Positions 1 to 64,000 of a DNA stretch of 64,000 nt are shown piece by piece. This DNA is from Membranipora membranacea (lineage: Eukaryota > Bryozoa > Gymnolaemata > Cheilostomatida > Membraniporidae): NCBI GenBank assembly GCA_914767715.1, contig OU612065.1:33664001-33728000 (forward strand), given 5' to 3'. The notes under the pieces are model-generated. The model searched no databases. It was not told where the DNA came from and worked only from the letters and a program-made list of their open reading frames with translations. Each line of letters starts with the position of its first letter. Within the stretch, counting starts at the first letter, position 1. A program made the position numbers and the translations under genes.

Positions 1-444
1 TGATAATATACATATACTTCTATTGTCAATCAACATTCATTTTCTCAAATGTTTTTCATGCAGTGCCAGAACAAATAACTTCAAATAAGAAAAAGCGGAG
101 AGACAAAGAAAAATAATACACTAGTGATGAAATTAACAAGATTTAAAGTGTTTGAAAGATGTTAAAAAGAGTAAAATGAAAATTTGTACTTGGCTTTACT
201 TTGATGGTTATAGCCATCAATGTTATATGATATTGTATGATGTAATATGTTATATATGTCATATGATGTTATGGCCATGTATAATACCTCTGTATACTAC
301 CTGAACTGGGTATACCATCACTACATCATAAGCCATGGTTTTAGTGTCATTTCATCCACCATTATTCTAGTTACACACCCTACTGACCTTATGTTTTCAA
401 GTGGTTTAATAATTTGCGGTTAATGACAGAAACAGAATACTTAA

Positions 445-1121
445 AGGGATAATATACTTCTGATCTCTGTTTGGCAGCCAATGGAGCACAGAAAAATGTA
501 TGTACATACATAAACTCCTTATTTGTAATTCAAAACCCCTTGTTCTGCTCAAATGTGCATTCTAAATTGTAGTTGTGCATCTCCAACAAGAAATAAGACA
601 ACTAACAGAATTGCTTGTGATCTGAAAAAAAGCTGATTTTGTGAGCAGTTGTGTGCTCCTACCTCTTGGTTGGTATTTCAATTGTACAGATACTCAGAGT
701 GCGCATGTGCAATAATGATGACCTTTGGACTTTAGCTTGTTATTTTCTAACAGCCCAGCTTAACACTTTTACTACCATAACCGGATATGATAATAAAAGT
801 GTAAAGCTGGGCTGTTAGAAAATAACAAGCTAAAGTCCAAAGGTCATCATTATTGCACATGCGCACTCTGAGTATCTGTACAATTGAAACACCAACCAAG
901 AGATAGGAGCACACAACTGCTCACAAAATCAGCTTTTTTCAGATCACAAGCAATTCTGTTAGTTGTCTTATTTCTTGTTGGAGATGCACAACTCCAATTT
1001 AGAATGCACATTTGAGCAGAACAAGGGGTTTTGAATTTAAAAAAATAAGGAGTTTATGTATGTACATACATTTTTCTGTGCTCCATTGGCTACCAACAGA
1101 GATCAGAAGTGTATTATCCCT
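445..1121. mobile_element. Foldback MITE flanked by TTAA
   Basis: Two arms of about 330 bases are near-perfect reverse complements around a centre near 780. Termini read AGGGATAATA and its complement TATTATCCCT, and both ends are flanked by TTAA (441-444 and 1122-1125). No ORF is present. TTAA target duplication is typical of piggyBac-type transposition, so this is probably a non-autonomous passenger. The RNA would form a very long hairpin. Confidence 0.8.
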
Positions 1122-1175
1122 TTAATATGTTCGTGTATATTCTACCATGACACCACAAAAAGATGTGTGCATCAG

Positions 1176-1240
1176 TAGTATGACTTTAGCTTGGCATGCA
1201 GAGGGTCCCAGGTTCTACTCCCGGTTGGGGAAGGGATTTT
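1176..1240 (+). repeat. tRNA-derived SINE-like fragment
   Basis: Contains an anticodon-arm-like stretch (TTGGCATGCAGAGGG) followed by a Pol III B-box-like GGTTCTACTCCCGG. It lacks a convincing acceptor stem, so it is a SINE head or tRNA relic rather than a working tRNA gene. Confidence 0.35.
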
Positions 1241-1415
1241 TGTAGTTGAGCTAAAAGCTTAAAATTTTCTCATCTTTATCAAACTTACCAGAAATTAGCG
1301 GGCCTTAAATCCGTGAATAATTAAGACTAGTGAAAAAGGTTGGAGTTGTGCCCTCCTCGAATTAGGAGCCCGCGAATTATTTTTTTGGTAAAGACTATTT
1401 TATATTATATTACAG

Positions 1416-1556
1416 CATGTGTACAATAGTTAACCTCACAGAGCTGAATGTATGTGGTAATGAGGACCTGCAGATATTACCAGAGTGGATCTGTAAGTTG
1501 GAGAACTTGACAAAGTTAGATGTGTCATACTGCGGTCTGGAGGAACTACCAGAGAG
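1416..1556 (+). CDS. Type-1 LRR exon 1 (47 codons)
   Basis: Acceptor TATTACAG, donor AG/GTAAAT, phase 2 on both sides. Encodes two LRRs beginning MCTIVNLTELNVCGN and ending YCGLEELPE. Compared with its neighbours it has CGNED at the first beta-strand exit and WICKLEN in the middle. It is followed by the 'gcgctgatc' intron type. Confidence 0.8.
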
Positions 1557-1793
1557 GTAAATAGCGCTGATCAATTAGCATGAATATTTGTTTGCGATGA
1601 TTTATGTGTACTAAAATGCCAAGCATTGGACAGCTAATGACCTTTGAGACAGTTCTCAAAGTTTTGAACAAGATAAAATGCAATATGAAGGTAACGTAAA
1701 TAGTTGTGAAGTCATGACAATTTCAGATGATGTGAGGTGAATTTCTGGTAACAAAATGAAACTATGAAGATTTACTGATCTTATATATTACAG

Positions 1794-1934
1794 CATGTGT
1801 ACAATGGTTAACCTCACGGAGCTGAATGTGAGACATAACAGGAGCCTGAAGAGATTACCAGACTGGATCTGTAAGATGAAGAGCTTGACAAAGTTAGATG
1901 TGCCATACTGCGGTCTGGAGGAACTACCAGAGAG
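1794..1934 (+). CDS. Type-1 LRR exon 2
   Basis: 141 nt, phase 2/2. Two LRRs; the variable stretch is VRHNRSL and the second repeat carries DVPYCGLEELPE. It is followed by the same 'gcgctgatc' intron type as exon 1. Confidence 0.8.
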
Positions 1935-2171
1935 GTAAATAGCGCTGATCAATTAGCATGAATATTTGTTTGCGATGATTTATATGCACTAAAGTGCCAA
2001 GCATTGGACAGCTAATGACCTCTGTGACAGTTCTCAAAGTTTTGAACAGGATAAAATGCAATATAAAAGTAACGTAAATAGTTGTGAAGTCATGACAATT
2101 TCAGATGATGTGAGGTGAATTTCTGGTAACAAAATGAACCTATGAAGATTTACTGATCTTATATATTACAG

Positions 2172-2312
2172 CATGTGTACATTGGTTAACCTCACGGAGC
2201 TGAATGTGAGAGGTAACACGAGCCTGAAGAGATTACCAGACTGGATCTGTAAGATGAAGAGCTTGACAAAGTTAGCTGTGTCACACTGTAGTCTACAGGA
2301 ACTGCCAGAGAG
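2172..2312 (+). CDS. Type-1 LRR exon 3
   Basis: 141 nt, phase 2/2. MCTLVNLTELNVRGNTSL and LAVSHCSLQELPE; the Ala replaces Asp at the second strand. The following intron is of the second type ('cagacgtgttg'). Confidence 0.8.
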
Positions 2313-2546
2313 GTAAATCAGACGTGTTGATCCATGCCCATTTCTCTCTGTTTTTGCTGTTATTTTCGCCTTGTCAGTTAGATGTGTCAATTTATTTAAT
2401 ATAATATCAAATTGAGGTTGATTTGTAAAATCCGAATGCAAGCTCTATAAAATTGATACTCAAGGCATGACAATTTCAGATGATGTGAGGTGAATTTCTG
2501 GGAACAAAATGAAACTATGAAGATTTACTGATCTTATATATTACAG

Positions 2547-2687
2547 CATGTGTACAATGGTTAACCTCACAGAGCTGAATGTATGTGGTAATGAGGACCT
2601 GAAGAGATTACCAGACTGGATCTGTGAGATGAAGAGCTTGACAAAGTTAGATGTGTCACACTGTAGTCTACAGGAACTGCCAGAGAG
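2547..2687 (+). CDS. Type-1 LRR exon 4
   Basis: 141 nt, phase 2/2. Shares VCGNEDL with exon 1 in its first half but HCSLQELPE with exon 3 in its second half, which looks like a recombinant of two exon types. Confidence 0.8.
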
Positions 2688-2921
2688 GTAAATCAGACGT
2701 GTTGATCCATGCCCATTTCTCTCTGTTTTTGCTGTTATTTTCGCCTTGTCAGTTAGATGTGTCAATTTATTTAATATAATATCAAATTGAGGTTGATTTG
2801 TAAAATCCGAATGCAAGCTCTATAGAATTGATCCTCAAGGCATGACAATTTCAGATGATGTGAGGTGAATTTCTGGGAACAAAATGAACCTATGAAGATT
2901 TACTGACCTTATATATTACAG

Positions 2922-3062
2922 CATGTGTACAATGTTTAATCTCACGGAGCTAGATGTGAGAGGTAACAGGAGCCTGAAGAGATTACCAGACGGGATCTGT
3001 AAGATGAAGAGCTTGACAAAGTTAGATGTGTCATACTGTAGTCTACAGGAACTGCCAGAGAG
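2922..3062 (+). CDS. Type-1 LRR exon 5
   Basis: 141 nt, phase 2/2. MCTMFNLTELDVRGNRSL, PDGICKM, YCSLQELPE. Its sequence is identical to exon 7, and the flanking introns are copied too. Confidence 0.8.
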
Positions 3063-3296
3063 GTAAATCAGACGTGTTGATCCATGCCCATTTCTCTCTG
3101 TTTTTGCTGTTATTTTCGCCTTGTCAGTTAGATGTGTCAATTTATTTAATATAATATCAAATTGAGGTTGATTTGTAAAATCCGAATGCAAGCTCTATAA
3201 AATTGATCCTCAAGGCATGACAATTTCAGATGATGTGAGGTGAATTTCTGGGAACAAAATGAAACTATGAAGATTTACTGATCTTATATATTACAG

Positions 3297-3437
3297 CGTG
3301 TGTACAATGGTTAACCTCACGGAGCTGAATGTGAGTGGTCAATGGAGCCTGAAGAGATTACCAGACTGGATCTGTAAGTTGGAGAATTTGACAAAGTTAG
3401 ATGTGTCAGACTGTAGGCTACAGGAACTGCCAGAGAG
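3297..3437 (+). CDS. Type-1 LRR exon 6
   Basis: 141 nt, phase 2/2. The only copy beginning Val-Cys-Thr instead of Met-Cys-Thr. Variable stretch VSGQWSL; Gln replaces the conserved Asn of the LRR ladder. The second repeat has SDCRLQELPE. Confidence 0.8.
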
Positions 3438-3671
3438 GTAAATCAGACGTGTTGATCCATGCCAATTTCTCTCTGTTTTTGCTGTTATTTTCGCCTTGTC
3501 AGTTAGATGTGTCAATTTATTTAATATAATATCAAATTGAGGTTGATTTGTAAAATCCGAATGCAAGCTCTATAGAATTGATCCTCAAGGCATGACAATT
3601 TCAGATGATGTGAGGTGAATTTCTGGGAACAAAATGAACCTATGAAGATTTACTGACCTTATATATTACAG

Positions 3672-3812
3672 CATGTGTACAATGTTTAATCTCACGGAGC
3701 TAGATGTGAGAGGTAACAGGAGCCTGAAGAGATTACCAGACGGGATCTGTAAGATGAAGAGCTTGACAAAGTTAGATGTGTCATACTGTAGTCTACAGGA
3801 ACTGCCAGAGAG
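3672..3812 (+). CDS. Type-1 LRR exon 7 (identical to exon 5)
   Basis: 141 nt, phase 2/2, base-for-base the same as exon 5. It arose by a recent 750-bp tandem duplication that also copied the introns on both sides. Confidence 0.8.
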
Positions 3813-4046
3813 GTAAATCAGACGTGTTGATCCATGCCCATTTCTCTCTGTTTTTGCTGTTATTTTCGCCTTGTCAGTTAGATGTGTCAATTTATTTAAT
3901 ATAATATCAAATTGAGGTTGATTTGTAAAATCCGAATGCAAGCTCTATAAAATTGATCCTCAAGGCATGACAATTTCAGATGATGTGAGGTGAATTTCTG
4001 GGAACAAAATGAAACTATGAAGATTTACTGATCTTATATATTACAG

Positions 4047-4187
4047 CATGTGTACAATGGTTAACCTCACTGAGCTGAATGTGAGAGGTAACTGGAGCCT
4101 GAAGAGATTACCAGACTGGATCTGTGAGATGAAGAGCTTGACAAATAAAGATGTGTCAGAGTGCGAACTAGAGGAACTACCAGAGAG
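4047..4187 (+). CDS. Type-1 LRR exon 8
   Basis: 141 nt, phase 2/2. VRGNWSL, then SLTNKDVSECELEELPE, where the framework Leu of the second LRR strand is Lys, which may weaken that repeat. It is followed by the first intron type again, as after exons 1 and 2. Confidence 0.78.
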
Positions 4188-4426
4188 GTAAATAGCGCTG
4201 ATCAATTAGCATGAATATTTGTTTGCGATGATTTATGCGCACTAAAATGCGAAGCATTGGACAGCTAATGACCTTTGAGACAGTTCTCAAAGTTTTGAAC
4301 AGGATAAAATGCAATAAATAAAGGTAACGTAAATAGGTGTGAAGTCATGACAATTTCAGATGATGTGAGGTGAATTTCTGGTAACAAAATGAACCTATGA
4401 AGATTTACTGATCTTATATATTACAG

Positions 4427-4567
4427 CATGTGTACAATGGTTAACCTCACGGAGCTGAATGTGAGAAGTAACTTGAGCCTGAAGAGATTACCAGACGGGA
4501 TCTGTGAGATGAAGAGCTTGACAAAGTTAGATGTGTCACACTGTAGTCTACAGGAACTGCCAGAGAG
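4427..4567 (+). CDS. Type-1 LRR exon 9
   Basis: 141 nt, phase 2/2. VRSNLSL, PDGICEM, HCSLQELPE. Last member of the regular array; the intron similarity ends near 4720, after which the sequence is unrelated. Confidence 0.8.
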
Positions 4568-4720
4568 GTAAATCAGACGTGTTGATCCATGCCCATTTCT
4601 CTCTGTTTTTGCTGTTATTTTCGCCTTGTCAGTTAGATGTGTCAATTTATTTAATATAATATCAAATTGAGGTTGATTTGTAAAATCCGAATGCAAGCTC
4701 TATAAAATTGATCCTCAGCA

Positions 4721-5219
4721 GGCTAACCATAAATACTATCCTCTAGGGTTATGGTATTCTGCATGATAATAATAATAATAAAGTTTTTGGCCAAACTTGA
4801 TAGCTGGTAGTTTTTGAGTTGTCGGCACCTAGTTCTTAAGAAAGGCGGAGCATTCTTATTTGTATGCATTTAGGGTAAGTCAATCTGCATGATATGTGAA
4901 AATCTTTGATGAAATTTCTTATCCACAGCAGAGATTGATGGTGGCCACGATTTCATTGGTCAACCAGTTTTCAAATTGGATTGTGGCTTTTGCCATTTTA
5001 GGGCTACTCTCATGATATATACAAAATTACCCTGTCTTTGTATTTTCTAATGTAGCCTAAGATCACTCAGTCTCCCATCAGGTACATCTTCCCTCTAAAA
5101 ACAACTAAGTATGATAAACTTTGAGATAACCTTGAAGTTTCATCAAATATCAGGAGTCGGCACAAAGCTCCCTCTGTTTTCACTAAAACTTATTTAAGGT
5201 TTTGAATGAGTAGGTCCAA
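4721..5219. other. No gene seen
   Basis: AT-rich anonymous sequence with a short (ata)n run near 4766. No splice-bounded LRR exon or recognisable element. Confidence 0.5.
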
Positions 5220-5700
5220 AATCAGGACTGGAGTAAAGCCATAGATTCAAACAATAGTCAAAACTCCATAGAAAACTTCATAGCTACACTTCAAGCTATC
5301 AAAAAAGCACATGAATTCGATTTTAGACAGCCTTGGATGACAACCGAATTGTACTCACTCACATAGGAACATACCCGACTTCATCGTAAGGTGAAAAAGA
5401 TTCCTATAACCTAGTACTCAAGAAAAATTATCAGAAATTACAAATTATGTTTTAAATTAAGAACGCTAAAAGAGATTATTTTGCACACAAATTTGAGTCA
5501 TGTAAGAACAACAAAAATTGAAAAATGAAAATATATCAGAAAAATCATCACTAAGAGCGAGACAAAAGATAGTAATTTAATGATAAAAAAGGATGGTTCT
5601 GAGATCACTGATCCGTTAGGAACTGCTGAAAAGTTTAACCAATTTTTTGTGAGTATTGGGTCGTCACTAGCTAATGATTTACCAGAAACTTCATGTGATT
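5220..5700 (+). mobile_element. Decayed LINE fragment (linker before reverse transcriptase)
   Basis: Interrupted frames translate to sequence typical of the region between endonuclease and reverse transcriptase in CR1/L2/Jockey-like elements. The clearest stretch, 5580-5700, reads through AEKFNQFFVSIGSSLAND. Several stops and frameshifts are present. Confidence 0.65.
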
Positions 5701-6503
5701 ATGAGGGCTCTTGAAAATTTGATGAAATTTGTTTTTAGAGATTAAATCTGTAATTAGCAAGCAGGAGACAAAGGAAGCCAAAGGGTGCGATTTAATTAGC
5801 GCATGTACAATAAAAGAAAACTACCTGAGGTGCTCACACTCAAAACCTTTCATGCCTTTTAAGCTAGTTCAGGCTTGATCAACAGATTAACTGGTTCAGA
5901 CTGACACTATCAGGGAAATATCAGCAGATTTACTGACAACTTTAGTTAGCTTCAAACGATATTCCGCTAATATATAAAACTTTGAAACATAGAAATTCGA
6001 GAAGAAATTTGAGAATATCAAATTTTATTTTACATCCAAAATATATAATCCCCTTTGATAGAACTTACCTGTCTCAAAGTTGTAGGCTGGGCATGTTACA
6101 GAGACCAGGTTATCTTTTAGTTAAGCCAATGCAGAATCACAACCCAAAGCCTGTAGGTCAGATTCACTTTCTCCCATCTCTATCCAGGTTAATCAAGGAT
6201 TTCAAGAAATTTCTTGAAATCCTTTGGTTAATAGACCACCCAATAGTGATTTCGTACATGTGCTCCATTTTGGCGCCAAACATCTCATAAAAGTTTGTTT
6301 ACATTGATAAGGAAGAATTTGATGTCAGGAGTGGGACTCTCATAAACAATGCCCTATCCTATCAAACAATATTTACTGATAAATAAATTTACTAATTTTT
6401 CTCAGTAAATAGTAATTATTTTTGAAAATCAGCATAGCTGCACATTCCTCAGCTATATTTGACTCTGCGGATGGATTTTTGAAAGCTTATTTTCTATATT
6501 TAA

Positions 6504-8324
6504 GGTATAGTAACGATGACGGTGAATTTTCATTATACCTTTATGGTCAGATAGGTAATTTGAAACTATTGCGTATACAAATTTTTTGCAATATCTTCAT
6601 CAGTTTATTTTTTATTGCCAACTACAGTATTTACTACAATTACTACGAATATTATGAAACAGAGCGCGAGAAAATTATTTATGAATGAAACTATTCCCAC
6701 TTTGCGCATGACGCAACGAGCTATACCAGCAGTGTGTGAAATCAGCTATTAGCTGGAAATGGTGGCGTAATAGCAGTCTGATAACACAAACAACTGCTTT
6801 TGGCATGGCAATCAGAAGATAATGACATCATTGATCATGAAACAATAGGATATTTGAATATGACAGAACAGGCTTAAAAATGGGCAAAGTCATCTTTTCA
6901 ATGTCAGGAGGAAGACAATTCACTCTGTCATTTTTACAGCTGATGTTGAAATATCCTGGGGGGTCTTTCAATTAAAAACAGCCAAAATCGCAATCTGATC
7001 GCTCACTCGGTGAGTGAGTGATATCTGCTAGGCTCTCGCTTTCAGATCACTCAGTCACTTGATGGAACTATATACATTCTGAGTGAGCGATTTGGGAGCG
7101 ATTTTCTCTAATTGAATCACCAAGTGAGTGATAATTTTGAGCGATGTGATAGTGATAACTTGCTTTAGTAAAGGATCGCTCTTTTTAAATTGAAAGACCC
7201 CCTGCTGATTCCCACATTATTGGTCTTCAAATTAGGTCAACCGGAAACATCTCTGTTTCATTCATAAAAACTTATTAACTGATTACCAAGTGGAGATTAT
7301 GTTGTATTATTGGCGACAGATTTGGATAAACATGTCCAAACTCGTCAAATACCATCATATAACAAAGTTGAAATCATAACTCACTCCTTCCAAGAGGAAT
7401 ATAATATGGAATTCACAGGGGATAAGTGACAAATTGTGATTTAAGAGGTGAGTCACCCCCAGAGAACAAGTTTTCTTCCTGTGTTCTGTAAGTCAACTTT
7501 GAGAGGTGATACAGTTGTTGCTATGGTAGCTAAGTCAAAGAGCAACATCACCCGCTGTTATCAGTTGGTCTTACTAAAATAATTGATAATCAATCAATGC
7601 TGAGGCCTTCTATATTTTCAGAAAAATAACGGCATATCATACCATGTTTTGTCATTGAGAAAATAATCAAACATCCCCTACTGATAGAAATGAGAGCTTG
7701 TAAAGGGTTAATGATGGTTTATCAATTACGCATTGGTCACGCAGTTGTCATGAAGAGCCAATGCATGCCACAGATACGATAAATCATGTCAGGTGCTCAA
7801 ATTGTAATAGATAAATTACCAAATGCACAGATGAGCTGAGGAGCAAATAATACTTTTCTTTACAAGGTGGTGTCCACTCCCAAAGTCTTTGTAGGAGAAT
7901 ATTTTATCCATATATAATACATTTTGAAGTCTCTAGAATTGATAACAAGTGTTTTTTATGCTGTCAGAGTACAATTCAGATGTGATGAAAAGAGACCTCA
8001 TGTCTGGCACATAATTATGCGGCGCTTCATTGCGCACAAAAAAGCACTCAGGAGCAAAATTGAAGGAATGTTATGATAAATAATTCAACCTCACCTTCTT
8101 TATGAACCGTTATTCAAAAATCAAGAAGAAAACTTTTTCCATCTCTATGCTACAGCTGCCTGAGAGTTCCCTGTCCAGCAAAATATGTGATTTTCGTGCA
8201 GTCATGACGCGACGTCAAGAGACGTTATGTCCTCGATTCTCATAGAAATATACTCCTACCCAGATGGTCTTCCATATGTGCCAAAATCACTAAATCGGAC
8301 ATTTTTTTTAGGCGTTACTATACC
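6504..8324. mobile_element. TTAA-flanked non-autonomous DNA transposon, 1.8 kb
   Basis: Twelve-base inverted termini GGTATAGTAACG / CGTTACTATACC with TTAA on both sides (6500-6503, 8325-8328). The four other copies of this intron block have the uninterrupted site, so the insertion and its target duplication are visible by comparison. No transposase-length ORF. It carries a nested MITE at 6959-7202. Confidence 0.8.
6959..7202. mobile_element. MITE with GGGGGTCTTTCAATT termini, copy 1
   Basis: Inverted termini GGGGGTCTTTCAATT / AATTGAAAGACCCCC enclose a body rich in GTGAGTGA and GAGCGAT words. Related copies lie at 51882-52130, 39835-40003 (partial) and 62583-62830 (decayed). Confidence 0.75.
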
Positions 8325-8659
8325 TTAAAAGAAAGTAAAATATGAAAAACTGTAGGAATACAATACATTTGACTACTCATTCTTTTCCCGAGTTCAGTTT
8401 TTAGTTATATTACAATGGCTAGGCTCGATGTGATTACCATGCTGTCAAAGTTATTAGGATGTAAATTTGAGCATAGCACATTGGTAAAAGTAACTTGCCT
8501 TTTTTGTCCCTAATATTACCCCCCCCCCCCCCCACACAAGAAAACTGCTGCATGTGTAGTAACAAGTCTCTATAATGAATGCTGGACCTGAACCGCAGGC
8601 CACCTTCAAATCTGAGGTGCTCATACTCTGAACCTTTCACGCAGGGTTATAGGCTTAAA

Positions 8660-9240
8660 CTTGTTTTTTTTTAACAAAATTTTCTACAAAATAAGCTGTC
8701 AAGAAAAAACTAAAAAAGGGAAAAAGATCAATCAAGATGGCGAAAAAAATAATCAGAACAGCAACATTTGAACAATTTATAATGGAGTATTGGAACATAA
8801 ATTAAATGGTATATTGTTAAAAGTAGATGCTATCATATTAACTAAGAAGTTGTTTGAAGCTAGGTGTAGCTTGAACATGTCTCTCATATTAAAAATGCGC
8901 GAAAAATTAGAATTTTCTAACATAAATGGTGGACATATCTTGTTTATCAATTGATGTCCAGTTGTGAATATGCTGAGCACTGGTAGATGTAGGTGTAATG
9001 ACCCTGATAATTCATTAGTTGGTACCAGGTGATTAGGAATGATTTGTATATTACATATCAACCTTAAGGCTCTCTTCTGGAGTAAAAATATGTCCTTTAG
9101 TATGTAGTTTGGTGATAGGTTGTAGTAAATATGGATACCACTTATGATGTGGCAAAAAATTAAATGATGGTAAAGTATAAAAGATGTTTTGTTGTCAAAA
9201 AACGCCTACAAAGTTGTTATAGTGTAATTGCTTTTGCTTC
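8660..9240 (-). mobile_element. 5'-truncated LINE tail, copy 1
   Basis: The minus strand encodes the C-terminal end of a CR1/L2-like reverse transcriptase ORF. The pattern, roughly FLLQKRALRLICNIQIIP then a long tail, is the usual post-RT region. Five further copies lie near 10.1, 13.4, 27.8, 31.4 and 37.0 kb, each in the same position between block gamma and an LRR exon, so they spread by segmental duplication rather than by separate insertions. Confidence 0.65.
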
Positions 9241-9457
9241 CTTTTAACGGACAAAGGAAACATGGTCATGCCATGTTAGCCTGCCATTCATGATGAAACC
9301 TAACAGTTTTCTTTCAGGCTTTATCAACAGACTTACTGGTTCAGACTGACATTATTAGGGGAATATCAACTGATTCTCTGACTATGTCCATAATAAATAC
9401 TGTAAAAAAATACATTAACGAATCTTATCACATCACAATCTGTGTTCTCTGTTATAG

Positions 9458-9598
9458 TCTAGGAACATTGACCAGCCTGGAAGAGCTGATGTTAGATGGT
9501 AATGAATCACTGACAGAGTTACCAGATGAGATCGGGGGATTGAAGAGTCTACGGACATTAAATGTATCAAAGTGTGGCCTCACCAGTCTGCCAAGCAG
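9458..9598 (+). CDS. Type-2 LRR exon 1
   Basis: Acceptor CTCTGTTATAG, donor CAG/GTAAAT, 141 nt, phase 2/2. Encodes two LRRs, SLGTLTSLEELMLDGNESL then LTELPDEIGG and LNVSKCGLTSLPS. It has the same length and phase as type-1 exons but an independent sequence. Confidence 0.8.
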
Positions 9599-10094
9599 GT
9601 AAATATATATATATTCATATACATTCATTACATATTGAGTTTGAGTCGCATCAAGAACATATTGATGTGCACTGAATGAATTTATATATATATATAATAT
9701 ATATAAATTCATTGCATGTTGAGTTTAGGAACTCTAAGAACTTATTGATGTGTGCTGAATCTCAAGCTCTAAGCTGAAAATATTGCATTATGAGACTGGT
9801 GTGTAGAATGCAATTACCAACAAGGTGAGTCTCGATTGCAATTTTTTGTCAAATTTTTATAAACGCTGTAGGACGTAAATATTAACTGCATGATATTGTC
9901 ATAAACCAATTTTATGGCAGGATGTTAAGGATTTGTCTAAAGTAACTTGCCTTTTTTGTCCCTAATATTACCCCCCACACAAGAAAACTGCTGCATGTGT
10001 AGTAACAAGTCTCTATAATGAATGCTGGACCTGAACCGCAGGCCACCTTCAAATCTGAGGTGCTCATACTCTAAACCTTTGACACGGGGTTATA

Positions 10095-10700
10095 GGCTTA
10101 AACTTGTTTTTTTAAATGTTTTACAAAATTAGCTGTCGAGAAAAAACTAAAAAAGGGAAAAAATCAATCAAGATGGCGAAAGAAATAATCAGAACATCAA
10201 CATTTCAATAATTTATAATTGAGTATTGGAACCTAAATTAAATGGTATATTGTTAAAAGTAGATGCTATCATATTAACTAAGAAGTTATTTGAAGTTAGG
10301 TGTAGCTTGAACATGTCTCTCATATTAAAAATGCGCGAAAAATTAGAATTTTCTAACATAAATGGTGGACATGTCTTGTTTACCAATTGATGTCCAGTTA
10401 TGCAAGTAAAATATATCTTGAGCACTGGTAGATGTAGAAGGTGTAATGACCCTGATAATTCATTAGTTGGTACCAGGTGATAAGGAATGATTTGTATATT
10501 ACATATCAACCTGAAGGCTCTCTTCTGGAGTAAAAATATGTCCTTTAGTATATAGTTTGGTGATAGGTTGTATAGTAAGTATGGATACTACTTATGATGT
10601 GGCAAAAAATTAAATGATGGTAAAGTATATAAGATGTTTTGTTTTCAAAAAACGCCTACAAAGTTGTTATAGTGTAATTGCCTTTGCTTCCTTTTAACGG
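10095..10700 (-). mobile_element. 5'-truncated LINE tail, copy 2
   Basis: Same post-reverse-transcriptase coding tail as the 8.66-kb copy, with the open frame at 10213-10509 on the minus strand. Confidence 0.65.
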
Positions 10701-10908
10701 ACTAAGGAAACATGGTCATGCCATGTTAGCCTGTCATTCATGATGAAACCTAACCGTTTTCATTCAGGCTTTATCAACAGACTAACTGGTTCAGACTGAC
10801 ATTAGTAGGGGAATGTCAACTGATTTGCTGACTATTTTTATAATAAATACTGTAAAAAAATACATTTACCTAATCTTATCATAACACTATATGTGTTCTC
10901 TGTTATAG

Positions 10909-10970
10909 TCTAGGATCTCTGACCAGCCTAAAGGTGCTGTTGTTAGCATAGCTGTTGGTGATAGGTGGTT
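10909..10970 (+). pseudogene. Broken type-2 LRR exon
   Basis: The acceptor and first 14 codons match type-2 LRR exons (LGSLTSLKVLLL), then a TAG stop appears and the similarity ends. No donor. A paralogous broken exon at 28629 has the same lesion, so it predates the segmental duplication. Confidence 0.7.
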
Positions 10971-11267
10971 TTGGTATGACAACACCTGAGAGTTAGAATC
11001 TAAAATACAAATATAGAATTCATTGTAAAGTCATAGATACCGAAGCACAACCCAAGTATTTACATTAAATCTGAGGTGCTCATATTCTCAAAAGATTTCA
11101 TGCAGGGTTGGGCTGAAGCTAGTTCAGGCTTGATCAACAGTCTAACTGGTTCAGACTGACGTTATCAGGGGATTATCAACTGATTTACTGACTATCCCTA
11201 TAAAAAATACTACATATAAATACATTACCGAATCTTATCACATCACAATCTGTGTTCTCTGTTATAG

Positions 11268-11408
11268 TCTAGGAACACTGACCAGCCTGGAAAAGCTGAG
11301 GTTAGATGATAATAAAACACTGACAGAGTTACCAGATGAGATTGGGGGATTGAAGAGTCTACAGACATTAAATGTATCAGAGTGTGGCCTCACCAGTCTG
11401 CCAAGCAG
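11268..11408 (+). CDS. Type-2 LRR exon 2
   Basis: 141 nt, phase 2/2. LEKLRLDDNKTL and LQTLNVSECGLTSLPS. The downstream intron starts with a (TA)n-rich stretch shared by all type-2 exons. Confidence 0.8.
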
Positions 11409-11779
11409 GTAAATATATATATTTATATACATTCATTACATATTGAGTTTGAGTCGCTTTAAGAACATATTGATGTGCACTGAAAGAACTTATGTATATA
11501 TAAATAAATAAATATATAAATATATGTATATATATATATAAATTCATTGCATGTTGAGATTAAGAACTCTAAGAAGTTATTGATGTGTGCTGAATCTCAA
11601 GCTCTAAGCTGAAAATATTGCATTATGAGACTGGTGTGTAGAATACAATTACCAACAAGGTGACCCTCGATTGCAATTTTTTGTCAAATTTTCATAGCAC
11701 TGTAGGACGTAAATATTAACTGCATGATATTGTCATAAACCAAATTTATGGCAGGATGTTAAGGATTTGTCTTAAGTGC

Positions 11780-13400
11780 TGTTGGTCAGAGTTTTGGGTA
11801 TACCAATTCGCCAGATCTGCGAGAGATAGAATTTACAATACAAGTATGGAATTTATGGAATCCTACTGATATGCAAATTATGCCTGGAATCGTCAATATG
11901 ATATAAGTATTAGATTTAATCCCCTTTTAGGGCAGTTGTGTGCAATATAAACATATAGGAGTGGAAAGTGATATACCTACTCAAGAATGTTATGAAGATC
12001 ATCTTTAGGGTCATATCCCCTTGTAAAAATCACTGACCCAGCTTTGTTGCCAGTATTATAGGAGTTGCTTGCACCGATGTGTTTGTATACGCTGTTTGTC
12101 AGGTTTTTGGATAAGCCAACCGCAAGGAATATTGATAATAGAAAAGGCAATTGAAAATATTGTAGCCTATTGACCGTTGGTGTGCGGTCTTTGTATTAAA
12201 CCTGTGGCCAAACATCTCTGGGCATCACTGCCAAGAAAATTTATGTTGTATGGTAGGAATAAATGAGCTATTTTTTTAGTTAGCTGCAAACGATATTCCG
12301 CTAATATATAAAACTTGCAGATACTATAAATGGCAAAGAGATTTGCCCATATGAATTGTAAAACTAATAATTCATACATTACTATCAATCTATTTATAAG
12401 CAGTCATACTCTCCAAATATTACCAGACACCATGATAGGTTGATAGACTGCAAGATGGATTACAAAGTCTCCAGGGGATGGTTTCAATAAGAGACTCAAA
12501 ACATCTCTTATAGCTTCAAAATTCAGCTATTAATAGATAGACAGACATAATGTTTCCCATCATTCAGTAAGTGTTTGCATTGCTGTTTGTCCGGTTTTTT
12601 TATATCAGCAAACTTTGAAAAATAGAAATTAGAGAAGAAATTTGAGAAAATCAAATTTATTTTACATCCAAAATATATAATCCCCTTTGTTAGAACTTAC
12701 CTGTCTCAAAGTTGTAGGCTGGGCATGTTACAGAGACCAGGTTATCTTTTTGTTAAGCTAATGCAGAATCACAACCCATGGCCTGCAGGTCAGATTCACT
12801 TTCTCCCATCTCTATCCAGGTTAATAGATCACCCAATAGTGATTCCGTACATGTGCTCCATTTTGGCGCCAAACATCTCATAAAAGTTTGTTAACATTGA
12901 TAAGGAAGAATTTGATGTCAGGAGTGGGACTCTCATAAACAATGCCCTATACTATCAAACAATAATTACTGATAAATAAATTTACTAATTTTTCTCAGTA
13001 AATAGTAATTATTTTTTGAAAATCATTATACCTGCGCATTCCTCAGCTATATTTGACTCTGCGGATGGATTTTTGAAAGCTGATTATCTATATTTCAAAG
13101 AAAGTAAAATATGAAAAACTGTAGGAATACAATACATTTGACTACTCATTCTTTTCCCGAGTTCAGTTTTTAGTTATATTACAATGGCTAGGCTCGATGT
13201 GATTACCATGCTGTCAAAGTTATTAGGATGTAAATTTGAGCATAGCAAATTGGTAAAAGTAACTTGCATTTTTTGTCCCTAATATTACCTCCCACACAAG
13301 AAAACTGCTGCATGTGTAGTATCAAGTCTCTATACTGAATGCTGGACCTGAACCTTCAAATCTGAGGTGCTCATACTCTAAACCTTTCACACTGGGTTAT
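11780..13400. repeat. Intron block beta-alpha-gamma, copy 2
   Basis: Contiguous beta (11780-12590), alpha (12600-13095) and gamma (13096-13400) segments, duplicated at 18755-20320, 29475-31075 and 35655-36985. No protein is recognised; short ORFs in it repeat with the block and are probably not genes. Confidence 0.75.
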
Positions 13401-13980
13401 AGGCTTAAACTTGTTTTTTTTTAAATGTTTTACAAAATTAGCTGTCAAGAAAAAACTAAAAAAGGGAAAAAAATCAATCAAGATGGCGAAAAAAAAAATC
13501 AGAACATCAACATTTGAATAATTTATAACTGAGTATTGAACATAAATTAAATGGTATATTGTTAAAAGTAGATGCTATCATATTAACTAAGAAGATATTT
13601 GAAGTTATGTGTAGCTTGAAAATGTCTCTGATATTAAAAATGCGCGAAAATTTAGAATTTTCTAACATAAATGGTGGACATGTCTTGTTTATCAATTGAT
13701 GTCCAGTTATGCTAATAAAATATATGTTGAGCACTGATAGATGTAGAAGGTGTAATGACCCTGATAATTCCTTAGTTGGTACCAGGTGATTAGGAATGAT
13801 TTGTATATTACGTATCAACCTGAATGCTTTTTTCTGGAGTAAAAATAAGTCATCTCGTATATAGTAACTTTGGATACTACTTATGATGTGGCAAAAAATT
13901 AAATGATGGTAAAGTATAAAAGACGTTTTGTTGTCAAAAAAGGCCTACAAAGTTTTACTTGCCTTTGCTACCTTTTTACT
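13400..13980 (-). mobile_element. 5'-truncated LINE tail, copy 3
   Basis: Same LINE C-terminal tail, open frame 13507-13818 on the minus strand. Confidence 0.65.
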
Positions 13981-14190
13981 GACACAGGAAACATGGTCAT
14001 GCCATGTTAGCCTGTCATTCATGATGAAACCTAACAGTTTTCGTTCAGGCCTTATCAACAGACTAACTGGTTCAGACTGACATTATCAGGGGAATATCAA
14101 CCGATTCTCTGACTATATCCATAATAATTACTGTAAAAAAATACATTTACCTAATCCTATCATAACACTATTATGTGTTCTCTCTTATAG

Positions 14191-14331
14191 TCTAGGATCA
14201 CTCACCAGCCTAGAGGAGCTGAGGTTAGGTGATAATGAATCACTGACCGAGTTACCTAATGAGATCGGGGGATTGAAGTGTCTGCGGATGTTAAATGTAT
14301 CAAGGTGTGGCCTCACCAGTCTGCCAAGCAG
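14191..14331 (+). CDS. Type-2 LRR exon 3
   Basis: 141 nt, phase 2/2. SLGSLTSLEELRLGDNESL, PNEIGGLKC, LNVSRCGLTSLPS. The paralogue at 32572 shares the Cys in GLKC. Confidence 0.8.
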
Positions 14332-14372
14332 GTAAATATGATAAATATATATATATATATAGAGGGGAAACT

Positions 14373-15067
14373 GTGATTGTGTCAGCTAGCTTGGCCAAAG
14401 ATATATCCACAGAGTAAGGATACAGAGGTGAAACTTTAATGATAGTCATAGTGCCTTCGGTTTTGGATTCACTGTGGGAAAATCATCAATCTGAATATTT
14501 GCCAGTTTTACTAAATATATTAGTAATAATGGCAATTTGTGACGCAGACATGCCTACATATGATAGGTCATAATTCATTCTGTATGTAACCTAAAGACTG
14601 ATTTCCAACTTTTTGAAATGTTCAATCTGCAAGCTATACGCCATATTGTTGTCATTTCTTGCTAGGATACATAGGCTATGAGTTATCTGGGGTTTTAAAA
14701 TGAGTTATATCATATAGATTTACATGCGGCTTGGGTCAGTACACGGACATTTCTTAATTTCGATGACCGGGCCGGCTATCAATTGTCACATGTAAATCAT
14801 GATAAAACTCATTTTAAAAAACATGGAAAAATTTTGGAAATCAGTTTTAGGTTAAATACATATGAATTATGACCTATCATAGGTAGGTTTGTCAGCATCA
14901 CAAATTCCCATTGTAACTTATATAATCAGTAAGATTAGCAGGTATCCAAATTGATGATTTTCCCACAGGGAATCCAAAACTGAAGGCACTATGATTATCA
15001 TTAAAGTTTCCCCTCTGTATCCTTACTCTGTGGACATATCTTTGGCCAAGTAAGCTGACACAATCAC
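14373..15067. mobile_element. Foldback element, about 0.7 kb
   Basis: The left arm from GTGATTGTGTCAGCT is mirrored by AGCTGACACAATCAC at the right end, with imperfect pairing across most of the length and a second inner pair around 14697-14820. The duplicate locus at 32765-32880 has only the left part. Confidence 0.7.
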
Positions 15068-15295
15068 TTTTGTGTGTTAAGGTTATGATACCAGCGTTGA
15101 CCGATTTGGACATTATATATACCGTTGGAAAGCTGCTGAGCTACTGATCGCTATGTGTATGTGTCTATTTCACAACCAAAATATCATTTTCCAGTGGAAG
15201 AAATGATAAAACTAGGTTGGTTATAGAAAAAAAGTATTTCATGCATTATAATGCCACATGAAAAACTGAAAAAAACTCTTTTTGCGCTTCTCAGT

Positions 15296-15691
15296 TCAAC
15301 ACTTCTCAGGATGGTATTTTGATATTACAGGTTTACGAGAGGATGTTTTAAAATTATTGAGCTTGATTCTATTAAAAAGAGGATGGCTCGGGTCCTCAGG
15401 AACTTTACTAAAATAGTGAGCACAGACGGAAAATAAAAACTCGTCAGTCTTTGGAAGATTAAGCTGATCTAATCTAGAAAAATAATCATCAGCCTCGGTT
15501 AAAACAATTTTACTACTAGTTTTCTGTAACTTCTCTAGTTTTGTCTTGTCATGCTCCCTTAAAAATGTGTACCAAACAGGAGCAGCATATGATAAAACAG
15601 GTTTGACATATGTCTTATAAAAAGTTATAAGGCCATCAGAATTGTCATCATAATAGCTCATCAAAAATGTGATTGGATGACGTTGCTTCAT
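15296..15691 (-). mobile_element. LINE reverse transcriptase C-terminal fragment
   Basis: 131-residue open frame with the typical post-RT pattern: ITFYKTYVKPVLSYAAPVWY, then KLEKLQKTSSKIV and a short tail. The upstream RT core is absent. Different in sequence from the repeated LINE tails. Confidence 0.7.
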
Positions 15692-16063
15692 TTTATCGGA
15701 GAAATGAGGCCGAAAAAGCTGTTTTTAGCAGAGTGGATGGCTGTGCTACATTGATTGCTACAAATTTCTAAACAGGTTAAATTCATTCTTAGAGACATAG
15801 TTCATCCTAATTTTAGGTGGAAAATAATATTTGATGAGCCCAAAATGGCTTTTTAAGTCACGTCATAATGCGTGTTGTTTTTTAACTTTGATGATATAAT
15901 GCTAAATTTTAAGCTATGATTTGAGACAGTTCGAATAAAAAAGGGCCAATTTTTTTGCTTTTTTCCACTATATTACTGTTTAAATGACACACACCACAAA
16001 TTTCAGCAGTATATCAAATGTATCAATATCAGCATAGACCATCAAAGGTAGATACGTTTTGCG

Positions 16064-16456
16064 CCATTTATCAACAACGTCAAACATGCTGTCAAAAGGT
16101 CCAGCACTAAGGACAGTCAAATTTATTTTGAAAATTCTCACATACGAAGCCGCTTTGATTAAGCATGGTGCAAACAGGAAATGCCAACAGAATATGGCAC
16201 TATGTATTTGTCTTCCTCGAATTATACCACACAGAATGCCCAAAACAGCCAATTTAAGGGGCTTTTCAAGGTGTTTTTCGGCATTCTGTGTGGTATAATT
16301 CGAGGAAGACTAAAACATAGTGCCATATTCTGTTGGCATTTCCTGTTTTTACTATGCTTAATCAAAGCGGCTTCGTATGTGAGAATTATCAAAATAGATT
16401 TGTCTAGCCTAAGTGCTGGACCTTTTGACAGCATGTTTGACGTTATTGATAAATGG
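16064..16456. mobile_element. Foldback element, copy 1
   Basis: CCATTTATCAACAACGTCAA at the left is mirrored at the right end, and the arms pair over most of about 170 bases each. Overlapping ORFs on both strands are an effect of the palindrome. A second copy lies at 38194-38586. Confidence 0.75.
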
Positions 16457-16616
16457 CTTTGTGGGTTAAAATTGCAAGTGATGTCTCTGTCCGAGGACTG
16501 AGAAATATCAGTGCCTTAAGGGCGTGGCCGCCGTATTCGGCGCCAAGTTTTCAGTTTGCAGGCAGGTCGGAGCACACCTGGGGCTTCATGTGTCATGAGC
16601 CCAGTAGTCAGTAGAC

Positions 16617-16695
16617 CGCAGCGGGGTTCGAAGCCAGGACCTCCAACGCTTGCGCGGCAGAGGGCAGGCGCTCTAACCAACTGAGCTACCTCCTA
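16617..16695 (-). repeat. tRNA-derived SINE head, copy 1
   Basis: The minus strand has a good A-box/D-arm (GGTAGCTCAGTTGGTTAGAG) and a TTCGAA T-loop-like motif, but the anticodon and T stems pair poorly. A near-copy is at 38750-38828, within a shared larger repeat, so it is a SINE-type relic rather than a tRNA gene. Confidence 0.5.
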
Positions 16696-17124
16696 CTCCT
16701 TGTCTAGTAGTAACAGTAAAGTAAAACTGATAAAGTAGAAAAGAAACTGTAGTCTGGAAGCTGTCACGTAAAATATTGAGAGATGGTGGCATCTCAGCTA
16801 CCACGTTCCATCCTATTACCTAAGCTTAGCCAGTTGTATTCAGCAATCAGTCACCAGCCTGCATATTGCTATATTAATGTATTTTTCTGTATAATATATT
16901 TTGTGTGTGTCAGGATGTAAAGCAAAGCAGTTAATTGAATGCATATGAGAAGTTTGGAACAGCTGTTGGATATCACATACTGCTATAAACATTATTTACA
17001 TCAAAACATTAGATCATTTTTTAATAAATAATACTGAGTGCAAAGTTACCTCGCGTACCATTCTAACTAATAGTTATAAACTATTAAAGGACCAAAGCAA
17101 TATATAGTGTAGCTAGTGCTGCAG

Positions 17125-17230
17125 TAGCCTGTCTTGACAAGCTTTGTTCGGTGGGGGGTGGGGGAAAAATGCAAGAGTTGACAAACTTTGTTCCCCACCC
17201 CAACCGAACAAAGCTTGTTAAGACAGGCTA
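17125..17230. repeat. G-rich hairpin, copy 1
   Basis: TAGCCTGTCTTGACAAGC... is mirrored by ...GCTTGTTAAGACAGGCTA; the inner part has GGTGGGGGGTGGGGG facing CCCCACCCC. A copy is at 33296-33400. Confidence 0.7.
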
Positions 17231-18754
17231 GTCCTGCAGAAGTCATGCAACAGTTTTACACTGAAAGATTCATAGCACTTCTTGGTAACAATCATGTAAA
17301 GTGGTAGAAATTGTCATCCTGCTGACCTAATGAATATATGCCATGTACTTTACAAGTAAAATAAACTAGCACTTTAGAGCTTCCTATTTTCCTTCCAAAC
17401 TGGAACCACTCACACCAGTGGATAAAAAAACTCTTATGATGACGGTTGCCATAACAAACTCCATATAAATCCCTCTATTTGCTAGAATATACACCAACAC
17501 CAGTTAACTGCGTTTCTCTAATTGTGTACTACTGTGTAATTGTTAGCACTCTGTGTGTATCGATAATTGAATCCACCCGAGCAATCAACTTCATTATGTG
17601 TCTTGCAAAGGTTGTGTCTAAGATTTTGTTTTGAGCCGTGAAAAAGTGGTTGGCATACTTTCAACTATAACGACTGTCTACTATTCGATATAAAGTAGGT
17701 GAAACATTATAAGGATTCGGACGAAATCCAATCCATAACACAAAACAATTGTTTCAACTGGTTTTCCTCTGCCTTAACTCATCCAGAACATTTCAACATA
17801 AAAAGGAGGGGATAACATTTATCACTTTCTATTAGAATCAATATTAACTTGGTCCACTGCAGCAATTCAAATAGCAGTCCAGCCATAAACAAAGAAGCCA
17901 AGATCTTACATACCTTTCCCTTGAACTGGAGCATAAAAATAATTATCCCGACAAATCATACAATAGAATCTACAATAGATTCAATGTAGCTTCGATAAGC
18001 TTTATTATATGTCAATTATTTAAAAACTCCACTACTAAATTAAATGTATATATAGTTGCAATTTTATATTAGGCATATCAATATATTTGTAAGTCCGCTG
18101 ACACAATGAGTTTTGTAGCCACTTATATAGTGAAAATAACCTTTAATATTCTCACTGAATCTTGTGTTGTTCAATCATCGTTCCAATTTTTTATTAGCTG
18201 TATAATAGAACTTTACTCTAATTACCAGAACCTAGTCACTAAGTTAACCTGGTCCTGGCATTAGCTGCTTGATGGTAAAAGTTCCTCTAAAGTATGTCTC
18301 CAATTATTTGAGTCACTGAAGTACTGTATGGCACAAATTAGTCGTGCTCAACTAGCTCTTCTTGGGTAAATTTATTGAATTTTCCGTTGATCCGTTGATC
18401 CGTTTCTTCAATATTCAATTTTCGGAATCTGGAATATTATCATTAAATTGATTATCTTCAAACTAAAGATGACCCTACAATTTTCTATTTTCCTTAAAAG
18501 CACAGCGATGAAAGAATGTGATTTCCCATTAATCTGTTTAAAGCAGAAGTTAAATAATAGCATACTATTCACTTTCAGGAGAGCCGCAAAACGTAGACAC
18601 TGTCTTTGATTTATCATAGAGAAAAAATAACATCCGCTATCGAAGAATTTCAGATGAGAAACTTTTATCACATTACAGAGAATAACAGATATTTTGCTCC
18701 ATTATAGACATTATAGATATATCGTCATAAACAAAACTTATTTAAAATTATTGT
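17231..18754. repeat. Anonymous intron sequence duplicated at 33.4-34.4 kb
   Basis: About 17231-18290 is repeated with minor changes at 33401-34445. No exon or protein seen in either copy. Confidence 0.6.
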
Positions 18755-20320
18755 CTGCTGTGCTGATGGTCAGAGTTTTGGGTATGACAATACCCGAGAG
18801 TTAGATATGCAAAATATGCCTGGAATCGTCAATATGTGATATAAGTATTTAGATTAATTCCTTTTTAGGGCAGTTGTGTGCAATATAAACATATAGGAAT
18901 GGAAAGTGATATGCCTACTCAAGAATATTATGAAGATCATCTTTAGGGTCATATCCCCTTGTAAAAATCACTGACCCAGCTTTGTTGCCAGTATTATAGG
19001 AATTGCTTGCACCGATGTGTTTGTATACGCTGTTTGTCAGGTTATTGACTAAGCCAACCACAAGGAATATTGATAATTGAAAAGGCAATTGAAAATATCG
19101 TAGCCTATTGATCGTTGGTGTGCAGTCTTTGTATTAAACCTGTGGCCAAACATCTCTGGGCATCACTGCCAAGAAAATTTATGTTGTAAAGTAGGAATTA
19201 ATGAGCTATTTTTTTAGTTAGCTGCAAACGATATTCCGCTTATAATTAAAAGTTGCAGATACTATAAATGGCAAAAAGATTTTCCCATATAATTTGTAAG
19301 ACTAATAATTCATACATTACTATCAATCTATTTATAAGCGGTCATACTCTCCAAATATTACCAGACACCAGACACAAGGGGATGGTTTCAATAAGAGACT
19401 CAAAAGATCTCTTATAGCTTCAAAATTCAGCAATAAATAGATAGACAGACATAATGTTTCCCATCATTCAGTAAGTGTTTGCATTGCTGTTTGTCCGGGT
19501 TTTTTATATCAGCAACTTTTGAAAAATAGAAATTGGAGAAGAAATTTGAGAAAATCAAATTTTATTTTACATCCAAAATATATAATCCCCTTTGTTAGAA
19601 CTTACCTGTCCTAAAGTTGTAGGCTGGGGATATTACAGAGACCAGGTTATCTTTTTGTTAAGCCAATGCAGAATCACAACCCAAGGCCTGCAGGTCAGAT
19701 TCACTTTCTCCCATCTCTATCCAGGTTAATAGATCACCCAATAGTGATTCCGTACATGTGCTCCATTTTGGCGCCAAACATCTCATAAAAGTTTGTCTAT
19801 ATTGATAAGGAAGAATTTGATGTCAGGAGTGGGACTCTCATAAACAATGCCCTATACTATCAAACAATAATTACTGATAAATAAATTTACTAATTTTTCT
19901 CAGTAAATAGTGATTATTTTTTTAAAAACATTATAGCTGCACATTCCTCCGCTATATTTGACTCTGAGGATGGATTTTTGAAAGCTTATTTTCTTTATTT
20001 AAAAGAAAGTAAAATATGAAAAACTGTAGTAATACAATACATTTGACTACTCATTCTTTTCCCGAGTTCAGTTTTTAGTTATATTACAATGGCTAGGCTC
20101 GATGTGATTACCATGATGTCGAAGTTATTAGGATGTAAATTTGAGCATAGCAAATTGGTAAAAGTAACTTGCCTTTTTTGTCCCTAATATTACCCCCCAC
20201 ACAAGAAAACTGCTGCATGTGTAGTAACAAGTCTCTATAATGAATGCTGGACCTGAACCGCAGGCCACCTTCAAATCAGAGGTGCTCATACTCTAAACCT
20301 TTGACACGGGGTTATATGTA
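18755..20320. repeat. Intron block beta-alpha-gamma, copy 3
   Basis: Same three segments in the same order as at 11.8-13.4 kb. It ends at the 3' tail of the large LINE. Confidence 0.75.
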
Positions 20321-20497
20321 TGTATGTATGTCATTGTATTCATCTCATTCACTGAGAAATAAAATGTTTGTGTAATGCGCTCTGGGCATTGAATTCCATA
20401 AATGAAGAATCTAATTCAGTGGCTCTGGGTAAAAACTTATAAAATATTGCACCAAAAATAATAAAAAGATATAATAAAAGACACACAATCTATTTAG

Positions 20498-22467
20498 TTA
20501 TCTAGTAAAGAGTATACTATTCAAAAGTCTGACACTTTCCGCCCTGAAACATTTGGCACGGATTTGAACTCTGTGTCTTATGGCAGTGTAACGACCTGAT
20601 GGAAGTTGGTCAAATATCAGTACAGGCTCGCTGGAGGTGGCAACCATTCGAAGACTTTTAGTCTTGAATTTACTAATGTAAAGTTCTTCGAGGGGCGTAA
20701 AGCTTAGGTCACCTGAGAGATATTCAGCAGATTTTATGACAGACCTAACTTTTCTCTTTGAATCAGCTGACATGTGTTGGTATAAGACCACAAGATGGTA
20801 GGTTAGGATGGATTCGATAAAAGACTTATAGCAGGTGTTAATCAGTTTCTCGTTAACTCCTAGATGATAGAGTTTCGATATGATATAGTGTCTTTGTCGA
20901 GCCTTCTTGGTGGTTTTGACAGTATTAGCTGAGAAGTCAAGTTTTTTGGTGACTATGGTCCCGAGGTAGGTGAACTGATCCACTTGTTCAATCTCGCTGT
21001 TGTTATTTACGAGTGCTGGCTGCGTAGGGTCATCTTGGTAGTTGCACATGATTAGCTCTTTAGTCTTTTTGGCGTTCAGGATGAGGTCATTACCAGCACA
21101 CCACTGGCTGACGGAGTCTGCAGCAGATTGAAGATCGGAGGTAGCATTAGCAGAGAGGAGCTCCATAATAACAGTATCATCAGCATACTTAACCAGTCTG
21201 ATGTTTTCACTAGTTTTCGGCATGTCAACAACATACAGAGAGAAGAGGAGAGGACTGATCACGCAGCCTTGAGGGCTGCCAGTCGATGTACATATTGATG
21301 CTGAGGTATTTAGAGTCGTTTGAACACGCTGTTTACGGTTGGTTAGAAAATCGAATACCCAATTAGTGATGTTTGGATGAATGTCATAGGTTTGGAGTTT
21401 TCTTATCATGGTAGCCGGGTTTATGGTGTTAAATGCGCTGGAGAAGTCTATAAAGAGTGCTCTCACACTATTCTTAGCATTTCTGTCTAGGTGTTCGGTA
21501 ACAGTGTCTAATAGAGATATCAACGCATCTTCAGTGGATTTGTTAGGCTGATATGCGAACTGAGTGGGATCGTTAAGATTAGGGGCTAAGCGTTTCATTA
21601 CTAGTTGCTCAAGACACTGCCCAACTACAGAAGTTAACGCTATTGGACGAAAGTCTTTTGGTTCAACGGCACCTGCACATTTTGGTATGGGTTTGATCGT
21701 CGCCGTCTTCCATATCTGAGGCATAGTACCCTGCTGGATTGATCTATTGAATATGGTGGTCAACGGCTCAGCTAGGACCGGTGCAGCCGACTTCAGCAGT
21801 CGACCAGTGATAGTATCAGGTCCCGGACTCTTGTTGACTTTCACACCACGCAGGGTTGCGTATACTTCTTCAAAAGAAAACTCATCAAAAGGCATATCAA
21901 GTGGTGGCAAAACAGGCATATCATAGGATTTATCAAATCTATTGAAAAAAGAATTCATAGTATCAGCATTTAGAGGGCACCGAGGCACATTATTCTTAAG
22001 TTTTAATATAGATTTCAATTGACTCCAAGCTACTCTGCTATTACTCTGCATCTTACTCTCAATGTCAGAGGCATGTATGTGTTTAGCTTCTCTGATCGCC
22101 TTCTGGACTTGAGCTTTCAGTTTATGGTGTTCTGGTGAACCAGTGAGGTAGGCAGTGTGCTTATCGCCAATCATCCGGGTGATTCTGGGAGTCATCCATG
22201 ATTTGTTGTTGGCTGGGAGTCTTATTGTTCTGGATGGAATGCAGTTTTCTATGGAGAAGTTCAGGTATTCAACAAATACATCAGTGGCAGTATTGACATC
22301 AGTGGATGAGAGCAGTTCTGACCAGTCGGTGTCATCAAGACAACTCAGTAGCTTGTTCATGTTCTCATCACTCCACACTTGCTTGGTAACAGTTGATGGC
22401 TTGCTGGTGAGTGCTCTGTGTTTGTACGTTGGTAATAGGAAGACACAGGCATGATCAGAATTCCCTA
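20498..22467 (-). CDS. LINE reverse transcriptase (ORF2 C-terminal part)
   Basis: Copies element RNA into DNA at a nicked genomic site. The open frame runs from the LTR boundary; the 626-residue portion after the first Met contains RT motifs RPIALTSVVGQCLE, LFIDFSSAFNTI, GSPQGCVISPLLFSLYVVDM and the catalytic VKYADDTVI. A Leu-rich post-RT region ends in ESVRLLNSILFTR. Residues before the first Met match the end of an APE endonuclease (NSDHACVFLLP), so the Met is not the real start: the ORF began upstream of the LTR insertion. The RT part has no internal stop, suggesting recent activity. Confidence 0.88.
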
Positions 22468-22912
22468 TGTCGGGAAATCCTATCTTGTCAGGATAGCCAG
22501 CATGGGCTTGGCATAATTATTCCCGATCTCCAACTTGTTCTGATGAACGCGTAAGGCTTAACGGCAACCTGCCAGTCGAAAAGTCGGTTTAAAACAAGGC
22601 TACCAGCCAGGCACAAAAAATGTGTTGTTTATCAACTATACTATGATTTTATTGTGTACTAACTATCTAACTAAAACTAACAGAGTTACAAAGATTTAAT
22701 GTATAAATCAGTAAAGATAATCAGTGCGTTTAGTCTCGTCCGCTAGCAAACATGAAGTGTCAAGTTGTAAGAGGGAAGAGTGTAAGCTTGCTAAAAATAG
22801 TTACTGTCGTAGCATTAATAAAGGATTATTATAACAGACAAAACATGTGTATGAATAGAATGTGTCTTCAGTGCTTAATATATATAACAGTCAAAGACTG
22901 AAATTCCCCACA
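22468..22912 (-). repeat. 3' LTR
   Basis: 445 bases, TGTCGGGAAATC ... ATTCCCCACA on the + strand (TG...CA ends). A purine-rich tract (GTGGGAGAG, minus strand) abuts it at about 22913-22925 and is the likely plus-strand primer. Confidence 0.88.
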
Positions 22913-22925
22913 CTCTCCCACTAGA

Positions 22926-23433
22926 TACAAATTAATTATGTTGGTAAATCGGAGCAAACGAATTAATTATTTATCTCAAACTTTAAAAAAAGGGGAATTT
23001 TAAAAATCAGCTTAAACATAGAATGTCTGTCAGCTCGTCGGCAGTTGGGTCGAGAGTAGCGATGTATCGGTGAATTGCTTCATCTGTGTTGGTAGGAGCC
23101 AGTGAGTTAGATGCAAGAGTTAGAGCTGCTGGTTTCACCTGACGGTAGATGTAGAAGTGTTGTGACGGCTTGAGGACTGAGATAAGCGTATTCTGTGTAT
23201 ATTCAGTGATAGATATGCAATGGAATGCAGCATATCTGTGCATAAGTGCAGATTAACACAATAATATAATATTTTGTTTGTCTTTGACATGTGCCCACGC
23301 TTGAATAAGTGTTTGTTTACAACATGTCTTTTCTGGGTTTTCTTTTTTTATTAAAAATCACTACAGGTTAATAATTATCTAATTATAGTATTGATGTGTA
23401 GCCTAATATATAGTCGGCTAGATATTTTCACAA
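22926..23433 (-). other. LTR element 3' internal remnant
   Basis: Between the pol stop and the purine tract. Contains a 78-codon open frame (23007-23243, minus) that I do not recognise; no integrase motif seen. Confidence 0.4.
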
Positions 23434-24668
23434 TCACCCAATGCCTGTATCCAGTGCGGTGATTATGTTATTTGTTGTTTTGTCATCTCCTATTGAGACA
23501 GATTGGCCTGTCTCCACAGGCTTTCCTGTTATTTCTATGAGGTGTTTTATTGGTTTAGTGTCCAGTAAAGCTGGAATAGAATGATTAACCGACTTTGTTG
23601 GACAGATAAGTGAATCACCTTGACAGAAAACATCGGAGTATTTTGTAAATAAATTTACTATTGCTCCTTTGTGGTCAGCTGATTTCATCCCTTGAGTAGT
23701 TGTGCTACAAAGCTCTTTCATGTGGTTTGACACTATGCTGTCATAATGGTCACCCAGCTTTGAAGCTATACCCTTGCTTTGTTGTTCAATATTTTCATTT
23801 CGACTCAAAACATCTCCAATGTTTACTAAATTAAATGCCTCTCCCATTGTATTTAGTGGCTTCATGATGTTGCCTGTTTTGTTGTTTACAAGCTGATCAT
23901 CTTTTGATAGTGATATTAAATCAGCGGAAAAAGTTCCGGCTCTGATTTCATCCTCTACTACAATTTTATTCAGCCCATCTGGCTCCCACAGCTTCAATGC
24001 CACCAAAACATTTTCTGGCATTTTATGATTCATTTTAGTTCCTGTTATACCACACATGCCTCTGGTATTATTACATAACTTTGTATGAATAGCCATCTCA
24101 GGTCTTACTGGGGTTATTGTATCACGCATAACTTGGATATTGCTTACAAGCAAATCCCCTAATCTGCCAACACATAACAGATTTTTATTATTGATATACA
24201 GTGACGCTTTCTTGAAGCTTAGTGTACACCCGCTCGCTTTGAAAAACGACATTCCGAGTATAGCATCATGTGTAATTCTACTCACAATGAATTCCTCAAC
24301 AAATTTCTCTCCTCGCACTGAACATTGCAGCTTGATTTTCCCTATGAGGGGTAGTTTTGACCCATCGGCCATTACCCCAGATTTTTCCAGAGGCTCAATT
24401 TCAGATCTGAGAGATTTTGGGAGTCTATCATACACATGCCTTGATAATACAGATTTAGAACACCCAGAGTCAAGTAAATACTGTATACTCTTTCCACCAG
24501 CCTTGCCTGGCACATAATAACAGGAATCTGACTCGTAATGACACAATTCATTACAGCTGACAACCTTTTTGTCATTTTTCCCACTGTTATTTTCACAGAG
24601 TCTTTCCTCAAGTATTTTTGATTCTGCTATTCTATCTCTTTCTACTAGGCTGGTGATGCGATCCTCTG
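23434..24668 (-). CDS. Retropepsin and truncated pol
   Basis: An aspartic protease frame open from about 24668, before the first Met at 24546. The active site reads YLLDSGCSKSVLS (Asp-Ser-Gly rather than the commoner Asp-Thr-Gly) and the later strand HDAILGMSFF is the usual I-L-G motif. About 190 residues on, a gypsy pre-RT linker (FTKYSDVFCQGDS, then PIKH) appears, and the frame ends soon after without any RT domain. The deletion makes the element dependent on another copy for replication. Confidence 0.8.
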
Positions 24669-24910
24669 TCTACAGATTGAGCCAACCTCATCAGTTTGAG
24701 ACACACTAGACTGGTCGGAAATTTTCCCAAGTTTACTGCTTGGATCAGCTTTCGAAGTCTGATCACATTCACTTTCCGCAGTGTTCAATGGGGTTTGATT
24801 TCCATGCTCAGCACTAGGATTTTTGTCCACTTTTTGATGGTTGCCCAACCTAGACATGTTTACACCAGCTTTTTCTTGTAAAAGGTTAGGTTCATCAGTA
24901 GCTGGTGAGT

Positions 24911-25834
24911 TTACTGAGAACCTGTGGAGTTTACCTGATTTTCATTAGGACATTCCCTTGCCATATGATTTTCTGAGCCACATGAGTAGCATGCTCGTTT
25001 TCTCTGCCTAGTGTTTTGGACACTGGCCAACTTTTCTACAGCTTTTGTATTCCTATCCAATATCTCCATTATTTTGATAAGAATTTCCGTTTGTTTAGCT
25101 ATTTCACTACTGGTGCTCTCAGTGACTTTAGCTTTGGGTTTATTTTGATAATCACCACGTGTTGAGTGCATACCTACAGTATTACAGTAAAAATCAACTT
25201 CATTTTCAAAGTCAGAATTTTCTGAATAGCTTACAACATTTATTTGCGGCCTTTGTCTGAGGTTGGAGCCAGCCTGAACATAATCATCTGAAGCCCGACA
25301 TATTTCCGCTACAGTGTTGAGTTCTATTGTCATTAGATGTCTCAATAACTGACGATTTTCTATGCACCTGCGCACATTTTCTACGGCGATATCTTCTTGA
25401 TGAGCAGCGCCCATGTTTGGATACGCAATTCTTACTAATTTTAGAATTTCTACTCCGAGTGAGTGAAACTTTTGACCTGGTTCTTTTCTTACAGTGGACA
25501 ATTTGTCCCGAGCTTGCCTCTGTGTTAGACCAAACCTGGCTCTCAGGTTAACAAATACCGCTTCTACATTATCTCCTCTTGCACATTCTTGTGCTTGTTT
25601 TTCGAGACACAGTCTGATGTTTAAATGGGCTGCCTTGGGATTCCAGTTGTTGGCTTGGGCCACATCAGTGAATTTTTGAATGAAGAATTCGATATCTTCA
25701 CTTCCATCATACTTTGGTGGTTTAAAGTGGTCTCTCCCACCATTCATTTGCCTGAAGGCATTTTGGAAGGCGTTTGCTAGATGGTCTGCTTCATCAGCCG
25801 GCTGTTGCCTGGCAGCATTACCTCTGTTTGCCAT
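24911..25834 (-). CDS. Retrotransposon gag polyprotein
   Basis: 307 residues forming the capsid/nucleocapsid of the element. The middle has a gypsy-type capsid pattern (PPKYDGSEDIEFFIQKFTD near residue 40). The C-terminus has one CCHC zinc knuckle, CYSCGSENHMAREC, with Cys282, Cys285, His290 and Cys295. The start Met is supported by its position after the leader. A second open frame (24645-24857) and then the protease follow in other frames, so pol expression would need frameshifting or the region has decayed. Confidence 0.85.
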   Translation of the reverse strand: MANRGNAARQQPADEADHLANAFQNAFRQMNGGRDHFKPPKYDGSEDIEFFIQKFTDVAQANNWNPKAAHLNIRLCLEKQAQECARGDNVEAVFVNLRARFGLTQRQARDKLSTVRKEPGQKFHSLGVEILKLVRIAYPNMGAAHQEDIAVENVRRCIENRQLLRHLMTIELNTVAEICRASDDYVQAGSNLRQRPQINVVSYSENSDFENEVDFYCNTVGMHSTRGDYQNKPKAKVTESTSSEIAKQTEILIKIMEILDRNTKAVEKLASVQNTRQRKRACYSCGSENHMARECPNENQVNSTGSQ

Positions 25835-25874
25835 ATTTTTGTGCTAAATTATACTCTGAGTTTCATACAGCTAG

Positions 25875-26345
25875 TTCTCTGGTCTACTATTTTAGTAGCG
25901 CTGTCAGAGCTTGTATATTATTATTATTATTAACAACCTGAAATACTGATATACCTCTTTGCGGTCTACTATTTTAGTAGCGCTGTTAGAGTTTGTATAT
26001 TATCAATAATTTGAAATGTTGAAATAGCTCTTTGCGGTCTACTATTTTAGTAGCGCTGTTAGAGTTCGTATAGTATTAATAGACTAAGGAAAAAGATATT
26101 TATGCCCAAAAGTTTCTTGAAATAATTATTTTCTCGGGTCTGGTCACTACAGAAGTTCTCTGGTCTACATTTTAGTAGAGCTGTGAGCGCAGCGACATTC
26201 TTTGACCAACAATAACGACAAAAAGCGTAAAGTATTTTGTTCACAAAAAAATATCTTGTAATAATTACTTGCTCTGGTCTGGTCACTACAGAAGTTCTTT
26301 GGTCTACATTTTTTATAAGAGCTGTGAGCGTAATGACATTCTAAG
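25875..26345 (-). repeat. Repeated hairpins in the LTR-element leader
   Basis: Three units, each with the perfect 15-base inverted repeat CTACTATTTTAGTAG (25884, 25966, 26039), followed by two larger related units (about 26150 and 26285) with a weakened version. They lie between the primer site and gag, where packaging or translation-control structures are usually found. Confidence 0.7.
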
Positions 26346-26400
26346 ACCGGCAAGGAAAAGACTTTTCAATAAATTTCCAGATTACCTACCTTACGCGTCC

Positions 26401-26418
26401 ATCCTGCTTCTGCCACCA
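26401..26418 (-). other. Primer binding site
   Basis: Minus strand reads TGGTGGCAGAAGCAGGAT one base from the 5' LTR, beginning with the TGG expected for pairing with a tRNA CCA end. The tRNA identity is not certain (iMet-like or Leu-like). Confidence 0.7.
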
Positions 26419-26419
26419 G

Positions 26420-26890
26420 TGTTGGGAAATTCTATCTTGTCAGGATAGCCAGCATGGGCTTGGCATAATTATTCCCGATCTCCAACTTGTTCTGATGAAC
26501 GCGTAAGGCTTAACGGCAACCTGCCAGTCGAAAAGTCGGTTTAAAACAAGGCTACCAGCCAGGCATAAAAAATGTGTTGTTTATCAACTATACTATGATT
26601 TTATTGTGTACTAACTATCTAACTAAAACTAACAGAGTTGCAAAGATTTAATGTATAAATCAGTAAAGATAATCAGTGCGTTTAGTCTCGTCCGCTAGCA
26701 AACATGAAGTGTCAAGTTGTAAGAGGGAAGAGTGTAAGCTTGCTAAAAATAGTTACTGTCGTAGCATTAATAAAGGATTATTATAACAGACAAAACATGT
26801 GTAGGAATAGAATGTATGATTAGAATGTATGAATAGAATGCGTCTTCAGTGCTTAATATATATAACAGTCAAAGACTGAAATTCCCCACA
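26420..26890 (-). repeat. 5' LTR
   Basis: 471 bases, matching the other LTR except for a few substitutions and extra copies of a short GAATAGAATGTAT-like repeat near 26810. Confidence 0.88.
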
Positions 26891-27740
26891 CCTAGTTCAG
26901 GTAGCTTTGTTGATTTATATGAGTTCTTGATGTTTATATAACACTTATCCAGGATCTTGTCACCTCTAGTAGTGCATGTCACTTGCTGTTGGAAATGAGG
27001 CAGTTGTACATATGAGCTGTTGAAATCACCAAGCACTACGATGGTAGCGTTGGGATTTCCCCTCTCTAGAGTTTCTATGACGTCATGGATCTTCCTAACA
27101 TCTTCCTTGACAACCCCACTAGAGGGCGCCACAAACAATGTACAATATACTAGTACCACAATGATACAAGGGATTTCCCTTGGTAACCAGAATGGCCTTA
27201 GTCTGACTGTCATAATCTCTAATGTTCGTTCTGAGTGGGTCGACACAATTGAACCTTGATCGCACCACTTATCATTTATGTAAATTAATAAACCACCACC
27301 TTGATTTTTATTGGTGGTGGTCTGACTTCTGTCGCACCGAAGAGTCCAAAAGCCATCTAGAGCTACCTGAGAGTCTAAGAAAATTGTCATGGAGCCATGT
27401 TTCTGTCAAAGCAATCAGACAGCAGTTTTGAAGTTGGTTAGTTTGGAATGCTGCCTCCAGCTGATCTACTTTGTTGTATAGTCTGTTGACATTAGACAGG
27501 AAGATGCTGGGTAAGGGAGTTCTGATCTTCCCATTACACTTACTGTCTCTTAGTTTTTGTCTTGCTCCTGATCTCTTCCCTCTTTTCTTACTCCTCAGAA
27601 TTTCCGGAGATTGACACTTGACTACTTTTCTATATTTAGTGTCCCAGAGGTGCTTCTGTACAGTTTTTGTGGTTCTGCCAATATGTAGGAGAGTTCTACG
27701 ATCTATCTTGAGACAGTAGGCTGATGGTAGAGTGCCTTAA
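26891..27740 (-). pseudogene. LINE APE-type endonuclease region, broken
   Basis: Encodes the apurinic-endonuclease-like domain that nicks the target. Visible: LPSIFLSNVNRLYNK and LTETWL near the N-terminus, GGGLLIYIN, VVLGDFN and ILDKCY. The frame shifts by one base in a run of T near 27388 (between the LTETWL part and the LDSQVALDG part), then the LTR element interrupts it at 26890. There is basic, ORF1-like sequence upstream (RSKKRGKRSG) but no separate ORF1. Confidence 0.8.
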
Positions 27741-27834
27741 CTGGTATAAAATAGCTAAAACTCAGATAATTTTCAGGAGCACTTTCAAAACAAGGCCGCC
27801 ATTTTTCGGCGCCAAATTGAAAAAAAAACAAAAA

Positions 27835-28425
27835 AAAACTTAAACTTGTTTTTTTTAAATTTTTACAAAATTAGCCGTCAAGAAAAAACTAAAAAAGGGA
27901 AGAAAATCAATCAAGATGGCGAAAAAAATAATCAGAACATCAACATTTGAACAATTTATAATTGAGTATTGAACATAAATTAAATGGTATATTGTTAAAA
28001 GTAGATGCTATCATATTAACTAAGAAGTTATTTGAAGTTAAGTGTAGCTTGAACATATTAAAAATGCGCGAAAAATTAGAATTTACTAACATAAATGGTG
28101 GACATGTCTTGTTTACCAATTGATGTCCAGTTATGCTAGTAAAATATATGTTGAGCACTGGTAGATGTAGAAGGTGTAATGACCCTGATAATTCATTAGT
28201 TGGTACCAGGTGATTAGGAATGATTTGTATATTACATTTCAACCTGAATGCTCTCTTTTGGAGTAAAAATATGTCCTTTAGTATATAGTTTGGTGATAGG
28301 TTGTAGTAAATATGGATACTACTTATGATGTGGCAAAAAATTAAATGATGGTAAAGTATATAAGATGTTTTGTTGTCAAAAAACTCCTACAAAGTTGTTA
28401 TTGCCTTTGCTTCCTTTTAACGGAC
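27835..28425 (-). mobile_element. 5'-truncated LINE tail, copy 4
   Basis: Same LINE tail as at 10.1 kb (open frame 27940-28242), at the start of the second large segmental copy. Confidence 0.65.
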
Positions 28426-28629
28426 TAAGGAAACATGGTCATGCCATGTTAGCCTGTCATTCATGATGAAACCTAACCGTTTTCATTCAGGCTTTATCAA
28501 CAGACTAGCTGGTTCAGACTGACATTAGTAGGGGAATGTCAACTGATTTGCTGACTATGTTTATAATAAATACTGTAAAAAAATACATTTACCTAATCTT
28601 ATCATAACACTATATGTGTTCTCTGTTAT

Positions 28630-28690
28630 AGTCTAGGATCTCTGACCAGCCTAAAGGAGCTGTTGTTAGCATAGCTGTTGGTGATAGGTG
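28630..28690 (+). pseudogene. Broken type-2 LRR exon, paralogue of 10909
   Basis: Acceptor intact, LRR similarity for 14 codons (LGSLTSLKELLL), then the same TAG stop as the 10909 copy and no donor. Confidence 0.7.
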
Positions 28691-28990
28691 GTTTTGGTAT
28701 GACAACACCTGGGAGTTAGAATCTAAAATACAAATATAGAATTTATTCTAAAGTCATAGATACCGAAGCACAATCCAAGTATTTACATTAAATCTGAGGT
28801 GCTCATATTCTCAAAAGATTTCATGCGGGGTTGGGCTTAAGCTAGTTCAGGCTTGATCAACAGTCTAACTGGTTCAGACTGCCGTTATCAGGGGATTATC
28901 AACTGATTTACTGACTGTCCCTATAAAAAATACTACATAAAAATACATTACCGAATCTTCTCACATCACAATCTGTGTTCTCTGTTATAG

Positions 28991-29131
28991 TTTAAGAACA
29001 CTGACCAGCCTGGAAGAGCTGACGTTAGATGATAATATAACACTGACAGAGTTACCAGATGAGATCGGGGGATTGAAGAGTCTACGGACATTAAATGTAT
29101 CATACTGTGGCCTCACCAGTCTGCCAAGCAG
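28991..29131 (+). CDS. Type-2 LRR exon 4
   Basis: 141 nt, phase 2/2. SLRTLTSLEELTLDDNITL and LNVSYCGLTSLPS. Paralogue of the 11268 exon, with changes at strand-exposed positions. Confidence 0.8.
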
Positions 29132-29474
29132 GTAAATATATATATTTATATACATTCATTACATATTGAGTTTGAGTCGCTTTAAGAACATATTGATGTG
29201 CACTGAAAGAACTTATGTATATATAAATATATATATTGATTGCATGTTGAGTTTAGGAACTCTAAGAACTTATTGATGTGTGCTGAATCTCAAGCTCTAA
29301 GCTGAAAATATTGCATTGTGAGACTGGTGTGTAGAACACAATTACCAACAAGGTGACCCTCGATTGCAATTTTTTGTCAAATTTTTATAGCACTGTAGGA
29401 CGTAAATATTAACTGCATGATATTGTCATAAACCAACTTTATGGCAGGATATTAAGGATTTGTCTTAAGTGCTG

Positions 29475-31075
29475 TTGGTCAGAGTTTTGGGTATACCAAT
29501 TCGCCAGATCTGCGAGAGATAGAATTTACAATACAAGTATGGAATTTATGGAATCCTACTGATATGCAATGTATGCCTGGAATCGTCAATATGATATACG
29601 TATTAGATTTCATTCCTTTTTAGGGCAGTTGTGTGCAATATAAACATATAGGAATGGAAAGTGATATACCTACTCAAGAATATTATGAAGATCATCTTTA
29701 GGATCATATCCCCTTGTAAAAATCACTGACCCAGCTTTGTTGCCAGTATTATAGGAGTTGCTTGCACCGATGTGTTTGTATACGCTGTTTGTCAGGTTTT
29801 TGGATAAGCCAACCGCAAGGAATATTTATAATAGAAAAGGCAATTTCAAATATCGTAGCCTATTGACCGTTGGTGTGCGGTCTTTGTATTAAACCTGTGG
29901 CCAAACGTCTCTGGGCATCACTGCCAAGAAAATTTATGTTGTAAGGTAGGAATTAATGAGCTATTTTTTTAGTTAGCTGCAAACGATATTCCGCTAATAT
30001 TTAAAACTTGCAGATACTATAAATGGCAAAAAGATTTGCCCATATAAATTGTAAAACTAATAATTCATACATTACTATCAATCTATTTATAAGCGGACAT
30101 ACTCTCCAAATATTACCAGACACCAAACTCCAGGGGATGGTTTCAATAAGAGACTCAAACATCTCTTATAGCTTCAAAATTCAGCAATAAATAGATATAC
30201 AGACATAATGTTTCCCATCATTCAGTAAGTGTTTGCATTGCTGTTTGTCCGGTTATTTTATATCAGCAAGCTTTGAAAAATAGAAATTAGAGAAGAAATT
30301 TGAGAATATCAAATTTTATTTTACATCCAAAATATACAATCCCCTTTGTTAGAACTTACCTGTTCCCAAGTTGTAGGCTGGGCATGTTACAGAGAGCAGG
30401 TTATCTTTCTGTTTAGCCAATGCAGAATGACAACCCATGGCCTGCAGGTCAGATTCACTTTCTCCCATCTCTTTCCAGGTTAATAGATCACCCAATAGTG
30501 ATTCCGTACATGTGCTCCATTTTGGCACCAAACATCTCATAAAAGTTTGTCTACATTGATAAGGAAGAATTTGATGTCAGGAGTGGGACTCTCATAAACA
30601 ATGCCCTATACTATCAAACAATAATTACTGATAAATAAATTTACTAATTTTTCTTAGTAAATAGTAATCATTTTTTTTAAAACATTATAGCTGCACCTTC
30701 CTCCGCTATATTTGACTCTGAGGATGGATTTTTGAAAGCTTATTTTCTTTATTTAAAAGAAAGTAAAATATGAAAAACTGTAGTAATACAATACATTTGA
30801 CTACTCATTCTTTTCCCGAGTTCAGTTTTTAGTTATATTACAATGGCTAGGCTCGATGTGATTACCATGATGTCGAAGTTATTAGGATGTAAATTTGAGC
30901 ATAGCAAATTGGTAAAAGTAACTTGCATTTTTTGTCCCTAATATTACCCCCCACACAAGAAAACTGCTGCATGTGTAGTAACAAGTCTCTATAATGAATG
31001 CTGGACCTGAACCGCAGGCCATCTTCAAATCAGAGGTGCTCATACTCTAAACCTTTGACACGGGGTTATATGTAT
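29475..31075. repeat. Intron block beta-alpha-gamma, copy 4
   Basis: Copy of 11780-13400; followed by 300 bases of the 3' end of the 20-kb LINE and then another LINE tail. Confidence 0.75.
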
Positions 31076-31389
31076 GTTAGTATGTCATTGTATTCATCTT
31101 ATTCACTGAGAAATAAAATGTTTGTGTAATGTGCTCTGGGTAAAAACTTATAAAATATTGCACCAAAAATAATAAAAAGATATAATAAAAGACACACAAT
31201 CTATTTAGTTATCTAGTAAAGAGTATACTATTCAAAAGTCTGACACTTTCCGCCCTGAAACATTTGGCACGGATTTGAACTCTGTGTCTTATGGCAGTGT
31301 AACGACCTGATGGAAGTTGGTCAAGTATCAGTACAGGCTCGCTGGAGGTGGCAACCATTCGAAGACTTTTAGTCTTGAGTTTACTTATG

Positions 31390-31985
31390 AAAAAAAAAAA
31401 AACTTAAACATGTTTTTTTTTAAATGTTTTACAAAATTAGCCGTCAAGAAAAAACTAAAAAAGGGAAAAAAATCAATCAAGATGGCGAAAAAAATAATCA
31501 GAACATCAACATTTGAATAATTTATAATTGAGTATTGAACATAAATTAAATGGTATATTGTTAAAAGTAGATGCTATCATATTAACTAAGAAGTTATTTG
31601 AAGTTAAGTGTAGCTTGAAAATGTCTCTCATATTAAAAATGCGCGAAAAATTAGAATTTTCTAACATAAATGGTGGACATGTCTTGTTTACCAATTGATG
31701 TCCAGTTATGCTAGTAAAATATATGTTGAGCACTGGTAGAAGTAGAAGGTGTAATGACCCTGATAATTCATTAGTTGGTACCAGGTGATTAGGAATGATT
31801 TGTATATTACATATCAACCTGAATGCTCTTTTTTGGAGTAAAAATATGTCATTTAGTATATAGTTAGGTGATAGGTTGTAGTAAATATGGATACTACTTA
31901 TGATGTGACAATAAATTAAATGATGGTAAAGTATATAAGATGTTTTGTGGTCAAAAAACTCCTACAAAGTTGTTATTGCCTTTGC
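31390..31985 (-). mobile_element. 5'-truncated LINE tail, copy 5
   Basis: Open frame 31506-31817 on the minus strand, same family and position as the others. Confidence 0.65.
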
Positions 31986-32520
31986 TTCCTTTTAACGGAC
32001 TAAGGAAACATGGTCATGCCATGTTAGCCTGTCATTCATGATGAAACCTAACCGTTTTCATTCAGGCTTTATCAACAGACTAACTGGTTCAGACTGACAT
32101 TAGTAGGGGAATGTCAACTGATTTGCTGACTATGTTTATAATAAATACTGTAAAAAAATGCCTTTGCTTCCTTTTAACGGACTAAGGAAACATGGTCATG
32201 CCATGTTAGCCTGTCATTCATGATGAAACCTAACCGTTTTCATTCAGGCTTTATCAACAGACTAACTGGTTCAGACTCACATTAGTAGGGGAATGTCAAC
32301 TGATTTGCTGACTATGTTTATAATAAATACTGTAAAAAATGCCTTTGCTACCTTTTTACTGACACAGGAAACATGGTCATGCCATGTTAGCCTGTCATTC
32401 ATGATTAAACCTAGCAGTTTTCTTTTCAGGCTTTATCAACAGACTAACTGGTTCAGACTGACATTATTATGGGAATATCAACTGATTCTCTGACTATGTC
32501 CATAATAAATACTGTAAAAA
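31975..32520. repeat. 182-bp intronic tandem repeat, array 1
   Basis: Units starting near CCTTTTAACGG at 31988 and 32170, then a diverged unit near 32350 that leads into the acceptor of LRR exon 32572. Confidence 0.8.
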
Positions 32521-32571
32521 AATTCATTTACCTAATCCTATCATAACACTATCATGTGTTCTCTCTTATAG

Positions 32572-32712
32572 TCTGGGATCACTCACCAGCCTAGAGGTGC
32601 TGAGGTTAGGTGGTAATGAATCACTGACCGAGTTACCAGATGAGATCGAGGGATTGAAGTGTCTGCGGAAGTTATATGTACGAAGGTGTGGCCTCACCAG
32701 TCTGCCAAGCAG
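32572..32712 (+). CDS. Type-2 LRR exon 5
   Basis: 141 nt, phase 2/2. SLGSLTSLEVLRLGGNESL, EIEGLKC, LYVRRCGLTSLPS. The most divergent type-2 exon: Tyr and Arg replace Asn and Ser in the second strand. Confidence 0.8.
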
Positions 32713-33295
32713 GTAAATATGATATATATATATATATGTATATGTATATATAGAGGGAAACTGTGATTGTGTCAGCTAACTTGGCCAAAGATATGTCCAC
32801 AGAGTAAGGATACAGAGGTGAAACTTTAATGAGAGTCATAGTGCCTTCGGTTTTGGATTCACTGTGGGAAAATCATCAATGTAAAGTAAAACTGATAAAG
32901 TGGAAAAGAAACTGTAGTCTGGAAGCTGTCACGTAAAATATTGAGAGATGACGGCATCTCAACTACCACGTTCCATCCTATTACCTAAGCTTAGCCAGTT
33001 GTTTTCATCAATCAGTCACCAGCCTGCATATTGCTATATTACTGTATTTTTCTGTATAATATATTTTGTGTGTGTCAGGATGTAAAGAAAAGCAGTTAAT
33101 TGAATGCATATGAGAAGTTTGGAACAGCTGTTGGATATCACATACTGCTATAAACATTATTTACATCAAAACATTAGATCATTTTTCAATAAATAATACT
33201 AATACTGAGTGCAAAGTTACCTCGCGTACCATTCTAACTAATAGTAAAAAACTATTAAAGGACCAAAGCAATATATAGTCTAGCTAGTGCTGCAG

Positions 33296-33400
33296 TAGCC
33301 TGTCTTGACAAGCTTTGTTCGGTGGGGGGTGGGGGAAAATGCAAGAGTTGACAAACTTTGTTCTCCACCCCAACCGAACAAAGCTTGTCAAGACAGGCTA
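33296..33400. repeat. G-rich hairpin, copy 2
   Basis: Same hairpin as at 17125-17230, with the stem restored at one mismatch (CTTGTCAAGACAGG). Confidence 0.7.
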
Positions 33401-34453
33401 GTCCTGCAGTAGTCATGCAACAGTTTTACACTGAAAGAGTCATAGCACTTCTGGGTAACAATCATGTAAAGTGGTAGAAATCATCATCCTGCTGACCTAA
33501 TGAATATATGCCATGTGCTGTACAAGTAAAATAAACTAGCACTTTAGAGCTTCCTACTTTCCTTCCAAACTGGAACCACTCACACCAGTGGATAAAAAAA
33601 CTCTTATGATGAGGGTTGCCATAACAAACTCCATATAAATCCCTCTAGTTGCTAGTATATACACCAACACCAGTTAACTGCAGTTCTCTAATTGTGTACT
33701 ACTGTGTAATTGTTAGCACTCTGTGTGTATGGACTATCGAATCCACCTGAGCAATCAACTTCATTATGTGTCTTGCAAAGGTTGTGTCTAAGATTTTGTT
33801 TTGAGCCGTGAAAAAGTGGTCGGCATACTTTCAAATTATTACAACTGTCTACTATTCGATATAAAGTAGGTGAAATATGATAAGGATTCGGATGAAATCC
33901 AAAATATGACACAACAAAATTGTTTCAACTGGTTTTCCTCTGCCTAAACTCATCCAGAACATTTCAACATAAAAAGGAGGGGATAACATTTATCACTTTC
34001 TATTAGAATCAATATTAACTTGGTCCACTGCAGCAATTCAAATAGCAGTCCCGCCAATAACAAAGAAGCCAAGATCTTACATACCTTCCCTTGAACTGGA
34101 GCATAAAAATAATTATCCCGACAAATCATACAATAGAATCTACAATAGATTCAATATAGCTTCGATTATCTTTATTATATGTCAATTATTTAAAAACTCC
34201 ACTACTAAATTAAATGTATAAATAGATGCAATTTTATATCAGACATATCAGTCTATTTCTAAGTCCGCTGACACAATGAGTTTTGTAGCCACTTATATAG
34301 TGAAAAAAACCTTTAATATTCTCACTGAAACTTGTGTTGTTCAATCATTGTTCCAATTTTTTATTAGCTGTATAATAGAACTTCACTCTAATTATCAGCT
34401 CCTAGTCACTAAGTTAACCTGGTCCTGGCATTAGCTGTTTGATGTTATAAGTT

Positions 34454-35090
34454 CCTTTTAACGGACTAAGGAAACATGGTCATGCCATGATAGCCGGTCA
34501 TTCATGATGAAACCTAACCGTTTTCATTCAGGCTTTACCAACAGACTAACTGGTTCAGACTCACATTAGTAGGGGAATGTCAACTGATTTGCTGACTATG
34601 TTTATAATAAATACTGTAAAAAAATGCCTTTGCTTCCTTTTAACGGACTAAGGAAACATGGTCATGCCATGTTAGCCTGTCATTCATGATGAAACCTAAC
34701 CGTTTTCATTCAGGCTTTATCAACAGACTAACTGGTTCAGACTGACATTAGTAGGGGAATGTCAACTGATTTGCTGACTATGTTTATAATAAATACTGTA
34801 AAAAAATGCCTTTGCTTCCTTTTAACGGACTAAGGAAACATGGTCATGCCATGTTAGCATGTCATTCATGATGAAACCTAACCGTTTTCATTCAGGCTTT
34901 ATCAACAGACTGACCGGTTCAGACTGACATTAGTAGGGGAATGTCAACTGATTTGCTGACTATGTTTATAATAAATACTGTAAAAAAATGCCTTTGCTTC
35001 CTTTTAACGGACTAAGGAAACATGGTCATGCCATGTTAGCCTGTCATTCATGATGAAACCTAACCGTTTTCATTCAGGCTTGATCGACAG
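34454..35090. repeat. 182-bp intronic tandem repeat, array 2
   Basis: Four units starting at 34454, 34636, 34818 and 35000, exactly 182 bases apart. Each ends just where single-copy introns run on to the acceptor of a type-2 LRR exon; only the last leads to an exon (35218). Confidence 0.88.
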
Positions 35091-35217
35091 TCTAACTGGT
35101 TCAGACTGACGTTATCAGGGGATTATCAACTGATTTACTGACTATCCCTATAAAAAATACTACATAAAAATACATTACCGAATCTTATCGCATCACAATC
35201 TGTGTTCTCTGTTATAG

Positions 35218-35358
35218 TCTAGGAACACTGACCAGCCTGGAAGAGCTGACGTTAGATGTTAATAAAACACTGACAGAGTTACCAGATGAGATCGGGGGAT
35301 TGAAGAGTCTACAGACATTAAATGTATCAGAGTGTGGCCTCACCAGTCTGCCAAGCAG
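35218..35358 (+). CDS. Type-2 LRR exon 6
   Basis: 141 nt, phase 2/2. LEELTLDVNKTL and LQTLNVSECGLTSLPS. Last LRR-only exon before the ROC exon; the intron to it is 7-7.8 kb. Confidence 0.8.
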
Positions 35359-35654
35359 GTAAATATGATATATTTATATACATTCATTACATATTGAGTT
35401 TGAGTCGCTTTAAGAACATATTGATGAGCACTGAAAGAACTTATGTATATATAAAAAAATATATAAATAAATATATAAATATATGTATATATATATAAAT
35501 TCATTGCATGTTGAGTTTAGGAACTCTAAGAACTTATTGATGTGTGCTGAATCTCAAGCTCTAAGCTGAAAATATTGCATTATGAGACTGGTGTGTAGAA
35601 TACAATTACCAACAAGGTGACCCTCGATTGCAATTTTTTGTCAACTTTTTATAG

Positions 35655-36985
35655 CACTGTTTGTCAGGTTTTTGGATAAGCCAACCGCAAGGAATATTGA
35701 TAATAGAAAAGGCAATTGAAAATATTGTAGCCTATTGACCGTTGGTGTGCGGTCTTTGTATTAAACCTGTGGCCAAACATCTCTGGGCATCACTGCCAAG
35801 AAAATTTATGTTGTATGGTAGGAATAAATGAGCTATTTTTTTAGTTAGCTGCAAACGATATTCCGCTAATATATAAAACTTGCAGATACTATAAATGGCA
35901 AAGAGATTTGCCCATATGAATTGTAAAACTAATAATTCATACATTACTATCAATCTATTTATAAGCAGTCATACTCTCCAAATATTACCAGACACCATGA
36001 TAGGTTGATAGACTGCAAGATGGATTACAAAGTCTCCAGGGGATGGTTTCAATAAGAGACTCAAAACATCTCTTATAGCTTCAAAATTCAGCAATAAATA
36101 GATAGACAGACATAATGTTTCCCATCATTCAGTAAGTGTTTGCATTGCTGTTTGTCCGGTTTTTTTATATCAGCAAACTTTGAAAAATAGAAATTAGAGA
36201 AGAAATTTGAGAAAATCAAATTTTATTTTACATCCAAAATATATAATCCCCTTTGTTAGAACTTACCTGTCTCAAAGTTGTAGGCTGGGCATGTTACAGA
36301 GACCAGGTTATCTTTTTGTTAAGCCAATGCAGAATCACAACCCAAGGCCTGCAGGTCAGATTCACTTTCTCCCATCTCTATCCAGGTTAATAGATCACCC
36401 AATAGTGATTCCGTACATGTGCTCCATTTTGGCGCCAAACATCTCATAAAAGTTTGTCTATATTGATAAGGAAGAATTTGATGTCAGGAGTGGGACTCTC
36501 ATAAACAATGCCCTATACTATCAAACAATAATTACTGATAAATAAATTTACTAATTTTTCTCAGTAAATAGTAATCATTTTTTGAAAATCATTATACCTG
36601 CGCATTCCTCAGCTATATTTGACTCTGCGGATGGATTTTTGAAAGCTGATTATCTATATTTCAAAGAAAGTAAAATATGAAAAACTGTAGGAATACAATA
36701 CATTTGACTACTCATTCTTTTCCCGAGTTCAGTTTTTAGTTATATTACAATGGCTAGGCTCGATGTGATTACCATGATGTCGAAGTTATTAGGATGTAAA
36801 TTTGAGCATAGCAAATTGGTAAAAGTAACTTGCCTTTTTTGTCCCTAATATTACCCCCCACACAAGAAAACTGCTGCATGTGTAGTAACAAGTCTCTATA
36901 ATGATGCTGGACCTGAACCGCAGGCCACCTTCAAATCTGAGGTGCTCATACTCTAAACCTTTCACACGGGGTTATAGGCTTAAAC
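35655..36985. repeat. Intron block beta-alpha-gamma, copy 5 (left end truncated)
   Basis: Starts within beta, then a complete alpha and gamma; otherwise as at 11.8-13.4 kb. Confidence 0.75.
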
Positions 36986-37430
36986 TTGTGTTTTTTTAAT
37001 GTTTTACAAAATTAGCCGTCAAGAAAAAACTAAAAAAGGGAAAAAAATCAATCAAGATGGCGAAAAGAATAATCAGAACTTCAACATTTGAATAATTTAT
37101 AATTGAGTATTGAACATAAATTAAATGGTATATTGTTAAAAGTAGATGCTATCATATTGACTAAGAAGTTATATGAAGTTAAGTGTAGCTTGAACATGTC
37201 TCTCATATTAAAAATGCGCGAAAAATTAGAATTTTCTAACATAAATGGTGGACATGTCTTTTTTTTCAATTGATGTCCAGTTATGCTAATAAAATATATG
37301 TTGAGCACTGGTAGATGTAGAAGGTGTAACGACCCTGATAATTCGTTAGTTGGTACCAGGTGATTAGGAATGATTTGTATATTACATATCAACCTGAATG
37401 CTTTTTTCTGGAGTAAAAATACATTCTGCG
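36985..37430 (-). mobile_element. 5'-truncated LINE tail, copy 6
   Basis: Open frame 37081-37449 (minus) begins in unrelated flanking sequence and reads into the LINE tail via FLLQKKAFRLICN; shorter at its 5' side than the other copies. Confidence 0.65.
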
Positions 37431-38193
37431 CATGCTCAGCTCTGGGCATGAGCTGATCTCTGCAAAATTGAGTCTCGGAATTCCGAAGCCATCTGATTGG
37501 CTACCTGCTCTGGTGACATATTCCCCAAAGCGTGCGGATTTGTTATTAATAGTTATCCTCTCTTGTCATTATTAGCTGATTTTGATTGACAGTTTTTGCA
37601 GGGATGTCCCATCTCCCCTTATCCAAAGTTGCAATCAGAACCCAAACTAAACTCATTGTTCTTGCACATGCGCAAATTCAAGTCACGCATGATGCATACT
37701 TAGCCTTACGACACTTGCTTTGTGGTAATAACACCCTAGTTTATCAGTGATCTACATGCCCAGTCAGATCACGAGAGTCAGTATGGTAAAAATAAGTCAG
37801 TGATTGGATGGCGTTGCGTCATTTTATCGGAGAAGTGAGGCCGAAAAGGCTGTTTTAGCAAAGTGGATGGCTGTGCTACATTGATTGCTACAAATTTCTT
37901 AACAGGTTACATTCATTCTTAGAGACATAGTTCATCCTAATTTTAGGTTTAAAATAATATTTAATGAGCCCAAAATGGCTTTTTTAAGTCACGTCATAAT
38001 GCGTGTTTGTTTTTTAACTTTGATGATATAATGCTAAATTTTAGGCTACGATTTGAGACAGTTCGAATAAAAAAGGGCCAAATTATTTGCTATTTTCCGC
38101 TATTATTGCTGTTTAAAATGACACACACAACTTTCAGCAGTATATCAAATGTATCAATATCAGCATAGCCCATCAAAGGTAGACACGTTTTGC

Positions 38194-38586
38194 GCCATTT
38201 ATCAATAACGTCAAACATGCTGTCAAAAGGTCCAGCACTAAGGACAAACAAATTTATTTTGAAAATTCTCACAAACGAAGCGGCTTTGATTGAGCATGGT
38301 GCAAACAGGAAATGCCAACAGAATATGGCATAATGTATTTGTCTTCCTCGAATTATACCACACAGAATGCCCAAAACAGCCCATTTAATGGACTTTTCAA
38401 GGTGTTTTTCGGCATTCTGTGTGGTATAATTCGAGAAAGACTAAAACATAGTGCCATATTCTGTTGGCATTTCCTGTTTTTACTATGCTTAATCAAAGCG
38501 GCTTCGTATGTTAGAATTTTCAAAATAGATTTGTCTGGCCTAAGTGCTGGACATTTTGACAGCATGTTTGACGTTATTGATAAATG
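38194..38586. mobile_element. Foldback element, copy 2
   Basis: Same palindromic element as 16064-16456, inside a larger segment (37800-39020) duplicated from 15670-16900. Confidence 0.75.
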
Positions 38587-38749
38587 GTTTTGTGGGTTAA
38601 AATTGCAAGTGTTGTCTCTGTCCGAGGACTGAGGAATATCAGTGCCTTAAGGGCGCGGCTGCTGTATTCGGCGCCAAGTTGCTCTCAGTTTGCAGGCAGG
38701 TCGGAGCACACCTGGGGCGTCATGTGTCATGAGCCCAGTAGTCAATAGA

Positions 38750-38828
38750 CCGCAGCGGGATTCGAAGCCAGGACCTCCAATGCTTGCGCATCAGAGGGCA
38801 GGCGCTCTAACCAACTGAGCTACCTCCT
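38750..38828 (-). repeat. tRNA-derived SINE head, copy 2
   Basis: Near-copy of 16617-16695, with point changes in the anticodon region. Confidence 0.5.
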
Positions 38829-39104
38829 ACTCCTTGTCTAGTAGTAACAGTAAAGTAAAACCGATAAAGTAGAAAAGTTACTGTAGTCTGGAAGCTGTCA
38901 CGTAAAATATTGACAGATGACGGCATCTCAACTACCACGTTCCATCCTATTACCTAAGCTTAGCCAGTTGTATTCAGCAATCAGTCACCAGCCTGCATAT
39001 TGCTATTACTGTATTTTTCTATATAATATATTTTTTGTGTGTCAAGATGTAAAGGAGAGGTATACACCCGAGGGTGCTGGGGGCTGGAACAATCAACAAT
39101 GAAA

Positions 39105-39285
39105 GCTCCCCCAGTGGGACTCGAACCCACAACTCCTGCGGCACTGATCGCCTGGCAGTGAATAGCAAGCGCGCTAACCGATTGCTAGCGCCATCTCACC
39201 ATCCCCAAAAAAGAATGGGTGGATGGCGCTAATTAGATAGCCTGCTATTCACTACTCGGAGTTGTGTTCTCTCATCCCACAGCAC
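39105..39285. repeat. Head-to-head pair of tRNA-like SINE heads
   Basis: On the minus strand 39108-39200 has a perfect T-arm (GTGGGTTCGAGTCCCAC) and a D-arm-like GCTAGCAATCGGTTAGC. On the + strand 39220-39285 has a degenerate copy of the same head (GATGGCGCTA ... GCTATTCACT ... GGAGTTGTG). A full acceptor stem is not evident, so a SINE or relic rather than a tRNA gene. Confidence 0.5.
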
Positions 39286-39529
39286 ATTCCAATCCACCAT
39301 TGCTACCCTATGAAACACAGCGTACTTGTTAGGGTTATTGGCCTTACATGGCCCATTTCTGGGACCCCTTGTAGTAGGTTTAGCTGTCTTTCCAGCTTGT
39401 CAGCATGTCTTTCCATGCTGTCACATGTCTTTCTATGAGTCAGTCAGTAGACAAGTACACAGGAAAGTAAAGCAAAGGATGTAAAGCAAAGTAGTTAATT
39501 GAATGCCTATGAGAAGTTTGGAACAGCTG

Positions 39530-39830
39530 TTTGATATCACATACTGCTATAAACATTATTTACTTCAAAACATTAGATCATTTTTTGATAAATAATACTG
39601 AGTGCAAAGTTACCTCACGTACCATTCTAACTAATAGTCTACCTGATCACTTGCCCATTGCTGGGTGCATTCATATGCCAAAATTGTGTGGCAAACACAG
39701 CCCATCAATAATGGTCACAAAACTACACAGTGACTTAATATCCAACAAAATAAATGAGCCAGGAAATTGGAGTGTAATTTATGAAATTGGCAACCCAGGG
39801 GAGTCCTCCATGAGCGATGCTTTATAGTAG
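39530..39830 (+). mobile_element. LINE endonuclease fragment
   Basis: An open stretch includes SLPDHLPIAGCI, the end of an APE endonuclease domain, followed by the usual linker. Its first part is also present at 16980-17080 and 33130-33250, where the rest is lost. Cut by a MITE at about 39835. Confidence 0.65.
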
Positions 39831-39834
39831 CAAA

Positions 39835-40003
39835 TTATCACTATCACATCTCTCAAAATCATCACTCACTTGGCTGTTCAATTAGACAAAATCGCTCACT
39901 CAGAATTTATATAGTTCCATCAAAGACTGAGCCATTTCTGAGCGAGACCATAGAGTGAGCGATCAGATTGCGATTTTGGCTGTTTTTAATTGAAAGATCC
40001 CCC
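39835..40003 (-). mobile_element. MITE copy 3 (partial, reversed)
   Basis: Right terminus AATTGAAAGATCCCCC and a body like 6959-7202 reversed; the opposite terminus is missing. Confidence 0.6.
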
Positions 40004-40279
40004 TAAAACCCTTCGCTCTCCTTTAAAATACGATGCAAAAGCTAATAGCACAGTTGTTATAATCCAAGCAGATGAACCAGGTCAGAAATTTCACTTTTAA
40101 GCCACCCTGTATGACGAAAAAGTTACACAATTTAATCAAGAAGCATGATGGGATCCTTGAAAAATACTCATTGTCAATCATGGCTCAATACTAAAAAACT
40201 TGATAAAAAGTATTAAAAACCATAAGAGAGTTTCAAAATTGCAGAGTGTGAATTTTATCAGGAAACATTTGAAACAACA

Positions 40280-40600
40280 TGTTTTGAACCTAACAAATAA
40301 TGGGGGTTTGTCAACATAGTTTTGAACAGAAAAGTTTGTCATGATGATACAAATGGGTGTTTGAAATTTGACGACATAAAAATGACAGAAAAACATGAAA
40401 CAACTGATAAATGCAATGAGTATTTTAGCAAAGTTGGCAGCAATCTTGGAGTCCCACAGGGCTCTGTATTAGGCCTGATCTTATTGATTATATTCATCAA
40501 TGACCTTGTTAGTACAGCCTCAGTGTTCGCAGACGATACAAACATTTTCAGTCCGGAGCCTTCATTATCAAATTTGAAACGAATTGACTCATTTTAAAAT
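40280..40600 (+). mobile_element. LINE reverse transcriptase fragment, internally deleted
   Basis: An open frame joins a pre-RT linker (CNEYFSKVGSNL) directly to RT motifs VPQGSVLGLILLIIFINDL and VFADDTNIFS, so the N-terminal half of the RT has been deleted. Confidence 0.7.
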
Positions 40601-41848
40601 ATACAAACACTTTTCAAATTTTCTCAAAGCTCATGACAAAATGGTGCCAAATCCTGTTAACTTTATTTCAGATATTGGAAAGAACTTTTAGTATCGAAGT
40701 TGCTCACAAAATTTCATTTAACATCATAATGCCATAATGTTCAAGCGCCATATTTGAGAACTTTGACAATAATCAAATTTCACTTTGCTCCTGATGTATT
40801 GCGCCAGACAGTATCTCGGTCAACAATCATATTCAGTCTTTATTATTCATTTTTTCACCTCCAACTCATGTATGGGATTGAGTTGTAGGGGCATGCTGCA
40901 GATTGCCATCTCGGCCAAATTTACCTCCTCCAAAATGCAGCTCTTTTGTTATTTCCTCATTTGGGTCATGTCACTACATATTTTGAAGAATTTTGTCTAA
41001 TGCCTATTAATATACTAATCAAATACAGATTTTCAGTTCATTTTCCAAAGCAAATTTTAATAACAAACTAGAAGACCTGAAAAACTGAAAGATCCCCAAA
41101 AACTTGTACACGTTCAAATGAAAATATTATTCCAACCTAAGAGAACCACTAGCTGCAGAGGGTAATGGTCACTGCTCACCGCTGAACTGCAAACCTCATT
41201 GGTGAAAGATGTCCTCTGTTGGGTCTTATGTTCCAAAGTCAGAGAGACTGGCCTGCCTGAGCGCTTGGGCAGGCAGGTCACCACACTAGTCCCCAACTAA
41301 ATGACCGTAGCACCGCCCTATTTTTCTAGTTGTCATGTTATGTCTGAATTTTACTGGATGCAGGAACCAAATAAAAAAAAATATAACAAACACAATAACA
41401 CCATTTTCAGTTATTTAGACAATAGTCTAATTAAAGTTATTTTATTATGACCTAGATTTAAGTCTTGCAAACTGAAAAGATATGTGTTCTCGGCTTTTGG
41501 GTGAGAAGTTGCAGGGGATTGGAATGAAGTATCTTTACTTTTATATTATGAGTGAACTGTACACTGATAAACAAATTTGATATTTCATCATAAATGTATT
41601 CTGTTTTGAATATTTCTACCGTATCTTGAAATAAGGCATTAAGCAATGTGTGTGTGTGTGTAGTTTCATGCACGCTTGTATCCTTGGTTTTGATGAGTTG
41701 GATTTAATTTTGCGCCAACCCATAAGTCGTCATCGAAATTGGCGTCCTAGAGACCTGCGAACAGGGCACAATGTTTTGTTGAAAAATCATTTGAACTCCA
41801 TCTGAATTGGTAAACAAGGTATATAAGTCAACTTCGTCTACTTTCTGA
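40601..41848. other. No gene seen
   Basis: AT-rich intronic sequence with a short (GT)n run near 41648. No LRR exon found. Confidence 0.4.
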
Positions 41849-41905
41849 CAAAATTTATAATGAATCTGCTTCCTACAGTAGGAAGCAGATTCATTATAAA
41901 TTTTG
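41849..41905. repeat. Perfect 57-base palindrome
   Basis: 28-base arms with a single A in the middle (CTAC-A-GTAG); outer ends CAAAATTTATAATG and CATTATAAATTTTG. No mismatches. Confidence 0.9.
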
Positions 41906-42240
41906 GCTATATTATTATAAAAATGGCCATATAGAACATTAGTCTCAGAACACATGATTCTTTTGATAGACAATTTCTCACAGGACTGGTCACGAATTCG
42001 CCAAATTACAGACACTAATTATGCTTTTGAAACATTCATCGAAAACTACTCTACCATTATTGAAAATTCAAGCAAGAAGACTAGTGCTAAAACCCAAATG
42101 CGACATTTTAAAAAGCCATCGATGACCACAGAATCATTGGAACTTAGAGAAAAGTGTAAAAAATTGCACATTAAATCTAAACAAGAACAGGAGTTTCCAA
42201 TACAGAAGCCAGCTAACCAATAAATTGCCTTCCAATTAGT
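41906..42240 (+). mobile_element. LINE linker fragment next to the ROC exon
   Basis: The frame 41954-42223 resembles a LINE endonuclease-to-RT linker (YAFETFIENYSTIIENSS, then MRHFKKPSMTTESL). Its last part is copied again at 42534-42690. Confidence 0.55.
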
Positions 42241-42317
42241 CCTTCTAATGATATTTAGGAATTGTTAACAATTTCAGGTATTTCAAGGCGTCAGCTATTT
42301 TATTTTTCTTTTTACAG

Positions 42318-42636
42318 CATGTCAAACTTAGAAAATTTAAGGCAACTGAATATCAATAAGAATATAGCTCTGATCTCAATTCCCGCTGGAGTATGTCGAC
42401 TCAATACACTCAAGTCAATCGAGTGTGAAGACTGTGCATCTCTGACAAGTCCTCCTTATGCTGTCTGTAGTCAGGGGCTGCCAGCAATGAGAAAATACTT
42501 TGCCGATCTGGAAGAAAATGTTGAGCAAAACATCCATCGACTTAGAGAAAAGTGTAAAAATTGCACATTAAATTTAAACAAGAACAGGAGTTTCCAATAC
42601 AGAAGCCAGCTAACCAATAAATTGCCTTCCAATTAG
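42318..42636 (+). pseudogene. Truncated copy of the ROC-entry exon
   Basis: Acceptor TTTTTACAG and the first 71 codons match the functional exon at 43182 with few changes (MSNLENLRQL, through ENVEQN). After codon 71 it switches to LINE-linker sequence and stops at 42636, before the P-loop. It came from a local duplication whose breakpoint fell inside the exon. If used as a last exon it would give an LRR protein without ROC, COR or caspase; otherwise it is dead. Confidence 0.7.
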
Positions 42637-43181
42637 TCCTTTTTATGATATTTAGGAATTGTTAACAATTTCAGGTATTTCAATGCGTCAGACCTTTTAA
42701 ACTCTGCGAAGAACTGTCACAGTGTTACTATTACTGTTATATTGTCACTATTATTCCTCGAATGAACAGAACACCCCCCCCCCCTCCCCTAAACATTTTA
42801 GTATTTCACAAGATCATTATGGGGAAAGTGTGACAAATTTACATAAATCTGGTTAAGAAAAGTATTTCTATTTACATTTCAGAAAAGCTGTAAAATAGCA
42901 GACTCCTTTATTGATTTATCACAAGAAAATTATTATTATTTTCCTAATAAGGAAGTTCTGATGAGACAACAGAAATTTGTTCTACCATAGACATCGGGTA
43001 GCAAGACAGAAATTGCACCATATTTAAAACCTAGGCACGGAATCACTGTCCAAATCGATAAAGATTCTTTTATTCCTACCAAATTCCATAGAAAATGCAC
43101 TGTATGCTATTAAAATTGCAATGGATTCCTACACTTCTCATAGGTAAAAATATTTGAGCTATTCTATTTTTCTTTTTACAG

Positions 43182-45085
43182 CATGTCAAACTTAGAAAAT
43201 TTAAGGCTACTGAATATCAATAAGAATATAGCTCTACTCTCAATTCCCGCTGGAGTATGTCGACTCGATACACTCAAGTCAATAGAGTGTGAAGACTGTG
43301 CATCTCTGACAAGTCCTCCTTATGCTGTCTGTAGTCAGGGGCTAGCAGCAATGAGAAAATACTTTGCCGATCTGGAAGAAAATGTTGAGCAAAACATAAA
43401 GTTTGTTCCAATAACTGTTATTGGTCAATCTATGGCTGGTAAAACCAGCCTTGTTCGGTCAATGCAAGAAAATAAACGGGCTTTGACCACTCGATGTAAC
43501 AATAGCAAGCTAGATGAGGCCACCAAAGTGATCAAGGTGTGTGAGGTAGACGTTGATGAAAAATTCAAACTTGTATTTCATGACTTTGGTGGGCAAGCAG
43601 TATATCAGTTTGCCTATCAATTGTCACATAGATCACAGTATGTTCCCATGCTTGTCATAGACATTGCTGAATTTGACCGACTTGTAGCTGAACACGGAGA
43701 AGAGAATGCCTGTGAGACAGTCTGTTTAACATGGCTCTCCCACCTTTATTTGTCCTGTCCAAAAGCAGGCCAGCCTTTCGTGGTGCTCACCCACTGTGAT
43801 CTTATCGATAATGAAACCTGCAAAGCGAGGGTGAGTCAGTTGATAGAAGTGACTGAACGTCTACGCCTTAGGTTAATAGAGGAGGAGAAGGCAATGAGAC
43901 CAATAAACAGTCCAATCTTCATAATGGAGAGTTTCTGTGATACATCTCAACCTCTTCTCTCAAAACACACACCCCTTCTCATATATAAAGGTTCTGGAAC
44001 ACAGGTAATCCTCGATCTAAAAACTTTCCTTGTGTCTGTTGGATTGCCTCTACTCACAGAGATTCCAGGTAGCTGGTATGTTCTGATGAATTTGTGTGCA
44101 AACAGCACACAGCCATATCTTACGCTGGGTGAGCTAGACAAGCTCTTCTCTAATGACAAAGATCGCTTCATTCTTCAGTACCTTCATGAAATCGGGCGAG
44201 TGATGTGGTACAGAAATCGAGTCAAACTAAAAAACATCGTGTTTCATCGCATTGAGCTGCTCACACACCTAGTTGAGTTGCTCTATGATCACTGCAGAGA
44301 GGAAGCGTGGAATAAGCGTAGTTTTCTGGCATTCCAGCATGGTAACATGAGAATCAATCAACGGCAATACAATCATATGGTCCAATCATACCTAAATACT
44401 GGAGTGATAAGGGACATTTTACTGCTCAACCTCATCAAAAAAGAGTCCGAATTCAAATCCCAACCTGAGCTTGCAATCGAGGTATTGAAGGTCTTTCATT
44501 TGGTTTGTGGTCCTGTCAAGAAGGGCAGTGAAAGTCATTATATCGTCCCATACTTCAGTCAGAGAGAAATCACAATCGAGGAATCTGGAAAGTACATTCT
44601 TTTGAAAGTTGACATCTGTTTCAACGGACTGGCTATTCCTAGCTACGTATATCATCTTCTCGCTGCAAATTATGTGGATCTCCATATGACGCCATCCAAT
44701 TGTATTGAGGCTGGCTCCAATGGTGTTTGTGTGAGGGAAAACAATGGCACAATCAAGTACCTGCTTCATAACCATACTGAGAGAACCTTTTCCCTCCTGA
44801 TACTGACCCCAACAAAACATGTCGATACATCCTGGGACAGCCTGCTGTACACCTTGCAACATTTGAGATCTCAACTGGAACAAGAATGGAAGGGAGCTCA
44901 CTATGAGATAGTATTCTACTGTTCGCACTGCCTGCTCACTAAGAAGGAGAACCCAACCACTCAAGTCAATCCTGCATGGCTCAACACTCGCCATCAACCT
45001 TATACTGGCGATGAAACTTGTGACTGTATTCAGCAAACTTCAGCCAAAAGCCGGACTACTATTCCGTATCCACTGTTCTATCCAT
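43182..45085 (+). CDS. LRR end, ROC GTPase and COR domains
   Basis: 1904-nt exon, 634 full codons, entering in phase with the LRR exons and leaving at CCA-T/GTGAGT. Residues 1-60 finish the LRRs. ROC at about 74-285: P-loop GQSMAGKTS (81-89), switch-II DFGGQ (134-138), G4-like THCD (203-206). COR at about 290-630, with the typical ILQYLHEIGRVMWY (330-343) and LKNIVFHRIELLTHLVELL. ROC binds and hydrolyses GTP and COR mediates dimerisation in ROCO proteins. There is no kinase downstream; a caspase takes its place. The next in-frame stop (45163) is avoided by splicing. The LRR part starts with Met, but the acceptor just before it argues for an internal exon. Confidence 0.85.
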
Positions 45086-45238
45086 GTGAGTACAGTTTCA
45101 CCAACTTATGTATGATTGATATGGCAATGAAAATTCTGGTCTGCTCTTTCTGCCTTCCTCTATAGATACCTTAATTCAAATTGTTTTTCTGATGCTTGCT
45201 ATATTATGACATACTACATGCTACTATATGCTTGATAG

Positions 45239-45423
45239 GTAGCACCATCACAGAGAGAGGGGTTCAGACTTTAGATGAGTACATGTCAGAATTGGAAGTG
45301 GCTTCTCATGAATCACAAATAGAGGATATTGTGAAGGAAGTAAATTCTGAGAAAGTTCTTATTTACGCTTCAGATTTATATCCAGTCACGGCTGACCCAA
45401 TGAGTAGTACACTGAAACATAAG
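45239..45423 (+). CDS. Linker exon between COR and caspase
   Basis: 185 nt, phase 1 to 0. Encodes STITERGVQTLDEYMSELE and then a charged, probably helical segment ending SSTLKHK. No recognised domain; CARD and death domain patterns were not evident. Supported by the matching phase with both neighbours. Confidence 0.7.
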
Positions 45424-45579
45424 GTAGGAAGATGTTGTTGATTTTCACCTTTTATATGTAATATTTTCAAGATGAACCCCACTGTTTTCACTCATAACCT
45501 GCATACAATAAGATGGTAGTAAATTTACTGGATTTAGTGTGCCTACACACACATTAGTCAGAGTCTTATTTTCTTGCAG

Positions 45580-45741
45580 AAGGTGTACAAAATGTCTGAG
45601 ACTCGCGGAAGAGCGCTTATTATATCGAACACCTGCAATAACACAAGGAAAGGTTCAGAGCATGACTATCGGAATATTAAAGGAATGCTTGAGAAGTTTG
45701 GATTTATAACTGTAGGAGGTCACAAAAATTACACTGCAGAG
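45580..45741 (+). CDS. Caspase p20 exon 1
   Basis: 162 nt, phase 0/0. KVYKMSETRGRALIISN is the usual first strand of the caspase fold; NTRKGSEHDYRNI supplies the Arg of the S1 pocket (R-x-G-S/T pattern); FGFITVGGHKNYTAE leads into the next exon, completing a TAEM motif. Confidence 0.85.
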
Positions 45742-45771
45742 GTAATGGCAATGTTTTTGTTCCGCCATTGT

Positions 45772-45881
45772 TTAAGCGCTCAAACGGTGACGGGATGCTG
45801 GTAGAGGCATTTCATTGTCAAGAGAAAGTGGTTGATAATGAAATGCCTCTACCGGCATCCCGCCACCGTTTGAGCGCTTAA
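45772..45881. repeat. Long hairpin in a caspase intron
   Basis: Arms of about 50 bases starting TTAAGCGCTCAAACGGTG and ending in its complement; few mismatches. Its right-hand TTAA is also the left flank of the next element. Confidence 0.8.
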
Positions 45882-46248
45882 AGGGCAACCAGGGTTTCAA
45901 ATAACTTCTCATTTGTTCTCATTGATTAATAACAGATTGCACCTTCTGCATAGAGAAAAAGACAAAATCTAATTCGGATGATTATTCAGCCAAAATTCTT
46001 GTGAAACATTTCATCCATCTGGTACTGACACTAGAATACCACAGAGCAGTTTCCTGTTCCTGTTATTATTTAGCCTGTGCTCTATCATCATTACAGCAAT
46101 GTCGTGGAACCTCCCCTAAACTGAAGTGTTACCCAGCTTAGAGTCAGTAACCACTTTGAGTTTTGCATCGCGTAATGCACAAAGCTGATGCTGCTTAGCA
46201 CATTATTTACTACCTGTTAATGCATTGCTGCGCATCCTTGGTTGCCCT
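45882..46248. mobile_element. TTAA-flanked small transposon
   Basis: Termini AGGGCAACCAGGG / CCTTGGTTGCCCT with TTAA at 45878-45881 and 46249-46252; 367 bases, no ORF. Same target preference as the elements at 445 and 6504. Confidence 0.7.
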
Positions 46249-46764
46249 TTAAACTAGCTCCGCCACAATGAAATAAACGCATTGTCACTATAGGAAAATT
46301 ATCAATATTTGATCTAAAATTATAATAGGTAGAGGTGACTGTAACTCAGTTTGTAAGGTAGTATAGATATTTCATATGAGAGAGCCAGTGATCAATTCCC
46401 AGCAATTGCAGAAGTATAAGAAGAAGCGACCAACCAAAGCAGCAGCATCTTGTTATCAACTTGATGCTATTTCTTCTTCAATTTTTTTTTGAGCTGAAAA
46501 TTAGTATCAATTGTTCAGGATAAGCTGCTAAATCTACTGTAATTCTCAAACTCAAAATCAAAGAAAAACCTGGACTTTTGACAGTAAAGCAATAATTGCA
46601 TCATTGTGTCTACAACTTCCGTTACGTCGCCCCACAATTAAGTGCCTCATTTCAGCTGTATATGGTGTCCTGTCTAGGAATGTTATTAAGTCTATGGTGA
46701 GATCCTATTTTTTGGCTTCAGGCTATATAGGTATACTCGAATCACTTATTTGTTGTTTGCATAG

Positions 46765-47005
46765 ATGATCGTTACGGCTATCCATTCAGAGACACAGCTA
46801 GTAGACTGGGAGACAGGAGAATCAGTACACAAACATCTCAACTCATTTGTGTTGGTCATCACAAGTCATGGTCATGAAGGGTCTGTGTCTGGTTCCAATG
46901 GTAAACATCTCGTAATCGCAGAGCTTATGGATCTGCTTTCATCTGGGAATTTCCCCGCCATGAGAGGGAAGCCAAAGCTTGTCATCATACAGGCTTGTGC
47001 TGGTA
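46765..47005 (+). CDS. Caspase p20 exon 2 with both catalytic residues
   Basis: 241 nt, phase 0 to 1. FVLVITSHGHEG carries the catalytic His; KLVIIQACAG carries the catalytic Cys. The pentapeptide is QACAG, where most caspases have QACRG or QACQG. The phases match exons on both sides, and TAE plus M completes the TAEM motif at the junction. Confidence 0.88.
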
Positions 47006-47242
47006 GTAAGTTTATAAACTTGATCGATTATGGACAGTCAAATATTGTTCTAAGGGAGTAACTTACTAATAGTTCAACGATTCTTTTTTAATTTCCATGT
47101 CCTTGTCATTTACGTCTGCATTCTCAGGCAGCGATTTACCGATGGTATGACATACACCCAAATTTTCTACTACGTATTTGCTCTTATACTCATAAGACAA
47201 ATTAGTTCTCGGTGAAAGTCAAGATTGTCTCTCTACTTGTAG

Positions 47243-47416
47243 GTAGGAAAGAAACACTTCCAGGAGACTTGCCCCCTTCTCAAGCACCACCCAATCAGAA
47301 TCAGCTAGAAGTAGATCAGCCTCAACACAGCAATGGAGCCACAAATGAATCCCCTTCTACAGATCCTCATGATAACCCTATATCAGACTTCATCATTATG
47401 CAGTCCAGCTTTGATT
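47243..47416 (+). CDS. Caspase inter-subunit linker exon
   Basis: 174 nt, phase 1 to 1. A Pro/Gln/Asn-rich linker containing QLEVDQP, a plausible caspase cleavage tetrapeptide (LEVD), then SDFIIMQSSFD, the start of p10. Confidence 0.82.
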
Positions 47417-47782
47417 GTAAGTTGTGAGAGACAATATTCCCTACTTTCTCATTGTGATGGTAGATGTGTTTGTATTGAAATGAACATAATTGTACTTTAT
47501 ATCACTGACAACCAGTTTGAAGGTTGTCTTGGTTTGTTGATGATTGAGTTATTTTAAATTATGAACAGTAGGACACCCAACTCAATCTGACGGGCACAGC
47601 TGAGCTGAGGCATATCCATCTTCTTTGTTTGAGTGATGTCATCGATCAGTTATTTTAACAGGATATCCCAGCCTTTGGCATGCACAACTCATTTGAACAC
47701 TTACAGAGTATGATAACTAGCCACTTGGTCATACTAGGCAATAGTAGGAAATGCAAAAACAATTTTTTGTGTTCTTTTGCAG

Positions 47783-47892
47783 CATTCAAATCACATCGAA
47801 GTCCTAAAGTTGGCTCGCTGTTCATCCGCTGCCTGGTATCTGCATTCTATAGATATGCTCACAGAGATCATCTCGAAGAACTGGCAGCAATT
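47783..47892 (+). CDS. Caspase p10 exon 1
   Basis: 110 nt, phase 1 to 0. SFKSHRSPKVGSLFIRCL matches the S-W-R...GSWFIQ segment of p10; the Arg after Ser-His is the substrate-pocket Arg, so Asp specificity appears kept. Confidence 0.85.
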
Positions 47893-48219
47893 GTAAGTGA
47901 TAGATCTTACTGCAGTTTTAGTCAATGTATGATGCTTGTAAACAGTTTTTACACAATCAATCGAGTTTTTTGCAGTACAGTTATTAATTGTCTCAACAAA
48001 TTGTTGGTTAATGCTTGAGAGTTTAGTAAGACTTGATGTAAGCATGTGCATTTTTACAGCATAATCTCAAGCTGAATCAATCAAGCACAAATACAACACA
48101 CATTTTTTTAGGGTGGGGGGGGGGGGGGTAAATGGACTGAATAATACATAGCATGTTAGTCACAGCTAAGTAAATGATTCCACCCGCACCTTTGTGACGG
48201 CCATTGGCTTATTTTACAG

Positions 48220-48439
48220 GTCAGAGAGACTGTAGTAAAGGCTGGAGCACAGAGAACAGAATATCTGCAAAGAATCGGAAAGCAGCGGTATCCCTCTATG
48301 CCTCAGAGTAGATGTACATTTCCAGGTAATAAGTTCTATCTGCAGCCTGGAATCAATATGAGAACAGAGGACCACCCAGAATCACTCAGAAATCCTGTGT
48401 TACGCAAACCTACAGCTACAAGGATTCACACAGAACGTG
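48220..48439 (+). CDS. Caspase p10 exon 2
   Basis: 220 nt, phase 0 to 1. VRETVVKAGAQRTEYLQRIG, then QSRCTFPGNKFYLQPG, the last strand of p10, then an extension of about 30 residues. A GTAAT donor inside (after CATTTCCAG) is probably not used, because the caspase frame continues past it. Confidence 0.8.
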
Positions 48440-49011
48440 GTATGTATGATGTTATGTATGATATAGAAGAAATGAAAATCATAGAAACTTTTTACTCGTT
48501 TCAATGCCGTTGCGCCACTTACGATGCTGCTGCTGCTGCTGCTGTTGCTGCTTACAGTGTCCTGTCTAGGTTGAGGAAGTTTTTTATTTTTACCTGATTC
48601 TGACACTGCCTCAGTTTTTTCTCCTACACACCTGCTGATATGTCTGTAACTTGTGAATTAACCAAAATATAAGGTACATATTATGTATTTTTTGAGTAAT
48701 GAAAAAGCATTGTGCAATAGTACATATCATGCAATATTTATTAGTGCTAGAGATGCGTTAGACAGTTCAAGTTCAATTCCAGCCCGGCAAATGATAATGT
48801 TGAAAATAAGATGCAAATAACATGTTACGCTTTCTACTTGATGCTGCCAAAAAATATTTTTTAGCCCACCCACTGATGTGTTGTCATGAAGGAACAACTT
48901 GAAAATTCACCAAAAAAACATGAGTGAAATATGATTGGCCTATGGTATGGAAAAGACATTGTGATGTCTTACCATAATATACAATGTTAATTGGATTTTT
49001 CTCTTCTGCAG

Positions 49012-49109
49012 ACCTGATACATACATATAGAACCGGAGAGACAGAGCAGATGAAGACTTATTATCAGTGGTCAGTAAAGAGAAACTCAGTAAAGAGGAAC
49101 TCACCATGA
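49012..49109 (+). CDS. Last exon, C-terminal tail and stop
   Basis: Acceptor TCTTCTGCAG; DLIHTYRTGETEQMK then a basic tail ending in TGA at 49107-49109. No known motif. The short exon fits in phase after 48439. Confidence 0.65.
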
Positions 49110-49212
49110 CCTTTTTTTCTCTCACCTACCGGCAGTTCTTCACCAGACTGATGACGCTGAAGATCATTTGTAACTCAATCTTACTAAGTCACAAACTGGT
49201 GGTTAGACAAAG

Positions 49213-49218
49213 AATAAA
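49213..49218 (+). terminator. Polyadenylation signal of the LRR-ROC-COR-caspase gene
   Basis: AATAAA 104 bases after the stop; further AATAAA copies follow near 49347. The first is the likeliest. Confidence 0.5.
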
Positions 49219-50814
49219 AGTTATCATCTAAATCTAAGTGCTGCTATTGGAGTTACCCTGTGTACATTCAAATATTCTTCTCAGTTATTAAAAAAACTAT
49301 ATGTGTAGCCTTGATTGCCTTTCACATTTGATTCATTTTAATCACAATAAATATGTCTCTTATCCACAATGAATATTTCTTTCAATCAAAATGTTGCATG
49401 TTTTATTTATTATCCTCAATTTATACAATCTTCATTCACAAAGTTTATATTTATTATCTATGATGTATATATTTTATTAAAGCAATGTATATATTTTTGT
49501 AAAGCAATGTATATGTTTTTCTAATAAATCTGGGAAAATTTAATTGTGGTCTCCTTAGAAGTTTTGTCACACTGCATTAGAATTGAATATTCATCCAAGT
49601 ATCTAAAAGCTACATTGAATCGAATTGAAGTTTTTATGGCAGCAAAATTACATTAGCAATCGGATATCTTGGGGAGGTTTTACCCCAAAAGAATTTTCTG
49701 CAATATTCCTTTATCACCAACGAGAACACAATTTTTGCAGGCATAAATGGCGTAATTGAACTATATAGCTCACTTTGATCAGGCAGTTTGAAATATACGT
49801 CCCAAGCTCCCTGTTTTGATGACAACGGGTAATTATATTATTGTAGGTACTAATGAAATCGTCCAGTTCTGTACGGGCAGTAGCCATATTCATGAAAGAA
49901 TCATAGTAGAGGGTTTGTTGGTGTAGACAATGTTGCTTGCTAAGACATATTTTAGGTACTTAGTCTAATCCAACACTCCAGTGTTCTAATTCTAAGACAT
50001 GTGGCAGATGCTGTATGTGATATGTCTTACATCACGCATGTGGCCCCTACAGTACCACAGCAATGCTTTATAGGCTTTGAGTGCTGTAAGATATGTCACA
50101 GTCAGCATTTGCCATATTTCTTACAATAATTGTTGTCAACGACGGTTTTTAGTACCCATTCAGCACATAATAATTTTTTGCAATGCGAGTTATCTGCTCA
50201 TGGCAAATGAAAGGACAACTTATAATATACACAGACATCTGTAAATGAATTATTTTACTCAGTCTATTTTCTTATGCAAAGTCAATATAATAATGCCAGA
50301 GACTATATATATCTATAGTCTCTGATAATACTGTAAGATGTTAAGATGATTTAGTAAGGTGGGCATTTAGTGAGAGTCTCCCATGAACCAACATATGACA
50401 TGGAACCTTGGTTAAAGTTTATTTGGGTCAGATTTATCTAGCCAGTCATCTTCCAAGAATTTCAACCTATTTCACATCTCAATATTTTGTGCGCACCATA
50501 ATAAGCTTTGAGAAGAAAGAAGAAGGTAGGATTCAGCATTTTCAATGAAGTTCGACTTTTGGATATTTCAGGTAGAAGAATACTTTGTAAAGAACAAGTT
50601 TGACTTCTACAACCGTGGCTTTAGCCCATTTGTATCACTAGATAAATGACTGTCATTTTCACTGCATAAATAGATGATAATTGAGTAGATCAATTCAATA
50701 AGTTATAGTGATAAATGAGAAGAAGTTTGTTGCAATGAATTTGAATTGAATCAATTGACAATTCAATGCCAGTACAGTAGTAGAGTCGAGTTGACTACTG
50801 GCATTGAATTGGTA
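49219..50814. other. Intergenic, no gene seen
   Basis: AT-rich. Contains a dispersed repeat at about 49898-50060 that recurs at 63312-63475, and a short hairpin at 50297-50324. Confidence 0.45.
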
Positions 50815-51197
50815 GAGTGGCATTGAGTGGTAGATGAGTAGTAATGAGTAACAACACAACAGCCCGGTTGGATGACATGTTTTGTTACTCCTTTCCTTTC
50901 TTGCTGTTTGATGATGTTTTGTAGCTGGCCCCATAGATCGGAAAGGGGGGCTAGCCAAACATTGCACTACAAGACCCGTCCCAATAATGTTTTGGACTTG
51001 GAGTCAAAAGAGTGGCATTGACTTGAGTTGTAGATGATTAGTAATGAGTAACAACACAACAGCCCGGTTGGATGACCAGTTTTGTTACTCTCCTTTCCTT
51101 GCTTGCTGTTTGATAATGTTTTGTAGCTGGCCCCAAAGGGGGGCTAGTCAAACATTGCACGACAAGACCCGTCCCAATTATGTTTTGGACTTGGAGT
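50815..51197. repeat. Tandem pair of about 190 bp
   Basis: 50815-51004 and 51010-51197 share nearly all sequence from GTAATGAGTAACAACACAAC to TTTTGGACTTGGAGT. No coding function seen. Confidence 0.8.
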
Positions 51198-51881
51198 GAA
51201 CCTGTGTTGCAGTTTGTACTCAAACTGATAAAAATTGAAAAATTAAGCAAGTTAAGTCCGTCAAGATTGTTGGTCAGTGTTTCTCCTAGACCTTGATTGT
51301 TGTAAGCAAGGAGTACTGTTACTCCTTGATGTAAGTAAGCAATGATGGTGGGTGAGCAGCGAGCTCCCAGTCTCAATCATTGACTTTGCCTATAGACCTG
51401 CAACTTGTTGCTTTGGAATAAGTCGGCCAAGAGCAAACTGTGGGAAATATGGGATCACTTTACTTTGTTTCTGCTACATGTTAGTTAGTAATTTTACCCA
51501 AACTAGTAGCTTGTTGTTACTTCTTAAACTTTGATCATTTTGCACATGTATACTGGTGCCTAGACAAATGGATCTCATTGCCTAGACTGGAAATAAGCAG
51601 AAAAACTGAGGGGGTTTTAGTTTCAGTTAGTAGCCAGTGTGATGTGTCGTCTAATCGTAAGCCAATACAGCCACAACCAGTTTCCCGAAAGGGATTGCTA
51701 AGCCATCTATTTTCCACTTACACCCAGGTCATCTCGATGAGTTGGAAACTAGCCAATAACCGGCCGTTGGTGGCAGATGCCTGCCCAAATCCTCAACACA
51801 ATCACACAGTAGTATTCTGTGAGCTCTGACCCAGTAAGACTGGTGTTTAACAATGCTTACTTAGTGTTTAATGTGCCCCAG
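51198..51881. other. No gene seen
   Basis: Short ORFs on both strands only, with no recognised motif. Confidence 0.4.
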
Positions 51882-52130
51882 GGGGGTCTTTCAATTAGAA
51901 ACAGCCAAAATCACAATCTGATCGCTCACTCCCTGAGTGAGTGATACCTGCCAGGTTCTCGCTTTCAGATCGCTCACTCACTTGATGGAATGGAACTATA
52001 TACATTCTGAGTGAGCGATTTCGGAGCGATTTTGTCTAATTGAAAGACCAAGTGAGTGATAACTTTGGAGCGATGTGATAGTGATAACTTGCTTTAGTAA
52101 AGGATCGCTCTTTCTAATTGAAAGACCCCC
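51882..52130. mobile_element. MITE with GGGGGTCTTTCAATT termini, copy 2
   Basis: Best preserved member of the family; both termini intact. It lies upstream of the EFTUD2-like gene. Confidence 0.75.
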
Positions 52131-52813
52131 TTGTTTGCCTATAAACTCAAACCGATTAACAACGGCTCAAGAAAGACACATAGGCAAACATGATCCTCAT
52201 GTTTATCCTAGCTTACAAGAAGATCTGTTGTTCATTGAGTTTCATATTTTGGAAAACACATGATATTATAATTCATCAGATCTTTCGGGTTTGGCAAAAA
52301 TATAAACGGTATTGCAGTACGGGAATTCATGAGTATTTCCACCTCAAGTTTTGATCATCAGACAAGTTACATGTTAATTATTATGCATGATAATTTTCGC
52401 TGTGTTCATATAATCTCACTCACATTATGTTAGGCGCAGCAGTTGCGCGATCACTGGAACTATCGGGTCGGCACTGATGTCATTTTATAGACTAATACTC
52501 ATACCTATTAACATAACAGCACTCCACTCCCCAAATAAAAGTATATTTATTTGCTGTGCTTGTAATTTTTATGTGATTCAGCAAGTTGTCGGGTAACTCC
52601 AGCATGGGGAACTTCAGGAGATGGATCAGCTCACAGTGTAAAAGAAGTATCTGGAAAAGAACATCTAATCTTTCCATCAATCATAGAAAAAGTCTTCACC
52701 CAATATATTAGTTAGCCTCAGTTTGTGTTCCCAGAATCTTGAATCATGCTCAATCCTCGTACTTTCAGCTGAGCCTCGTACGCTGAATCTTCTGAGATAA
52801 TACTGCAAATAAG
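52131..52813. other. Presumed upstream region of the EFTUD2-like gene
   Basis: No exon recognised with confidence and no clear TATA box. The 5' untranslated region probably lies just before 52814. Confidence 0.4.
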
Positions 52814-54147
52814 ATGGACACTGATCTGTACGATGAGTTTGGTAATTACGTCGGACCGGACTTAGATGACAGTGATGATGAGTTAGCGAATCAGGATAGT
52901 GATGGGTCAGCTGACCACGACGCTGTAGATGATGATCCCAATGATGCTGACGTATGTATTTTATAATCCTTCACCATTCAAGTTTCTTCTTCGCAAAGTT
53001 TCTTTTGGAGTAAAGCACTAAGTCTTGGAGTTTACTATGTGTTTAGGAACTCAATTTGTACTTGGAGATACATCCTTATTTCACTCAATGTGCATGTAGA
53101 AGACCAATTACCCGATATTGATAATAATTTTACTTTTTTGAACCAGAATGATGATATGGATGGAGATGATGGTGACGCTGATATGCAGGTTGTACTACAC
53201 GAGGATAAGAAGTATTACCCTACAGCTAGTGAGACGTTTGGTCCTGATGTGGAGGTAAGTTGATAAGAGGATTTCCAATCCGCCTTCCTCTTGTGTTTAT
53301 GACTATATATCAATAAAATTAGGTCAAGATTTTATTCTCATCTTAGGATGTTTTTTTCACTGTAGTTATGCTGCCCAAAACATTTTTGGTTGGCAGTGTA
53401 CCAATAAGTAGAAGCTCAGATGAGCCCATCAGATTGAGAAGGCATGCAAGCTAAATTAAGCCTGGATGCTAAGTATTCAAGTATAGTTTTGAAATTGATC
53501 AACTTTGGGAGCTAAGTTCTTGACTTTAGCATCTCAGTGTCTTAACGTGTGATTTTTTAGACAATTGTACAAGAAGACACCCAGCCGCTGACTGAGCCGA
53601 TTATAGCACCTGTAAAACAGAGAAAGTTTGCATATACAGAGCGAGAACTGCCTTTCACTACAAATGACTATGAGTGAGTGAGGCTCATTATTCAGTCTTT
53701 TCCTGAGAAAGACCAATCCTGCTGACAAATTCTGATTAACATACGGTGCCACCTCCGTTTTGGCCTTTTTTCCCAGTCTATATCGTGAATATCTTGCAAC
53801 AACTCGTTTCTTGTTAGCTGATTTCGCCTTTGATGACACATTAGTCATGAATTTTTGAGGCTGCAATTGGATGAATGTGGCATAATTTTTGTTTTCCATT
53901 CCCGATATCTCATATTGCGCTGCTCTTATCATATTTCAGGTTTTTAGCTGATCTGATGGACAATGCTGACCTGATCAGAAATGTGTCACTGTGTGGCCAT
54001 CTCCACAACGGAAAGGTAAGGAAAGCATTATCTCCCTGTTTCGTGATGTAAAGCAACACAATAGTGGTTCGAATGTGCCCGGCAATATACCAGGCTGGCA
54101 AGTCAGACTCACAGTGTATGTATCAATCATTGTTATCTGTATTACAG

Positions 54148-54429
54148 ACCACGTTTGTGGATGCTCTGAAGGAGCAGACCCATCCTCAGTTCCGTAGTAC
54201 AGACATGCTGACAGCTGACCTACGCTACACTGACACGCTCTTCACAGAGCAGGAGCGCGGAGTCAGCATCAAATCACAGCCTATCACTCTGGTACTACCT
54301 GATGTGAAGGGCAAGTCCTTCCTGTGTAACATATTTGATACACCCGGACACGTAAACTTCTCTGATGAGGTGACGGCAGCATTAAGAGTCAGTGATGGAG
54401 TTGTGATCTTTGTGGATGCTGCTGAAGGA
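54148..54429 (+). CDS. EFTUD2: EFTUD2-like exon 5, GTPase core
   Basis: 282 nt, phase 0/0, intact. Carries [13 protein letters not shown] (switch I region) and [12 protein letters not shown] (switch II), both close to the animal consensus. It is the best-preserved exon of this copy. Confidence 0.8.
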
Positions 54430-57400
54430 GTAAGTTGTTATGTTTGAATTGTCTACTATTGCTCCACACTTTTTATCTCAACATATTTGTAAGCATGTCA
54501 CAGCCGGTACAAGTTTGAGTTTTCAGCATTCTTTAACTTGTCTTGTCTGCAATGGGGGATAACACAACATACATTCTTTAACTTGATGTTCTTTTTTGAG
54601 TGAAAATCACCCACAAGCGCACCTGGATAAAGTTCTCCACGGGATGACTAAGCTGTTTTCTCAGCCAACTGGAAGATTCAGTTAAGAGCTGCTAATATGT
54701 AGCTATCTCTCTATAAACAATCAACCAATACTGCCCCCCGCTCCCTCCACCACTATGGTTTGATTACAGGTTATGATGAACACAGAGAGATTGAAACAGC
54801 ACACCTTACATGAGAGACTGGCCATCACTATCTGTATTAATAAGATAGACCGTCTGATACTGGAGCTCAAACTTCCCCCTACTGATGCATACAACAAACT
54901 CAGACACATCATCGATGAGGTACGTATCGAGATTAGACATTAAGCTCACTTCGCTTAGATAAATTAGTATATATCCGTTGGTAATGGATGTCCATGATAC
55001 TTAGAGATGGCGCAAAACCTGTATATAAAGCATTACACATTTAGGGCAGTAAGGGCTATGCCTTTTTTTGCTGCAATCAACGACAAAAAGGAAAATATTA
55101 TCCAGCTAGAGTTATGTTAATATTGATGGCAGCACCTTATTCTCTTTATGGAGAGAAAATGAAGAAGATTTAGATGATCAGACTCAATGTTCAGTTGATC
55201 TAGTGGCACTATGTACACTTTGATAACAGAGTGTAGAAAAACACTTCACCCAATTCAGATCCCTACACTTAGACATATCCCTGTATCTAGATCAAACTAC
55301 AGCAACAGTTTTTTCAGTTAATCACTCAAGGAAATTATTATTGTTTCAGATAAACGAGATAATAGCTAAGTAAGGAGATGATGAGTCTCAGGGTATGGTC
55401 TCTCCTCTGCTCGGTAATGTCTGCTTCGCCAGCTCTTACTATAGGTTCTGCTTTACTCTGAGATCATTCGCTAACGTCTACTCTAAAACCTACCAGGGTA
55501 TCAACGATGTGGAGTTTGCTAGGAGATATGTACTTTAATAGCAAAACGTAGGTTTAATAATTCTTTTTTAATGTATTTTCTCCTAGAATTTTAACTTTCA
55601 TATTAAAAAGTAGGGTTGAAATATAGAAGTTCCAAATATTTTGACTGTTTACATTATGATGTAGGAGTCTGCTCATACCTGCCGCTCAGTGAAGAGTTAA
55701 CCCTCAAAATTTGGCTGTTTGTTTAAGTTTTACTTTAGGATATTGAAAAGATGTTTTGGCTTTTCCATACTGTAATTCATGTGTAAACTTTAAAGAGGAA
55801 CTTAACTTGAAATCCATATTTGCCCAAATTTGCCCAAATGTTCACAGTCATATGGAGTGTCATGTTCCAACTTTGGTCATGTGTGAAATTTCCCGCCTAG
55901 TGACATCACTCACCTCATACCTAGCAATTCATCAGAGCTGTGACATCACTCACCTGATCCTCATAGTATTGATTGTATCATGTGAATGATTCATAGATAT
56001 TCATATAATATTTTCTCAGTAAATATAGTATTTTTTATTTTGATTTAAAAACTCTGCCATAATAGTGAGTATTTTAAATATAATTAAACTAATAATTACT
56101 GAAATATCTCAATAATAATACTATTTTGAATTTTGGTGGGCGGAGCTTGGAGTATGAATACTAAGCAGATTTAGTATGTGAACTGTTTAGATGAGCAATA
56201 GAATGCATACTGACTCATGCTGGGGATATAATGCCCATTAAATTAGTGTGTGCGGTGAGCCATAAATAAATTGCCATACTGCTGCGAAATTATACTGCCT
56301 GCTTTGAATGAGACGCATATGCACCAGCAATATTTACTATCTTTGTACTGGAGTTGTCTGCTTTTTCCAATGATGTCACTAATTATTGCTAATTTTAATT
56401 CTCCCAAAAAGAAGCTTTACATTGCACGGATTGAATTTTAATTTTCATAACATTCCTCCCCCATGTCCTAAGTATAGTGTGCAGTAAAATGAAGGTCCAA
56501 GGTTGATGCGTTCAATCTATGTTAAGTTCCTCTTTAAAATTTCAGCCGCAAATTCTCAAAGAATGCACCACAGCCCGGAGCAGCGAGAAGCTTTGTGGAG
56601 TTTATACTTGAGCCTCTGTACAAGGTCTTCGCCCAGGTATACATGAAGAACTCCTTGATCAAGTAGCGCTCTCCAGGATAAATTGTCTCCACTTGATGTT
56701 AAAAACTTAACATCAGACTAAATTTATTTTCGCTGATGATAAGTTTCACTACTTAGTTACAGTTTTGACTATAGTAGCAACACAGCGAGAACTTCTACGG
56801 AATGATTTTTTTGCCAATTTGAGTAGCTTTTCAAGAGTGTATCAACTTAGTCAGCCATTTATTTTATCCAACTTCAAGCAGCAATCATAAAGGCACATGT
56901 ATTGACTTGGCTGCGTTTGCATTAACTATGTTATAAAAAAACAATAGTCTTTTGTGAGGCAATGGATACATGGACTCCTTTCTCCCTGTATTCTGGTGCA
57001 GAACCAACTCACCAGCTCGTCAGTTTTCTCTCATTTAGTAATTGGTCCATGCACTTGCCTAATGCCATTTAGTAAGAGACATCCTTCTGTGTAGCCACTG
57101 CTTTAGCCTATATTTCCTGTGTAGCCGCTGCTTTAGCCTACATTCCCTGTGTACACAGATAGTAGGAGATGTAGACGAATGCTTACCCATGGTGTGTGAG
57201 GAGTTAGGTATACATCTAACTAAAGATGAGAAGAGAATGAATATCAGACCACTACTAAGATTAGTTCTCTCCAGATTCCTCGGTGAAATGAGCGGTATGT
57301 AGGATACTAGGATATAGATAGTAACACCTCCTTGTACCATCATTCTTATTTTGCCTGTGATACGAAAAGTTGGAGTTGTTTACTTCCATATATTGTGTGA

Positions 57401-57531
57401 TCATGTGGGATAAATGTGCTGAAGTAGCAAACTTCAGGTTATAAATACCTCCTGGGCAGTCTGCGCCTTAAAATATGTGGAAACCTGACAGTTGACAGCG
57501 AATGAGCATGATACTTTACTTTACTATACAG

Positions 57532-57583
57532 GTTTTGTTGAGATGGTAGTTAATATGCTCTAACACTGAGTTGGCTGTTACAG
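57532..57583 (+). repeat. Small tandem duplication of an exon start
   Basis: CAGGTTTTGTTGAGATGGTA at 57530 repeats the acceptor and first bases of EFTUD2 exon 10 (57581 onward), making two competing acceptors 53 bases apart. Confidence 0.7.
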
Positions 57584-58148
57584 GTTTCGTTGAGATGGTA
57601 GTTACTATGATAAAGTCGCCCTAGAGATAACGGTAAGACTAAAGTAGAACACTTGTACACTGGACCTCAGGATACTGAAGTAGTGGAGGGTATGATAGAG
57701 TGTGACTCTGAGGTAAGTTATCTGGGGGAGGGGCGCCCGTATCTTAAAGCAAAGTCCTCACTATGGCCAGTTCAATTCTTTGGCCCAATCAATCAGAGTC
57801 TGGAGGGCCTCAGACTAACTACACTTGTGAATCAGCTCATTGTCATCTTCTGATCCTTGTTTTTACAGTACAGTATCAATTTGTGAGCTTTCTATATTGA
57901 TATATTGAATTATATTATATGTCATTCATATCTCACATTTACTGTTGATTTTAGTCATCTCTCATGGTCCACACCACCAAGCTTTACCCGACAGACGATG
58001 CTACATCATTCCATGTGTTCGGGCGTATTATGTCAGGGACTCTGTATGCTGGGCAGGAAGTGAGAATTCTGGGAGAGAATTACTCGTTGGCTGACGAGGA
58101 GGATTCAAGAATCGGACAAGTCGGAAGACTTTGGGTCTCTGAGGCCAG

Positions 58149-58717
58149 GTATTAATTTGCAAACCCTAAAGGAGTAAAGACATTAATAGGAAGAAAAAAT
58201 TTGCCATTGAAAGTAGACTTGAAATAGATGCTAGCTAACATTGACACACCCTCTTTACTTTATATAAACTACCCTCTTGATAGCTAACATTAAATCCCCT
58301 AACCAGCTGTATCAAACTCTTGCTAATATTTACTCCCATAGATTATGTCTAAATTTCTTTATCTGCAGCAGCCCCTATTATTTAAAGAAAATGTTGGTTT
58401 GGTAGTAGAGTTCTCACCAGTGTGTGGCCATCACTTCTCACTTTTGCGTTGTGTGCCATTAAATTATTATTATAATCATATTATTATATTATATGTAAAT
58501 ATTGTTTTTTTTTTTTACTTTATTATTCCAATATTGTACTCCTATTTTCATCAGTAATTCACTATTCTGAATTTTGTACGGATGCCAAATAATGCAATAT
58601 GCAAAACAAGCTCCAATCATGTTGGACAGACTGCAGAACCAGAATAGAATAATAGTGATTTTTCAATAAATGAAAACTATCGCTATAATATATTTGCGTA
58701 TTTATTTTTCTTTTCAG
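58149..58717. other. No exon seen; EFTUD2 similarity ends
   Basis: AT-rich, with a T-tract near 58507. None of the downstream EFTUD2 domains was found here. Confidence 0.5.
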
Positions 58718-58720
58718 AGT

Positions 58721-61307
58721 ATGGCTCGTAAGAACAAAGACCCACAAACAAAAGAGGTTGCGACCTTTGGCTCAGCAACTGTAGCGTAAATCAATTTTGG
58801 TCTTCTTATCGGCGCCATCGGATTGGAGATTTATTTTACTGACAAAGAGAATCGTCAACAGAGTGCTTTGGATCAGGTGAGTTGTATTATGAATCCTAAG
58901 TGCAATATTATGAAAACATTTATGCAAAAAAAACTTTAGTATTTTATACTGTTCAACTTGCCAGGCATATATTGTTTTTTGAGGAATTCCACTCAGCAAA
59001 CAGGCTCCAAAGATATTGAATATATGTTATGGTAGGTCACAGGCTGAATTGGGGTAATATACATTTAGAAGTTATTACATTCCAATGATCATGCATCTAC
59101 CAAAATTGGAGGAAACAAAAGCCTAAAATTGATTTTAAGTTTTTCCTTATTACAGCATTACGTGAGAACTTATGGTCACCTAACACATCTAGATAAATTA
59201 AGAGATGAGTTTAACACCTCCGAACTTTCAGCAGCAGGATATGAGCCTCTCTGGTCTGATGATGACAACTTTATCAATGTATACAAGAGACAAGGTGAGA
59301 ATTACCAAACTCTCACTTCATGACTTTTGACATTGTTACTTTCCAAAAACTGTTGCAAATATTATTGAGTAAATACATTCATGTGCAAACAATCATCGAC
59401 AAAATTTCTAAAGTTGAATTGTGCAGAAGTGGGCAATTTAAGCTTTGTAAGAATCAATGCGAAATGGCGGTCTTTGGCTACTTTTTGTATTCTCATTATA
59501 ATGATTATGTTGTCGGAAGGATTATCAAGATATGTGCACTTGAATTTTGAAGACTCTCTTAGAGCAATGGGTGAAAGCTACTTCTTCTAGTTCTTTTGAT
59601 AATCACACTAAGGGACATAATTATGTTTGTTCCTGATTCTTTTAAAGCTCGCCGCTAGAATTCTAGGCAAGGCAGTCAACAACACGCTGGAGGAAACAGG
59701 AGGAGACCCACCGCTAGCGTCGGCGGGAGGACCAGCTGTCGCTGCCTTACAGGTCCACGTGGACCACCTGGTGCTCCTGGTGAAAGAGGTGAGGATACTG
59801 TGAAGGTAACCTGAGCAGGCTGTCGGGGTGGATGTAGCCCCCTCCCCACTCACCCCCGCCAGTCTGCCCAGGATACCGTGAAGGTCTCTGTAATTACTAT
59901 TTTTTTCTTTCTCAGGGGAAAACAAGTTGCCTCTAAATAACTACTTGCTATTTGTATACTCTCAAACCAATCTCTATAAATATGGAAACAAAAGCGGCTG
60001 GATGCTGTCTTCATCAAAGTTGTGTAGTGGTTTATGGTTTGTGGAATGAGAAATATTAGGTAACATGTATACAAATACCTTTTGTGAGTTTAAATGTTCC
60101 CCCAATGTTTTGACAGCTTCATACAATGTAATGCTTACATACAGCACTTTCTGCTTGTATGTATACATATCATAATCATAAGTTGAAAATGCATACAGGT
60201 TAAGTCTCTTGCCATAAAGTCCAGAAAATAGGAACATCAACATAATATGATATCACTGGACAACCTAAGTACAGGTAATGGAACATTACCTGATCAAATA
60301 TTTTTTACCAATTTAAGGGGACACGATTATCGAGGGGCAGGTTGTTGGAATACCAGGAGTAAACGGTGTAAGAGGACAAACTGGAGAAAAAGGATTCAGA
60401 GGAGTGACTGGTAAGTTTGGGCCGGGGGCTGTCGGAGGGCGAGGGGGAAAGAGTCTGGGGGGCTCAGACTAGCTATAACCATCCTGTAGCTTGCAAAATT
60501 TCGACCAAACAGTCTGTCAAAAATTGAACCCAGTAAACACTGTATCACCATAGATATAGTTGTCCATGAAGGCCAACATATATATGAAAACAAAGATTGA
60601 AATGGCAAGGAGATCTACAAAGCTCTAACTGAGCCTTGAGATCATCATCAGAAAAAAAATCCTAATTCAAGTCAGTTGATTCGCTCCGCACACTAGTAGT
60701 TTGAAAATCTGCGGCTTCAATGTTTACACCAAGGACCACCAAGAGGTAACTTCCATAATTTTTCACCCCCTTTATTATTTATTGAATGTCACAACAATTT
60801 CTTACAGGAGCTGCCGGAGCTAGAGGTGCTCAAGGTACCCGGGGAGTGCCGGGGAGAAATGGTATAAATGGTACTCCAGAGAGCAACGGACAACCAGGCA
60901 CCCCAGGTTTGAATGGTGCACCAGGAACGATCGGAGCAGATGGTAGTACAGGCTCTCCCGGTGTGCAAGGTGTTGCTGGACCTAATGGAACTCCAGAAGC
61001 GCCAGGAGCTCAAGGCACAATTGGAGTGTTTGGAACCAATGGAAGCCCAGGCTTGCCTGGTACGCCAGGTGTCAATGGAATTCAAGGACCGCCAGGAGAA
61101 CCAGGGACTGCAGGAGTAGCCGGAGTGCAAGGGCCCGCAGGTGTGTCCGGACCATTCGGAATACCTGGTCCAGATGGGGTACAAGGACTACCTGGAGCAA
61201 CAGGTGTGGATGGAGAGGATGGAGAGGATGGGACACCAGGTCCAAGAGGGCCAACTGGTGAGCCGGGCCGAGGTCCAAAGGAGGCACTATTTGCCGAATT
61301 CGGTTGA
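58721..61307 (+). pseudogene. Membrane-type collagen-like gene with in-frame stops
   Basis: Exons: 58721-58876, 59156-59294, 59648-59788, 60318-60410, 60808-61307. Start MARKNKDPQTKEVATF, then a hydrophobic FGLLIGAIGLEIYF, which suggests a type-II membrane or uncleaved-signal N-terminus. A non-collagenous stretch follows (HYVRTYGHLTHLDKLRDEF), then CRCLTGPRGPPGAPGERG and about 180 residues of Gly-X-Y. All exon phases agree. Faults: TAA at 58787-58789 just before the hydrophobic segment, TAG at 59656-59658, and two Gly-to-Glu changes in the helix. Spongin-like short collagens of sponges are the nearest type I can think of. It may be a pseudogene or contain sequence errors. Confidence 0.6.
60808..61307 (+). 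CDS. Collagen Gly-X-Y exon
   Basis: About 53 Gly-X-Y triplets without a stop, from GAAGARGAQGTRG to PRGPTGEPG, then RGPKEALFAEFG and TGA. Two triplets begin with Glu instead of Gly (TPESNGQPG and TPEAPGAQG). The stop is 94 bases before an AATAAA. A GGTGAGCC donor at about 61257 could instead splice to an exon I did not find. Confidence 0.8.
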
Positions 61308-61400
61308 TCACATATTATGTTGACTGTCCGCAATCACATGACTGTATATCAATATTATCATACATTATCAAACTATACATCAATACTATTGTTTGTAACA

Positions 61401-61406
61401 AATAAA
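61401..61406 (+). terminator. Polyadenylation signal of the collagen-like gene
   Basis: AATAAA in an AT-rich context shortly after the collagen stop. Confidence 0.55.
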
Positions 61407-62582
61407 AATTTGTGATTAAGAAATAATTTTGCTTCTATGGGGGAATTGACTAATCGGTACTGTATGACTTGGCAAGCCCACGAGCAACAGATGAGAATCT
61501 CCTGTGAAAAATTGCAAAAATTACTCTAATTTGCTAACTTTAGATTTAATAATATTTATATATATTTATATGATGCTAATCTAACTGATTGATATCAGAT
61601 GTAATCACACTATGATTATCTTATACTGTCAAGTACTCTATAGAGAATAATGTGGTAACACTTTTAGTCTGAAATGTATGATTTATGTATGACACCGGAT
61701 ACCAAACATTTAAAAAATCCCTCCTCCACCACAGAGGCTACAAACTTGTTCTAAGTTTTAGGTATGTGTTTATAAATCAAAATTTCCGACAATAGCAAGA
61801 TGACACTACTGGCTATTATATGTATATCTATATATTATATCTTCAAGTTTCAGACTTAGATTTCTAATTGATGACCTCTGAATCTCATAACTTGTAGGAA
61901 TTTGCCAATTACACCTGCCAAGTGAACTTGTATAATCCCTTCATAATCGACAATGACACCCCTGGACACCTGATAATTAATAAGGATAAGCATAAATGTT
62001 GTTGATGTATATTCATGACAACTAGAGAATTTTTTGGGTTTTCCAAAAGTGACTTGCTGAAAATGTTGTAGGGCTACGGCCCCCATACATTGCCTATGAA
62101 TACCCCTCCTCCACCCCCCTTAAGGTTGAATTACAGCAGCCCTAAAAAAGGTATGCTGTTTATTATAATCAGAGCTCTCACAACCACTCGTGTTTAGGCC
62201 AAGTTACTCAGGCGATTTCAGAATATGAGTTTGAAAATCAGATTTTGTTTCATATTAATTAATAATGAACTCCGTCGGTGTGGATTAGACGACAATAATA
62301 AACAAACCTTTTGCTTTGTAATACGTGATGATACACTGACACACTAACCAACTGGCTGTTTACAGTTGGATTCTCAATGATGACCTGCTTATAAATCACA
62401 AACTGAACATTTCACCATTGAAGCCAATGAAATTTATCTGCAGCTGTGCTGCAGACCTTGTTTGGGAGGCTTACAGTCACTGAACCCCAAAACCCTCAGC
62501 TAATTATGCACAAAGCGCTTTGCAACTTTAAAATGCAACTACCAAACACAGTATAAGCAAAACTCAGAATTTGGATCCATCC
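61407..62582. other. No gene seen
   Basis: AT-rich sequence; no collagen, EFTUD2 or LRR exon recognised. Confidence 0.45.
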
Positions 62583-62830
62583 AGGTGGTCTTTCAATTAG
62601 GATAAGCCATTGAATTCCATATCGAATAGTACAATATTCGTTGGGATGAGCGCATTATTATTATCGCTATCTTTGTGTTTCCTTCAACCAATTAGACACC
62701 AACTCACCACCAAATTGCTCTCTCAGAATGTATATAGTTCCATCAAAGAGTGAGCGATTTGTGAGTGAGACCCTAGCAGGACTCGCTCACAGATCAGATT
62801 GCGATTTTGGTTGGTTGAGAGCACCCATTA
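62583..62830. mobile_element. MITE copy 4, decayed
   Basis: GGTCTTTCAATTAGGATAAGCC at the left and a body with ATATAGTTCCATCAAAGAGTG; the right end has lost its terminus (...GATTTTGGTTGGTTGAGAG). Confidence 0.5.
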
Positions 62831-64000
62831 TAAGTTTCCGATATAATTTCTTAATATTTAGGAGTTGTCTATACTTTGATAATGCACTCTGATTGGATGA
62901 TCTGGGCATACTAATTAGGCCTTTTACAATAGTTTTAACATAGCGCATGCAGGCATAGTTTGTAGAGGTTTGATGAATCGTCATTACAAATACCTGCCGT
63001 GCATGTAAGTGAACGAGGGAGAAAATGTAAATTCAGACGACTGAAACAAGGGTTATCACAATGAGTAAAAGGAGTAAAAGACTCCTTTTGGTTATAATAT
63101 GACCCTTGACTGAAACCAGATAAGAAAGTTAAAATGAAGACTTCTTTGATTACATTTGAAGACATTGATTCATAGGTCTACTCCAAAACCTGGGTCTTAA
63201 GTTAGCAATGTTGTCTCTCCACTTGAGTTTACATTTTAAGGGTAATTCACGACCTAGAAGACAAAAACTCAAGGAGGGCGCAGCAGTCATGTCTTACAAA
63301 AGATCCTCATAGTAGAGGGTTGTGTGCCAAGACAGTGGAGTGACATTTTAGGTATTTATTCTAATCCAACACCCTCAGGTGTTGTGAGAAGTGTGTTAGC
63401 TACGGTGGCACATGTCCTAATAATTTGTACTCATGCGGCCTCTACAACACGAATGTCAATCCATTGAACTACCTCTCCCTCAGGAATAACAACAGGACAA
63501 TATTGACAAATCAGCAATCAGTATCGCTCAAGCTATGTCTGGGACATTTGTCTAAATAAAAATGGCCGTCAAGTGATGAAATCAGTTTATTGCATCAGTG
63601 AAATAAAATGGCTAATAAGCCCATGTTATTTACCAAAGAGTTCATAACTATAGTTGTATCTCAAGAAAATATCTTACCCTAGCTTTCTATAGCTGCATCA
63701 CATGCCCAGTATACCTGATAGTAGTGTTGTTGATGATGTGAATAGCAAAGCACAAGTATATTCTGTTGATAATTTCTTTGCTTGCTCAGAAAATATAGTT
63801 AGGGTGGTCTCTTGGGCCCCAAATTATGCTCATTGGATAGAGCACATGCTGTAGGTAATCACATATGTTTCACTTTTCTAAAACATTGTCCATGTGAAGG
63901 GGTAGCAAGCCTCAAAATCAAAAATATGTCTTCAAAATACTTCACAAATGGTACAATTTGTCAATTAATATCTTCAGTCATAGTGCACTTTGAGACATGT
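62831..64000. other. No gene seen; one dispersed repeat
   Basis: A repeat at about 63312-63475 matches 49898-50060 and on the minus strand has a weak A-box-like GGTAGTTCAATGG, possibly a SINE. The rest is anonymous. Confidence 0.4.

Follow-up and report, generated by a model that had tools for sequence, protein, structure and literature searches.

A predicted LRR-ROC-COR-caspase gene from a large paralogous family in the bryozoan Membranipora membranacea

The window, a stretch of 64,000 nucleotides from Membranipora membranacea (contig OU612065.1, positions 33,664,001 to 33,728,000 of the forward strand), contains a predicted gene in which LRRs, a ROC GTPase, a putative COR domain and a caspase follow one another. 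Eight exons between 43182 and 49109 are separated by seven GT-AG introns with matching phases and are read in a single frame; as the initial annotation had proposed, the ROC exon is joined in phase through a linker exon to the caspase exons. The conceptual product from the ATG at 43183 comprises 1030 aa, and its sole stop is terminal. Fifteen LRR exons of 141 nt each (phase 2-2) are located upstream, at 1416-35358, and can be joined to the ROC exon without a change of frame, giving an ORF of 1735 aa when all of them are spliced on. With regard to the first coding exon, no above-threshold LRR exon was detected in the 37 kb upstream, and an Rfam search of the window returned no matches. The features are as follows:

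1416..1556, + strand: LRR exon 1 (two LRRs, 141 nt, phase 2-2)
1794..1934, + strand: LRR exon 2
2172..2312, + strand: LRR exon 3
2547..2687, + strand: LRR exon 4
2922..3062, + strand: LRR exon 5
3297..3437, + strand: LRR exon 6
3672..3812, + strand: LRR exon 7
4047..4187, + strand: LRR exon 8
4427..4567, + strand: LRR exon 9
9458..9598, + strand: LRR exon 10 (second LRR type)
11268..11408, + strand: LRR exon 11
14191..14331, + strand: LRR exon 12
28991..29131, + strand: LRR exon 13
32572..32712, + strand: LRR exon 14
35218..35358, + strand: LRR exon 15
42293..42533, + strand: truncated duplicate of the ROC exon 5' end, a 97% copy of 43157-43397
43182..45085, + strand: ROC-COR exon, with the last LRRs, ROC GTPase (GQSMAGKTS, DFGGQ, THCD) and COR
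45239..45423, + strand: linker exon (entry phase 1, exit phase 0) from COR to caspase
45580..45741, + strand: caspase exon 1, TRKGS, putative S1-pocket Arg
46765..47005, + strand: caspase exon 2, SHG His and QACAG Cys
47243..47416, + strand: caspase exon 3, linking p20 and p10, candidate cleavage site LEVD|Q
47783..47892, + strand: caspase exon 4, p10 (SHR, GSLFIRCL)
48220..48439, + strand: caspase exon 5
49012..49109, + strand: last coding exon, stop TGA
49213..49218, + strand: AATAAA signal 3' of the stop

The ROC and caspase motifs named in the initial annotation lie where the list places them, in the ROC-COR exon and in caspase exons 2 and 4. Its span of 42318-49109 encloses the ROC-COR and caspase exons and leaves most of the LRRs outside, while its start falls within the truncated duplicate, whose frame meets a stop before any ROC, and not at the start of the ROC exon.

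The domain search suggested for the conceptual protein recovered Pfam Roc (E 1.6e-6, 28.8-29.7 bits, above the cut-off of 27) and Peptidase_C14 (E 2.3e-30, 106.5 bits, cut-off 21.4), with COR-A under its cut-off (E 0.0012, 19.3-20.6 bits, cut-off 35.3). Among the ROC-COR exons given, 11/11 matched Roc and 8/11 matched COR-A (Pfam, E ≤ 0.01). The ROC motifs are situated at residues 81, 134 and 203, and the GTPase carries the P-loop and G3 motif of ROCO proteins, with LRRs N-terminal to ROC as in ROCO group 1. The top PDB match of the ROC-COR region by profile was the C. tepidum Roco protein (E 3.1e-12). A Foldseek comparison with a poor AF2 model (pLDDT 53.7) returned LRRK1, LRRK2 or Roco as 16/16 matches at E ≤ 0.001, on a low-confidence model and with a query TM of only 0.14-0.18. 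The 1030 aa scanned contained no NACHT or NB-ARC domain at E ≤ 1, which sets the protein apart from NLRs, and no CARD, DED or PYD according to Pfam.

The caspase region is homologous to caspase-9, its top PDB match (3v3k, 1nw9; E 3.4e-14), with TRxGS, SHG, QAC and S-x-R aligned; no CARD prodomain was found, in contrast to caspase-9, and ROC-COR stands in its place. The Peptidase_C14 fold and the two catalytic residues, His and Cys, agree with membership in C14A, as do the putative S1-pocket residues for Asp (Arg of TRxGS, Gln of QAC and Arg of SHR, placed by the caspase-9 alignment). The catalytic motif, QACAG, is unusual, the usual caspase motif being QACRG or QACQG, and His replaces the Trp of SWR. 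Both catalytic residues were retained in 24/24 ROC-COR-linked rows with the full segment. Judged by the PDB matches, a bacterial origin of the caspase is disfavoured because all 60 listed of the 174 matched sequences were named as animal-type caspases.

Throughout the genome, ROC-COR and caspase have been duplicated together. At least 52 of the 70 scored ROC-COR exons were followed on the same strand, at a distance of 0.7-3.0 kb, by a listed caspase match (uniform expectation, 0.002 each), while none had a listed match within 10 kb upstream or on the opposite strand, and this recurrent pairing argues against a chance association. Six of the other 18 exons were fetched and all proved to have a caspase (6/6), which brings the count to at least 58 of 70, the last 12 lying outside the fetched set. 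These figures are lower bounds (70/263 ROC-COR and 140/515 caspase candidates were scored); 93/145 caspase matches are without a scored ROC-COR partner. ROC-COR preceded the caspase on the same strand in 18 of the 20 loci inspected; the locus L024 has caspase exons without ROC-COR in the preceding 3.8 kb, and L027 gave no match. In 8/10 near paralogs the frame stayed open up to one terminal stop (L013 and L018 were not given; L009 is cut at its start).

When the window was compared with five older paralogs at 36 Mb (L019-L023), all eight segments tested, with the last exon outside the comparison, gave dN/dS values of 0.13-0.44 (linker, 0.22-0.44), indicating that the tested exons are under purifying selection against these loci. 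Among nearly identical copies, where changes are few, dN/dS was about 1.7 for the linker (L012, L013, L016, L017), 1.3-2.5 for ROC (L009, L010, L015) and 1.31 for caspase exon 5 (L009, L010, L011, L015). Within the LRR exons, dN/dS was 1.71 and 2.04 at concave positions and 0.64 and 0.35 at the remaining ones. A single-chain LRR-ROC-COR-caspase fusion is strongly supported as a prediction by what many paralogs share: the order of the exons, their phases and splice sites, and the selection acting on them.

We consider it probable that the locus is one gene, belonging to a large family, and that it encodes an LRR-ROC-COR-caspase receptor protease, which would work as follows. Interchangeable 141-nt exons with variable exposed residues would supply the LRR solenoid, and this would bind a ligand; binding would alter the GTP/GDP and dimer state of the ROC-COR switch, bringing two caspase domains together for proximity activation. 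The caspases might then cut themselves at Asp sites, LEVD|Q in the p20-p10 linker and perhaps also YASD|L between COR and caspase, and the active or released caspase could lead to cell death or inflammatory signalling with no need for a CARD/DED adaptor. The initial annotation had described a sensor, a GTP switch and an executioner in one protein; the anatomy fits this description, while in function a ligand-gated, proximity-activated initiator caspase appears most likely. More tentatively, the family might give an animal an intracellular immune repertoire in which one-chain inflammasomes number from dozens to hundreds. In each copy, exchangeable, diversifying LRR exon cassettes, subject to recombination among copies and perhaps to alternative splicing, would be combined with a GTP switch and an initiator caspase of its own, so that neither recognition nor execution would require an adaptor.

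A different reading accepts the fusion and gives the caspase a part in signalling or regulation (as a weak enzyme, one of different specificity or a decoy), the protein serving self-recognition, symbiont management or development and not killing. The departures from the common motifs, QACAG and the His in SWR, are compatible with it, and PMC7159879 describes caspase domains in effector position as about 70% inactive in one bacterial class of systems. However, both catalytic residues are kept, as are the putative S1-pocket residues, and the caspase exons show purifying selection when compared with the 36 Mb loci; we regard this reading as unlikely. That the locus is a mostly decayed copy, its retroelement-split LRR exons being relics and its product short, seems very improbable. 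The gaps between LRR exons reach about 15 kb and hold RT and gag/protease-like ORFs, and some LRR exons may be unused because they are dispersed over such introns; the truncated ROC-exon duplicate and a frameshifting indel within ROC in the near paralog L013 point the same way. Against decay, 15/15 LRR exons are intact in length, phase, splice sites and frame, non-concave LRR positions are constrained, and the segment from ROC-COR to caspase is intact.

The least probable reading, two jointly duplicated neighbouring genes (LRR-ROC-COR and a stand-alone caspase starting at the in-frame ATG 45592, KVYKMSETRGR, just ahead of the caspase domain), draws on L024 and on the stop that directly follows COR if the linker is skipped, which makes a ROC-COR-only product possible, and is rejected on Met loss, a coding-like conserved linker and the absence of an intervening polyA signal. 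The caspase-start Met is replaced (VYSVSKTRGR) in four of the five 36 Mb loci (L019, L020, L021 and L023; L022 retains it) while the caspase is kept. L019 has also lost the linker Met, which leaves no Met at all between COR and the KRMLG sequence within the caspase, and conservation of its linker peptide extends over the junctions. Of the six frames of the 185-nt linker, the predicted one alone is open, and its coding score was matched by 0/874 stop-free windows among 22,020 overlapping, presumably noncoding windows on both strands. Its AG and GT sites are kept without indel in 10/10 near paralogs, and neither AATAAA nor ATTAAA occurs at 45086-45579. An unseen 5' exon may nevertheless exist.

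The initial annotation had regarded the architecture as undescribed, a claim that is too strong because PMC8195603 describes bacterial proteins with LRRs, an AP-GTPase (equivalent to ROC), COR and a C-terminal effector that may be a caspase, present in several copies per genome. Judged by domain order, the single chain predicted here is an animal variant of this bacterial architecture and not a new kind. It differs in its animal-style introns and animal-type caspase, and the bacterial systems, in the same text, use at least 24 different effector domains, in contrast to the caspase that recurs behind the scored ROC-COR exons. The ROC-COR query found no relative in two pattern scans of prokaryote genomes, which does not prove a separate origin, and none among viral contigs. 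As to animal ROCO proteins (MFHAS1, LRRK1/2 and DAPK1 in PMC6337361; the Trichoplax set in PMC4104024), the consulted parts of both papers describe a common ROC-COR core, often preceded by LRRs, and as partners kinase, death, CARD, TPR, AAA, TIR and other domains; there, the word "caspase" is absent from the former and appears once in the latter, within the name of CARD. Brown algal ROCO genes, in the text seen of PMC11378527, likewise have tandem phase-2 LRR exons, duplicated and diversified in many genes, but these are of 72 nt with one LRR instead of 141 nt with two; "caspase" does not occur in that text, and one algal group has another peptidase. An animal LRR-ROC-COR-caspase protein was not found in the literature searched and may be among the up to forty animal domain combinations to which PMC11378527 refers in a figure.

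The gene also resembles the animal NLR and apoptosome-caspase pathways, with a ROC-type GTPase in place of NACHT/NB-ARC and the caspase in cis. Those pathways comprise sensor repeats, a NACHT or NB-ARC nucleotide switch and caspase output. If expressed, the gene would unite sensor, switch and protease within a single animal protein, indicate that animals, like bacteria, couple a ROC-COR switch directly to a caspase, and belong to what may be a large family of animal immune receptors. It would also offer a simple system in which to test whether an enzyme attached to ROC-COR is gated by its nucleotide state, as is likewise debated for LRRK2. In the paralogs L029 and L030, LRR, ROC and COR are located within one uninterrupted ORF.

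On the plus strand of the window, which covers 33664001-33728000 of OU612065.1, a ROC-COR exon is followed by a linker exon and then by six caspase exons, with 15 more exons, each encoding two LRRs, located upstream:
1416-35358, plus strand, 15 LRR exons
43182-45085, plus strand, ROC-COR exon
45239-45423, plus strand, linker exon
45580-49109, plus strand, six caspase exons

All seven introns among the ROC-COR, linker, and caspase exons are GT-AG with matching phases, and translation from the ATG at 43183 gives a conceptual protein of 1030 residues, bearing out the proposal of the initial annotation that the ROC exon is joined in phase through the linker to the caspase exons. The domain search it had suggested for this protein recovered Peptidase_C14 (2.3e-30) and Roc (1.6e-6) in Pfam, with a sub-threshold match to COR-A. 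The structure nearest to the ROC part was Chlorobium tepidum Roco (sequence E 9.7e-7; profile E 3.1e-12), and the caspase part was nearest by sequence to caspase-9 (E 3.4e-14). A MITE-like inverted repeat (45771-45882), with 51-nt arms that are 94% complementary, lies in the intron that separates the first two caspase exons.

The alternative raised by the same annotation, two separate genes, was weighed against a single gene through genome-wide pairing, linker conservation, missing methionines, and correlated distances, and the single gene was favored. Across the assembly (339.3 Mb, 18 contigs), at least 52 of the 70 scored ROC-COR exons had a listed caspase match 0.7-3.0 kb downstream on the same strand; among the caspase matches listed, none was situated within 10 kb upstream of these 70 exons, or on the other strand within 10 kb of them. 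Caspase exons were present in all six downstream stretches fetched from the remaining 18. Twenty test loci were picked from caspase matches on contig C1 (OU612065.1), and 18 of them showed ROC-COR then caspase on one strand, with a recognizable linker in 16. The exceptions were L027, which gave no match, and L024 (C1:33237001-33246000), which bears caspase exons of the family and no ROC-COR in the preceding 3.8 kb. ROC-COR and caspase distances were correlated over 22 loci, related copies included (r 0.87; 0/2000 permutations).

Regarding the linker, its AG and GT were intact, without indels, in all ten near paralogs; in one of these, L018 (C1:34427001-34435500), the AG of the acceptor following the linker is lost, and an alternative AG lies three bases further on. 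In L019, a divergent copy at 36 Mb with about a third of its COR residues changed, the linker is split into two exons, with frame-keeping GT-AG joins available and the peptide conserved across the junctions. This copy lacks both the linker methionine and the methionine preceding the caspase; the latter is also missing in the 36 Mb copies L020, L021, and L023 and kept in L022. The coding character of the linker resembles that of the other exons, and it is constrained relative to the 36 Mb copies (dN/dS 0.22-0.44). Among nearly identical copies, where changes are few, dN/dS was scattered (linker about 1.7 in four copies, ROC above 1 in three, caspase exon 5 1.31 in four).

Judged by these gene models, the LRR-ROC-COR-caspase genes of this genome form a family that is both genuine and large. 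The initial annotation knew of no such protein; this does not hold for bacteria, where PMC8195603 describes LRR-AP-GTPase-COR proteins of the same architecture, in which a caspase may serve as the effector at the C-terminus. It stands for animals as far as our searches go: no description of an animal ROC-COR/caspase fusion was found in the literature searched, as available in part, and the architecture appears new there. In the available portions of these sources, a Roco review (PMC6337361) distinguishes three groups without the word 'caspase', PMC4104024 counts no fewer than 17 ROCO genes in Trichoplax, combined with other partners, and, according to PMC9334734, TIR proteins of Aplysia contain ROC-COR domains.

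All 15 LRR exons are 141 nt long, start and end in phase 2, and are bordered by AG and GT; once joined to the ROC exon onward, they encode a chain of 1735 residues whose only stop is the terminal one. When the window was searched with a profile, the same 15 were recovered along with two short fragments, and Pfam recognized LRR families in the sampled units (four of the 15 exons and the start of the ROC exon). Part of the series lies within a 375-bp repeat present in eight copies (1709-4717). In the 37 kb upstream, searched for a first coding exon, no LRR exon exceeded the threshold. Nonsynonymous changes exceeded synonymous ones at presumed concave LRR positions (ratios 1.71 and 2.04), and other LRR positions were constrained (0.64 and 0.35); with non-independent pairs and few changes, this pattern is suggestive. 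By eye, a large inverted repeat (about 440-1110) was seen just 5′ of the first LRR exon. Reverse-transcriptase and gag/protease-like ORFs are situated among the LRR exons (20501-22516 and 23437-25843, minus strand), and a similar ORF of ~140 aa recurs in six places between them (8780-37500, minus strand); one copy scanned had no Pfam match. The recurring ORF may represent a retroelement end, copied along with the LRR exon units.

Initiator caspases become active when brought close together, and the oligomeric state of Roco proteins shifts with nucleotide. Of the sensor, switch, and executioner reading first put forward, the anatomy is borne out (sensor, switch, and protease) and the mechanism is a proposal. 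In its simplest form, a ligand on the LRRs would shift the ROC-COR state, so that two caspase domains would meet and self-process, a possible site for this being LEVD|Q, which lies in the p20-p10 linker. Conceptual skipping of the linker exon places a stop directly after COR and would yield a protease-free form.

Identity between L018 and the window is 99.9% over the ROC-COR exon; among the caspase exons it drops to about 82% in the second, fourth, and fifth, and stands at 92% in the first and 97% in the last. This mosaic identity indicates that modules have been exchanged between copies, and by this comparison L018 is a recombinant copy. In the paralogs L029-L032, ROC-COR is followed by a divergent caspase type (QACQG, QACQV, QACQP, QACQA), and LRR, ROC, and COR occupy a single ORF in L029 and L030. 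An EF-Tu-type GTPase exon, presumably EFTUD2-like, and a short collagen adjoin the gene (54052-54444 and 60786-61304). Very similar ORFs, compared by eye, adjoin the preceding paralog (C1:33633491 and 33639774), and from this likeness the tandem unit seems to include the GTPase exon and the collagen.
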